Source: Microtetraspora niveoalba (GTDB lineage Bacteria; Actinomycetota; Actinomycetes; Streptosporangiales; Streptosporangiaceae). Taken from it: a stretch of DNA of 64,000 nt. The stretch's first letter is position 1; each line of letters begins with the position of its first letter. The stretch spans positions 155,402 to 219,401 of the forward strand of contig NZ_BBYM01000002.1 of the NCBI RefSeq assembly GCF_001570405.1, written 5' to 3'. The notes under the pieces are model-generated. The model saw nothing but the letters and a program-made list of their open reading frames with translations, did no database searches and had not been told where the DNA came from. The position numbers and the translations under genes are program-made. Shown one piece after another: positions 1 to 64,000 of this stretch.

Positions 1-309
1 GGCCCGGCCGGGCCTGGGCGGCAACGGCGCGTCGTGCAACCTCCGGATGGCGGCGCCCGCCGCGGCCCACGCCGCCGGGGACGCGGTCGACGGCTCGCCG
101 AGGCGGCCGAGCGCCGTCCCCGGTACTGCGGCGATCGCGAGCACCGGCGGCTTGTGCCACAGGACCTTCGGGGTCGGGACCGGCGCCAGGGCCATCGCCT
201 CGACCTCGACGTCGATGCGCGCCTGATCGGCGTCCACCTTCAGGAACACGTCGCCGACGCGCAGGGTCGCGCGCTCGGAATGGGCGACGACCACTTTGAC
301 CTCGTCCAT
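1..309 (-). CDS. Phosphotransferase (APH/choline-kinase fold), N-terminal part only
   Basis: The minus strand is open from an ATG at 309 to the window edge, giving 103 residues. The text begins MDEVKVVVAHSERATLRVGD and contains VFLKVDAD, which fits the nucleotide-loop lysine strand of the aminoglycoside-phosphotransferase fold. It continues with VPTPKVLWHKPPVLAIAAVPG, where the fold places its hinge strand, and ends in a helix with IRRLHDAPLP, as this family does before the catalytic lobe. The catalytic HxDxxxxN loop lies outside the window, so substrate and activity cannot be judged. Family assignment is fairly sure; function is open. Confidence 0.7.
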   Translation of the reverse strand, partial: MDEVKVVVAHSERATLRVGDVFLKVDADQARIDVEVEAMALAPVPTPKVLWHKPPVLAIAAVPGTALGRLGEPSTASPAAWAAAGAAIRRLHDAPLPPRPGRA

Positions 310-465
310 GGGCGACCAGTATCCCGGGGGTGATCGTCGACGTCACCAGGTTTGTCGCGTGCGATTGCGCGGCTGACCGCGTCCCGCTAGCAAGCGACCT
401 CGTGCGCGACACCGACCGCCGGCCAGGTCAAGTCCACCACTTTTGTTAGGCGCCCCTCCCAGCCT

Positions 466-993
466 TTAGGAGCGCTGACGTGAGAGCACTCGATCGAGAA
501 GGATGACCGGCACCGTGACCGCTGCCAGTCCGGCGCCGATCCACGTGACGGAGGTGATGCCGGCGCCGGCGTTGAGGGCGACACCCGCGAGCGCGGGGAC
601 GATGCTGATGCCCAGTTGGAACGCGGAGACCGTCGTGGCTCCGGCGAGCGTCGGCGCCTCTGCGGCGATCGTGAACACCCGCCCGTAGATGCCCGGGTTC
701 AGGACGAAACCGGCGATCCCGAGGAGCAGGACGAGCGGGACGACGACCAGGGCCTGCCGAGCAAGCGCCGCGAGCAGGACGGAGGATGACCGCGTCGCCG
801 GGTCGGCTGTGTCTCGCGGGGCCGCCTGATGGGTGGACATCTCCTCCACGGGCCCGCTGCTCGCGTCGCCGTTCCGCTCCCGGTCGCCCTCATCGAGCAC
901 CGGCACGTCCACCTGGTCCCCGACCGCGGTGATCCCGGCGCTCGGACCGGCGGCGGATTCCTCTGTGATCATCGAATCGCGATGTTTCTTCAT
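466..993 (-). pseudogene. MFS transporter with a large internal deletion
   Basis: A strong ribosome site (GGAGGT, 7 bases before ATG 993) opens a 175-residue frame. Its middle (ATG at 840, MSTHQAAPRDTADPATRSS) looks like an MFS N-terminus running into the first helix (VLLAALA). It then jumps directly into text typical of the last three helices of a DHA1 (AraJ-like) transporter, including GFVLNPGIYGRVFTIAAEAP and SAFQLGISIVPALAG. A family member has about 400 residues, so roughly 280 from helices 1-9 are missing, in frame. The remainder cannot form a transporter. The hydrophilic head at residues 1-50 is unrecognised. Calling it a deletion relic is inference from family length. Confidence 0.6.
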
Positions 994-1176
994 GGTCGTC
1001 ACCTCCGGCGCGACCTTCGCATCCGCGATACCGGAGGTGGAACTTCGGTTGCCGAAACCGGGACAAGGCGTGCCGGCGTCACCGGGCACGAGGGTGATCA
1101 CAGGCACGCTGCTCCACACCGACCGCTCCGTACGAAGGGCCGCGTCCCGGGGAGCCGCGGGGCGCGATGCGGCCGG

Positions 1177-1773
1177 TCAGCCGGTGCCGGGGACGGTGAC
1201 GTTCTGCTCCTTGAACGGGTAGCCGGTCTCCGTGGCGTCACGCTGCAGGCCGTCCATGGAGGCCTTGCCCGCGTCGAGGTCGGCTGGTGTGGCGGTGCCG
1301 CTCTTCAGCTTGTCGGTGAGACCGGCGAACCGGCCGCTGACGGACTCGACGGCCTTGCACAGCGTCGGATTGGCCACGGCGAAGCCCTTGGCGACCCTCA
1401 GTTCATGCAGGGCGAACGCGCCTGCCACCGCCGCCTTGACGAAGGTGCGCTTCCGCTTCTCCGCTCCGGCCTGGAAGCCGCCGCTGCGCAGGGGTTTGTA
1501 GATATAGCGATGGAAGGCGCCCAACGCGAGGCCCGCGTGCAACGCGAAGCGGGTCTTGGCGAACCGCTTGGCGTTTCCGCCCGCCGGGCATGCGGAGGTG
1601 TACTCGCGCTCGTTGCCCCCCGGCGGCGTGGCGGCCGCCGTCGCCTTGGCGACGACCGCGTCTTCGGAAGCGAGAGAGGTGCTCCTGCCGCCGCAGCCGA
1701 CGAGCAGCACGACTGCCAGCAGAGTCGTCGCCGCGTATACGGCAGCGGATCGGTTACTCCGTACACGTGCCAC
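1177..1773 (-). CDS. Secreted lipoprotein of unknown function
   Basis: The 198-residue product begins with a basic n-region, a hydrophobic stretch (AATTLLAVVLLVG) and a lipobox LVGC at about residues 24-27, so it should be lipid-anchored on the outer face of the membrane after signal peptidase II. The mature part is low in motifs: a serine/alanine-rich linker, one further cysteine pair (SACPAGG and NPTLCKA, possibly a disulfide), and a helical lysine-rich middle (KRKRTFVKAAVAGAFALHELRVAKGF would be longer than can be quoted, positions about 105-130). I do not recognise a domain. It stands alone, convergent with nothing, and no operon partner is evident. Confidence 0.7.
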   Translation of the reverse strand: MARVRSNRSAAVYAATTLLAVVLLVGCGGRSTSLASEDAVVAKATAAATPPGGNEREYTSACPAGGNAKRFAKTRFALHAGLALGAFHRYIYKPLRSGGFQAGAEKRKRTFVKAAVAGAFALHELRVAKGFAVANPTLCKAVESVSGRFAGLTDKLKSGTATPADLDAGKASMDGLQRDATETGYPFKEQNVTVPGTG

Positions 1774-2108
1774 TTCGTCCCCCTATGGATAACCCCGGGA
1801 TTCCGCGGCGCACCGGCCAGGGGTCCCCGCGGGGACCCCGGATGCGGGGCCGTCGCCGGTCTATGCGCTCATCGCCCTCCTCACGCCCGGAGCCGACAGC
1901 GGTCCTCGTGCGACGCCTGCCCGTGGGACGGCCCGCCGACCGTCGCCGATCGGGGCCGAGCGCCGTCGTATGGCGAGTTTGCCGCGCTCGTTGTGGAGTA
2001 AGCGCGCTTTTGCCGCGTCCGAGCCGCCCCAGCACCATGGCCCACCGGACATTTTGTGGATGACTGACCGTCTCGTGCGCTACCGGCCGTCAGGGAGGCA
2101 GCCGATCG
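1774..2108. other. Intergenic stretch without a recognisable gene
   Basis: About 335 bases. Open frames here are arginine/proline-rich antisense-style shadows without a ribosome site or family resemblance. It presumably carries the promoter of the lipoprotein gene. I see no repeat, terminator or RNA gene. Confidence 0.5.
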
Positions 2109-2483
2109 TCAGCCTGCGGCCAGGTCCATGCGGAGGAACTCGGTGATGCGGAGCAGCCGCGGTGGGCGCGGCACCTCGTCGGCGAGAGCCCGGAACGCCT
2201 CGTCTTCCCCGATGAGGCGTGGGGCGGTGAGCTCCACCTCCCTCCCGTCGACCCGGAGCCGCGCCCCGCCGGCCGCCAGGACGTTCCGCACCCAGTCCGA
2301 GCGCGATCCGTACACCAGGACGAACAGGTAGCCGCCGTCGACAGGATGCGCATCGAGCGGCGTGCGGTACGTCGTTCCGGAAACACGCCCGACGTGCGTC
2401 AGCACCGGCCACGTCCCGCTCGCGACGGCGCGGGGGTTGAACACCCGCTTGTTCACGTGCCCCCACCACCTGGGCATCGGCAT
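2109..2483 (-). CDS. F420-dependent nitroreductase-family (DDN-like) oxidoreductase
   Basis: The 124-residue protein has the hallmark of the deazaflavin-dependent nitroreductase family (PF04075): GRVSGTTYRTPLDAHPVDG followed by YLFVLVYGSRSDWVRNVLAAG. These elements form the split beta-barrel binding coenzyme F420. The usual length is 120-150, so it is complete. ATG 2483 is preceded by AAGGAGAT. Members reduce nitroaromatics, quinones or other electrophiles with F420H2 in the cytoplasm; the substrate here is unknown. The gene is divergent from a TetR regulator, and three palindromes lie between the two starts, so control by that regulator is likely. Confidence 0.85.
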   Translation of the reverse strand: MPMPRWWGHVNKRVFNPRAVASGTWPVLTHVGRVSGTTYRTPLDAHPVDGGYLFVLVYGSRSDWVRNVLAAGGARLRVDGREVELTAPRLIGEDEAFRALADEVPRPPRLLRITEFLRMDLAAG

Positions 2484-2563
2484 CGGGATCTCCTTGTCTC
2501 GCCCCGGCGGGGCGCGCGTCGCGGGCCGGACGTTCGCCGAGCTCCCGGCCGACTCCGGGACGA

Positions 2564-2614
2564 CTTACGCTCGTAAGGTGACTTACGAGCGTAAGGCTGG
2601 CTTACGTATGTAAG
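2564..2614. promoter_or_regulatory. Three tandem TetR-type operators (CTTAC-N4-GTAAG)
   Basis: Three 14-bp palindromes stand in a row: CTTACGCTCGTAAG (2564-2577), CTTACGAGCGTAAG (2582-2595) and CTTACGTATGTAAG (2601-2614). All share CTTAC and GTAAG arms, and their starts are 18 and 19 bp apart. They lie between the divergent F420-oxidoreductase gene (start 2483) and the tetR start (2646), ending 32 bp before the latter. Confidence 0.85.
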
Positions 2615-2645
2615 ATTGTCAACCCGCCCGCACCCTGGAGCCGTC

Positions 2646-3344
2646 GTGTCACCCTCGCCATCACCCTCGCCATCGCCGACGCCACGGCAACCGCTCAGCA
2701 GAGACCGCGTGCTGGAAGCCGCGATCCGGGTCGCGGACCGCGGCGGCGTGGAGGCGATCACGATGCGACGGGTGGCGCAGGAACTGGGCGTGGAGGCGAT
2801 GTCGCTGTACCACCACGTACCGAACAAGGACGCGATCCTCGACGGCGTGGTCGACATGGTGTTCGCGGCGATCGAGCTCCCCGGCGCCGACTGCGACGAT
2901 TGGCGCGACGCGATCCGTGCGCGCGCTTCCTCCGCGCGTGCGGTCCTGTCGCGGCACAGCTGGGCTCTCGGCCTCATGGACTCCCGTCGCGACCCGGGGC
3001 CGGCGACGCTGCGCCACCACGACGCCGTCCTCGGGGTCCTCCGGGAGGCGGGGTTCACGCTGCCGATGGCCGCGCACGCCGTCTCGCTCATCGACAGCTA
3101 CATCGGCGGGTTCGTCCTCCAGGAGGCGAACCTGCCGGTGACGACGCCGGACGACGTCGGGGAAGTGGCCGGCGGCATCCTCGCGCACCTGCCGGCGGGC
3201 GAGTTCCCGTACCTCACAGAGATGATCGTCGACCACGCCCTGCGACCGGGCTACGACCACATGAGCGAGTTCGGCTACGGCCTGGACCTCATCCTGGATG
3301 CGCTCGAAGCCCGCCGGAATCAGAGCCCCGACACCGCCACGTGA
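2646..3344 (+). CDS. TetR-family repressor with TetR_C ligand domain
   Basis: After a Ser-Pro repeat tail (residues 1-12) comes a TetR helix-turn-helix at about 20-65: ITMRRVAQELGVEAMSLYHH followed by VPNKDAILDGV. The remaining 160 residues resemble the tetracycline-repressor type C-terminal domain (PF02909), which binds a small effector and forms the dimer. GTG 2646 is chosen because GGAG lies five bases upstream; a TTG at 2616 would place the start directly against the last operator. Three operators immediately upstream suggest autoregulation together with control of the divergent F420-type oxidoreductase gene. The effector is unknown. Confidence 0.85.
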   Translation: MSPSPSPSPSPTPRQPLSRDRVLEAAIRVADRGGVEAITMRRVAQELGVEAMSLYHHVPNKDAILDGVVDMVFAAIELPGADCDDWRDAIRARASSARAVLSRHSWALGLMDSRRDPGPATLRHHDAVLGVLREAGFTLPMAAHAVSLIDSYIGGFVLQEANLPVTTPDDVGEVAGGILAHLPAGEFPYLTEMIVDHALRPGYDHMSEFGYGLDLILDALEARRNQSPDTAT

Positions 3345-3873
3345 GACGCGGCTCGCCTCTGTCGGCGAAGCACGACCGAAGCGTTCTCATACGGTGAGAC
3401 CGAGCGGCTGGAGCCGTTCCTTGGGCGGCTCCGGCAAGGGCGAGTCCCGCAGATTGATCACAACCCGATACGCCCCCCTAGACCGCGTCGGAAAGCGCCG
3501 TGTCGAGCGCGTCGAGGATTGGCCGCCGGCCCCCTCACATCGGCCCGGACCGGCCGCCTCGGACGGCATGAGCGCATCGTGATCGCCCTCGCCGCCGCCA
3601 GACGGTCGCGCGCCCGATTGAGACGGCGGTCAGGTCGTCGCCGATATTTGACCGTTCGATCTAGATAGCACTAGGGTTCGGGGCGCGGCAAGGACAAAGC
3701 GGTTCGATCCGGACACGCTTCCACGGACGGCCTCGAAGCTGTCCCGGAGGCGGGCCTGCGAGCTCGTCCGGAGCGAGGTGTGCGCGTTCTCGGGCACATG
3801 CGTCCCGAGCGCGGAAGTCCGCCCGACGCCGCCGCACAGACTCCAGCCGTCCGGAGTGAGGAAGTACTCATGA
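3345..3873. promoter_or_regulatory. Intergenic region with a possible sigma-70-like promoter
   Basis: About 530 bases without a convincing gene. TTGACC at 3648-3653 and TAGGGT at 3672-3677, 18 bp apart, fit an actinomycete vegetative promoter reading rightward toward the MFS gene, and would leave a leader near 190 nt. A GAGG at 3858-3861 serves an ATG at 3870 that opens only 11 codons (ending 3905) and overlaps the MFS start in another frame. No terminator hairpin was seen. Confidence 0.35.
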
Positions 3874-5235
3874 TTGACGAGAAGCGGTCCAGTGGGCCCC
3901 GATAACAGAACGATCGTTCTGGATAGGCGTGCCGGGCTGACGGCCTTCGCCCTGCTCGGGACCGTGCAGGTCACGCTCATCGCGGCGATCACGGTCATCA
4001 CCGTGGCGTTGCCCGCCGTACAGCGGGATCTGCGTCTGGACGACGCGGGGATGGTGCTCGTGACCTCCGCCTACGGCCTGGCGTTCGGCGGGCTGCTGTT
4101 GCTCGGCGGACGGCTGGCGGACTCGCGCGGGCGGAGAAGGATGTTCGTCACCGGCGTGGTCGTCTTCGGCCTCGCCTCGGCGGCGGCCGGCCTGGCCCCG
4201 TGGGCGGGGACGCTGCTCGTCGCCCGGTTCGCCCAAGGAGTCGGCGCGGCGTTGACGGCGCCGGCGGCGATGGCACTGGTGGCCGTCGTGTTCCCCGACC
4301 CGCATCGCCGAGGACGGGCTATGGCGATCTGGGGCGTGCTGAGCAGCGCCGGGGCGACGGCGGGAACCGTGCTGTCCGGCGTGGTGATCACGTGGGTGCC
4401 GTGGCGCTGGGTGTTCCTGGTCCCCGTGGCGGTGTCGGCCGTCGCGGCGTCCGTGGCCGCCCGGCTCTTCCCCGCCGACCACCCGCCGGTCCGGGGTCGG
4501 ATCGACTGGCTCGGCGCGGTGCTGACGACCGCCGGCCTGGCCATGTTGATCTACGGGCTGCAGCGCTCCGCCTGGACGGCCTTCGGCGGCGTCGTGCTGC
4601 TCATCGTGTTCGGATCGGTCGAGCGGCGCTCCCCGGCCCCGTTGATGCCGTTGTCCTTCCTGAGCGGGCGCGTCCTGCCCCTGATCGCCGTGACGGCGTG
4701 CGCGGGGGCGATGGCCTCGGGGTTCTACCTGCTCTCCCTTTATCTGCAGGAGGTGCGCGGCCTGTCGACGCTGCAGACGTCGGCCGCCTTCCTGCTGCCC
4801 GCCCCGGCAGTTCTGGCTTCGGGCTCCCTGGCCGGATGGCTCATCGCCCCTCTGGCGATCCGGCGCGTGCTGGCCACCGGATTGGCGACGGCGGCCGTCG
4901 GCCTGTCGCTGCTCAGCGTCCTCGACGCGCCCTACGCCGGGCTGGTCGTCTTTCCCCTCGGAGCCGGCCTGACGTTCTCGGCCGCCACCGTAGCCGTGCT
5001 GCGGGACGTGCGAGAGGACCAGGCGGGCCTGGCCGGCGGACTGCTGAACACCGCGATGGAGATCGGCCCTCCGCTCGGCCTCGCGGCGCTGGTCTTCCTC
5101 GCCGGCGCCCACTCCCATCAGCCGTCGAGCGGCTATGCGTTCGCGCTCCGTGTCGCGGCGGCCGCTCTGCTCGTCACCGCCCTGTTCGCGGCGTCCATGC
5201 GCCGCCACAAGATGAGAGAAGGAGAATCGGAATGA
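3874..5235 (+). CDS. MFS drug-efflux-type transporter (DHA2/EmrB-QacA-like)
   Basis: The 453-residue protein is almost entirely hydrophobic, with about 12-14 membrane segments. Between helices 2 and 3 lies the MFS signature GGRLADSRGRRRMF; the stretch GRAMAIWGVLSSAGATAGTV matches the antiporter motif C region. Substrates of the family are amphipathic drugs exported against protons. The stop overlaps the next gene start (ATGA), so it is co-transcribed with an SDR. The start is uncertain: TTG 3874 has no ideal ribosome site, GTG 3892 is an alternative, and a perfect 16-bp palindrome lies inside the first codons. Confidence 0.8.
   Translation: MTRSGPVGPDNRTIVLDRRAGLTAFALLGTVQVTLIAAITVITVALPAVQRDLRLDDAGMVLVTSAYGLAFGGLLLLGGRLADSRGRRRMFVTGVVVFGLASAAAGLAPWAGTLLVARFAQGVGAALTAPAAMALVAVVFPDPHRRGRAMAIWGVLSSAGATAGTVLSGVVITWVPWRWVFLVPVAVSAVAASVAARLFPADHPPVRGRIDWLGAVLTTAGLAMLIYGLQRSAWTAFGGVVLLIVFGSVERRSPAPLMPLSFLSGRVLPLIAVTACAGAMASGFYLLSLYLQEVRGLSTLQTSAAFLLPAPAVLASGSLAGWLIAPLAIRRVLATGLATAAVGLSLLSVLDAPYAGLVVFPLGAGLTFSAATVAVLRDVREDQAGLAGGLLNTAMEIGPPLGLAALVFLAGAHSHQPSSGYAFALRVAAAALLVTALFAASMRRHKMREGESE
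3906..3921. promoter_or_regulatory. Perfect 16-bp palindrome at the MFS gene start
   Basis: CAGAACGATCGTTCTG is a perfect inverted repeat lying 32 bases inside the assigned MFS frame. Regulator half-sites of this form are common in promoters, so either the operator overlaps the coding start or the true start is farther downstream. No regulator gene adjoins it. Confidence 0.4.
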
Positions 5236-5990
5236 CCGCACGTTTCACCGGCAAGGTAGTCCTGATCACCGGTGGAGGTTCCGGCATCGGCAGGGCCGCC
5301 GCGCTCGCCTTCGCCGGGGAAGGCGCGACCGTGGTGGTCGCCGGACGCAACGCCGAACCCCTGGCGGAGACCGTGAAGTTGATCGAGGCCGAAGGGGGCC
5401 GAGCCGACGCGGTCACCGCGGACGTCTCCTCCTCCCCGGACGTCGCCCGGCTCGTCGCGACCACCGTGGAGCGGCACGGCGGCCTGCACATCGCCTTCAA
5501 CAACGCGGGAGTCCTGGAAACCGGACCGCTGGCGGACATGGACGAGGCGGCCTGGGACCGCCTGATCTCGGTGAACCTGACCGGCGTCTTCCTCAGCATG
5601 AAGCACCAGATCGCGCACATGCGCGACAACGGCGGCGGCGTCATCATCAACACGGCCTCCAACTTGGGCGCGCACATGCGGCTGCCGTACCTCGGCGCCT
5701 ACGCGGCGTCGAAGGCGGCCGTGAGCGCGCTGAGCCGAGCGGCGGCGCGGGAGTGCATCGGACAGGGCATCCGCGTCAACGCGATCAGCCCGGGCCCCGT
5801 CGACACCGCCATGTCCCTGCGCCCGGGAGAGACCGAGGACGCCCGCGCGGAACGGATGAAGGACGCAGTGCCGATCGGCAGGGTCGGCACACTCGCCGAA
5901 GCGGCCTCCGCGGTGATCTGGCTCGCCTCACCGGAAGCGGGTTTCACCGTCGGACACGACCTGGTCATCGACGGAGGCGCTTCCGCGTGA
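5232..5990 (+). CDS. SDR-family oxidoreductase
   Basis: Classical short-chain dehydrogenase of 252 residues. The cofactor loop is TGGGSGIG (residues about 13-20), the NNAG motif is at about 90, and the catalytic Ser and Tyr-x3-Lys are in NTASNLG and YAASK. The C-terminal signature is DGGASA. VAGRN after strand 2 suggests NADP(H). It overlaps the MFS stop by four bases, so the pair is one transcript; the SDR may modify what the transporter exports, but that is only inference. No close functional subfamily is recognisable. Confidence 0.88.
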   Translation: MTARFTGKVVLITGGGSGIGRAAALAFAGEGATVVVAGRNAEPLAETVKLIEAEGGRADAVTADVSSSPDVARLVATTVERHGGLHIAFNNAGVLETGPLADMDEAAWDRLISVNLTGVFLSMKHQIAHMRDNGGGVIINTASNLGAHMRLPYLGAYAASKAAVSALSRAAARECIGQGIRVNAISPGPVDTAMSLRPGETEDARAERMKDAVPIGRVGTLAEAASAVIWLASPEAGFTVGHDLVIDGGASA

Positions 5991-6072
5991 GCCACATGCG
6001 CCATAACCGCACGAGCGGCTGACGGAGCCGCCGCCGGCCCGACGGCGAGCCCCCCGGGCCGGCGGCACGTCG

Positions 6073-6353
6073 TTGCGCGGGCCAGCCCGCTCCTCCCGGG
6101 GCGTACGTACGCAATGCACCGGCAAGGGCTGTTACGCGGTGATCCAGCACCACGGCTCCACCGGCTACAGCTGGTGCGTGAACCCGGTGACCGGAACGAA
6201 GATCGGGGGAACCAGAGGTGCCGCCCGGGCAGGGCCGGCCCTCATGCGGCACATGCCTGACCCAGCTGGCGGCCTCCTACGAGCACCCCGTCGTCGGCGC
6301 GTACCGGCCGCAATGCGACGGCAACGGCGACTTCAGGATGGGGAGGGTGCACG
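6073..6353 (+). pseudogene. Frameshifted remnant with two thyroglobulin type-1-like repeats
   Basis: The first frame reads TQCTGKGCYAVIQHHGSTGY then SWCVNPVTGTKIGGTR. This follows the thyroglobulin type-1 pattern C..G.Y...QC..stGyCWCV...G..i.gTr, with the QC and first CWC cysteines both replaced. The frame +1 from about 6215 continues VPPGQGRPSCGTCL, then VVGAYRPQCDGNGDF, the N-terminal half of a second repeat. Removing one base near 6215 joins both in one frame. No start with a good ribosome site is seen, and the second repeat decays after about 6340. Such domains bind or inhibit proteases in animals; in bacteria they are rare. I made the family call by eye. Confidence 0.55.
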
Positions 6354-6411
6354 CCCGTGGACCGAGCCGTACGAACCGGTCGATCGGGGATCGATCGTCT
6401 AGGGTGCGGGC

Positions 6412-7077
6412 ATGACGGTCGATCACGATGACCTGACGCCGCTGCGCGACCGCCCCTGGGCGGCGCTCTGCCACCGGCGGGCGCTGGCCGAGTTGGTGCT
6501 GCTGGGCTGGACGCCCTGCGGCGTCGGGGACTGGGCTGTGGGACTGCGCTCTCCCAGCGGACACCTCGCCGCGCGGGTCTGCCCGTTCGACCCTGCTTAC
6601 GCGGCCTTCCTGGAGCTGTGCCGCCGCTGCCCGGGCAACCCGTACCTCCCCCGGGTCGCCGTCGAGGTCGCGCTCGACGGCGGGGGAACGCTGGTCGTGC
6701 TGGAGTTCCTCGCCCCGCTGGGCACGGCGGCCGAGGTCGTGCGGCAGTGGCGGCAGGACGACGGCGACGCGGCCCTGGCGGAGGTGCGGCGCACCGCGGC
6801 CGAGATCGACGCCGAATGGCGGGAGACCGTCCCCTGGTGGGACGGCATCGACCTGAACGCGGGCAACGTCCGGCGCGCGCTGGACGGCCGGGTCGTCCTC
6901 ATCGACGTCTTCTGCATGGACGGCGCCGCGCTGTACGGCCAGATCCTCAAGGACGCCGCCGTCGTCCGCGATCGGCTTCCGCAGAGCCGGTACGCGCTGG
7001 ACATCCCCTACATCGCCAGGGAGAGCACCCCCGACGACATCCACGCCCTCCGCGCCGCCTGGAACACGGGGGTCTGA
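6412..7077 (+). CDS. Small kinase-fold (phosphotransferase-like) protein
   Basis: A 221-residue protein with no family I can name firmly. The motif DGIDLNAGNVRRALDGRVVL followed by IDVFCMDG resembles the catalytic loop and metal-binding segment of kinase-like phosphotransferases (D-x4-N ... D), and VVLEFLAPLG resembles the hinge. The N-terminal lobe is short and the glycine loop is not evident. It may be a minimal or inactive kinase-like protein. It stands alone; ATG 6412 is preceded by the purine-rich AGGGTGCGGGC. Function is not assignable. Confidence 0.5.
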   Translation: MTVDHDDLTPLRDRPWAALCHRRALAELVLLGWTPCGVGDWAVGLRSPSGHLAARVCPFDPAYAAFLELCRRCPGNPYLPRVAVEVALDGGGTLVVLEFLAPLGTAAEVVRQWRQDDGDAALAEVRRTAAEIDAEWRETVPWWDGIDLNAGNVRRALDGRVVLIDVFCMDGAALYGQILKDAAVVRDRLPQSRYALDIPYIARESTPDDIHALRAAWNTGV

Positions 7078-7455
7078 TCCGGCCGCGGAGCGACGACGGT
7101 CCTGCGGCAGACCTCCCATGACGCGAGGGCGTCTCCCGGAAGCGGCCCCGGAGGGTGGGTTCGTCGTCCGGCGGCCGCAGGTCGGCCGGTGCTCACACGA
7201 CCGGCGAGACAATTCGTAAATCACGAAATTCGCCGCATTTCGCATCGCCTTTCGGGGGGCAGCCGGAGGGGCCACGAATCACGGAAATATCCAGGCTTTA
7301 CGGCAGCGATTCCGTTCGCCCCATTGGTCGTATTCATCCGCCCCGAACGCCGATAACGCCACGAACGCGCGAGTAATTTTCCGGCATGGTAGTTTCCCCT
7401 CGGAATCTTGATTGCGGATTCCCTTTCTGCCGCGCCCAAAGAAAGGCGACACGAG
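7078..7455. other. AT-richer intergenic region
   Basis: About 380 bases; 7200-7440 is clearly less GC-rich than its surroundings. It includes an imperfect inverted repeat, AATTCGT-AAATC-ACGAAAT, near 7213-7231. It probably carries the promoter of the small frame at 7456 and the dehydrogenase-like gene behind it. No gene is supported. Confidence 0.4.
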
Positions 7456-7620
7456 ATGCAGCAGGCGGCCCTCGATCGAGTAAAGCTCGTCTTCACCCTG
7501 CTCGACGCCGGCGGCACCGGCGGTCTCGAGGTCTCGGTCCGGGCCGCGGGCGTCAAGGACCACTACGGCCCGGAGAAGGCGGGACTCCCGGGCGACCACC
7601 CGGTCCCGGCCCGGAGCTGA
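7456..7620 (+). CDS. Small protein with a degenerate EF-hand-like segment
   Basis: A 54-residue frame from ATG 7456, preceded by GAAAGG. Residues 7-25 (DRVKLVFTLLDAGGTGGLEV) mimic the helix and loop of a calcium-binding EF hand as found in actinomycete calerythrin-like proteins, but loop positions that need Asp/Asn are Gly or Thr, so calcium binding is doubtful. The rest is unrelated. It ends 46 bases before the next gene, so the two may share a transcript. It could equally be a truncated relic. Confidence 0.35.
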   Translation: MQQAALDRVKLVFTLLDAGGTGGLEVSVRAAGVKDHYGPEKAGLPGDHPVPARS

Positions 7621-7666
7621 TCGCGGACGCCGCCCCGAGGCATCGGCCTTCGACAAAGGAGCACAG

Positions 7667-8737
7667 GTGGAACCAGTCATCGGACTCGCCGTCGGCCGGG
7701 GGACGGGCCCCGAACTCGCGGCCATCTTCGAGCGTGTATTGCACCGGATCGCCGACGTTCATTCAGTCCAAATCGGTATCACCCGGTCGGAAAGGGTTTA
7801 CCACTCGTATTCGTCGCTGAAGGCCGATGCGGGGATCGAGCGGATCCGCGAGCTCACCCGTGAGGACGCCGACCATTACGCGGAGTTCTGCCGCAGGCAG
7901 GCCGCTCTCGGCGTCCCGGCCATATTCCGTACGGCGATCAACGCCCAGTCGCTCTCCCTGGTGCGCCGGCGGCTGCAGGCGGTGAAGGTCGACGTCATCA
8001 GCGCCCCGGACGCGTCGCTGCTGCTGGTCCGCGACGAGGCCCAGGGCTTCTCCACCGGGGAGAACACCCACGTTCCCGGCGCGCTCATCCGCACCATGGC
8101 GTTCAGCCGGGAGATCACCGAGAAGGTCGTCGCGTTCGCGGTGCGGCGCGCGCGGCAGGAGTGGCCGGACGGCGACATCGACGAGATCGTCATGGCCTAC
8201 AGGTTCCATCTGCTCGACGGCGCTCTGGACGAGTGGGTGGCCGAGAGCGCCGCGCGGCACGGGGTCGAGATCCGCCTGTGCCGGCCGGACGCGGTGAGCC
8301 GCGATCTGATCGAGCGTGGCCCGCGCCCCCGCACCGTGATCATCGCGGGCGACGAGTGGGCCGACATCATGCACGCGGTCCTGCTGGACCGCTTCGGCGC
8401 CGAGCGCCGGGAGAACCTCTGTACCGAGAACGTCTACCTGCACTTCGAGGTGGCCGGTCTGGTCGAGTACCAGACGGCGCACGGCTCGGCCGACGACCTG
8501 GAGGGCAAGGACGCGGTCAACCCGGTGGCGACCATACGGGCGGCGGCGGTGATCGCCGAGCGGCACGGGGGCTGCGCCGGGGCGGTGCGGATGGTGGAGC
8601 ACGGCCTGGAGACTCTCCGCCGTCGCGACATCGGCACCCCGGACGTCGGCGGGCGGCACTCGACCACCGCCGTGGTGGACGCGCTGCTCGACGTGCTGGA
8701 GCCGGAGGGGCGGCCGGTCCTGGTGGCGGAGCCGTGA
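7667..8737 (+). CDS. Divergent isocitrate/isopropylmalate dehydrogenase-family protein
   Basis: The 356-residue protein shows the beta-decarboxylating dehydrogenase layout. GTGPELAAIFERVL corresponds to the first strand and helix, SLLLVRDEAQGFSTGE to the VIVREN..G.Y.G segment, GDEWADIMHAVL to the GDILSD metal segment, and TAHGSADDLEGKDAVNP to the NAD-binding HGSAPDIAGK..NP loop. The dinucleotide loop is intact. The second metal aspartate is Ala, and the substrate arginine segment (normally NxRP) reads KVDVIS. The canonical reaction is therefore unlikely. GTG 7667 has AAAGGA six bases upstream. The role is unknown; a redox enzyme with another substrate or a binding protein are both possible. 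Confidence 0.65.
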   Translation: MEPVIGLAVGRGTGPELAAIFERVLHRIADVHSVQIGITRSERVYHSYSSLKADAGIERIRELTREDADHYAEFCRRQAALGVPAIFRTAINAQSLSLVRRRLQAVKVDVISAPDASLLLVRDEAQGFSTGENTHVPGALIRTMAFSREITEKVVAFAVRRARQEWPDGDIDEIVMAYRFHLLDGALDEWVAESAARHGVEIRLCRPDAVSRDLIERGPRPRTVIIAGDEWADIMHAVLLDRFGAERRENLCTENVYLHFEVAGLVEYQTAHGSADDLEGKDAVNPVATIRAAAVIAERHGGCAGAVRMVEHGLETLRRRDIGTPDVGGRHSTTAVVDALLDVLEPEGRPVLVAEP

Positions 8738-8966
8738 CGTCCGCCACCACGGTCGCGGTCCGCTCCCCCGGCCGGACGACGCCCTCGCGAGCAACCGCTG
8801 GGTGTCCGCCGGCGAACCCGGCGCCCTCAGTGCGCCGCGAAGTTCGCCGAGCAGTTCGCCGAGCAGTTCGCCGAGCTGACCGAGGAACTCGACGGCAGAG
8901 CCGGCGGGCACGGGGAGGCACCGGCCGTGGCACGCGGTCCGATGCCGCCGAGGGGCGCCAGATGGC

Positions 8967-9980
8967 TCAGGTTCGGACCACCTGGTGCGGGAGGGCGACG
9001 GCTTCGCGGCCGTTCGGCGCGCGGACGGTGCGTGCGGCCAGCAGAGCGTCGACGACCGCTTCCTCCACCGCGTCAAGGACGGCGGCGAAGACGGCGTCCA
9101 GTTCGGCCGGGCTCAGCGTTCTGGGCGCGTCGGAGGGCTCGGCGGAGAAGGCGAGCCCGTAGTCGCCGCTGCCGTGGCTGTACGAGGCGCCGACCCTGCC
9201 AAGGGCGAAGACGCTCCTGGCCGCGATGCGGGACAGTTGCAGCGCGCCGCACGGCACGTCGAGGGCGACCACGACGACGCAGGAGCCGCGCTCGCGGGAA
9301 GACCCCGCTCGCCCCAGACCCAGGCTCTCCGGAGTGACCGTGCGGCCCAGGAGCCGCAGGTCTCCGCCCATGTTCGCCTGGACCAGCACGCCGGCCGTCG
9401 CCTCGCGGTCGCGCAGGGACACCCGGCGGGACGCCGTACCGATGCCCGCCTTGAAGCCGAGCGCGCAGGCGCCGGTGCCGCCGCCGACGTTGCCCATCGC
9501 CACCGGCCCGCCGGACGCCCCGTCAAGGGCGGCGAAGACGTGCTCAGGGGTGACCGGGCGCGGGTCTCCCGTCGACAGCCAGCCGTTGTTGACCTCGCCG
9601 ACCACCGGGTTGACCGAGACGATCGGCTCGCGGCTGCGGTCGATGAGCCAGGTCAGCAGGCTGTCGGCCACCCGGAACGTGGACAGGGTGGCGGTCAGCA
9701 GGATGGGCGTCTCCAGCTCGCCGAGCTCCATGACCTGCGTGGCGCCCACGAACTTCCCGTAGCCGTTGCCCACGTGCAGCGCGGCGGGGACGGCACGGGC
9801 GCGGCCGTCCGTCAAAGCGGTCGGCACGATTGCGGTGACACCGGAGTAGACGCCCTCGTCCTCGTCGATGACGGTGGTCTGTCCCACGAGGATGCCCACC
9901 ACGTCGGTGATGGCGTTGAGCGGCCCCGGTTCCAGACGACCGACCACGTGCCCGAAGTCCCGCAGGCGTCGTTGCTGCAT
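8967..9980 (-). CDS. P1/S58 family aminopeptidase (DmpA-like)
   Basis: Members are N-terminal-nucleophile hydrolases that self-cleave before a Ser and act as L-aminopeptidase/D-amidase/esterases. Here GEVNNGWL and GNVGGGTGACALGFKAGIGT mark the conserved core. The self-cleavage dipeptide Gly-Ser is in RGSCVVVVALDVP, followed by QLSRIA and RVGASYSHGSGDY. Length 337 is normal. ATG 9980 is preceded by GAGAGGG; an upstream frame extension to 10049 lacks a site and homology. It is convergent with the dehydrogenase-like gene. The substrate is unknown. Confidence 0.85.
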   Translation of the reverse strand: MQQRRLRDFGHVVGRLEPGPLNAITDVVGILVGQTTVIDEDEGVYSGVTAIVPTALTDGRARAVPAALHVGNGYGKFVGATQVMELGELETPILLTATLSTFRVADSLLTWLIDRSREPIVSVNPVVGEVNNGWLSTGDPRPVTPEHVFAALDGASGGPVAMGNVGGGTGACALGFKAGIGTASRRVSLRDREATAGVLVQANMGGDLRLLGRTVTPESLGLGRAGSSRERGSCVVVVALDVPCGALQLSRIAARSVFALGRVGASYSHGSGDYGLAFSAEPSDAPRTLSPAELDAVFAAVLDAVEEAVVDALLAARTVRAPNGREAVALPHQVVRT

Positions 9981-10199
9981 GTGGTCAACCCTCTCGTGGC
10001 GCGGGATGTTCGGTCGGGCCCGGCGAACGGGCCCTGAACGATCTACCACGATCCCGCCCGATCACGGAAGTCGTCGTACAGGAGCGGGGCCGGTCCACGG
10101 CACCCGCGCGCGTGCCCCGGAGGAGGCGCGGCCGGGTCGTGACCCCGCACCTGTGCCGGAAGGCCCGGGCTGCCGGTCCCGATCGGTGATCCGCGGCGG

Positions 10200-10613
10200 T
10201 CAGCCGGCGCGGCGGGAGCGGGTCAGAGCGAGCCCGCCGAGGACCGTGGCGACCAGCCCCACGACCAAATCGACCCAGCCCCCGACTATTCCGTAGCCGG
10301 TGCCGGGACCGCCTTCGGCGGCGGCCACGACCCACCCGCCGATGATCATGCTGACCGGCCCCGCCACCAGGGCCACGAAGGCCCCCCTTCTCCCGCTGCC
10401 GGCGCCGATACGACCGGCGGAGCGGGCCAGAGCCAGCCCGCCGGCGACCACGCCGACCAGCCCCAGCAGCGCGGCCACCAAGGACCAGAGACGCCCGGAG
10501 GTCAGGGTGTAGGCGTCGGCCGACGGCGCCAGGACCTGCGCGACCACCGGTGTGGCGAGCCCGAAACCTCCGAGCGGGGCGGCCGCGGCGGCGAGCAGGT
10601 GACGGACGGACAT
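10200..10613 (-). CDS. DUF6223-type small membrane protein
   Basis: The 137-residue protein has an N-terminal signal or first helix, then three hydrophobic segments (about 42-63, 77-100 and 110-131). Two near-repeats, GLVGVVAGGLALARS and GLVATVLGGLALTRS, surround a glycine-rich loop GGPGTGYGIVGGW. This matches, from memory, the actinomycete family DUF6223, which has no known function. It is divergent from a histidine kinase gene 195 bp away. Confidence 0.65.
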   Translation of the reverse strand: MSVRHLLAAAAAPLGGFGLATPVVAQVLAPSADAYTLTSGRLWSLVAALLGLVGVVAGGLALARSAGRIGAGSGRRGAFVALVAGPVSMIIGGWVVAAAEGGPGTGYGIVGGWVDLVVGLVATVLGGLALTRSRRAG

Positions 10614-10808
10614 GAGGTGCTCCTTCTTCTCCCACGACTGGACGTCACCTGATCATGTCCGCCGGACCCGGCGCCGGTCGTCCTGTGGACGCGGACAATT
10701 CGCACTGCCGCGGAAGCCGCAGGAGCCGCGAAGGTACCGCGGACGCGGTAGCGGCCGATCGTCCGTGCGCAGGAGTCGCCCGCGCGGACATCCGGCTAAG
10801 GTGCGCGC

Positions 10809-11936
10809 ATGAGCACAGGACGGCCCGGTGTCCGGGCGGGCGTCATCGACTGGGCGATCGCCGTCGGCGTGGCAGCGACGCTGCTGGTCACCGGGCTGTC
10901 CAAGCCGCACTCCGCCGCGTCCCTCGACCTGCTCGGCTACGCGCTTCTGACGGTCGGCGGCCTGGCGCTGGTCGCGCGCCGCCGGGCTCCGGTTCCCGTC
11001 CTGGCCGTCACCGGGCTGTGCGCGGCGGGTTACCAGGCGGCCGGTTTCGACGTGCCCGCCGTCGCGTACCTGTTCGCGGTGTACGCGGCCGTGCGGGCGG
11101 GACACCGCGTCGTCACGGTCGCGGGGAGCGCGGCCATGCTGGCCTCGCTCCCGTTCGCGGCCATGGCCTCGGGCCTGCACGACACGGGCGAGGCGTTCGC
11201 GCAGGCCCGGGGCGCCCTCGAAATCGCCTGGCTGATCGCCGCCGGCGCCGCGGGTGAAGCGCTGCGGCAGGCCGAGCGGCGGGCGGACGAAGCCGAGCGC
11301 ACCCGGGAGGAGACCGCGCGGCGCCGCGCCGACGAGGAGCGGCTGCACATCGCACGGGAGCTGCACGATTCGCTCACCCACCAGATCTCGGTCATCAAGG
11401 TGCAGGCCGAGGTCGCCGTCCACGTGGCCCGCAAGCGCGGCGAGCAGGTGCCGGAGGCCCTGCTGGCGATCCAGGAGGCCGGTCGGGAGGCGATGCGGGA
11501 GCTGCGGGCGACCTTGGAGGCGCTGCGCGACGACGACACGGCCCCGCCGCCCGGTCTCGACCATGTACCGGAACTGGTGAAGCGGGCCCGTACGAGCGGA
11601 CTCGACACGATGCTGACGATCGAAGGAGAACGGTGCGACGTGCCGGCCGCGGTGGACCGGACCGCCTATCGCATCGTTCAGGAGTCGCTCACCAACGTCG
11701 CCCGCCACGCCGCCGCCACCAGGGCCTCGGTCCGGATCGACTACCGTCCGGACGCCCTCGCCGTACGCGTCGACGACGACGGCGAGGCGGCGCAGGGCAC
11801 CGCCCCGACGCCCGGCATCGGACTGCTCGGGATGCACGAACGCGTCACCGCGCTCGGCGGCCGCCTGCGCGCCGCACCGCGCGACGGGGGTGGCTTCACC
11901 GTCCAGGCCGAGCTTCCCGTGGACCGAACGCCGTGA
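10809..11936 (+). CDS. Sensor histidine kinase, NarL/DesK type
   Basis: The N-terminal 140 residues hold about five membrane helices with short loops and no extracytoplasmic domain. A coiled coil (residues about 148-180, rich in RADEAERTREE) leads to the HisKA_3 box RELHDSLTHQISVIKVQAE with His at about 186. The C-terminal ATPase domain has the N box (VQESLTNVARHA) and DDDGEA and GIGLLGMHERV glycine boxes. It phosphorylates the response regulator encoded next, whose GTG start overlaps its stop (GTGA). The lack of a sensor domain suggests sensing within the membrane. The signal is unknown. Confidence 0.92.
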   Translation: MSTGRPGVRAGVIDWAIAVGVAATLLVTGLSKPHSAASLDLLGYALLTVGGLALVARRRAPVPVLAVTGLCAAGYQAAGFDVPAVAYLFAVYAAVRAGHRVVTVAGSAAMLASLPFAAMASGLHDTGEAFAQARGALEIAWLIAAGAAGEALRQAERRADEAERTREETARRRADEERLHIARELHDSLTHQISVIKVQAEVAVHVARKRGEQVPEALLAIQEAGREAMRELRATLEALRDDDTAPPPGLDHVPELVKRARTSGLDTMLTIEGERCDVPAAVDRTAYRIVQESLTNVARHAAATRASVRIDYRPDALAVRVDDDGEAAQGTAPTPGIGLLGMHERVTALGGRLRAAPRDGGGFTVQAELPVDRTP

Positions 11937-12595
11937 TCCGTGTCCTGCTGGTCGACGATCAGCCGCTCATCCGCAGCGGGTTCCGCGCGCTCCTCGACCT
12001 CGAGGACGACATCGAGGTGGTGGCCGAGGCCGCCGACGGCGCGGAGGGCCTGGCGCTCGCCAGGCGGCACCTGCCCGACATCGTGCTCATCGACATCCAG
12101 ATGCCGGTCGTCGACGGCATCGAGGCGACCCGGCGCATCGCGGCGGACCCGGCCCTGGACCGGGTGCACGTCGTCATCCTGACGAACTACGGCCTCGACG
12201 AGTACGTCTTCAACGCGCTGCGTGCCGGCGCCGCCGGGTTCCTCGTCAAGGACATCCTGCCGGAGGACCTCCTCCACGCCGTCCGGGTCGCCGCACGCGG
12301 CGACGCCCTGCTCGCGCCGTCGATCACTCGCAAGCTGATCAACCGCTACGTCACCCAGCCGCCCCACCCGGGCGCCGGCGCGGCGCTGAAGGAGCTGACC
12401 AACCGCGAACGCGAAGCCGTCGTCCTGGTCGCACACGGCCTGTCCAACGACCAGATCGCCGACCGCATGGTGATCAGCCCGTTGACCGCGAAGACCCACG
12501 TCAACCGGGCCATGGTCAAACTCCATGCCCGTGACCGCGCCCACCTCGTGGTCCTCGCCTACGAGTCCGGCCTGGTCGAACCGCGCCGAGTTTGA
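11933..12595 (+). CDS. LuxR/NarL-family response regulator
   Basis: The receiver domain (1-120) shows the acidic pair DD at 8-9, the phosphorylated Asp in IVLIDIQMPVVDG and the conserved Lys in FLVKDILPED. The C-terminal LuxR helix-turn-helix (about 150-212) reads LTNREREAVVLVAHGLSNDQ then IADRMVISPLTAKTHVNR. GTG 11933 overlaps the kinase stop, so the two are translationally coupled. The target genes are not evident; the neighbouring DUF6223 gene is the nearest candidate. Confidence 0.93.
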   Translation: MIRVLLVDDQPLIRSGFRALLDLEDDIEVVAEAADGAEGLALARRHLPDIVLIDIQMPVVDGIEATRRIAADPALDRVHVVILTNYGLDEYVFNALRAGAAGFLVKDILPEDLLHAVRVAARGDALLAPSITRKLINRYVTQPPHPGAGAALKELTNREREAVVLVAHGLSNDQIADRMVISPLTAKTHVNRAMVKLHARDRAHLVVLAYESGLVEPRRV

Positions 12596-12661
12596 CGCGT
12601 CCGTGTCTCACGGGGTCCGGCTCGACCAGCCGCGGATTGAGCGCGCCGCCGCCCCGCCGGG

Positions 12662-13660
12662 TCAGGTGTGGACGCGGCCGTGCCGGTCGCGGGCCTTCAG
12701 CCGTACGGTGGGCATCTCGGGCGCGGGAAGGGGGCCCTCGTCGCAGGAGCCGACCGTGCCGAAGCGGGTGGGGTGGCCGCCGTCCGCGTCGAAACCGGCG
12801 TCCCGCATCCAGTCGGCGCGCGCCCGCACGATCTCCTCGTGCGAGCGCCCGACGAAGTTCCACCACATGACCAGCGGCTCCTCGAACGGCTCGCCGCCGA
12901 GCAGGAACAGCCGCGCGGGCGCGTCGGCCTCCAGCACCAGGTCGGAGCGGCCCTGCCCGAGATACAGCAGGGCGCCCGGGGACAGCGGCACGTCCGCGAC
13001 GCGCGCCGCGCCGGACATGACGAGCACGGCGGTCTCGAACGCCGGATCGACCGGCAGCCGGTGCCGGCCGGGGCCGTGGAACACCACTTCGGCGCCCAGC
13101 AGGGGCGTGTGGACCAGGGCGGGTGAGCGCGCCGGCCCGAGTTCCCCCACCACGACGGTGACCGTGACGTCGCCGTCGCGCAGCGACGGCAGCGCGGCGT
13201 GATGCTCGAACCGGGGCTCGCCGTGCCTGGCCTCCTCGGGCAGCGCCACCCAGAGCTGCAGGCCGTGCATGACCGCCGGATGCTCCGGCGGGGACTGCTC
13301 GGAGTGCGCGATGCCGTGGCCCGCCGTCATCAGGTTGAGCTGTCCGGGCACGATCGTCTGCGCGTTGCCCAGGCTGTCGCGGTGCAGGATCTCGCCTTCG
13401 ACCAGCCAGGTGACGGTCTGCAGCCCCGTGTGCGGGTGCGGCGGCACCTGCATCCCCGGTCGCCCGCGTACGTCGTCCGGCCCGAAGTGGTCGACGAAGC
13501 ACCAGGCGCCCACCATGCGGCGCGGCCACTGCGGCAGCAGCCTGCGCACCGTGGTGTAGCGGCCGAGCGGGACGTCGTGGCCGGGCAGGAGCACGCTCTC
13601 CGGCTCGGTCCCCGTCGCCGCCGCGCACTCGTACGTCTCGGGCGTGCGCTCGGCGGTCAT
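12662..13660 (-). CDS. Pirin-family bicupin protein
   Basis: A 332-residue protein with the pirin N-terminal cupin: GAWCFVDHFGP, PPHPHTGLQTVTWLVEGE (metal His pair and the QTVTWL strand) and TAGHGIAHSEQSP. The C-terminal cupin (about 190-290) includes FLLGGEPFEEPLVMWWNFV, the PF05726 signature. Bacterial pirins bind Fe or other metals; some have quercetinase activity and others modulate enzymes, so the role is open. Its ATG overlaps the stop of the GNAT gene upstream by four bases, making a GNAT-pirin transcript. Confidence 0.9.
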   Translation of the reverse strand: MTAERTPETYECAAATGTEPESVLLPGHDVPLGRYTTVRRLLPQWPRRMVGAWCFVDHFGPDDVRGRPGMQVPPHPHTGLQTVTWLVEGEILHRDSLGNAQTIVPGQLNLMTAGHGIAHSEQSPPEHPAVMHGLQLWVALPEEARHGEPRFEHHAALPSLRDGDVTVTVVVGELGPARSPALVHTPLLGAEVVFHGPGRHRLPVDPAFETAVLVMSGAARVADVPLSPGALLYLGQGRSDLVLEADAPARLFLLGGEPFEEPLVMWWNFVGRSHEEIVRARADWMRDAGFDADGGHPTRFGTVGSCDEGPLPAPEMPTVRLKARDRHGRVHT

Positions 13661-14004
13661 GCGGGCTCCCCGGCGTCGGCGTCCCCGGCGGGCAGGGAGA
13701 AGCCGTCCCGCCGCTCGGCCGGCACCAGGTCGAGATAGCCGGGGTGCCGGGCGATGTAGTCGCGGACGAACGGGCAGTACGGCAGGACCGACAGCCCGGC
13801 GTCCCGGGACGCGTCCAGCGCGCCCCGGACGAGTGCCGAGCCGAGACCGCGCCCGCCGTACGCCGGGTCGACCTCGGTGTGGGTGAACGAGATCCGCGAC
13901 CCGCGGCGCCGGTATTCGGCGAAGCCCGCGAGCTTCCCCTCCACCGTGATCTCGAACCGGCCGGCTTCGGGGTTGTCGGCGACCCGTGGTTCGGTGTGCT
14001 CCAT
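13657..14004 (-). CDS. YjdJ-type GNAT acetyltransferase
   Basis: The short N-acetyltransferase form (PF14542, about 95-115 residues) is recognisable by the acetyl-CoA loop DPAYGGRGLGSALVRGAL and the terminal CPFVRDYIARHPGY. The catalytic partner is not assignable by eye and no substrate is known for the family. ATG 14004 is chosen over the upstream extension because family proteins begin near this point. The stop overlaps the pirin start (ATGA). Confidence 0.85.
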   Translation of the reverse strand: MEHTEPRVADNPEAGRFEITVEGKLAGFAEYRRRGSRISFTHTEVDPAYGGRGLGSALVRGALDASRDAGLSVLPYCPFVRDYIARHPGYLDLVPAERRDGFSLPAGDADAGEPA

Positions 14005-14088
14005 GTGTGCTCGGCTCCTTCGGCGGACGCCCGGACCGCCCAACGATAGCCCGGGCGGTGCGGAATCGACTTCTGCGGGGCGGGTGGA

Positions 14089-14859
14089 TCAGGCGGCGAT
14101 CCTGGCGTGCATCTCCCACACCAGGATCTCGGCGGGCTCGACGGCGGTGACGCGCTGCCCGCCGGTGGCGGTGAACCGCACGGCGTCGCCGGGGCCGAGC
14201 GTGCCCGCGCCTTCGAGGGTGACCGTGCCGCGCGGCACGAACAGGTGCAGGAACGGGGCCTCGGGCAGCTCGACGCTCTGATCGGGCCGCAGCCGGGCCG
14301 CGTAGAGCGCGGCGTACCGGTTCTTGATCCGAATGGCGGAGGCGCCGTCGTGCTTGTCCATCCCGGACGCCACCGGCACCAGGCCGCCGGACAGCAGCTC
14401 GTTCTCGATTTCGAGCTGCTCGTACCCGGGTGTGATCCCGGGCTCGTCGGGGACGACCCACATCTGGACGAAGTGCACCGGCTCGTCGTGCGCGGCGCCG
14501 CCGCGCAGCCGCCAGGAGTCGTTCTTCTCCGAGTGCAGGATGCCGGTGCCCGCGCTCATCCGCTGCGCCAGGCCGGGATAGATCACACCGGAGTGGCCGG
14601 TCGAGTCCTGGTGGACCAGGGAACCCTCCATGACCCAGGTGACGATCTCCATGTCCTGGTGGGGGTGGGTGTCGAACCCGGTGCCGGGGAGGACGCGGTC
14701 GTCGTTGTTGACCAGCAGCACGCCGTGGTGGGTGTTGCCCGGGTCGTACTGGCGGCCGAAGGAGAAGGAGTGCTGGGAGTCCAGCCACGTGGTGGCGGTG
14801 GTGAACCGCTCGTTCGCGCGGCGGACGTCCACTCGCGGGGTCGGCGCGATCCTGGTCAT
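14089..14859 (-). CDS. Pirin-family protein (YhhW-type)
   Basis: A 256-residue single-domain-plus-tail pirin, distinct from its downstream neighbour. It has QHSFSFGRQYDPGNTHHGVL, FDTHPHQDMEIVTWVMEGS with the metal-binding His residues, and SAGTGILHSEKN. The C-terminal cupin ends in AEILVWEMHARIAA. YhhW-like members can oxidise quercetin in vitro. The gene lies 84 bases upstream of the GNAT-pirin pair and faces the MarR gene across three palindromic boxes, so MarR control is expected. Two pirins in one MarR-governed locus suggest a redox or electrophile response, which is inference. Confidence 0.9.
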   Translation of the reverse strand: MTRIAPTPRVDVRRANERFTTATTWLDSQHSFSFGRQYDPGNTHHGVLLVNNDDRVLPGTGFDTHPHQDMEIVTWVMEGSLVHQDSTGHSGVIYPGLAQRMSAGTGILHSEKNDSWRLRGGAAHDEPVHFVQMWVVPDEPGITPGYEQLEIENELLSGGLVPVASGMDKHDGASAIRIKNRYAALYAARLRPDQSVELPEAPFLHLFVPRGTVTLEGAGTLGPGDAVRFTATGGQRVTAVEPAEILVWEMHARIAA

Positions 14860-14910
14860 GGGATCCCCTTCCGGAGTATCGCCCGAAGTGCCGGATGCGG
14901 GTCCGGCACT

Positions 14911-14986
14911 GTAGATGATCCGTCATCTACATCCGCCCGCAACATACATGACGCGTCATTTATTTCACAACCGCATGACGTGTCAT
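14911..14986. promoter_or_regulatory. Three MarR boxes (ATGA-N4-TCAT)
   Basis: Three related palindromes lie between the divergent pirin and marR genes: ATGATCCGTCAT at 14915-14926, embedded in the perfect 20-bp GTAGATGATCCGTCATCTAC; ATGACGCGTCAT at 14948-14959, perfect; and ATGACGTGTCAT at 14975-14986, one mismatch. Starts are 33 and 27 bp apart. They end 21 bases before the marR ATG and so should serve both promoters. Confidence 0.85.
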
Positions 14987-15007
14987 CCGCCTGGCTAGAG
15001 TGGACGC

Positions 15008-15538
15008 ATGGAACGTCCCTCCCGGCCCGGCCCCTCCGAGCGGGCGGTCCCCGGGCACGACGCCCCCTGGCTGGACGCCGACGAGCAGCGTGCCTGGCGG
15101 GCCTACCTGCGCATGCAGGGCCGGCTGGCGGCGACGCTCAACCGGCAGCTCCAGATCGAGTCGGGCCTGTCGCTCGCCGACTACGAGGTGCTCGTCCACC
15201 TCACCGACACCCCCGAGGCGCGGCTGCGGCCGTACGAGCTGCAATGGGCGTTGCAGTGGGAGCAGAGCCGCCTGTCGCACCACCTGACCCGGATGCGGCG
15301 CCGCGGCCTGGTCGAGCGCGAGGAGTGCTCCGATGACGGGCGGGGCGCGTTCGTGGTGCTCACCGAGAAGGGGCGCCAGGCCATCACCGCCGCCGCGCCC
15401 GGCCACGTCGGCGTGGTGCGGCGCTTCTTCTTCGACGGGCTGAGCCGCGAGGAGGTCGCACTGCTCGAACGGCTGGCCACCCGGATCCTCGGCCGCCTCG
15501 ACGACGCGGACGGTGAACCCGGCGACGACGCCGGCTGA
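15008..15538 (+). CDS. MarR-family regulator
   Basis: A 176-residue winged-helix protein. Residues about 55-120 carry the MarR core: LADYEVLVHLTDTPEARLRP, the recognition helix region ALQWEQSRLSHHLTRMRRRG and the wing LVEREECSDDGRGAFVVLTEKG. Flanking helices form the dimer interface. MarR proteins typically release DNA on binding phenolics or on cysteine oxidation; only one cysteine (in EECSDD) is visible. It probably represses itself and the divergent pirin gene through the three boxes between them. Confidence 0.9.
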   Translation: MERPSRPGPSERAVPGHDAPWLDADEQRAWRAYLRMQGRLAATLNRQLQIESGLSLADYEVLVHLTDTPEARLRPYELQWALQWEQSRLSHHLTRMRRRGLVEREECSDDGRGAFVVLTEKGRQAITAAAPGHVGVVRRFFFDGLSREEVALLERLATRILGRLDDADGEPGDDAG

Positions 15539-15545
15539 CTCCGGC

Positions 15546-16118
15546 TCAGCGCCCCGGCCAGAACGGGTCCCGGCCGATGAAACCGAGCAGCTTGGCCTGG
15601 ACATCCGCGCCGCCGGGCACCTCGACCCGAACGCCGAACTGGCCGGAGGAGCGGAGAACCGGCTCGATCCGCTCCATCTCCGCGAGGAGCCGAGCACAGA
15701 AGTCGGGATCCAGCCGGTCGTCCTGGCCGGTGGCCCTGGAGAGATCCCAGGTGTGCATGAACACGTCGGCGGTATAGAACCGGTCGATCGCGGCTTCCAG
15801 GGGCAGGCTGCCGGTGTGCGGGTTGGTGAGCTCCCGGTGCGCCGTCTCCGGATCGTCCAGCACCGCCTGCACACCCTCGCAGTGAACCTGCCACGCGGCG
15901 ACCGGGTCCTCGTCCGCCGACGGCCCGCGGGACAGCTCGATGCCGGCGCCGGAGGCGAGAAACCCGGGAAACCATTCGGTCAGGTGACGCACGACGTCGC
16001 GGGCGGCCCAGCCGGCGACCGGGGACGGCGCGTCCCAGGACCGGGTGCCGCGGACCCGGTCGGTGAACAGCCCGGCGACCTGCCGGTGCCGCTCGGCCGG
16101 GCGGTCAGGCAGCGCCAT
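15546..16118 (-). CDS. TIGR03086-type DinB/mycothiol-dependent metalloenzyme fold protein
   Basis: The 190-residue protein fits the actinomycete maleylpyruvate-isomerase/DinB-like superfamily. It has WAARDVVRHLTEWFPGF (metal His on helix 2), the central segment AIDRFYTADVFMHTWDLSRATGQD with a second His pair, and a late C-terminal barrel-like region. These proteins bind a divalent metal and in some cases use mycothiol. It overlaps the SRPBCC gene stop by 14 bases, and together with the ArsR gene forms a three-gene operon. Substrate is unknown. Confidence 0.8.
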   Translation of the reverse strand: MALPDRPAERHRQVAGLFTDRVRGTRSWDAPSPVAGWAARDVVRHLTEWFPGFLASGAGIELSRGPSADEDPVAAWQVHCEGVQAVLDDPETAHRELTNPHTGSLPLEAAIDRFYTADVFMHTWDLSRATGQDDRLDPDFCARLLAEMERIEPVLRSSGQFGVRVEVPGGADVQAKLLGFIGRDPFWPGR

Positions 16119-16587
16119 CGGTGAGCATCCTCTCCAGCTTCGCGTAACCCTCGTCGACACCGACCTCCATGCCGCTGCGCAGCCACGCGTCACGGCTTTC
16201 GAAGCTGTCGACCAGCGACTGCGTCCGCAGCCGCGTACGGCCGTCGCCCAGGTCGTCGAACCACAACGTCTCCAGCGCGACTCCGTCGGGATCGCCCTCG
16301 AACGTGAAGATCTGCACGATGCGGTCCGGCCGTACCTCGTGGAAGCAGCCGTGGAACCCGTACTCCGTGCCGTCGTGCGCCGAGACGTACCGCCAACTGC
16401 CGCCGGTACGCGCGTCCCAGTGCTCGATCCTGGTGGTCGTGGCGTCGGGCCCCACCCATCGGGCGAACAACACGGGATCGGTGTGGGCGCGGAACAGCCG
16501 CTCGGGCGTCGCCGCGAAGTCACGAGCCATCCGGATCACCGGCAGCCTCGGGTCGGCTTCGATGACCGTCTCCGTGATCCTTTTCAT
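16105..16587 (-). CDS. SRPBCC (AHSA1/Aha1-like) domain protein
   Basis: Of 160 residues, most form one START-like hydrophobic-cavity domain. Recognisable pieces are IRMARDFAATPERLFRAHTD, PVLFARWVGPD, the WDARTGGSWRYVSAHDGTEY strand pair and the C-terminal helix GMEVGVDEGYAKLERML. ATG 16587 (MKRITETVIEAD) is favoured over the longer frame. It overlaps the upstream ArsR gene by 68 bases and the downstream gene by 14. ArsR plus AHSA1 pairs are common in actinomycetes; the ligand is unknown. Confidence 0.85.
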   Translation of the reverse strand: MKRITETVIEADPRLPVIRMARDFAATPERLFRAHTDPVLFARWVGPDATTTRIEHWDARTGGSWRYVSAHDGTEYGFHGCFHEVRPDRIVQIFTFEGDPDGVALETLWFDDLGDGRTRLRTQSLVDSFESRDAWLRSGMEVGVDEGYAKLERMLTDGAA

Positions 16588-16921
16588 GCTCGTCTCCCTC
16601 CATCTCCGCCAGGACGGCGTCAAGGCGACCGTAGCGCCGCTCGACGCGCCCCCGGTGGCGCTCGATCCAGGTGTCCATCAGGTCGAAGGCGTGGACCTCC
16701 AGACGCACCGACCGGGGCTGCGGCCCTCGCGGTCGGCTGACGAGCCCGGCGTCCTCGAGCACCCGCAAGTGCTTGTAGACGGCCTGCAGCGTCATCCGGT
16801 ACGGCTCGGCCAACTGGCTCACGGTCGCGTCGCCCTCCGAGAGCCGGGCGACCATATCGAGCCGGGTCGGATCCGCGAGGGCGGCGAAGACTCGGGACAG
16901 CCCGTCCGTGATCATCCTCAT
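16520..16921 (-). CDS. ArsR-family regulator
   Basis: A winged-helix repressor of 133 residues: FAALADPTRLDMVARLSEGD, SQLAEPYRMTLQAVYKHLRV (recognition helix) and LEDAGLVSRPRGPQPRSVRL (wing). It lacks the CxC metal motif of arsenic sensors, so it belongs to the metal-independent SdpR/Rv2034-like group that partners with SRPBCC genes. Its tail runs 68 bases into the next gene. Two 19-20 bp inverted repeats immediately upstream indicate autoregulation of the operon. Confidence 0.9.
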   Translation of the reverse strand: MRMITDGLSRVFAALADPTRLDMVARLSEGDATVSQLAEPYRMTLQAVYKHLRVLEDAGLVSRPRGPQPRSVRLEVHAFDLMDTWIERHRGRVERRYGRLDAVLAEMEGDEHEKDHGDGHRSRPEAAGDPDGS

Positions 16922-16928
16922 CCCTCAG

Positions 16929-16993
16929 TTTCAACTCGATGGTTGAAAGGACGGTAGACCGCAGGCCACCCGTCGTCAACCCCGTGGTTGAAA
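16929..16993. promoter_or_regulatory. Two ArsR operators (TCAAC-N6-GTTGA)
   Basis: TTTCAACTCGATGGTTGAAA (16929-16948) has perfect 7-bp arms. A second copy at 16975-16993 reads GTCAAC-CCCGTG-GTTGAAA with the same arms and 6-base spacer. Centres are 45 bp apart. The first site is 8 bases from the arsR start codon. Confidence 0.8.
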
Positions 16994-17154
16994 GTGCCGC
17001 CGCTTCACGCCGTGGCCACCGAGTGCGACGGATTCACCGTCCGCTGTGAAGCCACGGTCCATATCATCGCGATCAGCTGGGTCCGACGCGTGCCAAACTC
17101 CGGTCGCGCCGCGCGGCAGCGCCCCCGTCCACACCGGGACGAGACCGTCGCCCG

Positions 17155-17296
17155 TCATCGTCCGGCGCCGTCACGCCGGAACTCGCGCACGACTTCGATC
17201 AGCCCGACGATGTGCGCGTTGAACTCTGCCAACTCCTCGGCGGGGACCCACAGTTCGAGGATGTCCCTGCCGCCTGCCGCCGTCCTCTCAACCGCC
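17155..17296 (-). pseudogene. C-terminal relic of an ADP-ribosylation/crystallin J1-like protein
   Basis: Reading leftward, one frame gives ILELWVPAEELAEFNAHIVG then LIEVVREFRRDGAGR and a stop at 17155. This ending is typical, from memory, of a small actinomycete family annotated ADP-ribosylation/crystallin J1. About 100 residues upstream are missing. The adjoining DNA up to 17389 reads in another frame (HLTLEGEWHGVPDELPAPAL, stop near 17300) and may be a second scrap. No start or ribosome site exists. The remaining DNA from 16994 to 17154 holds nothing I recognise. Confidence 0.45.
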
Positions 17297-17389
17297 GAAG
17301 AAATCGGTCAGCGCGGGGGCCGGCAACTCGTCCGGGACGCCGTGCCACTCGCCTTCGAGGGTCAGGTGGCGGCGGGGATGGTGTGCGCG

Positions 17390-18136
17390 TCAGGCGGTGG
17401 CGCCGCCGTCGACGACGAAGTCGGCCCCCGTGCAGTACGCGCCGGCGTCGCTGGCGAGGAACGCGACCATGGCGGCGATCTCGTCGACGGTCCCGGCGCG
17501 CGGCATCGGCAGATGTGACAGGTCAAGGGTGGCGGCGTCGATCATGGGGGTGTCCACGGCGCCGGGGCAGACGCAGTTGACGCGGATGTTGCGCGGGGCG
17601 TACTCCCTGGCGGCCGACCGGCTCGCGCCCCGCAGGCCCCACTTCGACGAGGCGTACGGCAGCGCCCCGCCGTGGCCGCGCATGCCGGAGATCGACGACA
17701 CGTTGACGATGGAGCCCCCGGTCGCGGGCATCGCCGGCGCGACGGCCCGCATGCCGAGGATCGGGCCGAGCAGGTTGACGTCGAACAGGCCGCGCAGCTC
17801 CTCCTCGGTCCACTCCTCCAGCGGGGCCTTGCGGTACACGCCCGCGTTGTTGACCAGGACGTCGATCCGCCCGTGGGCGGCAACGGCCTCCGCCACGACC
17901 CTCGACCAGGCGGCGCCGTCGGTGACGTCCAGCGGCGCGAACGAGGCGGCCGGGCCCAGTTCGCGGGCGAGTGCCACGCCCTCCGCCTCGTTCATGTCGG
18001 TCAGCACGACCGTCGCGCCGAGCCGTACGAACAGGGACGCCTCGGCCGCTCCCTGCCCGCGGGCGGCCCCGGTGATGAGCGCGACCTTCCCGGTCAGGGT
18101 GACGACGGGCTGATCGGTCCTGGTCCGGTCGGTCAT
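17390..18136 (-). CDS. SDR oxidoreductase, hydroxysteroid-dehydrogenase-like
   Basis: A 248-residue classical SDR. It has TGAARGQG (cofactor loop), LTDMNE after strand 2 (Asp favours NAD), NNAG, the catalytic Ser in NVSSISG, YASSK and DGGATA. The FabG/3-alpha(20-beta)-hydroxysteroid dehydrogenase subgroup fits best. The start overlaps the stop of the monooxygenase gene (ATGA), so it is the last gene of the steroid-type operon. It probably oxidises or reduces a hydroxyl of the monooxygenase substrate, which is an inference from position. Confidence 0.88.
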   Translation of the reverse strand: MTDRTRTDQPVVTLTGKVALITGAARGQGAAEASLFVRLGATVVLTDMNEAEGVALARELGPAASFAPLDVTDGAAWSRVVAEAVAAHGRIDVLVNNAGVYRKAPLEEWTEEELRGLFDVNLLGPILGMRAVAPAMPATGGSIVNVSSISGMRGHGGALPYASSKWGLRGASRSAAREYAPRNIRVNCVCPGAVDTPMIDAATLDLSHLPMPRAGTVDEIAAMVAFLASDAGAYCTGADFVVDGGATA

Positions 18137-19776
18137 CGGGACGCTCCCTCTCCGCTCCGCGCGGTGAGCACGAAGCCTTCGTAGCCGCCGGCCCGCACCT
18201 GTTCGCAGGTCCTGCGGTAGGCGCCGAACCCGCCGATGTACGGCATGAAGACCCGGCGCTTGCCCTCGATGTTCGCGCCCACGTACCAGGAGTCGGCCTT
18301 GGGGAACAGCGTCCTGTGCGCCACCTCGTCCACGTGCCCGGTCCATTTGGCGGCGGAGTCGGCCCGCGCCTCGACCTCGGTGACGCCCCGGCTCCGGCAG
18401 TCGGCGAGCAGGTCGACCACCCAGTCGACCTGCTGTTCGGCCGTGAGGACCATGTTGGCGAGCACCGAAGGGCTGCCGGGCCCGTTGACGGTGAACAGGT
18501 TCGGGAACCCGGGGATCGCCATCCCGAGGTACGTGACCGGGCCCTCCCCCCACGCGTCCCCGATGCGGGCCCCGCGGGCGCCCCGGATGTCGATCCGCGT
18601 GACCGCGCCGGTCATCGCGTCGAACCCGGTGGCGTAGATGAGCGTGTCGAGCTCGTACGACGAGCCGCCGGTCTCGATCCCCCTTTCCGTGATCGAGACG
18701 ATGGGCTCGCGGCGCAGGTTCACCAGCGTCACGTTCTCGCGGTTGAAGGTCGCGTAGTAGCCGCTGTCGGTGCAGATCCGCTTGGTGCCGATCGGGTGGT
18801 CGACGGGGATCAGGTCGTCGGCGGTCCGCTGGTCGGCGACGATCGCCCGGATCTTGGCCTCGGCGAAGTCGCGCGCCATCTTGTTGACGGCCTCGTCGAC
18901 GGTCTGGTCCGGGAAGGTCTTCCCGAAGAGGACGCCGCCCTCCTTCCACCGCGCCTCGAACGCGGCCAGGCGCTCGGCCTCGTCGATCTCGAACACCGTT
19001 TTGGGATAGGTCTCGTGCGGGGTTCCCGCGCCGCTGTAGGCGGACCTCCTGCGCCGCTCGGGATACTCCGCGCGGACGCGCACCTGTTCGTCCTCGGTCA
19101 GCGGGCGGTTGAACGCGGGCACGCTGTAGTTGGGCGACCGCTGGAAGACCGTGAGCGAGGCGGCCTCCTCGGCGATGATCGGGATGGACTGGATGCCCGA
19201 CGATCCCGTCCCGATGATGCCGACGCGCTTGCCCGCGAACGAGACCTTCTCCCGCGGCCACTGCGCGGTGAACAGCACCTCGCCCGCGAAGCGGTCGGCG
19301 CCGGGGATGGGCGGTTTGTTCGGCGCCGACAGGCTTCCGGTGGCGAGCACCACGAACCTCGCCCGGTACGCCTCGCCGGCGTCGGTGGTCACCGTCCAGG
19401 TGGCGTCGCCCTCGTCGAACCGCGCGCTCTCCACGCGCCGGTCGAACCGGAAGTGGGGTCGCAGCCCGAACCGGTCGGCGACGTGCTCGAGGTAGGCCAG
19501 GATCTCCGGCTGGGTCGCGTAGCGCTCGCTCCAGACCCAGGAGTCCTGCAGTTCCTCGTCGAAGGAGTACGAGTAGTCGATGCTCTCCACGTCGCAGCGG
19601 GCGCCCGGGTAGCGGTTCCAGTACCAGGTGCCGCCGACGCCGGGAGCCGCCTCCACGCCGATCGCCCTGAAGCCCGCGCCGAGCGCCCGGTGCACCGCGT
19701 ACAGGCCGGCGAACCCGGCTCCGACGACGAGGACGTCGTACGTCCCGGACGGGACGACGGTGGTGCCGTTCTTCAT
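18133..19776 (-). CDS. Flavin-containing (Baeyer-Villiger-like) monooxygenase with altered fingerprint
   Basis: The 547-residue flavoprotein has an FAD Rossmann motif (VVGAGFAGLYAVH, about 17-29), the GGTWYWNRYPGARCDVES segment typical of cyclohexanone- and phenylacetone-type enzymes, and an NADPH Rossmann motif (IIGTGSSGIQSIP). The type I Baeyer-Villiger fingerprint FxGxxxHxxxW is present as FAGEVLFTAQW at 163-173 with Phe in place of His. It overlaps esterase and SDR neighbours by four bases each. An esterase next to a Baeyer-Villiger enzyme fits ketone-to-ester-to-alcohol cleavage. The missing His leaves catalysis uncertain. Confidence 0.85.
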   Translation of the reverse strand: MKNGTTVVPSGTYDVLVVGAGFAGLYAVHRALGAGFRAIGVEAAPGVGGTWYWNRYPGARCDVESIDYSYSFDEELQDSWVWSERYATQPEILAYLEHVADRFGLRPHFRFDRRVESARFDEGDATWTVTTDAGEAYRARFVVLATGSLSAPNKPPIPGADRFAGEVLFTAQWPREKVSFAGKRVGIIGTGSSGIQSIPIIAEEAASLTVFQRSPNYSVPAFNRPLTEDEQVRVRAEYPERRRRSAYSGAGTPHETYPKTVFEIDEAERLAAFEARWKEGGVLFGKTFPDQTVDEAVNKMARDFAEAKIRAIVADQRTADDLIPVDHPIGTKRICTDSGYYATFNRENVTLVNLRREPIVSITERGIETGGSSYELDTLIYATGFDAMTGAVTRIDIRGARGARIGDAWGEGPVTYLGMAIPGFPNLFTVNGPGSPSVLANMVLTAEQQVDWVVDLLADCRSRGVTEVEARADSAAKWTGHVDEVAHRTLFPKADSWYVGANIEGKRRVFMPYIGGFGAYRRTCEQVRAGGYEGFVLTARSGEGASR

Positions 19777-20732
19777 GCGGGGTCCTTCCTAGGGGTCGTA
19801 CCGGCGAGGACCGAGGCGAGGTCGGCCCAGAGGATGTCCCGGGCGGCGACGGCCGGCCCGAGGGCGGCGATCGTCAGGAAGCCGTGGAACAGACCGGGAT
19901 AGTGGCGGTGGACGACCGGGACGCCGGAGCGGGCGAGCGCCGCCGCGTAGTCGTGCCCCTCGTCGCACAGCGGGTCCAGCCCGGCGGTGACCACGATGGC
20001 CGGCGGCAGGGTCGTGTGGTCGGGCGCCCGCAGCGGCGCGACGTGGTGCGCGGGCTCCGGCACCGCCTCGCCTCCGAGGTACTGCCGCCAGTACCACCGC
20101 ATCGCGGCCCTGGTGTTGAAGTGATCGGTGGCGTACCGCTGGTAGCTGCCGGAGTCGAACGACGGCTCGATGACCGGATAGACGAGGACCTGGGCCGCGA
20201 TCGGCGGGCCGCCGAGGTCCCGGGCCATGAGGCAGGCGACCGCCGCCAGGTTGCCGCCCGCGCTGTCGCCGGCCGTCACGATGCGGTCCGGATCGGCGCC
20301 GAGGCCGGCCGCGTTCTCCGCCGCCCACTTCACCGCGGAGTACGCGTCGCGAGCGGCGGCGGGCGCCGGGTGCTCGGGGGCCAGCCGGTAGTCGACCGAG
20401 ACGACGACCGCCCGGGCCCCCTTCGCCATCCGGCGGCAGAACCCGTCGTGGCTCTCGATGTCGCAGAAGACGAACCCGCCGCCGTGGAAGAAGACGATCA
20501 GCGGTGGCGGCGTGTCGCCACCGTGGTCGTGCGGGTGGTAGACCCGTACGCGCAGCGGACCGTCATCGGTGTCGATGGTGCGGTCCTCCGCGGCGCGGAC
20601 GTCGTCGAGGTTGTCGACGGGCGGCCGCCGGGCCGCCACCGCCGCCCGCGCCTCCGCTCCCGTCATCCGGTGGACCGGCGGGAACCCCTGGTCCAGCACC
20701 CTCAAGAGTTCCGACACCTCTGTGTCGAGCAC
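19773..20732 (-). CDS. HSL-family alpha/beta-hydrolase (esterase)
   Basis: A 319-residue hormone-sensitive-lipase-type esterase. It shows the oxyanion motif FFHGGGFVF, the nucleophile elbow GDSAGG, the acid in GLDPLCDEG and His in FHGF. The YRLAPEHPAP motif is standard for the family. Substrates are short acyl esters, in the cytoplasm. It overlaps the downstream monooxygenase gene, so cleavage of an ester made by that enzyme is plausible. It is not HsaD, which belongs to another hydrolase family with a meta-cleavage-product pocket. Confidence 0.9.
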   Translation of the reverse strand: MLDTEVSELLRVLDQGFPPVHRMTGAEARAAVAARRPPVDNLDDVRAAEDRTIDTDDGPLRVRVYHPHDHGGDTPPPLIVFFHGGGFVFCDIESHDGFCRRMAKGARAVVVSVDYRLAPEHPAPAAARDAYSAVKWAAENAAGLGADPDRIVTAGDSAGGNLAAVACLMARDLGGPPIAAQVLVYPVIEPSFDSGSYQRYATDHFNTRAAMRWYWRQYLGGEAVPEPAHHVAPLRAPDHTTLPPAIVVTAGLDPLCDEGHDYAAALARSGVPVVHRHYPGLFHGFLTIAALGPAVAARDILWADLASVLAGTTPRKDPA

Positions 20733-20806
20733 CCTGCCCTCCTACGTATCGCGAAGGCGAGGCCCTCGATGCCCCGGTTGTTCCTGGGGCCGGCCTCGTC
20801 GGCGAC

Positions 20807-20829
20807 GGGGTGTTCACGGTGAATACCCC
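20807..20829. promoter_or_regulatory. 23-bp inverted repeat, likely operator
   Basis: GGGGTGTTCAC and GTGAATACCCC face each other across one base with a single mismatch. The element lies in the only sizeable gap (111 bp) of the operon, 75 bases upstream of the esterase start, so a second promoter with its own operator is likely. No T-run follows, arguing against a terminator. Confidence 0.55.
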
Positions 20830-20843
20830 GGCATTGGAATCGA

Positions 20844-21599
20844 TCAGTATCCGGGGCCGGACAGCAGGCCGCCGTCCACGAGGATCTCGGTGCCCGAGCA
20901 GTACGCCGCCTCGTCCGAGGCGAGGTAGACGGCGGCGCCCGCCACGTCGTCCGGCACGCCCCAGCGCGGGATCGGCAGCGCCTTGAAGAAGGCGTCGCCG
21001 TCGACGGCGACCCCCTCGGCGACCTCGGGGTCCAGGGCGAGCTCGGTGGCGATGCCGCCCGGGTGGATGGAGTTCACGCGGATGCCGTGCCTGCCCAGTT
21101 CCTGGGCGCCCGCCTTGGTGATGCCGCGCACGCCGAACTTGCTGGCGGAGTACGCCGACAGGCCGGCCGCCGCGGCGTACCCCTCGATGGACGAGGTGTT
21201 GATGATCGAGCCGCCGCCGGCGGCCTTCATCGGTTCGATCACCGCCTTCATGCCGAGCCACGGGCCGACGAGGTTGACGTCGAGGACGCGGCGCAGCTCC
21301 TCCAGCGTCATGTCGCCGATCAGCCGGTGGCGCAGGATGCCCGCGTTGTTGACCAGCACGTCGAGCCGGCCGTACCTCTCGACCGCGGTCCGTACGGCGC
21401 GGGCCCAGTCGTCCTCGCTGGTCACGTCCATGTGGACGAACGTCGCGCCGGTCTCCTCGGCCAGCGCCTCGCCCCGGTCCTCCAGCAGGTCGCCGAAGAC
21501 CACCTGGGCGCCCTCCTGGCGGAAGCGCCGCACGTGCGCCTCGCCGATGCCCCTGGCCCCGCCGGTGATGAGCGCGACCTTGTCGTCAAGCCTTCCCAT
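20844..21599 (-). CDS. SDR oxidoreductase, 3-alpha/20-beta-hydroxysteroid dehydrogenase-like
   Basis: A 251-residue SDR with [14 protein letters not shown], the catalytic Ser in NTSSIEG, YSASK and the end DGGLLSGPGY. The layout [19 protein letters not shown] matches the Streptomyces 20-beta-hydroxysteroid dehydrogenase group. It follows the small CxxC gene by 9 bases in the kstD-kshA transcript and probably handles a steroid hydroxyl/ketone. Exact position on the substrate cannot be read from sequence. Confidence 0.88.
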   Translation of the reverse strand: MGRLDDKVALITGGARGIGEAHVRRFRQEGAQVVFGDLLEDRGEALAEETGATFVHMDVTSEDDWARAVRTAVERYGRLDVLVNNAGILRHRLIGDMTLEELRRVLDVNLVGPWLGMKAVIEPMKAAGGGSIINTSSIEGYAAAAGLSAYSASKFGVRGITKAGAQELGRHGIRVNSIHPGGIATELALDPEVAEGVAVDGDAFFKALPIPRWGVPDDVAGAAVYLASDEAAYCSGTEILVDGGLLSGPGY

Positions 21600-21608
21600 G
21601 TACGCCTC

Positions 21609-21863
21609 TCATTCGGTTGATCGGGCCGGGCCGTCGTCGGGGGGAACCTCGATCCGGCCGTCCCGTACCGCCTCGTCGATCGCGTCGCGCAGTGCCCCGC
21701 AGTGGGTGATCAGCGCGCCGTACTCCCCGGAGGCCACCCGCGGGGCGAACTCCCCGCAGGTGGCTCCGGCGTCGGTCGTCCACTGGACGGAGGTGTGCGG
21801 AAGGCTGTTCTTCTCGACCAGGACCCGCGTCCCGCACACCCGGCAGTCGACCGGTCGCATCAT
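21609..21863 (-). CDS. Small CxxC protein accompanying a Rieske oxygenase
   Basis: An 84-residue protein starting MMRPVDCRVCGTRVLVEKNS, with one CxxC pair and two more cysteines (ATCGEF, THCGAL). The spacing could bind one zinc or an iron centre, but no ferredoxin pattern is present. It starts 2 bases after the oxygenase stop. Similar small proteins beside KshA-type oxygenases in actinomycetes are known to me only as hypothetical. An accessory or electron-transfer role is a guess. Confidence 0.65.
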   Translation of the reverse strand: MMRPVDCRVCGTRVLVEKNSLPHTSVQWTTDAGATCGEFAPRVASGEYGALITHCGALRDAIDEAVRDGRIEVPPDDGPARSTE

Positions 21864-21865
21864 CG

Positions 21866-23017
21866 TCAGCTCCGCATGGAGGCCGGGAGCACGGAGTAGG
21901 AGACGCCATTGGCGACGTTCTCCTCGACCTCCTTCTTCCAGGTCTCGACCGCCCGCGCGGTGTCGATCTCGAACTCGAACCGGTTGGTCATCTCGGGGGT
22001 GACGTCCTCGACGTCCACGTAGAACTGCTCGTACCAGCGGCGGAGCTGGTAGACGGGGCCGTCCTGGTCGCACAGCAGCGGGTTGTCGATGGGGGCCTTG
22101 TTCCGCCAGATCTCCACGTCCTGCATGAAGCCCAACTTGACGGCGTCGCCGACCTGCCGGGCCATCGCGTCGGCCGCCGCGTCGTCCATGCCGGGGAACT
22201 TCTTGACGATCACCCCCCACTGGAGCATGAAGCTGTCGCGGGTGACCGGGTAGTGGCAGTTGATGAGCACCGTCTCGGTCTGCACGCCCTCGGCGATGTT
22301 CCACAGGTAGTCGATCATGTACGAGGGGCCGTAGTAGGCCGCCTCGGACTTCTGCGTGATCCGGGTCGGGGCGCCGGGCACGAAGCCCAGGTGGGCGTCG
22401 TCCCGGGAGATGCCGTCGAAGTACTGGGTGGCGACGTGCCCCTCGAAGACGTTCTTGAAGTACGTGGGCAGCGCGTAGTGGATGTAGAAGAAATGCGCCA
22501 TGTCCACGACGTTGTCGACGATCTCACGGCAGTGCGAGCCCTCGACGAGGATGCCGTCCCAGGTCCAGGCGCTCCACTCGTCGCTGTAGGCGCCCTCGAT
22601 GCGCGGGATGACGACGTCGGGCGGCGGCGGGTTGCCCTGCGGGTCGTTCCAGACGAAGAGCTGCCGGTTCTGCTCCATCGCGCGCCAGGCCCTGGTCCGC
22701 GCGGCGCGCGGCACCCGCTTGGCGTACGGGATGCCCGCGCACCTGCCGTCCCCGGCCCAGCGCCAGTCGTGGAACGGGCAGGCGACGGCGTCGCCCTTGA
22801 CGGTGCCCTGGGACAGGTCGCCACCCATGTGCCGGCAGTACGCGTCGAGGACGTTCAGCGCGCCGTCCTCCCCCTGGAAGACCACGAGCTTGGTGCCGAA
22901 CGCCTCGACGGCGTGCGGCCTGCCGTCCTTGAAGGAGTCGGCCAGGCCCAGGCAGTGCCAGCCTCGAGCGAAACGTGCCGGCGGCGGGGCCGCCTCGATG
23001 ACGCGTGCGTCCATCAC
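21866..23017 (-). CDS. kshA: Rieske oxygenase, 3-ketosteroid 9-alpha-hydroxylase oxygenase component (KshA-like)
   Basis: The 383-residue protein has a Rieske domain with C-x-H ... C-x2-H in YCRHMGGDLSQGTVKGD followed by ACPFHDWRW. The mononuclear iron site is in DNVVDMAHFFYIHYALP. The C-terminal sequence is of the KshA type and the gene overlaps kstD by four bases, which supports the call. With a reductase and NADH, KshA hydroxylates C9 of 3-ketosteroids, and together with KstD opens ring B. No intact reductase gene is in the window; a fragment of one survives at 32.2 kb. Confidence 0.85.
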   Translation of the reverse strand: MMDARVIEAAPPPARFARGWHCLGLADSFKDGRPHAVEAFGTKLVVFQGEDGALNVLDAYCRHMGGDLSQGTVKGDAVACPFHDWRWAGDGRCAGIPYAKRVPRAARTRAWRAMEQNRQLFVWNDPQGNPPPPDVVIPRIEGAYSDEWSAWTWDGILVEGSHCREIVDNVVDMAHFFYIHYALPTYFKNVFEGHVATQYFDGISRDDAHLGFVPGAPTRITQKSEAAYYGPSYMIDYLWNIAEGVQTETVLINCHYPVTRDSFMLQWGVIVKKFPGMDDAAADAMARQVGDAVKLGFMQDVEIWRNKAPIDNPLLCDQDGPVYQLRRWYEQFYVDVEDVTPEMTNRFEFEIDTARAVETWKKEVEENVANGVSYSVLPASMRS

Positions 23018-24687
23018 TTGTCTCCTCGGGTCGGAGTCGTTTCACGGCCCGCCATGTGCGTGGCCGCGACGTAACCGAAGGTCATGGCGGGACCGATGGT
23101 GGCACCGGGCCCCGGGTAGGTTTCGCCGGTGACCGCCGCCGAGCAGTTGCCGGTGGCGTACAGGCCCTCGATGGCGGTGCCGTCCTCGCGCAGCACCCGG
23201 GCGTCGGCGTCCGTGACCAGGCCGCCCTTGGTGCCGATGTCGCCGGGGAGGACCGGAAGGGCGTAGAACGGGCCCTTCTCCAGCGGCGCCAGGTTGGGGT
23301 TGGGCAGCGTGGGGTCGCCGTAGTAGTTGTCGTACGCGCTGTCGCCGCGGCCGAAGTCCTCGTCCTTGCCGGCCCGCGCGAAGCGGTTGAAGCGCTCGAA
23401 GGTCGCCTCGAGCCGTTCGCGGGGCACGCCGATGCGCTCGGCCAGCTCGCCCGGTGTGCGGCCGGATTTCAGCAGGCCGCTCTCCCGCCAGGACCTGGGG
23501 AACGGCTGGCCGGGGAAGAGCCCGACGAAGATGTAGCGCGAGCGGGTCCGGCTGTCGATGATCATCCAGGAGTTCGTCGCCGGCTCGCCGTGCTCGTACA
23601 TCTTGTCCACGAACTCGTGGTACGGCAGGGACTCCCTGACGTAGCGCTCCCCGTCGCCGTCCACGATGATCATCGAAGGGATCGCCCTGTCGTTGACCAG
23701 GAAGAACAGCGTCCCGTCCGGACGCGGCACCGAGGGGGCGCCCCACACCTTGTCCATGAGGTCGACCGCCGCGCCCGCCTCCAGCCCGGCGCGCAGCGTG
23801 TCACCGGTCTGGCCCTCGGCGGCGTGGGTCCATTCGGTGCTGGTGGGCGACGGCAGGTACTTCTCCCGCAGTGACTGGTCGTGGGAGAAGCCGCCGGCCG
23901 CGAACACGACGCCGTGCCGGGCCCTGATGGCGATCTCCCGGCCTTCGCGGAGCGCGCGCACCCCGGTGACGCGGCCGTCCTCGACGACCAGATCGCGGAA
24001 CGGGGTGGACAACCACAACTCGCCGCCCGCCTCGGCCAGCGCCAGGCGGAGCCTGGCCACCAGGGCCTCCCCGAGCGACAGGAGCCGCTGCCCGGTCAGC
24101 AGCGCCTTGACCCCGCGCATGGCCACCTTCATCGAGGTGCGCTTGCCCACCCAGGTCCGCGTCATCATGTTGATCTTGCCGAAGTCGGCCGAGGTCATGG
24201 TCATGCCGTAGGTCGGCAGACCGGCCCGGCGCATGCGCGCGAACTCCGGGCCCAGCAGCCGGCCGTCCACGATGCTCGGCTCCACCGACCGGCCCTGCGA
24301 CCGGCCTCCGGGGTACTCCGGGTAGTAGTCGGAGTAGCCGGGGGTGTACTCGAAGCGCACCCACCGGGTCCGGTCGTGCAGGAACCGCAACATCTCGGGG
24401 CCGCGCCGCAGGTAGGCGTCCTTGCGTACGGCCGGCACCCGGTCGCCGACCGTGGCGTCGAGGTAGGCGCGGGCGTTCTCGACGGTGTCCCGCTCGCCCG
24501 CCTGCTCCAGGTAGAGGTTGTTCGGCACCCAGATGGCCCCGCCGGACAGGGCGGTCGATCCGCCGAACCTGCCGGTCTTCTCGATGACCAGGGCCGACAA
24601 CCCGTGCAGGCGGGCGGTGAGGGCGGCGGTGAGACCTCCGGCGCCGGAGCCCACCACCACCACGTCGTACTCGTGATCCCATGCCAT
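23014..24687 (-). CDS. kstD: 3-Oxosteroid 1-dehydrogenase (KstD)
   Basis: A 557-residue FAD enzyme. It opens with VVVVGSGAGGLTAA, then the FGGSTALSGG segment typical of the fumarate-reductase/KstD fold. YYPEYPGG holds an active-site tyrosine, and YALPVLPGDIGTKGGL carries the Tyr and Gly that polarise the C3 ketone. The ending GNCSAAVTGETYPGPGATIG is characteristic. KstD introduces the C1-C2 double bond into ring A. It lies 18 bases after hsaB and overlaps kshA, so hydroxylation and dehydrogenation are co-expressed. Confidence 0.9.
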   Translation of the reverse strand: MAWDHEYDVVVVGSGAGGLTAALTARLHGLSALVIEKTGRFGGSTALSGGAIWVPNNLYLEQAGERDTVENARAYLDATVGDRVPAVRKDAYLRRGPEMLRFLHDRTRWVRFEYTPGYSDYYPEYPGGRSQGRSVEPSIVDGRLLGPEFARMRRAGLPTYGMTMTSADFGKINMMTRTWVGKRTSMKVAMRGVKALLTGQRLLSLGEALVARLRLALAEAGGELWLSTPFRDLVVEDGRVTGVRALREGREIAIRARHGVVFAAGGFSHDQSLREKYLPSPTSTEWTHAAEGQTGDTLRAGLEAGAAVDLMDKVWGAPSVPRPDGTLFFLVNDRAIPSMIIVDGDGERYVRESLPYHEFVDKMYEHGEPATNSWMIIDSRTRSRYIFVGLFPGQPFPRSWRESGLLKSGRTPGELAERIGVPRERLEATFERFNRFARAGKDEDFGRGDSAYDNYYGDPTLPNPNLAPLEKGPFYALPVLPGDIGTKGGLVTDADARVLREDGTAIEGLYATGNCSAAVTGETYPGPGATIGPAMTFGYVAATHMAGRETTPTRGDK

Positions 24688-24705
24688 GGGGTTCTCCGCT
24701 GTTGA

Positions 24706-25185
24706 CTATCGGACGGCCGCCTGCGCGTACGCGCCGCGGAAGAAGAGGAGAGGCGGATGGTCGCGGCCGTCGCGCAGCTCGCGCACCGCGCCGATCACGA
24801 TCAGGTGGTCGCCGGCGTCGTGGACGTCGGCGACGTGGCAGTCGACGGTGGCCAGCGCCCCCTCCAGGTGGGCTGTCCCGTACGGCGAGCGCGTCCAGTC
24901 GACCGCGGCGAACTTGTCCGCGCCGCTGACGGCGAACGCCCGGCACACGTCCTGCTGGTCGGCGGCGAGGATGTTGACGGCGAACCGGCCGGTCGCCGCG
25001 ATCCTGGGCCAGCTCGTCGAGCTCTTCGACACGCAGAACAGCACCAGCGGCGGGTCCAGCGAGAGCGAGGAGAACGACTGGCAGGAGAAGCCGGCCGGCC
25101 CCTCGCCGTCGATCGAGGTGATCACCGTGACGCCGGAGGCGAACCGGCCGAGTACATCCTTGAAGCGGGCGGTCAGCCGTTCCAC
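24706..25185 (-). CDS. hsaB: Flavin reductase (HsaB-like)
   Basis: A 159-residue NAD(P)H:flavin reductase. It contains FASGVTVITSIDGEGPAGFS, CQSFSSLSLDPPLVLFCVSK and FAVNILAADQ, the flavin-pocket pattern of this family. It supplies reduced flavin to a two-component monooxygenase, here HsaA encoded just upstream in the operon. GTG 25185 lies inside the end of hsaC (13-base overlap). Assignment as HsaB rests on the hsaA-hsaC neighbourhood. Confidence 0.85.
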   Translation of the reverse strand: MERLTARFKDVLGRFASGVTVITSIDGEGPAGFSCQSFSSLSLDPPLVLFCVSKSSTSWPRIAATGRFAVNILAADQQDVCRAFAVSGADKFAAVDWTRSPYGTAHLEGALATVDCHVADVHDAGDHLIVIGAVRELRDGRDHPPLLFFRGAYAQAAVR

Positions 25186-26057
25186 GCGTGGCCCCAGTAG
25201 GCGTCCTCCGTGATCTCCTTGACCGACCAGGTGGCGTCGTCGACCAGGATCGCGTCGGTGCCGTACTCCACCTGGAACCCGCCGGGGGTGGCCGCGTAGA
25301 AGGAGACCATCTTGTCGTTGGTGTGCCGGCCCAGCGACTGGGCCACGGGGATCTGCCGCGCGTTGAACCGGTCCAGGCCGCGGCCGACGTCGTCGAGGGT
25401 CTCCAGCTCCAGCATGAAGTGGAAGATCGCGGCCGGCATCGGGGCCTCGCACAGCGCGACGCTGTGGTGGCGGGGGTTGCAGCCGAGGAAGCGGACCCAG
25501 TTCATCTGCCCCTCCGGGCCGCCGAACGTCGCGGCGGGGAAGCGGAGCGAGTCGCGGTGCCGGAAGCCGAGCACCTCGGTGTAGAAGGCGTAGGACGCCT
25601 CGATGTCGGCGGCGGACAGCACGACGTGGCCGAGCCCGAGGTTTCCGGTGACGAACCGCTGCGCGTGCGGGGTGACCACCGGGCTGTGGTCCAGCGCCGG
25701 GCCGTAGTAGAGCTCCAGGTGGTTGCCGTTCGGGTCGTCCACGTGGGCCAGCTCCTCGACCCGGCGGTCCGCGGCCTCCTCGGGCGTGCCGGGCTTGACC
25801 GCGTGGCCCGCGGCCTCGATCCTCGCGACGAGCTCGCGGAAGGCGGCCCGGTTGGGCAGCTCCCAGCCGGCCGCGAGCAGCCGGTCGGTCTCGCCGGGCA
25901 GGAACGCGAAGCGGGCGGCGTGCTCGTCCATCCGCAGGTAGAGTGCGTCGTCGCGCGGACCGGTGGTGGCGACGAGGCCGAGCACCTCGGTGCCGAAGGT
26001 CCGCCACTCGTCGAGCTTCGCCGTCTCGAAGCGCAGGTAACCAAGGGAGTGGATCAT
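25173..26057 (-). CDS. hsaC: Type I extradiol dioxygenase (HsaC/BphC-like)
   Basis: The 294-residue protein is a double glyoxalase-fold ring-cleaving dioxygenase. The Fe(II) ligands are His in LGHVVLSA, His in FHFMLELE and Glu in FQVEYGTDA; YYGP and the C-terminal YWGHAW are also typical. HsaC cleaves the catechol 3,4-DHSA made by HsaA/HsaB during steroid degradation. The next enzyme, hydrolase HsaD, is not in this window. The gene follows hsaA by 49 bases. Confidence 0.88.
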   Translation of the reverse strand: MIHSLGYLRFETAKLDEWRTFGTEVLGLVATTGPRDDALYLRMDEHAARFAFLPGETDRLLAAGWELPNRAAFRELVARIEAAGHAVKPGTPEEAADRRVEELAHVDDPNGNHLELYYGPALDHSPVVTPHAQRFVTGNLGLGHVVLSAADIEASYAFYTEVLGFRHRDSLRFPAATFGGPEGQMNWVRFLGCNPRHHSVALCEAPMPAAIFHFMLELETLDDVGRGLDRFNARQIPVAQSLGRHTNDKMVSFYAATPGGFQVEYGTDAILVDDATWSVKEITEDAYWGHAWNG

Positions 26058-26106
26058 GACATTTGCTCCAGGTGGGGGTGAAGTTCCTTCGACGTGACGG
26101 AGGCCG

Positions 26107-27276
26107 TCACATCATCACGTCGGTGACCTCGAGGCCGAGTGCGCCCTGGCCGTACATGGTCAGTGCGCGCTCCGGGTCGTTGACGGCGTGGACGCGGCCC
26201 GCGTGGGCGTCCCTCCAGCCGCGCTGGACCACGTTCCCGTGCGCGAGGGCGCGCCCGCCGGCGTTCTCGAACAGCAGGTCCACGGCCTTGATCGCCCGCT
26301 GGGTCGCCAGGACCTGGTCACGGCGGGTGCGCAGCCGCAGGTCGACGGGGAGTTCCCGCCCGCTCTCGACGGTCCGGAGCATCTCGCCGATGTTGCGCTC
26401 CATGAGCGCCCAGGCGGCGTCGATCTCGCTCGCCGCGGTGGCGATGCGGACCTGGGCGTGCGGGTCCTCGGCCACCTTCTGCCCGCCGTAGGAGACGCGG
26501 ACGCGATCCCTGGTGACCTTCAGGTACGCGTCCAGCGTGCCCTGGGCGATGCCCACGACGGGCGCGCTGATGGTGGTGCTGAAGACCGCGGCGAACGGCA
26601 GCCGGTACAGCGGTGCGGTGTTGACCTCGTTACCCGGGCAGTGGCAGGCGGATGTGTCGGCGAAGCTGAGGGTGCGGTGCTCCGGCACGAAGGCGTCCTC
26701 GACCACGATGTCGTTGCTTCCGGTGCCGCTCAGGCCGATGACGTTCCACACGTCCACGATGCGGTAGTCGGACCGGGGCAGCAGGAAGGTCCGCATGCCG
26801 ACCGGGACGCCGTCCGGTCCCGGGATCAGGCCGCCGAGGAACACCCAGCCGGCGTGGTCGCAGCCGGAGGAGAAGCTCCACCTGCCGCTGACCCGGAAGC
26901 CGCCCTCGACGGGCGTGATCGTGCCGGTGGGGGCGTAGGAGGAGGAGATCCGCGCGTGCGGGTCCGCGCCCCAGACGTCGTCCTGCGCCTGGACGGGGAA
27001 CAGCCCGAGCTGCCACGGGTGCACGCCGACGACCGACGCGACCCATCCGGTGGATCCGCAGGCGGCGGCGATCTCCATCACCGCCGTGTAGAACGTCACG
27101 GGGTCGGCTTCGAAGCCGCCGTACCGCTTCGGCTGGAGGAGCCGGAAGAAGCCGGTCTCCGCCAGCTCCTTCATCGTGGAGTCCGGGATCCGGCGGGCCT
27201 CCTCCGCCTCGCCGGCCCGCTCCCTGATCGCGGGGACGAGGCCGCGCACGGCCTCGAGAACCTCCAGCTCGGTCAT
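26107..27276 (-). CDS. hsaA: Flavin-dependent monooxygenase of acyl-CoA dehydrogenase fold (HsaA-like)
   Basis: The 389-residue protein has the class D flavin monooxygenase layout: an N-terminal helical domain with GFFRLLQPKRYGGFEADP, a middle beta domain (GCDHAGWVFLGGL, VIGLSGTGSNDIVVEDAFVP) and a C-terminal helix bundle with LATQRAIKAVDLLFENAGG. HsaA hydroxylates the phenol 3-HSA to a catechol using reduced flavin from HsaB. It is the first gene of the operon, divergent from the IclR regulator, and ATG 27276 has GGGAG upstream. Confidence 0.87.
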   Translation of the reverse strand: MTELEVLEAVRGLVPAIRERAGEAEEARRIPDSTMKELAETGFFRLLQPKRYGGFEADPVTFYTAVMEIAAACGSTGWVASVVGVHPWQLGLFPVQAQDDVWGADPHARISSSYAPTGTITPVEGGFRVSGRWSFSSGCDHAGWVFLGGLIPGPDGVPVGMRTFLLPRSDYRIVDVWNVIGLSGTGSNDIVVEDAFVPEHRTLSFADTSACHCPGNEVNTAPLYRLPFAAVFSTTISAPVVGIAQGTLDAYLKVTRDRVRVSYGGQKVAEDPHAQVRIATAASEIDAAWALMERNIGEMLRTVESGRELPVDLRLRTRRDQVLATQRAIKAVDLLFENAGGRALAHGNVVQRGWRDAHAGRVHAVNDPERALTMYGQGALGLEVTDVMM

Positions 27277-27362
27277 TCTCGCTCCCTTGTCGCTACGCCC
27301 CGTGATCATCCTCATACGGCGGGGTTGCGAGCACGCTATGCGAGGTGTTCCAATTCGAAATA

Positions 27363-27389
27363 GTGGTTTCCCGATGAACGGGAAACCAC
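27363..27389. promoter_or_regulatory. IclR operator 1 (perfect 11-bp arms)
   Basis: GTGGTTTCCCG and CGGGAAACCAC are perfect inverted arms around ATGAA, between the divergent hsaA and iclR genes. The core TTCCCG-N5-CGGGAA (27368-27384) recurs at 28279 and, with one change, at 29317. Confidence 0.85.
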
Positions 27390-27452
27390 GCGCGTTCTCC
27401 CACGTCGCGACGTCCCCAGCCGCCGCCTCTACCGTCACCAGGAGGAAGATCC

Positions 27453-28271
27453 ATGGGCGCACCGGCCTCGGCCACCTCACCGGAGCTGGAATCCTCCATG
27501 CTGGCCAGAGCGGCCCGCATCCTCTACTCGTTCAGCGGCCTCGACCCGGAGCTGTCGCTGACCGACGTCGTGCGGCGTACGGGTCTGCCCCGGTCGTCCG
27601 TGCACCGCATCCTCGACCAGCTCGTACAGCTCCGCGCGCTGGAGCGGGCGGGGTCCCGCTACCGGCTGGGTCTCGGCCTGATCGAGCTCGGCGGGCTCGC
27701 CGCGCACCAGAACCGGCTGCGCGAGGTCTGCCGGCCGCATCTGGACGCCCTGCACGAGAGCACCGGCGCGATGGTGCACCTGGCCATCCTGGACGGGCAC
27801 GAGATCGTCTACCTGGAGCGGCTCGGCGGCGCGTCGAACGGGCGGATCCCGTCCCGGCTGGGCGGACGGCAGCCCGCCTACTGCACGGGCGCGGGCAAGG
27901 CGCTGCTCGCCTTCTCCTGCGAGGGCACGGTGGCCCAGGTGATCGCGGAGGGGATGCCGCCCCGTACGGCGAACACCATCACCCGTCCGCAACTCCTGCG
28001 GCAGGAACTGGCACGTGTCAGGGATCGCGGGGTGGCCTTCGACCGCGAGGAGAACTACCGCGGCATCTTCTGCGTCGCCGCCCCCTTGCGCGACACCACG
28101 GGACGCCCGGTCGCGGCGATCTCCCTCAGCGGCGCCCCCGGCGCGATGAACACGCAACGGCTGATTCCGCCGCTGCTCACGACGGTGCGAGCCGTCTGGC
28201 AGACCCTGTTCTCCTCTCCGCCCCGGCGGCGCCGCGCCATGAGCGCGCATGCCTCGGTCCAGGCCGTGTGA
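27453..28271 (+). CDS. IclR-family regulator of the steroid-type locus
   Basis: A 272-residue IclR protein. The N-terminal winged helix (about 15-80) includes LSLTDVVRRTGLPRSSVHRI; the effector domain (95-250) includes GAMVHLAILDGHEIVYLERL, PAYCTGAGKALLA and FDREENYRGIFCVAAPL, all family hallmarks. The tail is rich in Arg. Its start is 63 bases from a perfect palindrome that also faces hsaA. The effector is unknown, perhaps a steroid catabolite. Confidence 0.92.
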   Translation: MGAPASATSPELESSMLARAARILYSFSGLDPELSLTDVVRRTGLPRSSVHRILDQLVQLRALERAGSRYRLGLGLIELGGLAAHQNRLREVCRPHLDALHESTGAMVHLAILDGHEIVYLERLGGASNGRIPSRLGGRQPAYCTGAGKALLAFSCEGTVAQVIAEGMPPRTANTITRPQLLRQELARVRDRGVAFDREENYRGIFCVAAPLRDTTGRPVAAISLSGAPGAMNTQRLIPPLLTTVRAVWQTLFSSPPRRRRAMSAHASVQAV

Positions 28272-28278
28272 GCCGGAT

Positions 28279-28295
28279 TTCCCGATAGCCGGGAA
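28279..28295. promoter_or_regulatory. IclR operator 2 (TTCCCG-ATAGC-CGGGAA)
   Basis: A perfect copy of the 17-bp core found upstream of hsaA/iclR, here 70 bases before the tyrosine phosphatase start. It links that gene to the same regulator. Confidence 0.7.
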
Positions 28296-28365
28296 GCGTG
28301 ACCCTGACGCGACGTGACCTGTCTTACAGTCGGGCCTCCCCCCATCCCCAGATCCGGGAGAGCCC

Positions 28366-29286
28366 ATGTACAGCCGTCTTTCGGCGCGTACCGCGTCGTG
28401 CCTGCTCGCCCTCGCCGTCCTCCCCCTCACCCCCGTCTCCCCGGCGGCCCCCGTCCAGGCGGCCGCCGCCACGCAGGACGCACAGCAGGCCACGCGGCCG
28501 CTCAGCCTGCTCCAGGGCGCCGTCAACGTCCGCGACCTCGGCGGCCACCGGACCCGGTCGGGCGAGAAGGTACGGCCGGGCCTGGTCTACCGGGCCGACT
28601 CGCTGCAGAAGCTCACCGACGCCGACCTGACCGCCGTCGCCGGGCTCGGCGTCTCCCGAGTGATCGATTTCCGCACGCCCCTGGAGGTGGAGACGGACGG
28701 CGCGGACCGGCTGCCGGCCGGGCTCCCCGTCACGTCCCGGCCGGTCGACGACGCCGGCCTGAACGCCGCGACGCGAGGCGCGATCGCCACCGGGGACCCG
28801 CGGCGCCAGCAGGAGCTCCTCGGCGGCGGGCGCGCCGAGGAGCTGATGCGCACGGTCTACCGCTCGTTCGTCACCGATCCGAAGTCGCGCGCGCAGTTCG
28901 CCGCGACCCTGCGCGATCTGGCCGAGCGGCCGGCGGCCCCGCTGCTGTTCCACTGCACCAGCGGCAAGGACCGCACCGGCTGGCTGAGCTACCTGCTGCT
29001 GATCGAGCTGGGCGTGCCGGAGGGGACGGCCAGGCGGGACTTCCTCCTGTCGAACGACTACCGCCGCGAGGCCGACGCGAAGACCAGGGCGGGCCTCAAG
29101 GCCTCCGGCATGATGGAGGACCCCGACCTGATGATCCCGATCCAGGAGGTGCGCGACGACTACCTGGACGCCGCGCTCGACCAGGTCCGCCGCGACTACG
29201 GCAGCCTCACGGCGTACGTGCGGGTCGGCCTCGGCGTCAAGGGCGGGACTCTCGCTCAGCTCCGCAAGAACCTGCTGACCCGTTGA
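28366..29286 (+). CDS. Secreted tyrosine/dual-specificity phosphatase (PTP-like)
   Basis: The 306-residue protein starts with a signal peptide (LLALAVLPLTPVSPAAPVQA, cleavage after Ala near residue 34). The catalytic loop HCTSGKDRTG is the CX5R signature in the HCxxGKDR form of bacterial MptpB/LipA-like phosphatases. VNVRDLGGHRTRSG and LVYRADSLQKLTDAD are the conserved N-terminal elements. Such enzymes remove phosphate from phosphotyrosine or phosphoinositides. An IclR-type operator upstream suggests co-regulation with steroid genes. The role here is unclear. Confidence 0.9.
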   Translation: MYSRLSARTASCLLALAVLPLTPVSPAAPVQAAAATQDAQQATRPLSLLQGAVNVRDLGGHRTRSGEKVRPGLVYRADSLQKLTDADLTAVAGLGVSRVIDFRTPLEVETDGADRLPAGLPVTSRPVDDAGLNAATRGAIATGDPRRQQELLGGGRAEELMRTVYRSFVTDPKSRAQFAATLRDLAERPAAPLLFHCTSGKDRTGWLSYLLLIELGVPEGTARRDFLLSNDYRREADAKTRAGLKASGMMEDPDLMIPIQEVRDDYLDAALDQVRRDYGSLTAYVRVGLGVKGGTLAQLRKNLLTR

Positions 29287-29316
29287 ACTCGCTGATCGTC
29301 GCGACCGTCCGAAATC

Positions 29317-29333
29317 CTCCCGATGACCGGGAA
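29317..29333. promoter_or_regulatory. IclR operator 3 (CTCCCG-ATGAC-CGGGAA)
   Basis: One mismatch from the 17-bp core of the other two sites. It lies 44 bases after the phosphatase gene and 245 bases upstream of the ketosteroid-isomerase-like start, near the start of a decayed frame at 29375. Confidence 0.5.
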
Positions 29334-29374
29334 GGCGGAAGTCGCCCCACATTGTCCCGTCATAGCCTCGCCCC

Positions 29375-29560
29375 ATGACCGCATCGCTCGACGGCCTCGA
29401 ACGGCGGCTCGCCCGGTTCCCGCCTCCCCGGGCCTCCCCGCGCGCGGCGCCACTCGTTCGTGATGGCCGAGCCGGCCATGGGGTACGGCGTCACCGACAT
29501 CGACGGCGGGCCGCCGTACTCGCACCGCGAGGCCGCCGGCACCGGCCTGCCCCATGAAGA
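29375..29560 (+). pseudogene. Possible gene scrap upstream of the isomerase-like gene
   Basis: ATG 29375 opens MTASLDGLERRLARFPPP, and the text then becomes low-complexity. A different frame from about 29450 reads SFVMAEPAMGYGVTDIDGGP then PYSHREAAGTGLP. Both pieces look protein-like but do not join. This could be an internally deleted, frameshifted gene placed just after IclR operator 3. I cannot name the family. Confidence 0.25.
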
Positions 29561-29577
29561 CCGAGGAGGAACCGGAC

Positions 29578-29946
29578 ATGGCCACCCCGAAGGAAGCGCT
29601 CCAGGAGTACGTCACCGCCTGGAACGCCGGGGACGCGGCGGCGATCGTCGCGCTCTTCGCCGACGACGCGATCGTCGCCGACCCGTACGGCACGCCCCCG
29701 CGCGAGGGCCGGGAGGCGATCCGCGCGTTCTACGAGGACGGCGTCAAGACCGGGGCCAGGCTCACGCTGGACGCCCCGATCCGCGGGTCGCACGGCGACC
29801 GCGCCGCGATGGCGTTCACCGTCGAGCTCACGACGGAGGCCGGGCCCATGCGGATCCGGGTGATCGACGTCATGACGTTCGACGAGCACGGCAAGATCGC
29901 GCGCATGGAGGCCCTCTGGGGACCGGATGACGTGGAGCGACCGTAG
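29578..29946 (+). CDS. Ketosteroid isomerase-like (SnoaL/NTF2-fold) protein
   Basis: A 122-residue cone-fold protein close to steroid delta-isomerase. It has EYVTAWNAGDAAAIVALFAD (Tyr on helix 1), DDAIVADPYG (the catalytic-base Asp position of KSI) and IDVMTFDEHGKI (oxyanion Asp position). ATG 29578 is preceded by GAGGAGGA at good spacing; an ATG at 29554 lies upstream of that site. A delta5-3-ketosteroid isomerase would fit the neighbouring kstD/kshA genes, converting 5-ene to 4-ene ketones. Activity is inferred. Confidence 0.75.
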   Translation: MATPKEALQEYVTAWNAGDAAAIVALFADDAIVADPYGTPPREGREAIRAFYEDGVKTGARLTLDAPIRGSHGDRAAMAFTVELTTEAGPMRIRVIDVMTFDEHGKIARMEALWGPDDVERP

Positions 29947-29972
29947 CCGGGCGGCGTGGCTATCCTGACCCG

Positions 29973-30548
29973 GTGAGCGAAGACGGGGAGGCGCTGCCGA
30001 ACCTGCCGGCGACGAGCTGGGCGGTGCTCGGCATGCTCTCCTTCGACCAGGAGCTCTCGGGCTACGACCTGAAGAAGTGGGCCGACTGGAGCCTCAGGTT
30101 CTTCTACTGGAGCCCCTCCTACAGCCAGATCTACGGCGAGCTCAAGCGCTTGGAGAAGGCCGGCTACGTGGTCTCCCGGGTGGAGGCGACCGGCACCACC
30201 CGGGGCAAGCGGGTCTACGCGATCACCGAGGCCGGGCGCGCCGCGGCGGCCCGCTGGGTGGAGGAGGCGCCGGTCGAGCCGCCGATCCTCAAGCACGGCG
30301 TGATGCTGCGGGTCTGGCTGGGCCACCTCGTGGCGCCCGACCGGTTGCGCGACGTGCTCCGGCGGCACCGCGACTACGCCGAGAAGATGCGCGCGCAGGC
30401 CGAGGCCGACGCGGGCGGCGCGGCGACGGAACCCCTGTGGGCCTACCCCGAGCTGGTGCTGCGCTGGTCGGAGCGTTACTACGCGGCCGAGCGTGATCTC
30501 GCCCAGCAGATGCTCGACGACATCGACGAGCTGACGCGCGGGAAGTGA
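29973..30548 (+). CDS. PadR-family regulator, copy A
   Basis: A 191-residue regulator with an N-terminal winged helix (TSWAVLGMLSFDQELSGYDL, SQIYGELKRLEKAGYV, KRVYAITEAGR) and a C-terminal Vir-type helical dimerisation domain. The FFYWSPSYSQIY phrase defines its subfamily. It shares this whole architecture with the second PadR 170 bases away on the other strand. GTG 29973 follows the isomerase-like gene by 26 bases. Its target is unknown. Confidence 0.9.
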   Translation: MSEDGEALPNLPATSWAVLGMLSFDQELSGYDLKKWADWSLRFFYWSPSYSQIYGELKRLEKAGYVVSRVEATGTTRGKRVYAITEAGRAAAARWVEEAPVEPPILKHGVMLRVWLGHLVAPDRLRDVLRRHRDYAEKMRAQAEADAGGAATEPLWAYPELVLRWSERYYAAERDLAQQMLDDIDELTRGK

Positions 30549-30718
30549 CCGGCCGCGCGGACGAGGAGGACCCGCGCTCGCACGTCATCGAGGCGCCGCC
30601 GCGCGACGCGAGCGGAAGGATCGCCGAGTGAACGAGGAGACCGATTCGATCACCATGAAAGAGCATAAGGAGCCGCGCCGGGCGCGGCGGTGTTCGGTGC
30701 GCGCGCCGACGTGATCGC

Positions 30719-31327
30719 TCAGCGGCGCCGCGCGGCCAGCGTTTCCAGGTCGGCCAGCATCCGCTCGGCCAGATCGCGCTCGCTGGCGTAGTGGCGGACG
30801 GCCCAGCGGGCGGCCAGCTCCTGGTACGCCCACCCGGGCACGTCCGCCACGGTCCGGCGGGAGAACTCGGCCTCGTCGAGCATGCGGCCCGCGTCGTCGC
30901 GATGCGCCTCGACCACCTCCCGCAGCCGTTCCGGTGTGGCGAGGTGCCCGAGCCATACCCGCAGCGCCGTCCCGTGCTTGACCACCGGGGGCTCGACCGG
31001 AACGTTCTCGGCCCAGTCCGTGAGCGCCCGCGTCCCCGCTTCGCTGATGACGTACACGCGCTTGTCCCTGCCGTCCCCACCGGTGACCTGCCGGGACGTC
31101 GCGTAGCCGACCCGCTCCAGCCGCTTGAGCTCCTGGTAGATCTGGCTCATCGCCGGGCTCCAGTAGAAGAACCGCAGCAGATACCCCGTCCACTTACGGA
31201 TCTCGTAGCCCGTCAGCTCCCCCTCGAAGGACAGGATACCGAGCACGGCCCACGCGGTCGCGGGCAGCCGTACCGCACCGGGTTCCGTGCCGGATTCCGT
31301 GTCGGGTTCCGTGTCGGATCGCTGCAT
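30719..31327 (-). CDS. PadR-family regulator, copy B
   Basis: A 202-residue paralogue of the convergent gene at 29973, sharing FFYWSPAMSQIYQELKRLER, VEPPVVKHGTALRVWLGHL and the C-terminal YASERDLAERML. The first 17 residues are a Thr-Glu-Pro/Ser-Gly repeat encoded by 12-base direct repeats (about 31280-31320). It is divergent from an SDR gene only 41 bases away, so it likely represses that SDR and itself. Confidence 0.9.
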   Translation of the reverse strand: MQRSDTEPDTESGTEPGAVRLPATAWAVLGILSFEGELTGYEIRKWTGYLLRFFYWSPAMSQIYQELKRLERVGYATSRQVTGGDGRDKRVYVISEAGTRALTDWAENVPVEPPVVKHGTALRVWLGHLATPERLREVVEAHRDDAGRMLDEAEFSRRTVADVPGWAYQELAARWAVRHYASERDLAERMLADLETLAARRR

Positions 31328-31353
31328 GCCGACCAGCCTATAAGCCCCCCTGA

Positions 31354-32157
<804 letters not shown>

Positions 32158-32175
32158 CGCGAGGGCGGGCGGCGC

Positions 32176-32304
32176 CTCGGCACGCCGATCCCGCGGAGGT
32201 GGGCGCTCGGCATCCGGACGGTGAGGAACTGCCCCGGCTTGTGGGCGAACGCCGCCCCGGGGCCGATGAGGGCCGCGTCGGCGAGGTCCACGCACGGCCC
32301 GGGG
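32176..32304 (-). pseudogene. Fragment of an FNR-type reductase, KshB-like
   Basis: The minus strand reads CVDLADAALIGPGAAFAHKP then GQFLTVRMPSAHLRGIG. KPGQFLTVR-P is the FAD-binding entry motif of ferredoxin-reductase-like oxygenase reductases such as KshB. It has no start, the rest of the enzyme (RCYSL flavin loop, NAD domain, 2Fe-2S domain) is absent, and the frame runs on into unrelated text. It lies between the last SDR and allantoicase. It may be the last trace of a steroid hydroxylase reductase gene. Confidence 0.5.
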
Positions 32305-32311
32305 CCGGCGG

Positions 32312-33265
32312 TCAGTCCGCGGCGAGGTGGCCGAGGAGGCGGACGCGGGCGAGGCCGCCGTCGGGATGGACGTCGATCCGGACGTGCGTGGCCACGGGCG
32401 CGCCGGCGATGCGGAAACGGTGCGGCGTGTCGGGCAGCAGCCGGGTCCTGGGCAGCAGCTCGAACCAGGTCTCCCCGTCCGCCGTGCCGCTGATCGAGAC
32501 CGCGCCGGGGGCGTTGTGCACGAGGTTGGTCGTGTCGATCTCGGCGAGCTCGACGACTCCGGCGCCCGCCAGGCGGATCAGCAGCCAGTCGTTCCCGCCG
32601 TCGCGGCGGCGAGCGGTCTCCCAGCCCTCGGCCTGGTGCCGGGCGAGGCCGGGGGCGATGGCGTTGTTGGGCGAGGAGTAGAACTCGTCGGAGCAGCCGA
32701 CGACCAGCGCGCCGTTCGCCAGCGCGGCCAGGTCCAGGCTGAGACCGTCGTACGGGGTCAGGTCGGGTTCGACCTCGCCGTGCACGCGCAGCCGGGCGAT
32801 CCCCCCGTCGGGGAACATGTTCAGCCGGACGTGGGTGCGGCGCCGCTCGTCGGCCACCTCGAAGAAGTGCTCGGCGTCTCCCTTGAGTGCCTGCTTCGGG
32901 ACGATCTCCACCCAGTCCGCGGCCTCCAGTTCGCCGATCGTGGGATGGCCGTCGACGGCGGTCGCCTCGACGGAGGCGTGGGGCGGGTAGTTGCCCGTGA
33001 ACCAGGCGGTGTCGATCACGACGCCGCGGATCACACCGGGCAGGCCCAGCCGGATCAGGGCCCAGTCGTGGCCGGGCTCGCGCCGCCGCCGGGTCTCCCA
33101 CCCGTCGTAGACCTGCCCCTTGGGGCCGAAGGTGTGCGCCCGGAAGGCGGGGGCTCCGGGCCGGATCAGGTTCTCCCGCTCGGCGAAGGACTCGTCGCTG
33201 GCCGCGATGACCGCACCGCCGAAGGTGCGCAGGGCCAGGTCGGGCAGAGCGGTGAATTCGCGCAC
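32312..33265 (-). CDS. alc: Allantoicase
   Basis: The 317-residue protein is built of two related jelly-roll halves. The first has FGGAVIAASDESFAERENLI, DGWETRRRREPGHDWALIRL and HVRLNMFPDGGIARLRVHGE; the second repeats them as ALVVGCSDEFYSSPNNAI, GWETARRRDGGNDWLLIRLA and HVRIDVHPDGGLARVRLLGH. It hydrolyses allantoate to ureidoglycolate and urea. GTG 33265 is preceded by GAAAGG; a longer frame exists upstream. It is the last gene of the purine island after gcl, and the urea it releases fits the urease operon at 54.6 kb. Confidence 0.93.
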   Translation of the reverse strand: MREFTALPDLALRTFGGAVIAASDESFAERENLIRPGAPAFRAHTFGPKGQVYDGWETRRRREPGHDWALIRLGLPGVIRGVVIDTAWFTGNYPPHASVEATAVDGHPTIGELEAADWVEIVPKQALKGDAEHFFEVADERRRTHVRLNMFPDGGIARLRVHGEVEPDLTPYDGLSLDLAALANGALVVGCSDEFYSSPNNAIAPGLARHQAEGWETARRRDGGNDWLLIRLAGAGVVELAEIDTTNLVHNAPGAVSISGTADGETWFELLPRTRLLPDTPHRFRIAGAPVATHVRIDVHPDGGLARVRLLGHLAAD

Positions 33266-33336
33266 GGGACGGCCTTTCTCGTGGGTGCTGAGGTCCGGTC
33301 CTGCCGGGAGGCGCCGGGGAGCGTGGGCGGCCATCG

Positions 33337-35055
33337 TCACGCCCCGTCGGGGAGGGGCTCGAACTCCTTGACGGCGTCGATGGCCGGGCCGTGCGGGGTG
33401 TTCGCCTCCCGCTCGATCATGATCTCGACGAGGACCGGGCGGCCGGTCGACCGCGCCTCCTTCCTGGCCCATTCGAGCGCCTCGCGGATGTCCCCCGGGC
33501 TGACGACCCGGCGGCCGGAGCAGCCGTACGCCTCCATGATCTTGACGTTGTCGGTGCCGTACTCGTCGTAGTGGATGTCGACCTGGTAGTTCATCTCGTA
33601 CGGGATCGACGCCTGGCGGATGAGCCCCAGGTACTCGTTGTTGATCATGATCAGGATGAGCGGAACGTTGTACTGCGCGCCGACGGCGAGCTCCTCCACC
33701 ATGTACTGGAAGCCGTAGTCGCCGACGATGCCCACGACCTCGGCGTCGGGCTCGCTGCTTTCGAGGGCCTTCCTGACACCGATCGCGGCCGGGATCTCCC
33801 AGCCCAGCGGGCCGGCCTGGCCGCAGATCTGGTAGTGCCGCGGCTTGTACGCCTTCTGGTGCTGGCCGCCCCAGATCTGGTACAGGCCGATGGCGGTGAC
33901 GAAGTAGGTGTCCTCGCCGAAGACCTCGTTGATCTCCTTGTAGACGCGCGGGGCCTTGATGGGGACCGTGTCGAAGTCCTCGCGGCGTCCCAGGCTCGCC
34001 TTGAGCTCCCGGATCCTGGCGACCCACGCGCCCGCCTCGCGGCCCGCGCCGCGTTCCCGGGCCATCTCGATCATGGCGCGCAGGAAGAGCCTGGCGTCGG
34101 AGACGACGCCCAGGTCGGGCTCGAAGACCCTGCCGATCTGGGTCGGCTCCACGTCCACGTGGATGAAGGCGCGCTCACCTCGGTAGACGTCGAGCCGGCC
34201 GGTGTGCCGGTCGCCGAAGCGGGCGCCGACGGCCAGCACCAGGTCGGACTCCAGGAAGGAGGCGTTGCCGTAGCGCTGCGAGGTCTGCACGCCGGTGATG
34301 CCGCAGAACAGCTCGTGGGTTTCGTCGATCGCGCCCTTGCCCATGAGGGTGACCTGGACCGGGATGTTCAGATACTCGGCGAGTTCGCGCAGCTCGGCGG
34401 CCGCCTCGGCGATGATCACGCCGCCGCCGGCGAGGATCAGCGGCCTCTCGGCGGCGAGCAGGAGGTCCAGGGCCCTCTCCACACGCGGCGGGTGCGGCTC
34501 GACCGGCGCGACCGGCAACGGGGCGTCGAGCGCCGGGTCGTAGTCGATGAGTTCCTGGGCCACGTCCACCGGGATGTCGATCAGGACGGGCCCCGGTCGC
34601 CCGGAGCGCGCGACGCGGAACGCCTCGCGGAAGATCCACGGAGCCGTGGCCGCCTCCTTGATCTGCACCGCCCACTTGGTGACAGGCTCGGCGATCGCGA
34701 CGATGTCGACCGCCTGGAAGCCCTCCTTGTCGAGCAGCGCGGTGGCCGCCTGGCCGGTGACGCAGACGATCGGGATCGAGTCCGCGTGCGCGGTGTACAG
34801 GCCGGTGATCATGTTGGTGCCGGCCGGGCCGGAGGTGCCGATCGCGACGCCGACCCTGCCGTTGGTGCGCGCCCAGCCGTCGGCCATGTGGGTGGCGCCC
34901 TCCTCGTGGCGGACGACCAGGTGCTCGATGCCGCCGACCTCCTCCATCGCCTTGTACAGCGGGAGGATCGCGGCGCCGGGGCAGCCGAACGCGACGTCGA
35001 CGCCCTCGGACTTCAGCACTTCGACGACCGCGTTCATCGCGGGGATCCTGGGCAT
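33337..35055 (-). CDS. gcl: Glyoxylate carboligase with Glu at position 51
   Basis: A 572-residue ThDP enzyme that matches E. coli Gcl along its length, including GTSGPAGTNMITGLY, EPTQIGRVFEPDLG, CGQAGPLGWEIPAA and the ThDP-Mg segment GDYGFQYMVEELAVGAQYN. It joins two glyoxylates into tartronate semialdehyde and CO2. E. coli Gcl is known for Val51 instead of the usual catalytic Glu; here residue 51 is Glu (RHEEGATHMADG). Neighbours glxR and hyi support the Gcl role. It abuts glxR (TGATG). Confidence 0.9.
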   Translation of the reverse strand: MPRIPAMNAVVEVLKSEGVDVAFGCPGAAILPLYKAMEEVGGIEHLVVRHEEGATHMADGWARTNGRVGVAIGTSGPAGTNMITGLYTAHADSIPIVCVTGQAATALLDKEGFQAVDIVAIAEPVTKWAVQIKEAATAPWIFREAFRVARSGRPGPVLIDIPVDVAQELIDYDPALDAPLPVAPVEPHPPRVERALDLLLAAERPLILAGGGVIIAEAAAELRELAEYLNIPVQVTLMGKGAIDETHELFCGITGVQTSQRYGNASFLESDLVLAVGARFGDRHTGRLDVYRGERAFIHVDVEPTQIGRVFEPDLGVVSDARLFLRAMIEMARERGAGREAGAWVARIRELKASLGRREDFDTVPIKAPRVYKEINEVFGEDTYFVTAIGLYQIWGGQHQKAYKPRHYQICGQAGPLGWEIPAAIGVRKALESSEPDAEVVGIVGDYGFQYMVEELAVGAQYNVPLILIMINNEYLGLIRQASIPYEMNYQVDIHYDEYGTDNVKIMEAYGCSGRRVVSPGDIREALEWARKEARSTGRPVLVEIMIEREANTPHGPAIDAVKEFEPLPDGA

Positions 35056-35936
35056 CAGCGGTCCCTCCCGGAGAGGTTCTCCGCGACCTTGAGCAGCGCG
35101 GAATGGTCGAGGCCGCCGTGGCCCTGGGCGCGGGCGGAGGCGATGAGCTGGGCGACGAGGGCGCCCATGGGGACGGCCACGCCGGCGCCGCGGGCGGCGT
35201 CGAGGACGATGCCCATGTCCTTGTGGTGCAGGTCGACGCGGAATCCCGGGCGGAAGTCGCGGGCCAGCATCGACGCGCGCTTGATGTCGAGGACGCGGCT
35301 GGCCGCCAGGCCCCCGGCGAGCACGTCGAGCCCCGCCGCGGCGTCCACTCCCGCCGCCTCCATCAGCACGATGGCCTCGGCGACGAGGGCGTACGTGCCG
35401 CCGACGACGAGCTGGTTGGCCGCCTTGACGACCTGCCCCGCCCCGGCGGGGCCGACCAGCTCGTACGTCTTGCCGACGGCCGCGAAGACCGGGGCGGCGG
35501 CGTCGAAGTCCTCCCGCGAGCCGCCCACCATGATGGACAGGACCGCGTCGACCGCGCCCTTCTCGCCGCCGGAGACCGGGGCGTCCAGCACGCGCAGGCC
35601 CCTGGCCGCCCCCTCGCGGGCGACCTTCCGCGAGGTCTGCGGCGTGATCGTGGAGAAGTCGATCACGAGAACGCCCGGCTCGGCATTGGCGAGCACGCCG
35701 TCCTCGCCGAACATGACCGCCTCGACCTGCGGGTCGGCCGGGAGCATCGTGGCGACGACCTCGGCGCCCGCGACGGCCTCGGCGACGCCGCCCGCGGTGT
35801 TCCCTCCGGCGGCCCGGAGCCGGGCGAGGGCGTCCTCGCTGAGGTCGAAGCCGGTCACGTCGTGTCCTGCTCCGACGAGGTGCCCGGCCATGGGGGATCC
35901 CATGATGCCGAGCCCGATGAAACCGATCGTGCTCAC
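35055..35936 (-). CDS. glxR: 2-Hydroxy-3-oxopropionate (tartronate semialdehyde) reductase
   Basis: A 293-residue beta-hydroxyacid dehydrogenase. It starts with GFIGLGIMGSPMAGHLVGAG (NAD(P) loop), has the substrate loop DAPVSGGEKGA, the catalytic Lys in GQVVKAANQLVVG and the C-terminal LHHKDMGIVLDAARG. It reduces the Gcl product to D-glycerate. It overlaps gcl by one base and follows hyi by 13, so gcl-glxR-hyi are one transcript. Confidence 0.92.
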   Translation of the reverse strand: MSTIGFIGLGIMGSPMAGHLVGAGHDVTGFDLSEDALARLRAAGGNTAGGVAEAVAGAEVVATMLPADPQVEAVMFGEDGVLANAEPGVLVIDFSTITPQTSRKVAREGAARGLRVLDAPVSGGEKGAVDAVLSIMVGGSREDFDAAAPVFAAVGKTYELVGPAGAGQVVKAANQLVVGGTYALVAEAIVLMEAAGVDAAAGLDVLAGGLAASRVLDIKRASMLARDFRPGFRVDLHHKDMGIVLDAARGAGVAVPMGALVAQLIASARAQGHGGLDHSALLKVAENLSGRDR

Positions 35937-35949
35937 GCGTTCTCCTCTC

Positions 35950-36783
35950 CTAGGACTCGCGGGTGCGGTCGCCGTCGGGCCCGCCGGGTCGTACGCCCGG
36001 ATCGGGCAGGCGCCCGATCCAGCCGAAGTCCAGCAGGGCGTCCTTGTACTCCAGGCCGATCCAGCCGTCGTAACCGTGCCGGTCCAGGACGGAGAAAAGA
36101 TGGCCGAAATCGAGCGTCCCCGTGCCCGGACGGCCGCGGCCGGGGACGTCGGCGATCTGCACGTGGCCGATCCTGGTCGCGTACTCGCCGATCACGGCGT
36201 CCAGGTCCTCCCCCATCCGGGCGAGGTGGTACAGGTCGCACAGGATCTTCACGTTCGGCTCGCCTGTCCGGTCGGCGACCTCGGCGGCGGCCTTGGCCGA
36301 GACAAGCGGATAGGAGGGCGACTCGTGGACGTTGAGCGCCTCCACGAGGACCACCGCGCCGATCCGGGCGGCGGCCCGCGCGGCGATCGCGAGGTTCTCC
36401 GCGGCCAGTTCGTCCTGCTCCGCCGGGTCCAGGCCGTACACGCGGTTGCCGTACAGCGCGTTCAGGGCCGTGCAGCCGAGCTCCCCGGCGATGCCCACGG
36501 CGACGTCGACGTTGTCGCGGAAGCGCGCGCTGTCGGCGGGGCGGGAGAGGAGGCCGCGGCCTCCGGCCGCGATGTCGTCGGCGAAGTTGAGGCCGGCGAG
36601 GTGGACGCCCGCGTCCCTGATCGCGCGGACGAAGGCGTCCACCTCCGTGTCCGCCGGCACCGCCTCGGCGAACGGCCACCAGAACTCGACCCCGTCGAAC
36701 CCGGCCGCCTTCACCGCGGCCGGGCGCTCCAGCAGCGGCAGGCCGGTGAAGAGGATCGAGCCGTTGACGTCGAATCTCGTCAT
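35950..36783 (-). CDS. hyi: Hydroxypyruvate isomerase
   Basis: The 277-residue TIM-barrel protein has FDVNGSILFTGLPLLERP, GFDGVEFWWPFAE, LVEALNVHESPSYPL (metal Glu), CDLYHLARMGEDL (Asp/His ligands), HVQIADVPGRGRPGTGTLDF and GLEYKDALLDFGWI, the Hyi pattern. It interconverts tartronate semialdehyde and hydroxypyruvate. The last 20 residues are Pro/Gly-rich and extra. Its ATG overlaps the stop of the gene upstream by four bases. Confidence 0.92.
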   Translation of the reverse strand: MTRFDVNGSILFTGLPLLERPAAVKAAGFDGVEFWWPFAEAVPADTEVDAFVRAIRDAGVHLAGLNFADDIAAGGRGLLSRPADSARFRDNVDVAVGIAGELGCTALNALYGNRVYGLDPAEQDELAAENLAIAARAAARIGAVVLVEALNVHESPSYPLVSAKAAAEVADRTGEPNVKILCDLYHLARMGEDLDAVIGEYATRIGHVQIADVPGRGRPGTGTLDFGHLFSVLDRHGYDGWIGLEYKDALLDFGWIGRLPDPGVRPGGPDGDRTRES

Positions 36784-37160
36784 GCCTTCTTCTCCTTGTA
36801 GGTCTTCCAGCTCCCGAACTCGGTGATGTCGTACAGCTCGGCGTGGGAGCTGGGAGCCCGGCGCAGGAGCATCGCGAACGAGGAGGTGCCGTCGGCGAGC
36901 TCGATCACGCCGAGTTCCAGTTCCGGGGGTTCGGCGGGGATCAGCCGGTCGCGCAGGACGTCCATCGGGACGTCGTAGAGCTCGCCCCCGATGGCGGCGC
37001 CTCCGTGCGACACCGGCGCGAGCCCGGGGCACCGGTCGGCCACGGAGTAGAAGCGGTACTTGGGAGCGGTGACGGTCTCGGCCACCAGCGGGGCGCCGTC
37101 GAGCAGGTGGTGCAGCGGGCCGCCCCGCATCGCGCCGCCGTTGAGGAACATCAGGGCCAT
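36780..37160 (-). CDS. Allophanate hydrolase C-terminal-like (GGCT-fold) protein
   Basis: A 126-residue protein with MFLNGGAMRGGPLHHLLDGA, a core strand TAPKYRFYSVADRCPGLAPV, GGELYDVPMDVL and LGVIELADGTSSFAML. This corresponds to the small C-terminal gamma-glutamylcyclotransferase-fold domain found fused to allophanate hydrolase (AtzF), here as a free protein. In AtzF that domain acts after the amidase step. Its position ahead of hyi-glxR-gcl suggests a role in ureide-derived carbamate chemistry, but no activity is known to me. Confidence 0.7.
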   Translation of the reverse strand: MALMFLNGGAMRGGPLHHLLDGAPLVAETVTAPKYRFYSVADRCPGLAPVSHGGAAIGGELYDVPMDVLRDRLIPAEPPELELGVIELADGTSSFAMLLRRAPSSHAELYDITEFGSWKTYKEKKA

Positions 37161-37280
37161 GGGCAGGCTCCTCCCAGGGTCAGGGTCGATCCGGTCGGGT
37201 GGGCCCGTGGTTCCGCCGTGGCGGCGGCGCGGTACCTCGTGTGGGTTCCCGGCGCGTACGGCCGGGGTGACGGGGTGGGG

Positions 37281-38711
37281 TCAGCCGAGGAGCTGCTCGA
37301 TGGCGCCGATGCCGAAGTAGCCGACGAACACCAGGCTGATCACCCAGAGCAGCCAGTGGATCTCGCTGAACCTGCCGCGCACGGCCTTGATCAGCGTGTA
37401 CGCGATGACGCCGGCGCCGACGCCGTTGGTGATGGAGTAGGTGAACGGCATCAGGGCGATGGTGAGGAACGCCGGGATCGCCAGGTCCATGTCGTCCCAG
37501 GCGATCTTGCGTACGGCGGCCATCATCAGCGCTCCGACGAGGACCAGCGCGGCCGACGCCGCCTGGGCGGGCACCACCGCGGCGAGCGGGGTGAGGAACA
37601 TCGCGGCGGCGAAGAGCACGCCCGTCACGACGGAGGCGAGCCCGGTGCGCGCGCCCTCCCCGACGCCGGCCGCCGACTCCACCACCACCGTGTTCGCCGA
37701 GGCGCCCGTGCCGCCTCCGATGACGGCGCCGAGGCCGTCGATCGTGAGGATCTTGCCGAGCCCACGGATCTTGCCGTCCTTGGCGAGCCCGGCCTCCTCG
37801 CCGACGCCGAGGATCGTGCCCATGGCGTCGAAGAACCCGGAGAGCACGAGGGTGAAGAGCACGGCGGTCGCGGTGAGCGCCCCGGCCGCGCCGAAGCCGC
37901 CGAACAGGTCCACCTTGAACAGCAGGCCGAAGTCGGGCGCCGCCACGATCTGGTCGGGCACCTTCGGGACGATCAGGCCCCACGCCTGGGGGTCGATCAC
38001 CGCCACCGCGTTGATCGCCACGGCGATCACGGTGGCCGCCACGATGCTGATCAGGATCGCGCCGGGGATCCGCCGCGAGAAGAGCGCGAACATCAGCAGG
38101 AGGCCGGCGCAGAACACGGCGACGGGCCATCCGCTGAGGTGCCCCCCGTCCCCCATGGTCAGCGGCGTCCCCTCGCCGCGGGTGACGAACCCGGCCTTCG
38201 CCAGGCCGATCAGCGCGATGAACATGCCGATGCCGACGCCGATGGCGTGCTTGAGCGGCGTGGGGATGGCGTCCATGATGAGCTGCCGGACGCCGGTGAG
38301 CGCGAGGATCACGATCAGCACGCCTTCGAGCACGACCAGGCCCATGGCCTGGTTCCACGTCATGTAGGGGGCGGCCTGGAACGCCACCACGGGGGCGACG
38401 GCGAGCCCCGAGGCGAGGGCGAAGGGGGCGTTCCCCACCACGCCCATCAGGATCGTGGTGAGCGCCGCAGAGAGGGCGACCGCCGTGGTGAGCTGCGGGA
38501 TCGTGAGCGACGCGCCGGTCACGTCCTTGGCGTCGCTGAGCATGATGGGGATGAGCAGGACGATGTAGGCGACGGCCACGAACGTGGTGACGCCGCCGCG
38601 GACCTCCCTGGCGATCGTCGTTCCCCGGCCGGTGAGGTCGAACAGGCGGTCGAGCAGGTTCCGGGAGGCCCCGGGGGCCTCGCCGGACGGCCTGGTCTGC
38701 AACTGGGTCAT
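37281..38711 (-). CDS. AzgA-type purine permease (NCS2 family)
   Basis: A 476-residue membrane protein with about 12-14 helices. It opens with the cytoplasmic phrase REVRGGVTTFVAVAYIV, and contains GNAPFALASGLAVAPVVAFQ, GIGMFIALIGLAKAG and FTLVLSGFFDAMGTILGVG, followed by GTGASANTVVVESAAGVGEG. These are the AzgA/PbuG (adenine/guanine/hypoxanthine) markers of NCS2. It imports purine bases with protons or sodium and feeds the xanthine dehydrogenase and uricase encoded nearby. Confidence 0.9.
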   Translation of the reverse strand: MTQLQTRPSGEAPGASRNLLDRLFDLTGRGTTIAREVRGGVTTFVAVAYIVLLIPIMLSDAKDVTGASLTIPQLTTAVALSAALTTILMGVVGNAPFALASGLAVAPVVAFQAAPYMTWNQAMGLVVLEGVLIVILALTGVRQLIMDAIPTPLKHAIGVGIGMFIALIGLAKAGFVTRGEGTPLTMGDGGHLSGWPVAVFCAGLLLMFALFSRRIPGAILISIVAATVIAVAINAVAVIDPQAWGLIVPKVPDQIVAAPDFGLLFKVDLFGGFGAAGALTATAVLFTLVLSGFFDAMGTILGVGEEAGLAKDGKIRGLGKILTIDGLGAVIGGGTGASANTVVVESAAGVGEGARTGLASVVTGVLFAAAMFLTPLAAVVPAQAASAALVLVGALMMAAVRKIAWDDMDLAIPAFLTIALMPFTYSITNGVGAGVIAYTLIKAVRGRFSEIHWLLWVISLVFVGYFGIGAIEQLLG

Positions 38712-38857
38712 GGTCGGGCCCTCCCAAGGGCGTCGTCGACCTGCGGACGGCCGGATGCCGGATCCCGGCGGTCCGCGCGGTTCGAAGGGGGGTGCGGTTG
38801 TGGGGTCCGTCCCGTCCACGGGCGGGGGCGGGGGCGGCGGGGGCGATGCCCCGTCGG

Positions 38858-41176
38858 TCAACTGCTTCCGGTGATGTGTTCCGGACGAACCGGCACTCGG
38901 GTGAGTGCGAGACCCGTGGCGTCGCGGATGGCCGCGACGATCGCGGGGGTCGAGGAGAGCGTGGACGGCTCACCCGCTCCGCGCAGCCCGTACGGGGCAC
39001 GCGGATCGGCGTTCTCGAGGATCTCCAGGCGCATCGGAGGCATGTCGAGGATCGTGGGGATCAGGTAGTCGGTGAACGAGGGGTTGCGCACCCTGCCGTT
39101 CTCCACCACGATCTCCTCCATCACGGCGAGGCCGAGGCCCTGCGCGCTGCCACCGTGGATCTGCCCTTCCAACGCGACACGGTTGAGGATCCTTCCCACG
39201 TCCTGGACGGCGGCCAGCTCGACGACCTTCACCAGGCCCAGATCGACGTCGACGTCCACCACGGCCCGGTGGACGCACAGGGCGAGCTGGGCGTGCGAGT
39301 CGCCTCTCCCGGTCACGGGGTCCATGCCCGTGGTCGGCCGGTGGTGGTACTCGCGGGTCTCCTCGATGACGGCGTCCCCGAGGAGCTCCGCGATGGTCCC
39401 GAGGACGCCGGCGCTCTCGGAGACGACCTTGTCGCCGGTGAACGACAGGTCGTCGCGGGCGTGGCCGAACCGGGCGGCGGCCAGGGCGGCCATGCCCTCA
39501 CGCACGGCCTGGCAGGCGGTCATGACCGCGCCGCCGGTCATGTAGGACTGGCGCGACGCGGAGCTCGACCCGGCGTCGCCGACCCGGTTGTCGGCCGGCT
39601 GGATGACGACCCGCCGCACGCCCAGTTCGGTGCGGGCGATCTGGGCCTCCAGCGTCACCAGTCCCTGGCCGACCTCGGCGGCCGCCGTGTGGACCATCGC
39701 GACCGGCTCCCCGCCGATGACCTCCAGCCGGACGCGCGCGGTGGAGTAGTCGTCGTAGCCTTCGGAGAAGCAGATGTTCTTCAGGCCCACGCCGTATCCG
39801 ACGCCGCGCCGCACCCCCTCGCCGTGGGTGGTCTGCGACACGCCGCCCGGCAGGTCGCGGAGGTCGCCGGTGTCCGCCGGGGCGGGCATGGGCAGCTCGC
39901 GGGCCGTCTGGAGCATCTCGGCCATCGGCAGCGGCGCCCAGATGATCTGGCCGGTGGCCAGCGCGCTGCCCTCGGCGGCGGCGTTGACCTGGCGGACCGT
40001 GACCGGGTCGAGCCCGCAGGCGTCGGCGAGCCTGTCCATCATCGACTCGAACGCGAAGCAGGCCTGGACCGCGCCGAAGCCGCGCATCGCGCCGCAGGGC
40101 GGGTTGTTGGTGTAGACGCCGTAGGCGTCGATCCTGACGTTCGGGATCACGTACGGTCCCACGGCGAGGGACGCCGCGTTGCCGACCACGTTCTTCGTCG
40201 AGGACGTGTACGCGCCGCCGTCGAGGATGATCTCCACGTCGGCGTAGACGATGCGGCCGTCCTTCGTCGCGCCGTACTCGTAGCGCATCTGGGCGGGGTG
40301 GCGGTGGACGTGGCCGAAGAACGACTCGTACCGGTTGTAGACGATCTTGACGGGTTTGCCGGTGCGGAGCGCGAGCATCGCGGCGTGGATCTGCATCGAC
40401 AGGTCCTCGCGGCCGCCGAAGGCGCCGCCGACGCCGGACAGCGTCATGCGGATCTTGTCCTCGGCCAGGCCGAGGCAGGGGCCGATCTGCTCGAGGTCGT
40501 TGTGCATCCACTGGGTGGCGACGTAGAGGTCCACCCCGCCGTCCTCGGCCGGGATGGCGAGGCCGGACTCCGGGCCGAGGAACGCCTGGTCCTGCATCCC
40601 CACCTGGAACTCGCCGGAGACCACCACCTCGGCCAGCTCCCTGGCCGCGTCCACGTCCCCGACCCGTACGGGCTGGTGGCGGGCGACGTTGCCGCGCGGC
40701 TGGACCCGCGGGTACGCCGGGTCGAACGCGGCCCGGCGGGCGTCGGTGAGCGGTTCGAGGACCTCGTACTCGATCCGGATCTTCTCCAGGGCCCGGCGCG
40801 CGGTCTCCGGGTGGTCGGCCGCGACGAGCGCGATCGGCTCGCCCTGGTGGCGTACCTCGTCGAACGCGAGGACCGGCTGGTCCCACGTGTGGTCCACGCC
40901 GAAGTGCTTGCGCCCCGGGACGTCCTCGTGGGTGAGGACGGTCCACACGCCGGGGTGGGCGAGCGCCTCGGAGGTGTCGATGGACAGGATCTTCGCGCGG
41001 GGGTGCGGGCTGCGCAGCGTGGCGCCCCACAACATCCCGTCGATCCACAGGTCGGAGGAGTAGGCGAACTCGCCTCTGACCTTCAGCACCCCGTCGGGGC
41101 GGAGCGCGCTGTCGCCCACTCCCCCGCCGCCCGGGGCCGCGATGTCGCGCGGTGCCCGCGCCGGTGCGACGCTCAT
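38858..41176 (-). CDS. xdhA: Xanthine dehydrogenase, molybdopterin-binding subunit
   Basis: A 772-residue molybdenum hydroxylase large subunit. It has LKVRGEFAYSSDL, the Mo-site loops SGVGGAFGGREDLSMQIHAA and CGAMRGFGAVQACFAFE, and near the end GLRGAGEPSTLSSTPAIVAA with the catalytic base Glu. The remaining two subunits are separate genes 1.4 kb upstream. It oxidises hypoxanthine and xanthine to urate in the cytoplasm. The ATG overlaps the deaminase stop (ATGA). Subunit naming differs between species. Confidence 0.92.
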   Translation of the reverse strand: MSVAPARAPRDIAAPGGGGVGDSALRPDGVLKVRGEFAYSSDLWIDGMLWGATLRSPHPRAKILSIDTSEALAHPGVWTVLTHEDVPGRKHFGVDHTWDQPVLAFDEVRHQGEPIALVAADHPETARRALEKIRIEYEVLEPLTDARRAAFDPAYPRVQPRGNVARHQPVRVGDVDAARELAEVVVSGEFQVGMQDQAFLGPESGLAIPAEDGGVDLYVATQWMHNDLEQIGPCLGLAEDKIRMTLSGVGGAFGGREDLSMQIHAAMLALRTGKPVKIVYNRYESFFGHVHRHPAQMRYEYGATKDGRIVYADVEIILDGGAYTSSTKNVVGNAASLAVGPYVIPNVRIDAYGVYTNNPPCGAMRGFGAVQACFAFESMMDRLADACGLDPVTVRQVNAAAEGSALATGQIIWAPLPMAEMLQTARELPMPAPADTGDLRDLPGGVSQTTHGEGVRRGVGYGVGLKNICFSEGYDDYSTARVRLEVIGGEPVAMVHTAAAEVGQGLVTLEAQIARTELGVRRVVIQPADNRVGDAGSSSASRQSYMTGGAVMTACQAVREGMAALAAARFGHARDDLSFTGDKVVSESAGVLGTIAELLGDAVIEETREYHHRPTTGMDPVTGRGDSHAQLALCVHRAVVDVDVDLGLVKVVELAAVQDVGRILNRVALEGQIHGGSAQGLGLAVMEEIVVENGRVRNPSFTDYLIPTILDMPPMRLEILENADPRAPYGLRGAGEPSTLSSTPAIVAAIRDATGLALTRVPVRPEHITGSS

Positions 41177-42558
41177 GCGTGAACCTCCTTGGCGGCGGCG
41201 AAGCCCTGTTCCTCCGCGAGCCGGGCGAGACGGCGACGGGCCGCGCCGCCCGCGCGGGCCAGCTCGTCCTGGGCGACCGTGCGCAGCTCGCCGTCCTCGA
41301 CGATCGTCTCGCCGCCCACCAGGAGGAGGGCGAGCGGCGGCTGCCGGCCGCCGAAGACCAGGGCGCACACCGGGTCGGCGACCGCCTCGGCGAAGCCGTC
41401 GAGCCGCCACAGGGCGATGTCGGCGAGCTTGCCCGCCTCCAGCGAGCCGATCTCCTCCTGGCGGCCCAGGTTCCCGGCCCCGCCGATGGTGGCCATCTCC
41501 AGGGCCTGCCGCGCGGTGACGGCGGCCGGGCCGTACCTGGCCCGCTGGAACAGCAGCGCCTGGCGCATCTCCCCGAACAGCGAGGTCAGCTCCGAGGAGG
41601 CGCTGCCGTCCACGCCGAGGCCGACGTTCGCGCCGCGGCGGAGCAGCTCGGTCACGCGGGCGACGCCGGCGCCGAGGCGGCCGTTGGAGCTGGGGCAGTG
41701 CGCCGTGCCGGTCCGCGTACGGGCGAACGTCCCGATGTCGGAGTCGCTGAGGTGGACGGCGTGGGCGAACCACACGTCCGGGCCGAGCCAGCCGAGCTTC
41801 TCCATGTACTCCAGGGGACGCATCCCGAGCTGGGCCAGGCAGTGCTCCTCCTCGTCGAGGGACTCGGCGAGATGGGTGTGCAGCCGCACGTTCTTGGACC
41901 TGGCCAGCGAGGCCGCCTCGGTCATCAGGTCGGCGCTGACCGTGAACGGCGAGCAGGGGCCGACCGCCACGCGCAGCTTCGAGGAGAAGGAGGGGTCGTG
42001 GTAGGTGTCGACCGCGTCGGCCGTCGCGTCGAGGATCTCGTCGAGCTTCTCGACGAGGACGTCCGGCGGCAGGCCGCCCTGGGAGGCGCCCCTGTCCATC
42101 GATCCCCTGACGGGGTGGAAGCGGATGCCCAGCTCCTGCGCCGCCTCGACCTCCGCCGCGAGCAGGTCGCCGCGGCCCTTCGGGAAGATGTAGTGGTGGT
42201 CGCTGGACGTGGTGCAGCCGGACAGGGCCAGGTAGCCCAGGCCCGCTCCGGCCGCCCCCTTGACGACCTCGGCGTCCATCGCCGCCCACAGCGGGTAGAG
42301 CGCCACCAGCCACTCGAACAGCGTGCCGTCCTGGGCCAGCCCCTGCGAGGCCCACTGGTAGAGGTGGTGGTGGGTGTTCACCAGGCCGGGCGTGGCCAGG
42401 CAGCCCGTGCCGTCGACCCTGGTGGCGCCCGGGACCGCCGGGGCGGGGCCGGGGCCGAGCGCCGCGATCCTGTCGCCTTCGACGTGGATGTGGCCGGAGG
42501 GGATCTCCGCGCCCACGACCGGGGCGATGTGGACGTTCTCGATCACCATGGAATTCAT
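41173..42558 (-). CDS. 8-Oxoguanine deaminase (ATZ/TRZ amidohydrolase family)
   Basis: A 461-residue metal-dependent deaminase. The metal ligands are NTHHHLYQWASQG, HTHLAESLDEEE (His with the following Glu) and GVDGSASSELTSLFGEMR; SGCTTSSDHHYIFPKGRGDL is typical of the 8-oxoguanine deaminase group. It would convert 8-oxoguanine to uric acid and ammonia. It sits between xanthine dehydrogenase subunit genes and overlaps xdhA, so oxidised guanine enters the urate pathway here. Hydroxydechloroatrazine-type activity is a less likely alternative. Confidence 0.82.
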   Translation of the reverse strand: MNSMVIENVHIAPVVGAEIPSGHIHVEGDRIAALGPGPAPAVPGATRVDGTGCLATPGLVNTHHHLYQWASQGLAQDGTLFEWLVALYPLWAAMDAEVVKGAAGAGLGYLALSGCTTSSDHHYIFPKGRGDLLAAEVEAAQELGIRFHPVRGSMDRGASQGGLPPDVLVEKLDEILDATADAVDTYHDPSFSSKLRVAVGPCSPFTVSADLMTEAASLARSKNVRLHTHLAESLDEEEHCLAQLGMRPLEYMEKLGWLGPDVWFAHAVHLSDSDIGTFARTRTGTAHCPSSNGRLGAGVARVTELLRRGANVGLGVDGSASSELTSLFGEMRQALLFQRARYGPAAVTARQALEMATIGGAGNLGRQEEIGSLEAGKLADIALWRLDGFAEAVADPVCALVFGGRQPPLALLLVGGETIVEDGELRTVAQDELARAGGAARRRLARLAEEQGFAAAKEVHA

Positions 42559-42616
42559 GCGGTCTCCTCCATCGACCGGTCGCGGCGACGCGCGCCCGCG
42601 TCCTCGGCCCGCCCGC

Positions 42617-43090
42617 TCACGGGTTCTCCGCCCTGCGGTTCGCGGCGAGCCGTACGGCGGCCAGGATCTTCTCGTAGCCGGTGCACCGGCACAGGTTGCC
42701 CGCGAGGGCCTCGCGGATGTCGGCGTCCGACGGCCGGGGAACCCGCTCGATCAGGTCGTGGGCCTGGACCAGGAGGCCGGGGGTGCAGAAGCCGCACTGG
42801 ACGGCGCCGCACTCGACGAACGCCTCCTGGATCGGGGCCTGCCGGTCGCCCTCGGCGAGTCCCTCGACCGTCCTGACCCGCCGCCCCTCCGCCTGGCCGG
42901 CCGCGACCAGGCAGGAGCAGACGGGCACCCCGTCGAGGAGGACCGTGCAGGATCCGCACTCGCCCTGCTCGCAGGCGTTCTTGGAGCCGGGCAGGCCCAT
43001 GCGCTCCCGCAGGACGTAGAGCAGGCTCTCGCCCTCCCAGACGTCGTCGGCGGTCTCCTCGCGGCCGTTGACGGTGAAGCCGACGCGCAT
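42617..43090 (-). CDS. xdhC: Xanthine dehydrogenase, 2Fe-2S subunit
   Basis: The 157-residue protein has the plant-type cluster motif CEQGECGSCTVLLDG with its fourth Cys in VCSCLVAA, and the second cluster in CGAVQCGFCTPGLLVQA and LAGNLCRCTGYEKIL. It passes electrons from the Mo centre to FAD. The start overlaps the stop of the FAD subunit gene. Family length is about 160, so it is complete. Confidence 0.94.
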   Translation of the reverse strand: MRVGFTVNGREETADDVWEGESLLYVLRERMGLPGSKNACEQGECGSCTVLLDGVPVCSCLVAAGQAEGRRVRTVEGLAEGDRQAPIQEAFVECGAVQCGFCTPGLLVQAHDLIERVPRPSDADIREALAGNLCRCTGYEKILAAVRLAANRRAENP

Positions 43091-43971
43091 CACCCGGCCC
43101 TCCTCTCCGTACGTCCGGCCCGGAGGTCGTTCCAGGCCCAGGTCAGGGTGCGGCGCGCCATCACGCCGATGGCGTGCCTGCGATAGCCGGCGGTGCCGCG
43201 TACGTCGTCGATCGGCGAGGCGGCCTCCGTGGCCAGCTCGCCGAAGCGCCTGAGCACCGCGGGTTCGAGTGGTGCGTCCCAGTCCAGCTCGGCGGCGAGG
43301 AACTCCTCGGCGGCGCGGGCCCGGCGCGGGGTCGGGGCGGCCGAGCCGATCGCGGCGCCGACCCGCCGCTCGCCGGGATGGAGCGCGATCGCGAACGAGC
43401 AGACCGCGATCACCATGGCGTTGCGGGTGCCGACCTTGGAGAAGTACTGCGGGCCGCTCGCCGGGCTCATCCAGAACGCGCGGATCAGCTCGTCGGGCAG
43501 CAGCGTGTTCCGCTTGACCCCGAGGTAGAACTCGTCGGCCGGGATCATCCGCACGCCGCGGGCGGCCGACTCGACCTCGATGACCGCGTCCCCGGCCAGC
43601 AGCGCCGGGTGGCTGTCCCCGGCGGGCGAGGCCGCGCCCAGGTTGCCTCCCACGGTGCCGCGGTTGCGGATCTGCGGCGAGCCGACCGTACGGGCCGCCT
43701 GGGCCAGGCCGGGCAGCCGGTCGCCGAGCTCGGCGATCAGCCGCGCGTACGGCACGCCCGCGCCGATCCGCAGCCGCCCGTCCGCCTCGGCGGTCCAGCG
43801 GGTGAGCTCGGCGACCCGGTTCAGGTCGAGCAGCGCTGCGGGCCGGTGGACGTCGAAGTTGAGTTCCACCATCATGTCGGTGCCGCCCTGGATGGGCGCC
43901 GCCTCCGGCAGGTCGGCCTTGGCGGCCAGTGCCTCCGCCCACGTGGCGGGTCGCAGGAATTCCACGGTCAC
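43090..43971 (-). CDS. xdhB: Xanthine dehydrogenase, FAD-binding subunit
   Basis: A 293-residue medium subunit. It has FLRPATWAEALA, the FAD loop IQGGTDMMVELNFDVHRP, the second loop TVGSPQIRNRGTVGGNLGAA and a CO-dehydrogenase C-terminal domain. GTG 43971 overlaps the uricase stop by four bases (GTGA) and its own stop touches the next start. It hands electrons to NAD. The uricase-xdhB-xdhC order implies tight coupling of urate formation and removal. Confidence 0.92.
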   Translation of the reverse strand: MTVEFLRPATWAEALAAKADLPEAAPIQGGTDMMVELNFDVHRPAALLDLNRVAELTRWTAEADGRLRIGAGVPYARLIAELGDRLPGLAQAARTVGSPQIRNRGTVGGNLGAASPAGDSHPALLAGDAVIEVESAARGVRMIPADEFYLGVKRNTLLPDELIRAFWMSPASGPQYFSKVGTRNAMVIAVCSFAIALHPGERRVGAAIGSAAPTPRRARAAEEFLAAELDWDAPLEPAVLRRFGELATEAASPIDDVRGTAGYRRHAIGVMARRTLTWAWNDLRAGRTERRAG

Positions 43972-44849
43972 TCCCAGGCGAAGCCGGCGTCGGGGGCGTT
44001 CTCGTCGAGCACGGCGCCCTCGATGAGCCCGTAGGGGCGGTCGGCGGCGTGGAAGACCTCCCCGGGGTTGTCCAGCGCGAACGGGCTCAGATCCACCAGG
44101 AAGTGGTGTTTGTTCGGCATCGCCAGGCGCACCTCGCAGACCTCGTCGCGTTCCTCGAGCACCTGCCGGCCCATCGCGTAGAGGGTCTGCTGCAACGACA
44201 GGCTGTGGGTCGTGGCGAAGGCCTCCAGCAGGCATCGGCGCACCTCCCGGTAGGAGGCGCCGAAGGGGGAGCCGTCGGAGAGGTGCCGCCACCTGGCCGA
44301 CACCTCGGTGGCGAGGACGCGGTCGCGGGTCGGCCGCAGGGTGGTGTACTCGTCCTCGATGAAGCCGTGGAACTCCGAGCCGGTGGAGTTGAGCACCACC
44401 AGGTTCTTCAGGCCGGAGACCACGGTCGTCGTGCCGTCCCGGTCGTGGTGGACGACGCAGGTGCGCACCTCACCGCCGGAGCGCACGAACGAGTACCGTC
44501 CCGCGGCCTCCCCGCGGAGGGGGATGCGGTCCCAGAAGTACTCCTCGATCTCGACCCGGGCGTGGTGGATGGACGGCTGGGAGTCCACGTAGTGGCGGGC
44601 GAGGAGGAGCGCGAAATCCTCGATCTCGTGTACGCCGTGCCTCTCGGCGAAGGCGTAGGCGGTGTTCTTCTGCGTGTCCGTCGGCAGGACCGCCGCGTTG
44701 TCGCCGCTCAGGTGCACCTCGTCCATGTCGCCGGAGAGCGCGGAGCTGACGTTGATGTCCTTGATGTGGTGGACGCCGTCGTCTCTGACGACGCGGAGGA
44801 CGCGGGTCTCCGCCTTGCCGTAACGGTTGGCGCCGAGGACAACGGGCAT
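43968..44849 (-). CDS. pucL: Urate oxidase (cofactor-free uricase)
   Basis: The 293-residue protein starts with VVLGANRYGKAETRVLRV. It has the two T-fold halves with DNAAVLPTDTQKNTAYAF, where the Thr is catalytic, LKNLVVLNSTGSEFHGFI and EVRLAMPNKHHFLVDL. It turns urate into 5-hydroxyisourate. ATG 44849 is the first gene of the island and faces pucR. Hydroxyisourate hydrolase and OHCU decarboxylase genes are not in the window. Confidence 0.94.
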   Translation of the reverse strand: MPVVLGANRYGKAETRVLRVVRDDGVHHIKDINVSSALSGDMDEVHLSGDNAAVLPTDTQKNTAYAFAERHGVHEIEDFALLLARHYVDSQPSIHHARVEIEEYFWDRIPLRGEAAGRYSFVRSGGEVRTCVVHHDRDGTTTVVSGLKNLVVLNSTGSEFHGFIEDEYTTLRPTRDRVLATEVSARWRHLSDGSPFGASYREVRRCLLEAFATTHSLSLQQTLYAMGRQVLEERDEVCEVRLAMPNKHHFLVDLSPFALDNPGEVFHAADRPYGLIEGAVLDENAPDAGFAWE

Positions 44850-45194
44850 GTTCGCTCCTTCTGTGTGGCGGGCGAGCGGCTGCGGCACGTGCTCTTGCGC
44901 GGGCGCCGGGGTGGGGCCGGCGCCCCGCCTCCGCGACGCCGTATGTCGACGCGGGCCGGCCTCCCCGCCGGCGGGGACGTTCCGCGTTTCGGTTGCGTTC
45001 GGTTGCGCGTTCGGTTGCAAGCAGTACACAGATCGGGGCGCCGGATGGTCCAGCAGCACGGAATCTGAAGTGAAGTTCCTCTTTATCGCGACTTTTCGTG
45101 TCATGCTCCAATTGGTTTTTTCCTCGTCACTACCGAGGGTTGTAGGGGATCGACCTCTCGATCGGCCTCCTCACCGAGGGAAGGGAGACCCGCG
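44850..45194. promoter_or_regulatory. Divergent uricase-pucR control region with TTCGGTTGC repeats
   Basis: About 345 bases. TTCGGTTGC occurs three times in direct orientation at 44988, 44998 and 45010, that is 10 and 12 bases apart, roughly one helical turn. This partly resembles the core TTGGTT of the B. subtilis PucR box. A CCAATTGG palindrome with a following T-run is near 45109-45121, and CTCTCGATCGG lies just before pucR. No gene is supported inside it. Confidence 0.5.
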
Positions 45195-46721
45195 ATACGC
45201 CTGAACGCGCTCTTGGAGATGTCCGAGCTGGGCCTTTCGCTGGTGACGGGCCGCGACGAGCTGGAGCGGAGGATCCGGTGGGTCGTCACCACCGACCTGC
45301 TCGATCCCGGCCGGTACCTGACCGGCGGCGAGCTGGTGCTCACCGGGCTGATCTGGCGGCAGTGCCCCGAGGACAGCGACCGGTTCGTCCGGGGACTCGC
45401 CCACGCCAGGGTCTCCGCGCTGGCCGCGGGCGACCCCCGCCGGGCCGAGCTCCCCGCCGACCTCGTGGAGGCGTGCCGCAAATACGGGATGCCGCTGTTC
45501 CACGTGCCCGACGTCCTGTCGTTCGCCGATGTCACCGAGCAGATCGCGCGACGCCTGTCCAAGGACAGAGCCGCCGACATGACCGCCGTACTGGACCGGC
45601 ACCGCCGGCTCGTCTCCGGCGTCACCCCGGGCTCGGGGCTGAACCCCGTGCTCCACATGCTCGGCCACGACCTGGGCATGCCCTGCTGGGTGCTCACTCC
45701 GGCCGGACGCGTGGTCGCCGGCTCGCACCGGCTGCCGGAGGAGACCGCCCCGCTGCTGGCCCGGGGCTTCCTGACCGCCAGGCGGATGCCGTGCACGGTC
45801 CGGGGCGCGGAGCGTTACTCCGTCTTCCCCGTGGACGAGCAGAAGACGGCGAGAGTCGCCGACTGGTTCCTGGCCTTCGAGGGCGTCTGCGAGGACTGGC
45901 CCGAGGAACGGCTGGCGTTGGCCGGCGAACTGGCCGCGGTGGTGGCGCTGGAGCGCGCCCGCCTGGACGATCGTATGAGACCGGAGGGCCGCATCGCCCA
46001 GGAGCTCATCCGGTTCGTCCTCGCCGACGGCAGGCCCAGCGACATCCTGCCGCGGCTCGACGTCACCGGTCTGGTCTCCGAGCACGGATTCGTCGCCGTG
46101 GCCGCGGCCTCGCACAACGGGCTGCGTCCCGGGGAGCTGCGGGTGGTGGTCAAGGAGATACTCAACAGGTCGTGCGCGTCGCCGGCCGTCGGCGTGGCCG
46201 GAGAAGAGGTCATCGCGCTCCTCCCCGCATCCCGGTCGGATGTCACCGCCGAGGTCCGCGAGGCGGTGGGCACGCTGGCTCCCGGACTCGGCGCGAGCCG
46301 CCTCACCATCGGGGTCAGCGGGACGGTCCCGATGGAAGGGCTGCGCGGCGCGGTCGAGGAGGCCCGGTACGCCCGCCGGATAGCCGAGGGCCGGGCCGGA
46401 CCCGGCGCGGTCGTGGGCCACGACGAACTGGCCACCCACGTGCTGCTGCTCGCCTCCGTCCCCGACGACGTGCGGGACGTCTTCCGGGTCCGCCTGCTGG
46501 ACCCGCTTCGCGGCTACGACCGGGTGCACCGGGCCGATCTGGTCCGCACGCTGGAGGTGTTCCTGCTCAACTCGGGGGCCTGGCGGAAGTGCGCCGAGAT
46601 CCTCCACATCCACGTCAACACCCTTCGCTACCGGATCCGGCGGATCCAGGATCTGACCGGCCGGGACCTTTCCCGCCTGGAAGACCGGGTGGATTTCTTC
46701 CTGGCGTTGCGGCTGGGTTAG
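45195..46721 (+). CDS. pucR: PucR-family activator, apparent ATA start
   Basis: The 508-residue regulator has the N-terminal PucR domain (WVVTTDLLDPGRYLTGGELV then LTGLIWR), a GGDEF-like middle and the C-terminal PucR helix-turn-helix (LEVFLLNSGAWRKCAEILHI and HVNTLRYRIRRIQDLTG). Homologues begin MRLNALL or similar. Here that text is encoded as ATA-CGC-CTG-AAC-GCG-CTC at 45195, 7 bases after GGGAG. The next starts (TTG 45213, ATG 45219) have no ribosome site and cut conserved residues. It probably activates the divergent purine island when purine catabolites accumulate. Confidence 0.85.
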   Translation: MRLNALLEMSELGLSLVTGRDELERRIRWVVTTDLLDPGRYLTGGELVLTGLIWRQCPEDSDRFVRGLAHARVSALAAGDPRRAELPADLVEACRKYGMPLFHVPDVLSFADVTEQIARRLSKDRAADMTAVLDRHRRLVSGVTPGSGLNPVLHMLGHDLGMPCWVLTPAGRVVAGSHRLPEETAPLLARGFLTARRMPCTVRGAERYSVFPVDEQKTARVADWFLAFEGVCEDWPEERLALAGELAAVVALERARLDDRMRPEGRIAQELIRFVLADGRPSDILPRLDVTGLVSEHGFVAVAAASHNGLRPGELRVVVKEILNRSCASPAVGVAGEEVIALLPASRSDVTAEVREAVGTLAPGLGASRLTIGVSGTVPMEGLRGAVEEARYARRIAEGRAGPGAVVGHDELATHVLLLASVPDDVRDVFRVRLLDPLRGYDRVHRADLVRTLEVFLLNSGAWRKCAEILHIHVNTLRYRIRRIQDLTGRDLSRLEDRVDFFLALRLG

Positions 46722-47465
46722 GACCGCACCGGGACGGGACGGTCCGGAGCCGCCCTGTCCGGAGCCGCCCTGTCCGGAGCCGCCCTGCCCGGTTCCTCTG
46801 TCGGTTCCCTTGATGACCACGTGGGGTGTCAGGTCGGATCCGGGGCAGGCGTCGGCGGGCGGGGTGTAGCGCAGGAGGCGCGTGCCCGCCAGGACGGCGT
46901 TGTTCGCGGCCTTGGTGCCGCTTCGGAACCACAGGTTGCCCGCACTGTCCTGGGTGGACCGGTAGGTGCCGGAGTCACGCAGCACCGTGACGGCCTTCGA
47001 GAGGGGATCGACGGCAGCAGGTAGCCGTCGAGCGAGGCGTAGACGTGCTCGTCGGGGTTGACGTGGAGCTCGTCCTGGACGCCGCTGTAGGCCGCGGGGA
47101 GCTTGATCCGGTGCGTCACCTCGGAGGTGGCGGGGTCGAGGACGAACAGGACGCCGTCGGCCAGCCCCCAGAGCATGCCGCCCGGGCCCTGGACGATCGA
47201 GGTGATCGAGCCGGCTCCCGGCACCGGGGTGAGCTCGGACGTCTTCGTGCCGGTGCTGAGGTCGTAGGTGAAGAGCTTCGCTTCTTTGGCCTTGGGGGTG
47301 GTGCCGCCTCCGCCGTTGACGGTCGTGCCGCCCCACAGGGTGTCACCGCGGACCAGGAGGGAGATCACGCCCTGATCGGCGATGCGGGCGCGGATCACGG
47401 TGTGCTCGCGGGTGGTGTAGTCGTAGATCGTCAGCGCGCCACCCCACAGGCCGTAGTCCGGTCGC
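46722..47465 (-). pseudogene. Frameshifted, truncated beta-propeller-like protein
   Basis: One frame reads GLWGGALTIYDYTTREHTVI, LVRGDTLWGGTTVNGGGG, GPGGMLWGLADGVLFVLDPA and VYASLDGYLL. A one-base shift near 47015 continues AVDPLSKAVTVLRDSGTYRS, QDSAGNLWFRSGT and ADACPGSDLTPHVVIKG. The repeated LWGG/WGLADG/LWFRSG blades resemble a secreted seven-bladed propeller. It has no N-terminus or signal peptide, one frameshift, and no stop before the pucR gene. It is a decayed C-terminal half of an exported protein; the parent family is not named. Confidence 0.55.
46742..46786. repeat. Three tandem 15-bp repeats
   Basis: GTCCGGAGCCGCCCT occurs three times in a row, encoding a GQGGSG-type linker at the end of the propeller relic on the minus strand. 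It starts 20 bases after the pucR stop. Confidence 0.8.
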
Positions 47466-47516
47466 CGATCCCGGCTTCGAGTCCGGGGACGCCTGGGCGC
47501 TGAGCGCGAGCGGCCG

Positions 47517-47624
47517 GGAGTTCCTCCCACGGTCGACCACTACCTCGACGACCGGCCGGTACAGGCGTTCGAGGCCGTACGGTCCGTCTACAAGCAGTAC
47601 CGGAGGCTGCTCGGCAGGCGGTGA
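47517..47624 (+). pseudogene. C-terminal scrap of an unidentified cytoplasmic protein
   Basis: The plus frame ending at TGA 47622 reads VDHYLDDRPVQAFEAVRSVY then KQYRRLLGRR. It ends in a helix rich in Arg and Tyr like the last helix of FGGY sugar kinases, but this likeness is weak. It abuts the truncated N-terminal edge of the propeller relic, so a rearrangement junction lies near 47460-47520. The DNA from 47625 to 47786 holds nothing recognised. Confidence 0.3.
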
Positions 47625-47786
47625 CATTCCCGATCGGTCCGGCCGGTGCCCACCGGCCGGACCACGTCGAGCTCGCGGTCCACTCGATGCCGCCGGGGGC
47701 GGGCCCGCGGTGCCGGGGCGCCGCCCGCGGCGTGGAGGCGTTCGTACAGGCCGACGGGGCGAAGCGGCCCTCCCGCCGGTGAACGT

Positions 47787-48410
47787 TCAGGGGAGCCGGA
47801 TGAGTCGCCGTTCGACGGCGGCGGTGACGGCGGCGGTACGCGTGTCCACGCCGAGCTTGCCGTAGATGTGCACCAGATGGGTCTTGACCGTCGCCTCGGT
47901 GACGAAGAGCCTCCTGGCGATCTCCCGGTTGCCCGCGCCGCTCGCCAGCAGCTCCAGGATCTCGACCTCACGGGCGCTCAACGCCGGGGCGGGTTCCCGC
48001 ATCCGCTTCATCATCCGGGTGGCGACCTTGGCGGACAGCACCGTCTCGCCCTCGGCCGCGGCCCGGATGCCCTGGAACAGCTCCTCGGGCGGGCAGGCCT
48101 TGAGCAGGTACCCGGTGGCCCCGGCGTCGACGGCCCGCATGATGTCGGCGTCGGTCTCGTACGTCGTCAGCACCAGGACCCGCGGCGGCGAGGGCAGCTC
48201 CAGGATCCGCCGGGTGACCTCCACTCCGTCGATGCCGTCGCCGAGCTGCAGATCCATGAGCACGACGTCCGGCTTCCGCGCGGCGATCTCCCGCAGCGCC
48301 TCGCTCCCGCCGGCCGCCTCGCCGACGATCTCCATGTCGTCCTCGCCGCCGAGCAGCGCCACCAGCCCCGCCCGGACCACCGGGTGGTCGTCCACCAGGA
48401 AGAGTCTCAT
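47787..48410 (-). CDS. senR: SenR-like NarL-family response regulator
   Basis: A 207-residue regulator. The receiver has DDHPVVRAG, the phospho-acceptor in VVLMDLQLGDGIDGVEV and Lys in GYLLKACPPEELF. The LuxR domain has LSAREVEILELLASGAGNRE then IARRLFVTEATVKTHLVH. It overlaps the kinase stop by four bases. Its divergent neighbour encodes an HbpS-type haem-binding protein, the arrangement of the Streptomyces reticuli SenS-SenR-HbpS redox system, in which SenR activates catalase-peroxidase and hbpS genes. The symbol rests on that context. Confidence 0.75.
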   Translation of the reverse strand: MRLFLVDDHPVVRAGLVALLGGEDDMEIVGEAAGGSEALREIAARKPDVVLMDLQLGDGIDGVEVTRRILELPSPPRVLVLTTYETDADIMRAVDAGATGYLLKACPPEELFQGIRAAAEGETVLSAKVATRMMKRMREPAPALSAREVEILELLASGAGNREIARRLFVTEATVKTHLVHIYGKLGVDTRTAAVTAAVERRLIRLP

Positions 48411-49630
48411 CGCCCGCCCACCCGGCCGCTCGTGCCGTCGCCGTCGTCCGTCCGTGTCCCCGCCGGGTCATCAGGCGCTCGGTGCGGCCGTCCCGTGGGG
48501 ACCGCGGCCGCGACCGCCGTGCCCTCACCCGGTGCGCTCTCGACGACCAGGACGCCGTCCACCTCCGCCAGCCGGTCGCGCATCGCCCGCAGCCCGTATC
48601 CCCGGCCGGGGGCGGGGGCCGGTTCGGCGAACCCGGCGCCGTCGTCGAAGACGTCCAGCGTGACCTCGCCGTCGAGGTACGACAGGGTCACCGTGGCCGT
48701 TCCCGCGCCCGAGTGCTCGCGGACGTTGGCCAGCGCGCCCTGGGCCACCCGCAGCAGCGCCACCTGTACGCCCGGGTCCAGCGGGTACCGCTCGCCCTCC
48801 TGCCGGAAGCGGACCCGCGGACCCGCGGAGCCGTCGGCGCTCTCGCAGAGCCGGGCGAGCGCCTCGGGCAGCGAGACGTCCACCAGCCCCGGGGGCCGGA
48901 GGTCGCGGACGAACCGCCGGGCCTCGTCGAGGTTCTCGGCGGCGGCCGCGGCGGCCCGCCGTACGTGGGCGCGGGCCGGCTCGGGATCGGTCTCCCACAT
49001 GCGGTCGGCGGCCTGGAGGAGGATGCCCATGCTGGTGAGCCCCTGGGCGAGGGTGTCGTGGATCTCCCGGGCCAGCCGCTCGCGCTCCTCCAGGACACCG
49101 GTGCGGTGCCGGGAGTCGGCCAGCGTCCCCCGGGTGCTGATCAGGTCGTCGATGAGGAGCTGCCGGGAGGCGCTCTCGCGCTGGAGCTCCCAGAAGACCA
49201 CCGCTGTCATGGCGGCGACGCCGACCGGCGCGAGGATCAGGCTGAGGTCGACCTCCTGCGCGATCGTGAGCTGGGCCGCGATCACGACGCCGCTGAGGAC
49301 CGCGGCGGCCACCGCGAACCCCCGCGCGTTCAGCGACCGCAGACACAGGAAGAGCAGGGGGACCGCGCACCAGTTGAACGACGGCGCGAGGACCACCAGC
49401 ACGAGCCAGACCGCCGCCACGCCTCCCAGCCAGGCGAGGCGCCGCCGTCCGAGGCGGTTCCAGAAGGCGACGCCGGCCGTGTAGGCCAGGGCGAGGAGGC
49501 CGCAGACGGCCAGCGCGGCGACGGTACGCGGTCCCATGCCGTGCCGGGACACCAGCCGCAGGGCGGAGGCCGCGAGCAGCAGGTGGAAGCCCGCGTGCAT
49601 GGCCCAGTTGAGCCAGACGCGCTCCCTCAT
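48407..49630 (-). CDS. senS: SenS-like sensor histidine kinase
   Basis: A 407-residue kinase with about five N-terminal membrane helices (residues 8-150), no large extracytoplasmic domain, and a HisKA_3 box EIHDTLAQGLTSMGILLQAA with His at about 198. The ATPase domain has ANVREHSGAGTATV (N box), FDDGAGF and GRGYGLRAMRDRL. SenS of S. reticuli has the same short five-helix sensor and is modulated outside the cell by HbpS under oxidative stress. ATG 49630 is chosen, but the frame stays open upstream through a GGCGAC repeat. Confidence 0.78.
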   Translation of the reverse strand: MRERVWLNWAMHAGFHLLLAASALRLVSRHGMGPRTVAALAVCGLLALAYTAGVAFWNRLGRRRLAWLGGVAAVWLVLVVLAPSFNWCAVPLLFLCLRSLNARGFAVAAAVLSGVVIAAQLTIAQEVDLSLILAPVGVAAMTAVVFWELQRESASRQLLIDDLISTRGTLADSRHRTGVLEERERLAREIHDTLAQGLTSMGILLQAADRMWETDPEPARAHVRRAAAAAAENLDEARRFVRDLRPPGLVDVSLPEALARLCESADGSAGPRVRFRQEGERYPLDPGVQVALLRVAQGALANVREHSGAGTATVTLSYLDGEVTLDVFDDGAGFAEPAPAPGRGYGLRAMRDRLAEVDGVLVVESAPGEGTAVAAAVPTGRPHRAPDDPAGTRTDDGDGTSGRVGGR

Positions 49631-49656
49631 CGCCCTCCCCGTCCGTTCCGCTCCGG

Positions 49657-49692
<36 letters not shown>

Positions 49693-49723
49693 CCGATGAT
49701 GCGCCCCGCCGGCATCGCCGCGC

Positions 49724-49741
49724 GTCAACCGATCGGTTGAC
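49724..49741. promoter_or_regulatory. Perfect 18-bp palindrome between senS and hbpS
   Basis: GTCAACCGATCGGTTGAC is a perfect inverted repeat, 94 bases from senS and 113 from hbpS. A further TCAACC half-site follows at 49749. A SenR site is the simplest reading, since SenR is known to bind upstream of hbpS in S. reticuli. Confidence 0.6.
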
Positions 49742-49853
49742 CGCCGCCTCAACCACTCGGCGCCCGGGGATCGCCCATGCTCCCGATGGCATGGGGCGAC
49801 GCCACCGCGACCCTTGAGTACGCAAGCTCCCACCACACTGAACTGGAGAAACA

Positions 49854-50411
49854 ATGACTGGCTCCGCTCGCGCCCGCCTGGCCGCCGGCTCTCTCACCGG
49901 GCTGGCCATCCTGGCCGGCACCCTCGGCGTCACCACCGCCGTCACCTCTCCCGCCCAGGCCGCTCCCGCCGCGAACGCGCGCGCCGCGCAGGCGGTCGTG
50001 CAGACCGGCGTCCTCTCCGCCGACGCGGCCCTGAAGATCGCCGATGCCGCGATGAAGGAGGCCGGCAAGCGGAAGCAGCGCGTCACGGTGGTGATCGTCG
50101 ACCGGTCCGGCGCGACCCGGCTGGTGCTGAAGGGCGACGGCGCTGGCCCGCAGACCGAGGAGTCGGCCAGGCGCAAGGCGTTCACCGCGGTGTCCTTCGG
50201 CAGGACGACCGGCGAGCTGGGCAAGGGCGTGACCGGCGGGGGCCCGACCATCGCCGACATCCCCGGCACGCTCTTCCTCGGCGGCGGCGTTCCCGTCGCC
50301 TCCGGCGGCGCCCCCATCGCGGGCATCGGCGTCGGCGGGGCGCCGAGCGGCGACATCGACGAGGCCATCGCCCAGGCGGGCCTCAAGGCGGTCGCCGGCT
50401 CGCTCGGCTGA
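49854..50411 (+). CDS. hbpS: HbpS-like secreted haem-binding protein (GlcG/HbpS family)
   Basis: A 185-residue protein with a signal peptide (LAAGSLTGLAILAGTLGVTT ... AQAAPA, cleavage near residue 37). The mature part is the HbpS/GlcG fold: SADAALKIADAAMKEAGKRK, VTVVIVDRSGATRLVLKGDG, SARRKAFTAVSF and GGGVPVASGGAPIAGIGVGG. HbpS forms octamers outside the cell, binds haem or iron, and tunes SenS. ATG 49854 has GGAG at good spacing. It is divergent from the senS-senR pair. Confidence 0.85.
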   Translation: MTGSARARLAAGSLTGLAILAGTLGVTTAVTSPAQAAPAANARAAQAVVQTGVLSADAALKIADAAMKEAGKRKQRVTVVIVDRSGATRLVLKGDGAGPQTEESARRKAFTAVSFGRTTGELGKGVTGGGPTIADIPGTLFLGGGVPVASGGAPIAGIGVGGAPSGDIDEAIAQAGLKAVAGSLG

Positions 50412-50429
50412 CAGGCCGGGCATCGCGCG

Positions 50430-51689
50430 CTACCAGGCCCGTTGGACGCCCGGCTCGGGTGCGGGCAGGCCCGCCACCGGGCAGCCGTCGGTCACCAGGA
50501 CCCGGCCGGCCCGCATCACCAGCAGGCGCCGGGGATGCGCGGCCACCGCCTCGGCGACACTCGCCGCCGCGACGGCGACGAGGTCGGCGCGGCTGCCCGG
50601 CTCCAGCCCGTAACGTTCCAGGCCCAAGGCGCCGGCGGCCTCCGTGGTGACGAGCGATGCCGCGACACGCAGCTCGTCGTCGGTCATCAACTCCGAACGC
50701 AGGCCGATGATCGTCGCCCGCTCCAGCATGTCCCCCGTGCCGTACGGCCACCAGGCGTCGCGGATGTTGTCGGAGCCGGCGAAGACGCGGACGCCCGCCT
50801 CGCGCAGCCGCAGCACGGGCGGCATCGATCCGGCGGGCCCGTTGGTGAGGATGGACACCCCCGCCGCGGCGAGCGCCGACGCCGTACGGGCGAGCGTGGC
50901 GTCGGCGACCTCGCCGAGGCAGTAGGCGTGGCTCACCGTCACCCGGCCGTCGAGGCCGAGCGCGGCGGTGCGGGCGGCGATGTCCCGCAGTTGCTCCGCT
51001 CCGATCTCGCCCGGGTCGTGCAGGTGGATGTCGACGCCGGCGCCGTGCCGCTCGGCGAGCCCGAAGACGACGTCGAGCTGCCCGGCCACGTCGCCGTCGA
51101 AGCCGTGCGGGTCGAGGCCGCCGACGAGGTCGGCGCCTTCACGCAGCGCCGCGTCCAGCAGGTCGGGCACACCGGGCGCGGTGACCACCCCGCTTTGCGG
51201 GAACGCGACGATCTGCACGGTCATCAGGTCGCGGACGCGCTCGCGCACGTCGAGCACCGCGTGCAGGTTGTCCAGACCGGCCTCGGGATCGATGTCCACG
51301 TGGGACCGGGTGTGGCCGGTGCCGTGCTCCACCATGCGGTGGACCAGCCGCAGGGCGCGTTCGGTGACCGGGACGGTGAGCCGGCGCCGGGCCCGGAGCT
51401 CCGCGCCGACCCGCTCGCGGATCGTGCCGCCCTCCGCATGCGGCTGCCAGGCGGCTCCGAGGAACGTCTTGTCCAGGTGGGAGTGCCCGTCCACGAACGC
51501 CGGGAGCAGCAGCGCGCCGCCCAGGTCCACGCGGCCGTCCCCGGCGGCGGTCTCGTCAGGCGTCCCGCCGTACGGAGCGCGCTCCTGGACGGACGCGACG
51601 AGACCGTCGCGGAGGAAGACGTCGGCCCGCCTGCCGTCCGGCAGCGTGACGTCGGCCAGCACCGAAGGGTGGGAACGGCTGCTCTGCAT
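50430..51689 (-). CDS. Cytosine-deaminase-like metal-dependent amidohydrolase, copy 1
   Basis: A 419-residue TIM-barrel amidohydrolase of the CodA/AtzC-like branch. Metal ligands are in DGHSHLDKTFLG (HxH), VDIHLHDPGE and VTVSHAYCLGE, with the catalytic Asp in FAGSDNIRDAWWPYGTGDM. It probably removes an amino group from a cyclic N-compound. It is about as long as and clearly related to the gene at 57847. A TGGTATACCA palindrome lies 68 bases upstream; the other gene has the same site. Confidence 0.85.
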   Translation of the reverse strand: MQSSRSHPSVLADVTLPDGRRADVFLRDGLVASVQERAPYGGTPDETAAGDGRVDLGGALLLPAFVDGHSHLDKTFLGAAWQPHAEGGTIRERVGAELRARRRLTVPVTERALRLVHRMVEHGTGHTRSHVDIDPEAGLDNLHAVLDVRERVRDLMTVQIVAFPQSGVVTAPGVPDLLDAALREGADLVGGLDPHGFDGDVAGQLDVVFGLAERHGAGVDIHLHDPGEIGAEQLRDIAARTAALGLDGRVTVSHAYCLGEVADATLARTASALAAAGVSILTNGPAGSMPPVLRLREAGVRVFAGSDNIRDAWWPYGTGDMLERATIIGLRSELMTDDELRVAASLVTTEAAGALGLERYGLEPGSRADLVAVAAASVAEAVAAHPRRLLVMRAGRVLVTDGCPVAGLPAPEPGVQRAW

Positions 51690-51756
51690 ACGGGCTCTCC
51701 GAGGGCGTGAGGATGGGTGGTCCGGGCGCGCGGGGCGGGAACGCCTGCGCACTTAC

Positions 51757-51766
51757 TGGTATACCA
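51757..51766. promoter_or_regulatory. TGGTATACCA operator, site 1
   Basis: A perfect 10-bp palindrome within ACTTACTGGTATACCAAAG upstream of amidohydrolase copy 1. The same TACTGGTATACC text occurs inverted at 59099-59110. GntR-type repressors often bind such GTATAC cores. Confidence 0.6.
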
Positions 51767-51993
51767 AAGACGCGCCATGCTGTCCCCGCCGAGAGCCGGT
51801 GAGCAGGAGCCCGGGCCTGCCTGACTGATCGCCCCTGTCGTTTCGGCGATCCGGGGATGGTGGGGAGCATCACCCTCGCGTCGAGCACCCTGACCTGGAA
51901 ACGCAGGTCGTATCCGCCCCAGAGCGCCGCTGTCGGCGTTGGACAGCGAGGTCGCACGGGAAACGGTGCAGCGGACGGCCGGGAAAGCACGAA

Positions 51994-52019
51994 CCCCCAC
52001 CCTCGAATGAGGGTGGGGG
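51994..52019 (-). terminator. Strong hairpin downstream of argG
   Basis: CCCCCACCCTC and GAGGGTGGGGG pair perfectly over 11 bp around a GAAT loop, about 75 bases beyond the argG stop. Only a weak T-run follows on the minus strand (GTTCGTGCTTT). It probably ends the ureAB-ureC-aguA-argG transcript. Confidence 0.75.
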
Positions 52020-52092
52020 CGTTTCGGGTTCGGCCTTGGAGGCCGGACCCGTCAGCGGACGGGTCAGGCGGCCCCGACCCCGTCGTGGCCGA

Positions 52093-53607
<1,515 letters not shown>

Positions 53608-54603
53608 TCAGAGCGCGGGCTGCTGCTGGGTGATGCAGTGGATGCCGCCGCCGAGCGCGAAGATGTCGCGGGCGTCGACCGACTGGATCGCGCGGCCGGG
53701 GAAGAGCCGGGCGAAGAGGTCGGCGGTCTCGGCGTCGCGGGGGTCGTCGAAGGAGCAGAGCAGCGCCAGGCCGTTGGCGAGGTAATGGTTGATGTAGGAG
53801 TAGTCGACCAGCTCGCCGTTCGCCTCCTGGACGGTGGGGGCGGGCAGTTCGACGACCTCCAGCGGGCGGCCTCTGGCGTCGGTCGCGGCGCGCAGGATCG
53901 CGAGGTTCTCCCGGGTGACCTCGTGATCGGGGTGCGCCGGGTCGGGCTGCACGTGGCAGAGCACCAGGCCGGGCCGGACGAACGAGGCCAGCAGATCGAC
54001 GTGGCCGTTCGTGCCGTAGCCGCCGTAGTCGGCGGTCAGGCCCCGGGGCAGCCAGACGACCTTCTCCACACCCAGCAGGGCGCGCAGCTCGGCCTCGGCG
54101 TCGGCCTTCGTCCAGCCGGGGTTGCGGCGCGGGTCGAGCTGGACGGTCTCGGTGACGATGACCGTGCCCTCGCCGTCGACGTGGATGCCGCCCCCCTCGC
54201 CGACCATCGCGGTGCGGTGGCCGGGCACGCCCGCCCGGTCGAGGACGGACGCGGCGACCAGATCGTCCTTCTCGTGCGGTCCCCAGCCCCAGCCGTTGAA
54301 GGTCCAGTCGACCCCCCTGAGCCGGCCCCCGTCGAACACGAAGGTGGGGCCGCTGTCGCGCATCCAGCAGTCGTCGAGCGGCTGCTCGGCGATCTCCACG
54401 CGCGGGTCGAGCCATTTGGCCGCGGACTCCCGCTCCGACGGGTCGACCAGCATCGTGACCGGCTCGTACCTCACGATCGTGTTGGCCACGGACGACCACG
54501 CCCGATAGGACTCCTCCGCTCGGTCCAGGGCGTAGCCGACCGGCCACGACATCCACGTGCGACAGTGCGGGTGCCACTCCGGCGGCATGAACAAGGGGAT
54601 CAC
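53608..54603 (-). CDS. aguA: Agmatine deiminase / peptidyl-arginine-deiminase-family enzyme
   Basis: A 331-residue guanidino-group hydrolase (PF04371). It has CRTWMSWPVGY, the substrate Asp in DDCWMRDSGPTFVFDGG, the His in GYGTNGHVDLLASFV and the nucleophile Cys in GGGIHCITQQQPAL at the C-terminus. It would convert agmatine to N-carbamoylputrescine and ammonia. It begins 3 bases after ureC ends, so it belongs to the urease operon. AguB is not present; other guanidino substrates are possible. Confidence 0.87.
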   Translation of the reverse strand: MIPLFMPPEWHPHCRTWMSWPVGYALDRAEESYRAWSSVANTIVRYEPVTMLVDPSERESAAKWLDPRVEIAEQPLDDCWMRDSGPTFVFDGGRLRGVDWTFNGWGWGPHEKDDLVAASVLDRAGVPGHRTAMVGEGGGIHVDGEGTVIVTETVQLDPRRNPGWTKADAEAELRALLGVEKVVWLPRGLTADYGGYGTNGHVDLLASFVRPGLVLCHVQPDPAHPDHEVTRENLAILRAATDARGRPLEVVELPAPTVQEANGELVDYSYINHYLANGLALLCSFDDPRDAETADLFARLFPGRAIQSVDARDIFALGGGIHCITQQQPAL

Positions 54604-54606
54604 TCC

Positions 54607-56253
54607 TCAGAGGAAGTAGAGGCGGTTCAGGGAGACCGAGTCCGCGGCCCCGGACTCGACCGGCTCGCCGTCCAGCGAGACCCGGCCCCGCGGATCGACG
54701 TCCACACGGCCCAGACGCGCGTTGCGCACCATCGAGGCAGGACCGATACCCCGAGTGCCACGCACACCGACCCGGCGCCTGCGGGTCGGCAAACGATCAC
54801 CGGACGCCGCCGCCTGCGCCACGAAAGCGACCGACAGATCAGCGGCGGTCGCGCCGTGCGCGCCGAACTGCGGGCCGAGCACCAGCGGCTCGCAGACGTC
54901 CGTGGAGGCGTTGGGGTCCCCGGTCACGCCGTACGCGGGGAAGCCCGCCTTCAGCACAAGCTGCGGCTTCGCGCCGAAGTAGGCCGGCTGCCACAACACG
55001 ATGTCGGCGAGCTTGCCCACCTCCAGCGAGCCGACCTCATGCGACAGGCCGTGCGCGATCGCGGGGTTGACCGTCAACTTGGCCAGGTAGCGCAGCACAC
55101 GCTCGTTGTCGTGCCGGTCGGGGGCGCCGCGCTCGGCCTTCATCTTGCCCGCCATGGCGAACGTGCGCCGGACGGTCTCCCCCGCCCGGCCCATGCCCTG
55201 CGCGTCGGAGGAGGTGATCCCGATGACACCGAGGTCGTGCAGGACGTCCTCGGCGCCCATGGTCCCCGCCCTGATCCGGTCCCTGGCCAACGCGGCGTCA
55301 CCGGGCAGGTCGAGCTTGAGGTCGTGCACCGAGACGATCATCCCGTGGTGCTCGGCGAGAGCGTCACGGCCGAACGGCAGCGTCGGGTTGGTCGAGGAGC
55401 CGATCACGTTCGCCACCCCCGCCAGCTTGAGCACGTTGGGCACGTGCCCGCCGCCGCAGCCCTCGATGTGGAAGGCGTGGATCGTCCTGCCCGACAACAC
55501 CGCGAGGGTGTCCTCCACCGACAGGCACTCGTTCAGCCCGTCGGTGTGCAACGCCACCTGCACGTCGTACTCCTCGGCGACGGTCAAGGCGGTGTCCAGG
55601 GCGCGGGTGTGCGCGCCCATGTCCTCGTGCACCTTGAAACCCGACGCGCCCCCCTCCACCAGCGCCTCCACCAGCGGCGCCGGATGGGAGGACGAGCCAC
55701 GCGCGAGGAAACCGATATTGACCGGCCAGGCGTCGAAGGCGTTGAACGCGTGCCGCAACGCCCACGGCGAGTTCACCCCCACACCCCACACCGGGCCGAA
55801 CTCCTGACCGATGATCGTCGTCACCCCGGAGGCCAGCGACGCCTCCATGATCCGCGGCGAGAGCAGATGCACGTGGGTGTCGATCGCCCCGGCCGTCGCG
55901 ATCAGACCCTCCCCGGACACGATCGTGGTGCCCGTGCCCACCACCACGTCCACACCGTCCAGCGTGTCCGGGTTCCCGGCCCGGCCGATCGCATGGATGC
56001 GCCCCTCCCGCACCCCGATCGACGCACTACGCACGCCCAGGATCGGATCCAGGATCAGCACATTACTGATCACCAGATCGCAGGTGTCACGGACGGAGGC
56101 GGCCTTCAGGTGCAGCCCGTCCCTGGCCGTCTTGCCGAACCCGGCCAGGAACTCCTCGCCCCGCTTCTGCGAGTCGTGCTCGACCTCGACGACCAGACCG
56201 GAGTCACCCAGCCGGACCCGGTCACCCTGCCGGTAGCCGTACAGACTCATCAC
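54607..56253 (-). CDS. ureC: Divergent urease alpha subunit (UreC) with altered flap
   Basis: A 548-residue protein (E. coli-type relatives have about 567). All nickel ligands are present: H127 and H129 (DTHVHLL), carbamylated K207 with H209 (GFKVHEDMG), H236 (ALHTDGLNE), H262, H270 (GCGGGHVPN) and D350 (TSSDAQGMGR). The active-site flap, MVCHHLD in Klebsiella, reads IVSVHDL here, so the flap Cys is Val309, His310 is kept and the next His is Asp. It hydrolyses urea to ammonia and carbamate, or a related substrate. It overlaps ureAB by four bases. No ureDEFG accessory genes are in the window. Confidence 0.85.
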   Translation of the reverse strand: MMSLYGYRQGDRVRLGDSGLVVEVEHDSQKRGEEFLAGFGKTARDGLHLKAASVRDTCDLVISNVLILDPILGVRSASIGVREGRIHAIGRAGNPDTLDGVDVVVGTGTTIVSGEGLIATAGAIDTHVHLLSPRIMEASLASGVTTIIGQEFGPVWGVGVNSPWALRHAFNAFDAWPVNIGFLARGSSSHPAPLVEALVEGGASGFKVHEDMGAHTRALDTALTVAEEYDVQVALHTDGLNECLSVEDTLAVLSGRTIHAFHIEGCGGGHVPNVLKLAGVANVIGSSTNPTLPFGRDALAEHHGMIVSVHDLKLDLPGDAALARDRIRAGTMGAEDVLHDLGVIGITSSDAQGMGRAGETVRRTFAMAGKMKAERGAPDRHDNERVLRYLAKLTVNPAIAHGLSHEVGSLEVGKLADIVLWQPAYFGAKPQLVLKAGFPAYGVTGDPNASTDVCEPLVLGPQFGAHGATAADLSVAFVAQAAASGDRLPTRRRRVGVRGTRGIGPASMVRNARLGRVDVDPRGRVSLDGEPVESGAADSVSLNRLYFL

Positions 56254-56936
56254 GCCCCCAGATATCCGCAGGCCCGCGCCCGCTCCATCGCCGACTCGAA
56301 CGCGCCGGGCGCGTCCAGCGGCCCGTCCACCAGCCCCGCGAAGCCGATCGCCACCCGCGCCCCGCCGATGGCGACCAGCGACACCCTGCGCCGGGCGCCG
56401 GGATCGAACCGGACCGTCGACCCGGCCGGCACGGCCAGACGCCGGCCGTAGGCGGCGGCGCGGTCGAACCGCAGCAGCGGGTTGACCTCGAAGAAGTGGA
56501 AGTGCGAGGTCACGCTGATCGGCACCGTCGCGGTGTTGACGACCTCGATCTCGACGCTCTCCACCGGCCCCTCCTCACCGGGCGCGGGTTCGGCGGACAG
56601 GACCGCGCCCGGGGCGTCCGCGCCGAGCGAGCCGCCGCCGAACGGGTCGGTGACCACCGCGAGCCGGGTGCCGTCGTCGAAGACGGCCTCCACCTGGATC
56701 TCGGTCACGACGTCCGGCACGCCGGGCAGCACGTCGTGCGGGCCCAGCAGGCTCCGGCCCGCTTCGATCGCGTCGGCCAGCCGCGCGCCGTCGCGGGCCG
56801 CCTCGCAGACGGCGTCCGCGATCAGCGCGGTCGCCTCGGGCACGTTGAGCCGCAGGCCCCTGGCCCGCCGGGTGCGGGCCAGCTCGGCCGCGGTGAACAG
56901 CAGCAGCCGATCCCGCTCTGTGGGGGTGAGTCTCAC
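56250..56936 (-). CDS. ureAB: Fused urease gamma-beta subunit
   Basis: A 228-residue fusion. Residues 1-100 are gamma (LTPTERDRLLLFTAAELART, LNVPEATALIADAVCEAARD, GVPDVVTEIQVEAVFDDGTR). Residues 130-228 are beta (VEIEVVNTATVPISVTSHFH, FFEVNPLLRFDRAAAYGRRL, VAIGFAGLVDGPLD). GTG 56936 follows GGAGGA. The linker at about 100-130 is acidic and Pro-rich. Its stop overlaps ureC (ATGA). Gamma-beta fusion is known in some bacteria, for example Helicobacter. Confidence 0.92.
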   Translation of the reverse strand: MRLTPTERDRLLLFTAAELARTRRARGLRLNVPEATALIADAVCEAARDGARLADAIEAGRSLLGPHDVLPGVPDVVTEIQVEAVFDDGTRLAVVTDPFGGGSLGADAPGAVLSAEPAPGEEGPVESVEIEVVNTATVPISVTSHFHFFEVNPLLRFDRAAAYGRRLAVPAGSTVRFDPGARRRVSLVAIGGARVAIGFAGLVDGPLDAPGAFESAMERARACGYLGA

Positions 56937-57081
56937 GTCTTCCTCCGGATCAGGCGAGCAGGGCGGCGCGACCATCGGGACGCCGAACGGGGCCGGTCGC
57001 GGCCGGGCCCTTCCCCGATCGCGCCGGCCGGCGGCCTCGCCTGCCCGCCCGGCCAAGGACACGATGGGAATTTGAATGCTA

Positions 57082-57116
57082 CTCAAGTTTTGAGCGCAGA
57101 TCTAGATTTGAGCAGA
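57082..57116. promoter_or_regulatory. TTGA/TCAA inverted repeats in the ureAB-tetR gap
   Basis: CTCAA-GTT-TTGAG (57082-57094) and GATTT-GAGCAG-AAATC (57105-57120) lie between the divergent ureAB and TetR genes, inside an AT-rich patch 57068-57124. Further TTGA and TCAA elements are interspersed. They are candidate binding sites for the adjacent TetR protein. Confidence 0.45.
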
Positions 57117-57125
57117 AATCAAGCC

Positions 57126-57734
57126 ATGAAGCACTACGGTTGTGGCATGCCACCGGAGTCGAAGATCGCTCTTGAACGGCCCGACATGCGCGCACATGTG
57201 CTCAAGGCCGCGCTGCTGGCGATCGAGGAGGTCGGATTCACCCGTCTGCGGATCAGGGACATCGCCGATCGGGCCGGGATGAGCACCGGCCACGTGCTCT
57301 ACTACTTCGGCAGCCGCGACCGGATCCTCGTCTCCACGCTGCTGATGAGCGAGGCCGACCTCGACGAGCGCCGCCGCGTCGAGCTGGCCGGGCTGGACGA
57401 CCACGCGGCGCTGGAGCGCCTGGTCGAGCTCTATCTGCCCAAGAGCGCGCAGGACGTGCGCTGGCGGTTGTGGGCACAGGTCGTCGCCCGGCCGCCCGAC
57501 GACGAGGAGACGCTGCTCCGGCTCGACGGCTTCTTCCGTTCCTGGGCGGCCGCGCTCGCGACCGTCGTGCGGCGGCTGGCGGGCCTCGGCGCGGAGGCGG
57601 CCGAGGACTTCGCGGTCAGGCACTGCCGCCTCATGGACGGCCTGAGCAACGACGTCCTGCTCGGCATGCCGGGTCATGACGCGACCTGGGCGAAGGAGGC
57701 CGTGCTCGCGTCCATGCGCCGCGAGCTTCCGTGA
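57126..57734 (+). CDS. TetR-family regulator divergent from the urease operon
   Basis: A 202-residue regulator with a BetI-like helix-turn-helix (about 33-60): FTRLRIRDIADRAGMSTGHV then LYYFGSRDRIL. The C-terminal helical domain contains the acidic QDVRWRLWAQV, LLRLDGFFRSW and CRLMDGLSNDVLLGM. ATG 57126 is used; ATG 57147 (MPPESKIALERPD) is an alternative. Gene order suggests control of ureAB-ureC-aguA, through the AT-rich inverted repeats that abut its start. Confidence 0.87.
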   Translation: MKHYGCGMPPESKIALERPDMRAHVLKAALLAIEEVGFTRLRIRDIADRAGMSTGHVLYYFGSRDRILVSTLLMSEADLDERRRVELAGLDDHAALERLVELYLPKSAQDVRWRLWAQVVARPPDDEETLLRLDGFFRSWAAALATVVRRLAGLGAEAAEDFAVRHCRLMDGLSNDVLLGMPGHDATWAKEAVLASMRRELP

Positions 57735-57846
57735 CACCTCGCCTCCGGCCCCCGCGGCTCGTCCTGGGGCGGCGCACTTTGTGAATCGCGATCCCCAGGT
57801 GCGGCTCCGTGACCCGCTCTTCTCGATTCCCGACCGGTGCGCGATC

Positions 57847-59073
57847 TCAGACGAGACGGCCGTCGCGTGCCACGACCCGCCCCGCCCGCACCACCACGTC
57901 GCGGCGCGGCAGATCGATCACGATCTGCGGCAGGCACTCGCCCTCCACCAGCATGAAGTCGGCGGGCGACCCCGGCCGCAGATCCGCCTTCGGCAGCCCG
58001 AGCAGCTCGGCGCCGCCGTCGGCCGCCAGCCGGAAGGCCGCCTCCAGCTCCTCGTCGAGGCGCAGGTCGAGGGCCCAGCCCAGCAGCCAGGCACGGTGCA
58101 GCATGTCCGCGTCGCCGTACGGGCTCCAGTTGTCGCGCACGCCGTCGGAGCCGAGGCCGACCCGTACGCCGCGCTCGGCCAGACGCCGGAAGGGCAGCAC
58201 GGTGCTCGCCGACAGCGCCACCGTGGTGAGCGCGATGTCCGCCGAGGCCAGCAGATCCGCCGTCGCGTCCAGCTCCGGTCCGGACAGGGCGGCGACCGCG
58301 AAGGCGTGGCTCACCGTGACCTTCCCCCGCAGGCCGAGAGCCTCGGTCCGTGCGGCGATCTCGCGCAACGGGCCGAGCCCCCGCTCCCCCACGTCGTGCA
58401 GATGGATGTCGAGCGCCAGCCCGTGCCGCTCGGCGATCCCGAAGACGACGTCCAGTTGCCGCTTCCCCGCGGAGTCGCCGTCGCCCCGTAGGCGGTCGAA
58501 GCCCGCGGGGTCGATCCCGCCCACCGCGTCGACCAGCCCGCCCGCGGCCGCCTCCTCGAGCAGTTCGGCGGTGCCGGGCGTCCGCACCACTCCGTGCTGC
58601 GGGAACGCCACCAGTTGCACGTCGAGGACGCCCCGCAGCTTCTCGCGAGCCGCGGCCACGCCTTCGACGCCCTCCAGCCCGTACGCGGGCGCCACGTCGG
58701 CGTGGGCGCGCATCGCACGCGTACCTTGGGCGGCCGCGTGCGCCATCAGCCGCAGCGCGCGCTCGGCGAGCGGAGTGGGCAGGGCGCGGTGCAGTTCCAC
58801 ATCCCCCGCCACGTACCCGCGGATGCCGTGGGCGGGCCGGCGGCTGTGCCAGGGCTCGCCCCAGGCCGTCTTGTCGGGATGGATGTGCGCGTCGACCAGG
58901 GTGGGCAGGGCCAGCCGCCCCTCCCCCTCGACGTACTCGACCGAGGCGCCGGCCGGGATCGTGTCCACCAGCACGCCGTCCACGGCGACCAGATCGACGA
59001 CGGGGCCGCCGAACGGGCGCACGTCACGGAAGACGGTGGCGCGGGCCTCGGAATCGGCAGTGGGGTTCGTCAC
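57847..59073 (-). CDS. Cytosine-deaminase-like metal-dependent amidohydrolase, copy 2
   Basis: A 408-residue paralogue of the gene at 50430. The HxH pair is in VDAHIHPDKTAWGEPW, further ligands in LDIHLHDVGE and VTVSHAFAVA, and the Asp in GLGSDGVRDNWSPYGDADML. The strand VQLVAFPQHGVVRTPGT mirrors VQIVAFPQSGVVTAPGV of copy 1. GTG 59073 is chosen since GAGAGGAG lies 6 bases upstream; a longer frame would bury the GGTATACC operator. The substrate is probably a cyclic amidine or pyrimidine-like compound. Confidence 0.86.
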   Translation of the reverse strand: MTNPTADSEARATVFRDVRPFGGPVVDLVAVDGVLVDTIPAGASVEYVEGEGRLALPTLVDAHIHPDKTAWGEPWHSRRPAHGIRGYVAGDVELHRALPTPLAERALRLMAHAAAQGTRAMRAHADVAPAYGLEGVEGVAAAREKLRGVLDVQLVAFPQHGVVRTPGTAELLEEAAAGGLVDAVGGIDPAGFDRLRGDGDSAGKRQLDVVFGIAERHGLALDIHLHDVGERGLGPLREIAARTEALGLRGKVTVSHAFAVAALSGPELDATADLLASADIALTTVALSASTVLPFRRLAERGVRVGLGSDGVRDNWSPYGDADMLHRAWLLGWALDLRLDEELEAAFRLAADGGAELLGLPKADLRPGSPADFMLVEGECLPQIVIDLPRRDVVVRAGRVVARDGRLV

Positions 59074-59098
59074 CGCGGTCTCCTCTCGAAACGCTTGC

Positions 59099-59106
59099 GG
59101 TATACC
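59099..59106. promoter_or_regulatory. GGTATACC operator, site 2
   Basis: GGTATACCAGTA here is the exact inverse of TACTGGTATACC at 51754-51765. It is 26 bases upstream of the GTG of amidohydrolase copy 2. Confidence 0.6.
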
Positions 59107-59264
59107 AGTATCCCGCACGTTCGACACCTGTTCGGAGACCGGTGTCGATCCTCAGGAACTGGTCGACGCCGATCTTCACCTCGTACACGTCACGGTACGG
59201 GCTTCCTCCGCCACCGGATATGGGCCACGGAAGGACAGTGGGGCGTCGGCCTTCGGCCGCCGGC

Positions 59265-60170
59265 TCAGGCGGGGGTGTAGCCGCGGGCGCGAACGTGGTC
59301 GGCCAGGGCGACACCGAAGGCGCGGGCGGCGGCGCTCCGGTAGGCGCTTTCCCGCCGCAGCAGGGTGACGGTACGGGCGGGCAGGGCGGGCGCGAGCGGG
59401 ACCGGACTCAGGCCCGGGTGGTCGTGGGTGACGGCGTCGGGGAGAACGGTGGCGACGGACCCGCGCTGGACGATCTCGATGACGGCCTGGATGGAGTTGG
59501 CCTCCACCACGATGCGCGGACTGACACGCTGTCGCCTGAAGTAGGCGTCGATGTGCTCTCGCGTGGCGAACTCGCCGCTGAGGAGCGCGAGCCGGCGCTC
59601 GGCGAGATCCCGGGCGGGCATCGGCCCGGACCGCTCGCCGCCTGAGTGGTGGACGCCGACCACGAGGCTGAGCGTCTCGGTGAACAGCGCCGTGCCGCTG
59701 ATGCCGGGCAGGTGGTCGCCGTGGAACGCGATCCCGAGGTCGAGCTCGTCGGCGAGCAGCCCCGACTCGATGCGGTCCTGCGTCATCTCCTTGACGTCCA
59801 GGGTGATGCCGGGGTGGCGGGCGTGCATCTCGGCGATCAGCGGCCCGACGAGATAGGCGCTGAACGTCGGGGTCACCGCCAGCCGCAGGCTGCCGCGCGA
59901 GAGGTCCGCCACATCGAGGACCGCGCGTTCGGCGGCGCCCAGGTCCCGCAGGGCACGCCGGGCGTAGTGGACGTAAGCCTCGCCCGCGTCGGTGAGCCGT
60001 ACGCTGCGGCCGCTGCGGTCCAGCAGTTGCGCGCCCACCGCGCGCTCAAGCTGCTTGATCTGCTGCGAGAGGGTGGGCTGGGAGATCCGCAATTCCTCGG
60101 CGGCGCGGGTGAAATTGCCGTGCTCGGCGACGGCGATCAGATAGCGCAGATGACGGAGCTCCGGGGCCAT
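59265..60170 (-). CDS. cynR: LysR-family regulator of cyanate genes (CynR-like)
   Basis: The 301-residue protein starts MAPELRHLRYLIAVAEHGNF, with the helix-turn-helix FTRAAEELRISQPTLSQQIK. Its effector domain includes TPTFSAYLVGPLIAEMH and LDLGIAFHG, the CynR-like pattern. It is divergent from cynT-cynS with a T-N11-A motif between. In E. coli CynR senses cyanate and activates cynTSX. ATG 60170 is preferred, because the extra 7 codons to 60191 would overlap the binding site. Confidence 0.85.
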   Translation of the reverse strand: MAPELRHLRYLIAVAEHGNFTRAAEELRISQPTLSQQIKQLERAVGAQLLDRSGRSVRLTDAGEAYVHYARRALRDLGAAERAVLDVADLSRGSLRLAVTPTFSAYLVGPLIAEMHARHPGITLDVKEMTQDRIESGLLADELDLGIAFHGDHLPGISGTALFTETLSLVVGVHHSGGERSGPMPARDLAERRLALLSGEFATREHIDAYFRRQRVSPRIVVEANSIQAVIEIVQRGSVATVLPDAVTHDHPGLSPVPLAPALPARTVTLLRRESAYRSAAARAFGVALADHVRARGYTPA

Positions 60171-60178
60171 TCTCCCAA

Positions 60179-60197
60179 CTATAGGCCACATCTATAG
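60179..60197. promoter_or_regulatory. LysR-type T-N11-A box
   Basis: CTATAGGCCACATCTATAG contains ATAG-N7-CTAT, i.e. a T-N11-A dyad. It lies 9 bases upstream of the cynR start and about 97 bases upstream of the cynT start, the usual place for a LysR recognition site. Confidence 0.75.
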
Positions 60198-60293
60198 AAG
60201 CGATGGCTACTTCGTCTTGGACACTATGGCCGCACGTCATGCATGGTGGATGACGTCAGCCCACGAGGCCGGCCCCAACCGAAGGGAGTGACC

Positions 60294-60902
60294 ATGCAGG
60301 ACCTCGAACGGGGAGTCGCGCGTTTCCGACGAGACGTCTTCCCGGCCAAGACGGAGCTCTTCACCCGCCTGGCGACCACTCACCGGCCCGCGACGCTGTT
60401 CATCAGTTGCTCCGACGCCCGCGTGGTGCCCGAGCTGATCACCCAGAGCGAGCCGGGCGAGCTGTTCGTCATCCGCACCGCCGGCAACCTCGTGCCCACC
60501 TATGCGCCCGGCTCCGCCGACGGCGTCGCCGCCGGCATCGAGTACGCCGTGGCCGTGCTGGGCGTCTCCGACATCGTGGTGTGCGGGCACTCCGGCTGCG
60601 GCGCGATGACCGCCGTGGCCGACGGCCTCGACCCGGCAGCGCTGCCCGCGCTCGCCGGATGGCTGCGCCACGCGGACGCCTCCCGGGCCCGCGTCACGAT
60701 CGCGGAGTCGGACGCGGGCGAGGTGGCCGCGCTGGTACGTCAGAACGTGCTCGCGCAGACGGCGAACCTGGCCACCCACCCCTCGGTGGCGCACGCCCTG
60801 GCCGCCGGGACGGTCACCCTGCACGGCTGGGTCTACGACATCGGCACCGGCAGCGTGGCGGAACTCGACGCCACCGGCCGCCCCTCCGCGCTCGCGGTCT
60901 GA
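60294..60902 (+). CDS. cynT: Beta-carbonic anhydrase (CynT-like)
   Basis: A 202-residue beta-class enzyme. The zinc ligands are in [14 protein letters not shown] (Cys and the Asp-Arg dyad) and [11 protein letters not shown] (His and Cys); [18 protein letters not shown] is the conserved middle. In the cyanate operon it regenerates bicarbonate consumed by cyanase. ATG 60294 has AAGGGAG upstream; the ATG at 60243 would add a non-homologous 17 residues. Confidence 0.92.
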
Positions 60903-61075
60903 CGACGAAGCCGACGCCTGACGCGCCGCCGTCCGTCCCGGGATCGGCGCACATCACCGGAACCTGCCGTGTTCCGCCGGCGCGGCCCCCGTCCACGACG
61001 GTCCGAGATCTCCTGCGTCGAGACCGACGCCGCGGGACCCATCGCACAACAGACGCACGAAAAGGAAGCACTCTC

Positions 61076-61546
61076 ATGGCACACGCCCAGTTCGACCCCA
61101 CGGCCCGCCAGACCCTGGCCGCCGCCGCCGTCGAGGCCAAGACCCGCAGGGACCTGACCTGGCAGCAGATCGCCGACGCGGCCGGCCTGTCGGTCGCCTT
61201 CGTCACCGCCGCCGTACTCGGCCAGCACGCCCTGCCCGAGGCCTCGGCCAGGGCGGTCGCCGAGCTGCTCGGCCTGGACGACGACGCCGCGACGCTGCTG
61301 ACCACCATCCCGACCCGCGGCTCCATCGCCGGCGCCGTCCCCACCGACCCGACCATCTACCGCTTCTACGAGATACTCCAGGTGTACGGCACCACGCTCA
61401 AGGCCCTCGTCCACGAGCAGTTCGGCGACGGCATCATCAGTGCGATCAACTTCAGGCTCGACGTGCGGAAGGTCGCCGACCCCGAGGGCGGCGAGCGCGC
61501 CGTCATCACCCTCGACGGCAAGTACCTGCCCACCAAGCCCTTCTGA
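61076..61546 (+). CDS. cynS: Cyanate hydratase (cyanase)
   Basis: A 156-residue protein: a helix-turn-helix-like N-terminal domain ([20 protein letters not shown]) and the cyanase catalytic domain with [20 protein letters not shown] (Arg and Glu) and [15 protein letters not shown] (Ser). It forms decamers and converts cyanate and bicarbonate into ammonia and CO2. AAAAGGAAG precedes ATG 61076. It follows cynT by 173 bases. Confidence 0.95.
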
Positions 61547-61573
61547 TCCGAACCCGATCCGAACCCGATCCGC
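61545..61573. repeat. Tandem 11-bp repeat at the cynS stop
   Basis: GATCCGAACCC occurs twice and then partially a third time (GATCCGC), starting inside the stop codon of cynS. It is short and its role is unknown. Confidence 0.7.
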
Positions 61574-61677
61574 ACGCGGCACCGGGGCAGGCCGGGCGGC
61601 TCCCCTCCACCGCACCCGGCCCGCCCCCCGCCGGCCCGCTCGCCGCGGGGACCCGTTTCTTTCTCGGAGGACCTCTC

Positions 61678-62175
61678 ATGGACTTCGCACAGCGCACCGT
61701 CGACATCGCCCGCCAGAACGTCACCGAGGGCGGCCGCCCGTTCGCGACCGTCATCGTCAAGAACGGCGAGATCCTGGCCGAGAGCGCGAACAAGGTGGCC
61801 CAGACCTCCGACCCGACCGCGCACGCGGAGATCCTCGCCATCCGCGAGGCGTGCGTGAGACTGGGCACCGAACACCTGGTCGGCACCACCGTCTACGTCC
61901 TGGCGCACCCCTGCCCGATGTGCCTGGGAGCGCTGTACTACTGCTCACCGGACGAGGTCGTCTTCCTCACCACGCGCGAGGCCTACGAGCCCCACTACGT
62001 GGACGACCGCAAGTATTTCGAGCTCGACACCTTCTACGCCGAGTTCGGCAAGAGCTGGGACGAGCGGCGGCTGCCGATGCGGTACGAGCCGCGCGAGGCG
62101 GCCGTCGACGTCTACCGCCTGTGGCAGGAGCGCAACGGCGGCGAGCGGCGGGTGGCCGGAGCTCCCACCGCCTGA
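61678..62175 (+). CDS. CDA-fold nucleobase/nucleoside deaminase in the cyn operon
   Basis: A 165-residue cytidine-deaminase-superfamily enzyme with PTAHAEILAIREAC (His and the proton-shuttle Glu) and HPCPMCLGALYYC (PCxxC zinc ligands). The C-terminal part (YEPHYVDDRKYFELDTFY) is longer than in tRNA deaminases and resembles guanine deaminase-like members. GGAGG lies just upstream. It follows cynS by 131 bases. A role releasing ammonia from a heterocycle, in step with cyanate use, is inferred. Confidence 0.85.
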   Translation: MDFAQRTVDIARQNVTEGGRPFATVIVKNGEILAESANKVAQTSDPTAHAEILAIREACVRLGTEHLVGTTVYVLAHPCPMCLGALYYCSPDEVVFLTTREAYEPHYVDDRKYFELDTFYAEFGKSWDERRLPMRYEPREAAVDVYRLWQERNGGERRVAGAPTA

Positions 62176-62185
62176 GCGCACGGGA

Positions 62186-62695
62186 CTACGTACGCGGACC
62201 CGGCGTGTGGGGGCCCGCCTCGCCCGCGGGCGGTGGCACGGCGGCCCCCATCGCCGCCGCGGCCTTCCTCATGATCCGCGTCATGGACGTCAGCTCGTCG
62301 GGCCCGAAATGGTCGATCAGGAAGGCGCGGACGACGGCCAGGTGACCGGGCGCGGTCCGCTCCAGGCAGCGCATCCCCTCGCCGGTGAGGACCGCCATGA
62401 TGCCCCGCTCGTCCGAGGGGCAGGCGGCCCGCTCCACGAGCCCGGCCTTCTCGAGCTGGCCGATCTGGTAGGTGAGTCCGCTCTTGGACACGACCACCAG
62501 GCGGGCCAGCTCGGTCATCCGCATCCTCTGGCCGGGGGCGGACGAGAGCCGGGTGAGGATCTCGTACTGCGGGTGCGTCAGGCCCGCGTCGGCCTTGAGC
62601 TGTTCCTCGATGCGGCGTTCCAGCAGGTGCGAAGCGGTGAGATAGGCCAGCCAGGCGTCCAGCTCCCGCTCACTGAGCCAAGGGGGTTCCGTCAC
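62186..62695 (-). CDS. MarR-family regulator
   Basis: A 169-residue winged-helix protein with LTHPQYEILTRLSSAPGQRM, the recognition segment LARLVVVSKSGLTYQIGQLE and the wing VERAACPSDERGIMAVLTGE. One cysteine in the wing (AACPSD) could sense oxidation. GTG 62695 is used. It is divergent from a DoxX gene with two near-identical palindromes between, so both genes are probably its targets. Confidence 0.9.
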   Translation of the reverse strand: MTEPPWLSERELDAWLAYLTASHLLERRIEEQLKADAGLTHPQYEILTRLSSAPGQRMRMTELARLVVVSKSGLTYQIGQLEKAGLVERAACPSDERGIMAVLTGEGMRCLERTAPGHLAVVRAFLIDHFGPDELTSMTRIMRKAAAAMGAAVPPPAGEAGPHTPGPRT

Positions 62696-62714
62696 ATCGC
62701 CAAGTGTACGGTTT

Positions 62715-62757
62715 GTTCAAATTTGAACCATGCGCTAGGTTTCGTTCAAATTCGAAC
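62715..62757. promoter_or_regulatory. Two MarR boxes (GTTCAAATTYGAAC)
   Basis: GTTCAAATTTGAAC at 62715-62728 is a perfect 14-bp palindrome. GTTCAAATTCGAAC at 62744-62757 differs by one base and sits in TTCGTTCAAATTCGAACGAA (7-bp perfect arms). Starts are 29 bp apart, and the second ends 13 bases before the doxX ATG. Confidence 0.85.
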
Positions 62758-62770
62758 GAAAGGGTCATTC

Positions 62771-63181
62771 ATGCACGCACGGCTTCGCCCCATCGCCCTG
62801 CTCATCGGCCGGGTCGGCATCGGGGTCGTCTTCCTCGTCCACGGCTGGCAGAAGCTCGCGACCAACGGGCTGTCCGGCACCACGGCGTTCTTCGAGCAGA
62901 TCGGGATCCCGCTGCCCGGGCTGGCCGCGCCGGCGGTCACCGCACTGGAACTGCTCGGCGGCGCGGCCCTCATCCTCGGCGTCGCGCTGCCCGTCGCCGG
63001 GACCCTGCTCGCGCTCGACATGCTCGGCGCGATCGCCTTCGTCCACGGCGGCAACGGCTTCACCGTGGACAAGGGCGGTTACGAGTTCGTCCTCGCCCTG
63101 GCGGCGGCGGCCCTGGTGATCGGCTTCAGCGGGGGCGGGACGCTCGCCCTCGACACCCTCTGGACGAGGCGCAGGCGTTGA
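62771..63181 (+). CDS. DoxX-family membrane protein
   Basis: A 136-residue protein with four membrane helices. RVGIGVVFLVHGWQKL, the GLSGTTAFFEQIGIP loop, VTALELLGGAALILGVALP and GGYEFVLALAAAALVIGF form the DoxX pattern. Relatives associate with thiol or redox membrane complexes. GAAAGGG precedes ATG 62771. MarR boxes upstream suggest induction by a phenolic or electrophilic stress. Confidence 0.92.
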   Translation: MHARLRPIALLIGRVGIGVVFLVHGWQKLATNGLSGTTAFFEQIGIPLPGLAAPAVTALELLGGAALILGVALPVAGTLLALDMLGAIAFVHGGNGFTVDKGGYEFVLALAAAALVIGFSGGGTLALDTLWTRRRR

Positions 63182-63223
63182 CACGCTCCCCGGCCCGGCT
63201 CGCCGCTCCCCCAGCCGCGGGAC

Positions 63224-63337
63224 TCAGGTGATCAGGCGCCAAGGCATCCCCTCGTCGATGAACCGCGCCGCGGCCCTCAGGCCGCGAACCTCGGCCTGCT
63301 CCGCGGCGGTACCGGTTTTGTCGTACCCGCCTGACAT
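63224..63337 (-). CDS. Small ORF of unknown function
   Basis: A 37-residue frame: MSGGYDKTGTAAEQAEVRGL followed by RAAARFIDEGMPWRLIT. Amphipathic helix in the middle; no domain. The ATG at 63337 has weak support. It could be a small protein or the tail of a decayed gene. Confidence 0.35.
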   Translation of the reverse strand: MSGGYDKTGTAAEQAEVRGLRAAARFIDEGMPWRLIT

Positions 63338-63389
63338 GATCGCCTGATGTCCGAGACAGCTAGACCGGGTCCGATGGGAGTTGCAGACG

Positions 63390-63752
63390 ATGACGAGTGA
63401 GGATGTCCGAGAGCGTGCCGTCCAGCCGGAGGATCTCAGCCGGTTCGTCGTGGAGCGGCTGAACGCGGGCGACGTCGAAGGGCTGGTGGCGCTGTACGAA
63501 CCGGACGCGGTGCTGGCGTTGCCGGACGGCCAGGTCGCCACGGGCAGCCAGGAGATCCGCCGGGCGTACGAGCATCTGGTCACCGGCAAGCCCACCTTCA
63601 CTCCCGGGCGGCAGCAGCCGACGCTGCGTAACGGCGACCTGGCGCTCACCTCGGTGCGCCTGCCCGACGGCGGTTTCACCGTCGAGGTGGCCCGCCGCCA
63701 GGATGACGGCACCTGGTTGTGGGTGATCGACCAGCCCGGCCTTCTGCCATAG
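63390..63752 (+). CDS. SnoaL/NTF2-like protein
   Basis: A 120-residue cone-fold protein with SRFVVERLNAGDVEGLVALY then EPDAVLALPDGQVATG, EIRRAYEHLV and the terminal strand GTWLWVIDQPGLLP. The pocket residues do not match ketosteroid isomerase, and it is only distantly like the protein at 29578. Start ATG 63390 lies 9 bases after GGGAG. It stands alone; function is unknown. Confidence 0.8.
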   Translation: MTSEDVRERAVQPEDLSRFVVERLNAGDVEGLVALYEPDAVLALPDGQVATGSQEIRRAYEHLVTGKPTFTPGRQQPTLRNGDLALTSVRLPDGGFTVEVARRQDDGTWLWVIDQPGLLP

Positions 63753-63765
63753 GTCAGGGGGCTTC

Positions 63766-64000
63766 TCAGCGGGACAGGCGGTCGAGCACCCGCCTGCGGA
63801 CCGCGCCGTTTCGTCGTTCGAGCTCCGCCGCGTCAACACCGACCAGCGCCCCGCCCCGTTTCCGGACGACGCCGCCGATCACCACGGTGTCCACATCGTG
63901 CGCGGAGGCGGCGGTGAGCACGACGTGGGCCACCGGGTCGCTCATGGCCGCGTCCACGTCACGCGGCCGGAGCACCACGACGTCGGCGAGCGCGCCCTCG
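63766..64000 (-). CDS. Amidohydrolase family protein, C-terminal part only
   Basis: The minus strand enters from the edge as EGALADVVVLRPRDVDAAMS followed by VIGGVVRKRGGALVGVDAAE. This ending (a GxxADVVVL turn and a VxVxGxVVxRxG strand pair) is the composite beta-sandwich tail of ATZ/TRZ-type amidohydrolases. The metal site is outside the window. With the two complete amidohydrolases, it extends the nitrogen-scavenging theme. Confidence 0.75.
   Translation of the reverse strand, partial: EGALADVVVLRPRDVDAAMSDPVAHVVLTAASAHDVDTVVIGGVVRKRGGALVGVDAAELERRNGAVRRRVLDRLSR

Follow-up and report, generated by a model that had tools for sequence, protein, structure and literature searches.

A probable glyoxylate carboligase with glutamate at residue 51, encoded in a putative purine-degradation operon of Microtetraspora niveoalba

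The window analysed here, a stretch of 64 000 nucleotides of Microtetraspora niveoalba DNA, carries at 33337–35055 on the minus strand a gcl gene whose 572-residue product, P0002, is probably a working glyoxylate carboligase (Gcl; EC 4.1.1.47) of a purine-degradation operon, with a glutamate at position 51 and canonical ThDP activation; on the same reading Glu51 would be ancestral within Gcl, and the change to Val51 would have happened a single time, along with a series of coupled replacements, in the branch that holds the enzymes read from E. coli, Pseudomonas, Vibrio and named Streptomyces. Nearly all ThDP enzymes use a catalytic Glu, and E. coli Gcl is the textbook case of one that does without it. 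We infer the reaction of P0002 and the role of its Glu51 as follows: glyoxylate would be supplied from urate via allantoate and ureidoglycolate, P0002 would join two glyoxylates with release of CO2, and GlxR would reduce the resulting tartronate semialdehyde to glycerate. Glu51 of P0002 would pair with N1' of the aminopyrimidine in canonical ThDP activation, unlike in E. coli Gcl.

The gene, its protein and its operon

The gcl frame starts with ATG, and counting from the gene start at 35055, with the translation and the alignment, places the Glu51 codon of the RHEEG motif at 34903–34905 (minus strand). BLASTP aligns P0002 with E. coli K-12 Gcl (gcl b0507; NC_000913.3, L085) at 50% identity over 584 columns and sets E51-E52 of P0002 (RHEEGA) opposite V51-E52 of E. 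coli Gcl (RHVEGA); the first gap comes only after residue 63 and residues 1–51 are therefore ungapped. The sequence-only reading of this DNA had made both of these claims, the ungapped alignment over residues 1–51 and the Glu51 in place of Val51, and both hold; alignment with Gcl and acetolactate synthases, which it had proposed as a check, gives a Gcl-type protein with Glu51 facing Val51. By its residue 51, P0002 thus lies outside the Val51-type subclass of Gcl.

Pfam finds the three domains of a ThDP enzyme in N–M–C order (PF02776, PF00205 and PF02775; TPP_enzyme_N, M and C). The Gcl equivalog NF008431 (PRK11269) scores 899.6 bits against a cut-off of 791, and the second Gcl model, TIGR01504, misses its cut-off (693.9 against 711.2 bits). 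The latter is passed by several other Glu51 members (L099, 721.9; L100, 716.7; L109, 826.3; L163, 940.7; L136, 722.4) and missed by another (L080, 693.8), so this cut-off does not split Glu51 from Val51 proteins. The cut-off of the acetohydroxyacid synthase (AHAS; EC 2.2.1.6) model TIGR00118 is not reached (502.5 of 538.35 bits), and all acetolactate synthase models stay under their cut-offs among the NCBIfam matches listed.

Among sequences of solved structures, the best matches to P0002 are six Gcl sequences from Deinococcus metallilatus and E. coli, and in entries 7ct6 and 8i05 RHVEG aligns with the RHEEG of P0002. The solved Gcl structures found come from E. coli, in wild-type and mutant forms, and from Deinococcus; neither a structure nor an assay of a Glu51 Gcl was found. 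Oxalyl-CoA decarboxylase was also considered as an identity for the protein and rejected: its named chains score 136–155 bits against 606–630 for Gcl among the matches listed. The AF2 model of P0002 has a mean pLDDT of 90 and a pTM of 0.92, with pLDDT below 50 at residues 476–483 and 487–489, which span L478/I479. Helix 51–65 of the model starts with Glu51, a position which we take to be the canonical place of the catalytic Glu. The top Foldseek match is E. coli Gcl (PDB entries 2PAN and 8I01) with a TM of 0.96 and 49% identity; AHAS chains (IlvB/IlvI), which share the ThDP fold and the catalytic Glu with P0002, reach a TM of 0.84–0.90 at 28–31% identity among the matches listed.

The next gene after gcl in the direction of transcription encodes an allantoicase (32312–33265, minus strand; TIGR02961, 366.6 bits, cut-off 277.9; PF03561). 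Directly adjoining on the opposite side is glxR, for a tartronate semialdehyde reductase (2-hydroxy-3-oxopropionate reductase; 35055–35936, minus strand; TIGR01505, 354.8 bits, cut-off 340.75), followed by a hyi-like gene of the hydroxypyruvate isomerase family (35950–36783, minus strand; Pfam AP_endonuc_2), for which the best NCBIfam model, TIGR03234, gives 265.4 bits, below its cut-off of 353.45. The sequence-only reading had gcl flanked by hyi and glxR; the glxR part stands, while hyi lies one gene further, beyond glxR, and the other direct neighbour is the allantoicase gene. The link to hyi and glxR, as in the gcl-hyi-glxR neighbourhood of E. coli, is therefore present; such linkage is typical of Gcl, not strictly defining.

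The minus strand continues with a gene for a stand-alone allophanate-hydrolase C-terminal domain protein (36780–37160; PF21986, AH_C), 126 residues long, which at its end runs into the beginning of the hyi-like gene, and with one for a transporter of the xanthine/uracil permease family (37281–38861; PF00860). A frame at 38858–42355 contains the xanthine dehydrogenase molybdopterin subunit (PF02738, PF20256, PF01315; gene start inside the frame), and two overlapping frames at 42617–44292 correspond to the xanthine dehydrogenase-type [2Fe-2S] and FAD subunits (PF01799 and PF00111 in 42617–43942; PF00941 and PF03450 in 43090–44292). Guanine deaminase is the enzyme expected among xanthine dehydrogenase genes; what is found amid them here is an amidohydrolase of the 8-oxoguanine deaminase family (41173–42558, minus strand; NF006055, 619.5 bits, cut-off 532). 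Urate oxidase follows (43968–45104, minus strand; TIGR03383, 334.7 bits, cut-off 168.4; PF01014), and a PucR-type purine catabolism regulator (45213–46721, plus strand; PF07905, PF13556) is divergent from the operon. From gene content and pathway knowledge we read the cluster as a putative purine-to-glyoxylate-to-glycerate operon; no gene for the ureidoglycolate-splitting step was identified in the window cluster. Elsewhere in the window, the minus strand carries a BphC-like extradiol dioxygenase gene (25173–26057) beside a frame (26107–27480) resembling an acyl-CoA-dehydrogenase-type flavoprotein, and 25173–27480 is perhaps an aromatic catabolic cluster.

The source assembly comprises 8,467,783 bases at 99.86% completeness. 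A second, Val51-type gcl elsewhere in it had been named in advance as a finding that would speak against P0002 as a Gcl; no second Gcl was found in the assembly, the next best match (L280) being 36% identical to P0002 and AHAS-like, with ilvH beside it. Within the source genus one of four genomes, the source itself, has a Gcl-level match (E up to 1e-100), and what another of them (G001) has is L015, an AHAS-like protein of 37% identity encoded near ilvH. In Planomonospora (L122) and Planobispora (L123) glxR, hyi and the allantoicase gene stay near gcl. The gcl cluster may have been gained or lost within the source genus.

Occurrence of Glu51 and Val51 proteins

A family-level search of 200 genomes, the source included, gave 93 matches in 87 genomes at a threshold of E up to 1e-120. 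Residue 51 was read in 70 of the 93 matches and is Glu in 63 and Val in seven; the Glu51 proteins are 74–100% (39 proteins) or 65–68% (24 proteins) identical to P0002 and all seven Val51 proteins 51–54%. A lone oddity or error is ruled out by these 63 of 70 matches. Over all loci the survey covers 228 distinct Gcl-like proteins, 131 with Glu, 96 with Val and one with Met at position 51. The sequence-only reading had asked how far Glu51 extends in other loci and understated the answer, which is a large group, well beyond one protein. A sequencing or assembly artefact, or a misalignment by one residue, has nothing in its favour and is excluded by 131 distinct Glu51 proteins from many genomes of several phyla and an alignment that is ungapped around the site. 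A Glu51 protein served as the seed of the searches, several of which were limited to 30 or 80 loci, and Val51 is under-sampled, so the Glu and Val counts are not natural frequencies; in Pseudomonadota, where 30 of 39 matches were read, 29 are Val51 and the sole Glu51 protein is that of the seed genome.

All 123 distinct proteins with at least 56% identity to P0002, a set chosen without regard to residue 51, have Glu there. This bears on whether the glutamate might be idle, the enzyme working as E. coli Gcl does with no acid used at N1'. In favour of it, the E. coli reaction can run without the Glu, as reportedly found by Kaplun in 2008 (cited in PMC3534367). Set against it are the 123 of 123 glutamates and the place of Glu51 at the opening of helix 51–65 in the model, and we consider an idle Glu51 very unlikely.

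The Glu51 genera include Planomonospora, Planobispora, Nocardiopsis, Actinomadura, Nonomuraea, Amycolatopsis, Saccharopolyspora, Lentzea, Pseudonocardia and Plantactinospora, and Glu51 Gcls, as judged from their sequences, are common among the actinomycetes sampled. A few further Glu51 records are labelled Chloroflexaceae (L159), Planctomycetaceae (L167), Alphaproteobacteria (L165 from Alsobacter soli, and L170) and Proteobacteria (L163). Val51 is found in E. coli and in the named Pseudomonas, Vibrio and Streptomyces loci that were read. In group f18 two members (L092 and L093) are Glu51 and the remaining members read are Val51. A tblastn search of plasmids (E up to 1e-100) returned one record, an 11.85-Mb Nonomuraea gerenzanensis replicon. 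The Glu51 gcl of one genome (G134; L070/L088) has one in-frame TGA, from a broken gene or a sequencing error.

Both types occur together in G178, G066 and G161, in each of which both copies were read. Seven Pseudonocardia genomes (G1249, G1250, G1251, G1263, G1268, G1272 and G1292) have two copies: the copies at about 53% identity were read as Val51 and those at 66–67% fall in the Glu51 tier by identity, Glu51 having been read in three of the seven (L150, L157 and L160). L286, the single match in its genome, is Val51. The Pseudonocardia-centred genus search also gave the Met51 protein (RHMEG; L290 in G1274), which has 52% identity and Val51-clade surroundings; glxR is present at its locus, hyi is absent within the short flanks, and the second copy in that genome (L291) is Val51.

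Gene context and pocket residues of the Glu51 group

Gene context was counted over distinct proteins with hyi and glxR both within 6 kb, flanks of at least 3.5 kb on both sides being taken as wide; the count covered 127 Glu51 and 93 Val51 proteins (out of 131 and 96, respectively), and the remainder, with short flanks, was left out. Both genes are present at 66 of 73 Glu51 and 32 of 34 Val51 loci with wide flanks and at 46 of 54 and 51 of 59, respectively, with shorter flanks. The AHAS loci (14 of 15 short-flanked) differ from that of P0002 in having ilvH as a neighbour in 15 of 15 cases and hyi or glxR in none of 15; ilvH is near none of the 127 Glu51 loci counted. Neither hyi nor glxR is found at five of the 73 wide-flanked Glu51 loci (L136, L140, L161, L276 and L277); at L136 and L140 a GntR regulator adjoins gcl. 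Two further wide-flanked Glu51 loci have one of the two genes and a kinase: hyi with glycerate kinase at L266 and glxR with a PfkB-family kinase at L273. NF008431 is matched by 47 of 50 Glu51 representatives at E up to 1e-238, which is the model cut-off as estimated from the relation of score to E; three deep Chloroflexota rows fell below this cut-off in separate scoring.

These three proteins (L263, L264 and L265; L275, L276 and L277 in wider form) resemble P0002 in having Glu51 and 48–53% identity to it and differ from it in lying under both Gcl cut-offs, as L287 from Pseudonocardia, also Glu51, does; L276 and L277, with wide flanks, have sulfatase and luciferase-like monooxygenase genes as neighbours and no hyi or glxR near. 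It is possible that L263–L265 and L287 represent a separate ThDP carboligase with another substrate. They were dropped from the comparison of residues, which covers 127 Glu51 (reduced from 131), 96 Val51 and 16 AHAS proteins; L263–L265 were kept in the survey, the tree, the constraint test and the model count, and the wide copies and L287 in the context count.

At 41 positions the two Gcl groups share a residue that reaches 95% or more in each of them and no more than 10% in AHAS. Seven of these, I393, L395, I398, Q417, L421, L478 and I479 (E. coli numbering), are shared by P0002 with E. coli Gcl and are found in 127 of 127 Glu51, 96 of 96 Val51 and none of the 16 AHAS proteins; at 393/421/478/479 AHAS has V/M/M/V, unlike P0002. 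For Gcl, I479 and Q115 are listed in a table of corresponding active-site residues (PMC13327070), and the S-pocket is assigned to standard positions 476/477 in PMC3534367. As read from the aligned sequences, Gcl-type pocket residues are common to Glu51 and Val51 proteins, and P0002 probably functions as a Gcl. An identity as acetolactate synthase was rejected on the models, the residues and the gene context.

A broader alternative is that P0002 is some other ThDP carboligase, acetolactate-synthase-like or a mixed ligase of glyoxylate and 2-oxo acids, which stands beside hyi and glxR by chance. Its residues L31, V48, E51, N81, A149, D282 and W395 follow the AHAS and not the Val51-Gcl state, and the two copies in the seven Pseudonocardia genomes could mean divided roles. 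Against this, the gene context equals that of Val51 Gcl with ilvH near none of the 127 loci, I393, L421, L478 and I479 are of the Gcl type in every one of the 127 Glu51 proteins, and the source genome has no other gcl to serve GlxR and Hyi; we regard this alternative as unlikely.

Polarity of residue 51 and the accompanying substitutions

A tree of 92 representatives (50 Glu51, 28 Val51 and 14 AHAS) was built under LG+C20 with the residue-51 column removed and rooted on AHAS. All Val51 proteins fall in a single clade (100/100) that lies within a paraphyletic grade of Glu51 proteins, so Val51 looks to have been derived once; the nearest relatives of this clade are the Glu51 proteins L109, L163, L165, L167 and L170, joined to it at 100/100. 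Constraining all Glu51 proteins to one clade costs 19.2 log-likelihood units and is not rejected (AU p 0.089), and the same holds once the three deep Chloroflexota rows and two long rows of AHAS are taken out (15.3 units, AU p 0.056), where the tree of the reduced rows, the trait column again removed, has the Val51 clade once more at 100/100 inside the Glu51 grade. The nesting is therefore favoured, not proven. In both layouts a single Glu-to-Val change is the cheapest, because every AHAS row of the tree (14 of 14) has Glu at the catalytic position. We infer the polarity of the change from this; within Gcl, Val51 most likely arose a single time from Glu51.

The Glu51 and Val51 groups can be told apart at 33 positions, and a shifted substrate of the Glu51 type is therefore possible. 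Five positions are uniform within each group and have no residue shared between them, namely 31 (L/N), 51 (E/V), 81 (N/D), 392 (Y/S) and 420 (E/T) in P0002 numbering, Glu51 type first; they correspond to 31, 51, 82, 396 and 424 of E. coli Gcl, which accordingly differs from P0002 by N31, Val51, D82, S396 and T424. Positions 48, 410 and 448 (S or G/D at the last) are also without a shared residue. AHAS has the state of the Glu51 group at 51 and 81 in 16 of 16 proteins (Asn at 81) and at 31 in 14 of 16 (Leu). The five sister proteins of the Val51 clade already have its M149, W240, R351 and A395 (P0002 numbering) and retain L31, E51, N81, Y392 and E420; in AHAS, residue 149 is A in 16 of 16 proteins and residue 395 is W or F. 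The residues of the sister proteins suggest a path toward Val51 that was taken in steps and closed with a joint change.

These results bear on the opposite polarity, in which Val51 would be ancestral in Gcl and the actinomycete lineage would have regained Glu. In its favour, the polarity is set by the AHAS root alone, a long branch separates AHAS from Gcl (1.4 + 1.4 changes per column as drawn), and a single clade of all Glu51 proteins is not rejected. Such a reversion nevertheless needs at least one extra change, since the best tree places the Val51 clade within the Glu51 grade, and it has to contend with Glu in all of the AHAS outgroup rows and with sister proteins that have taken on M149, W240, R351 and A395 ahead of the five uniform positions; we consider it improbable. 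With Glu51 as the ancestral state, we tentatively propose, as a possibility at somewhat less than even chances, a one-time switch in which remodelling of a Glu51 ancestor came first (M150 and A399, in E. coli numbering, among others) and Glu51 then changed to Val with L31N, N82D, Y396S, E424T and a new Asp448, which would shift the acid off N1' and change the activation of ThDP; Glu51, intermediate and Val51 Gcls would then be a natural series for the same reaction with and without the canonical acid, sometimes within one genome.

Among 3000 superfamily members Glu51 was found in 94% and Val in 3%, and the Val substitution was called characteristic of the entire glyoxylate carboligase family and taken as a sign of a different mechanism (PMC3534367, 2012). 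The Gcl of P. aeruginosa, 74% identical to E. coli Gcl, is active (PMC12694930). We found no report of a Glu51 Gcl in the part of the open-access literature that was covered, and an earlier mention, there or in subscription papers, is possible. In our survey Val51 marks one clade, and we therefore treat it as defining a subclass and not the family. P0002 thus appears, from sequence, context and phylogeny, to be the counter-example to the Val51 rule that the sequence-only reading had suggested, and by sequence comparison the loss of the catalytic Glu would be one later event inside the Gcl family. If the Glu51 Gcls catalyse the same reaction, glyoxylate carboligation does not depend on this loss, which would then be no general trait but a single event with defined accompanying substitutions. 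Why Gcl dispenses with the Glu would become testable through natural Glu51, intermediate and Val51 enzymes, and Glu51 Gcls may offer new scaffolds for Gcl-based carbon-fixation pathways.
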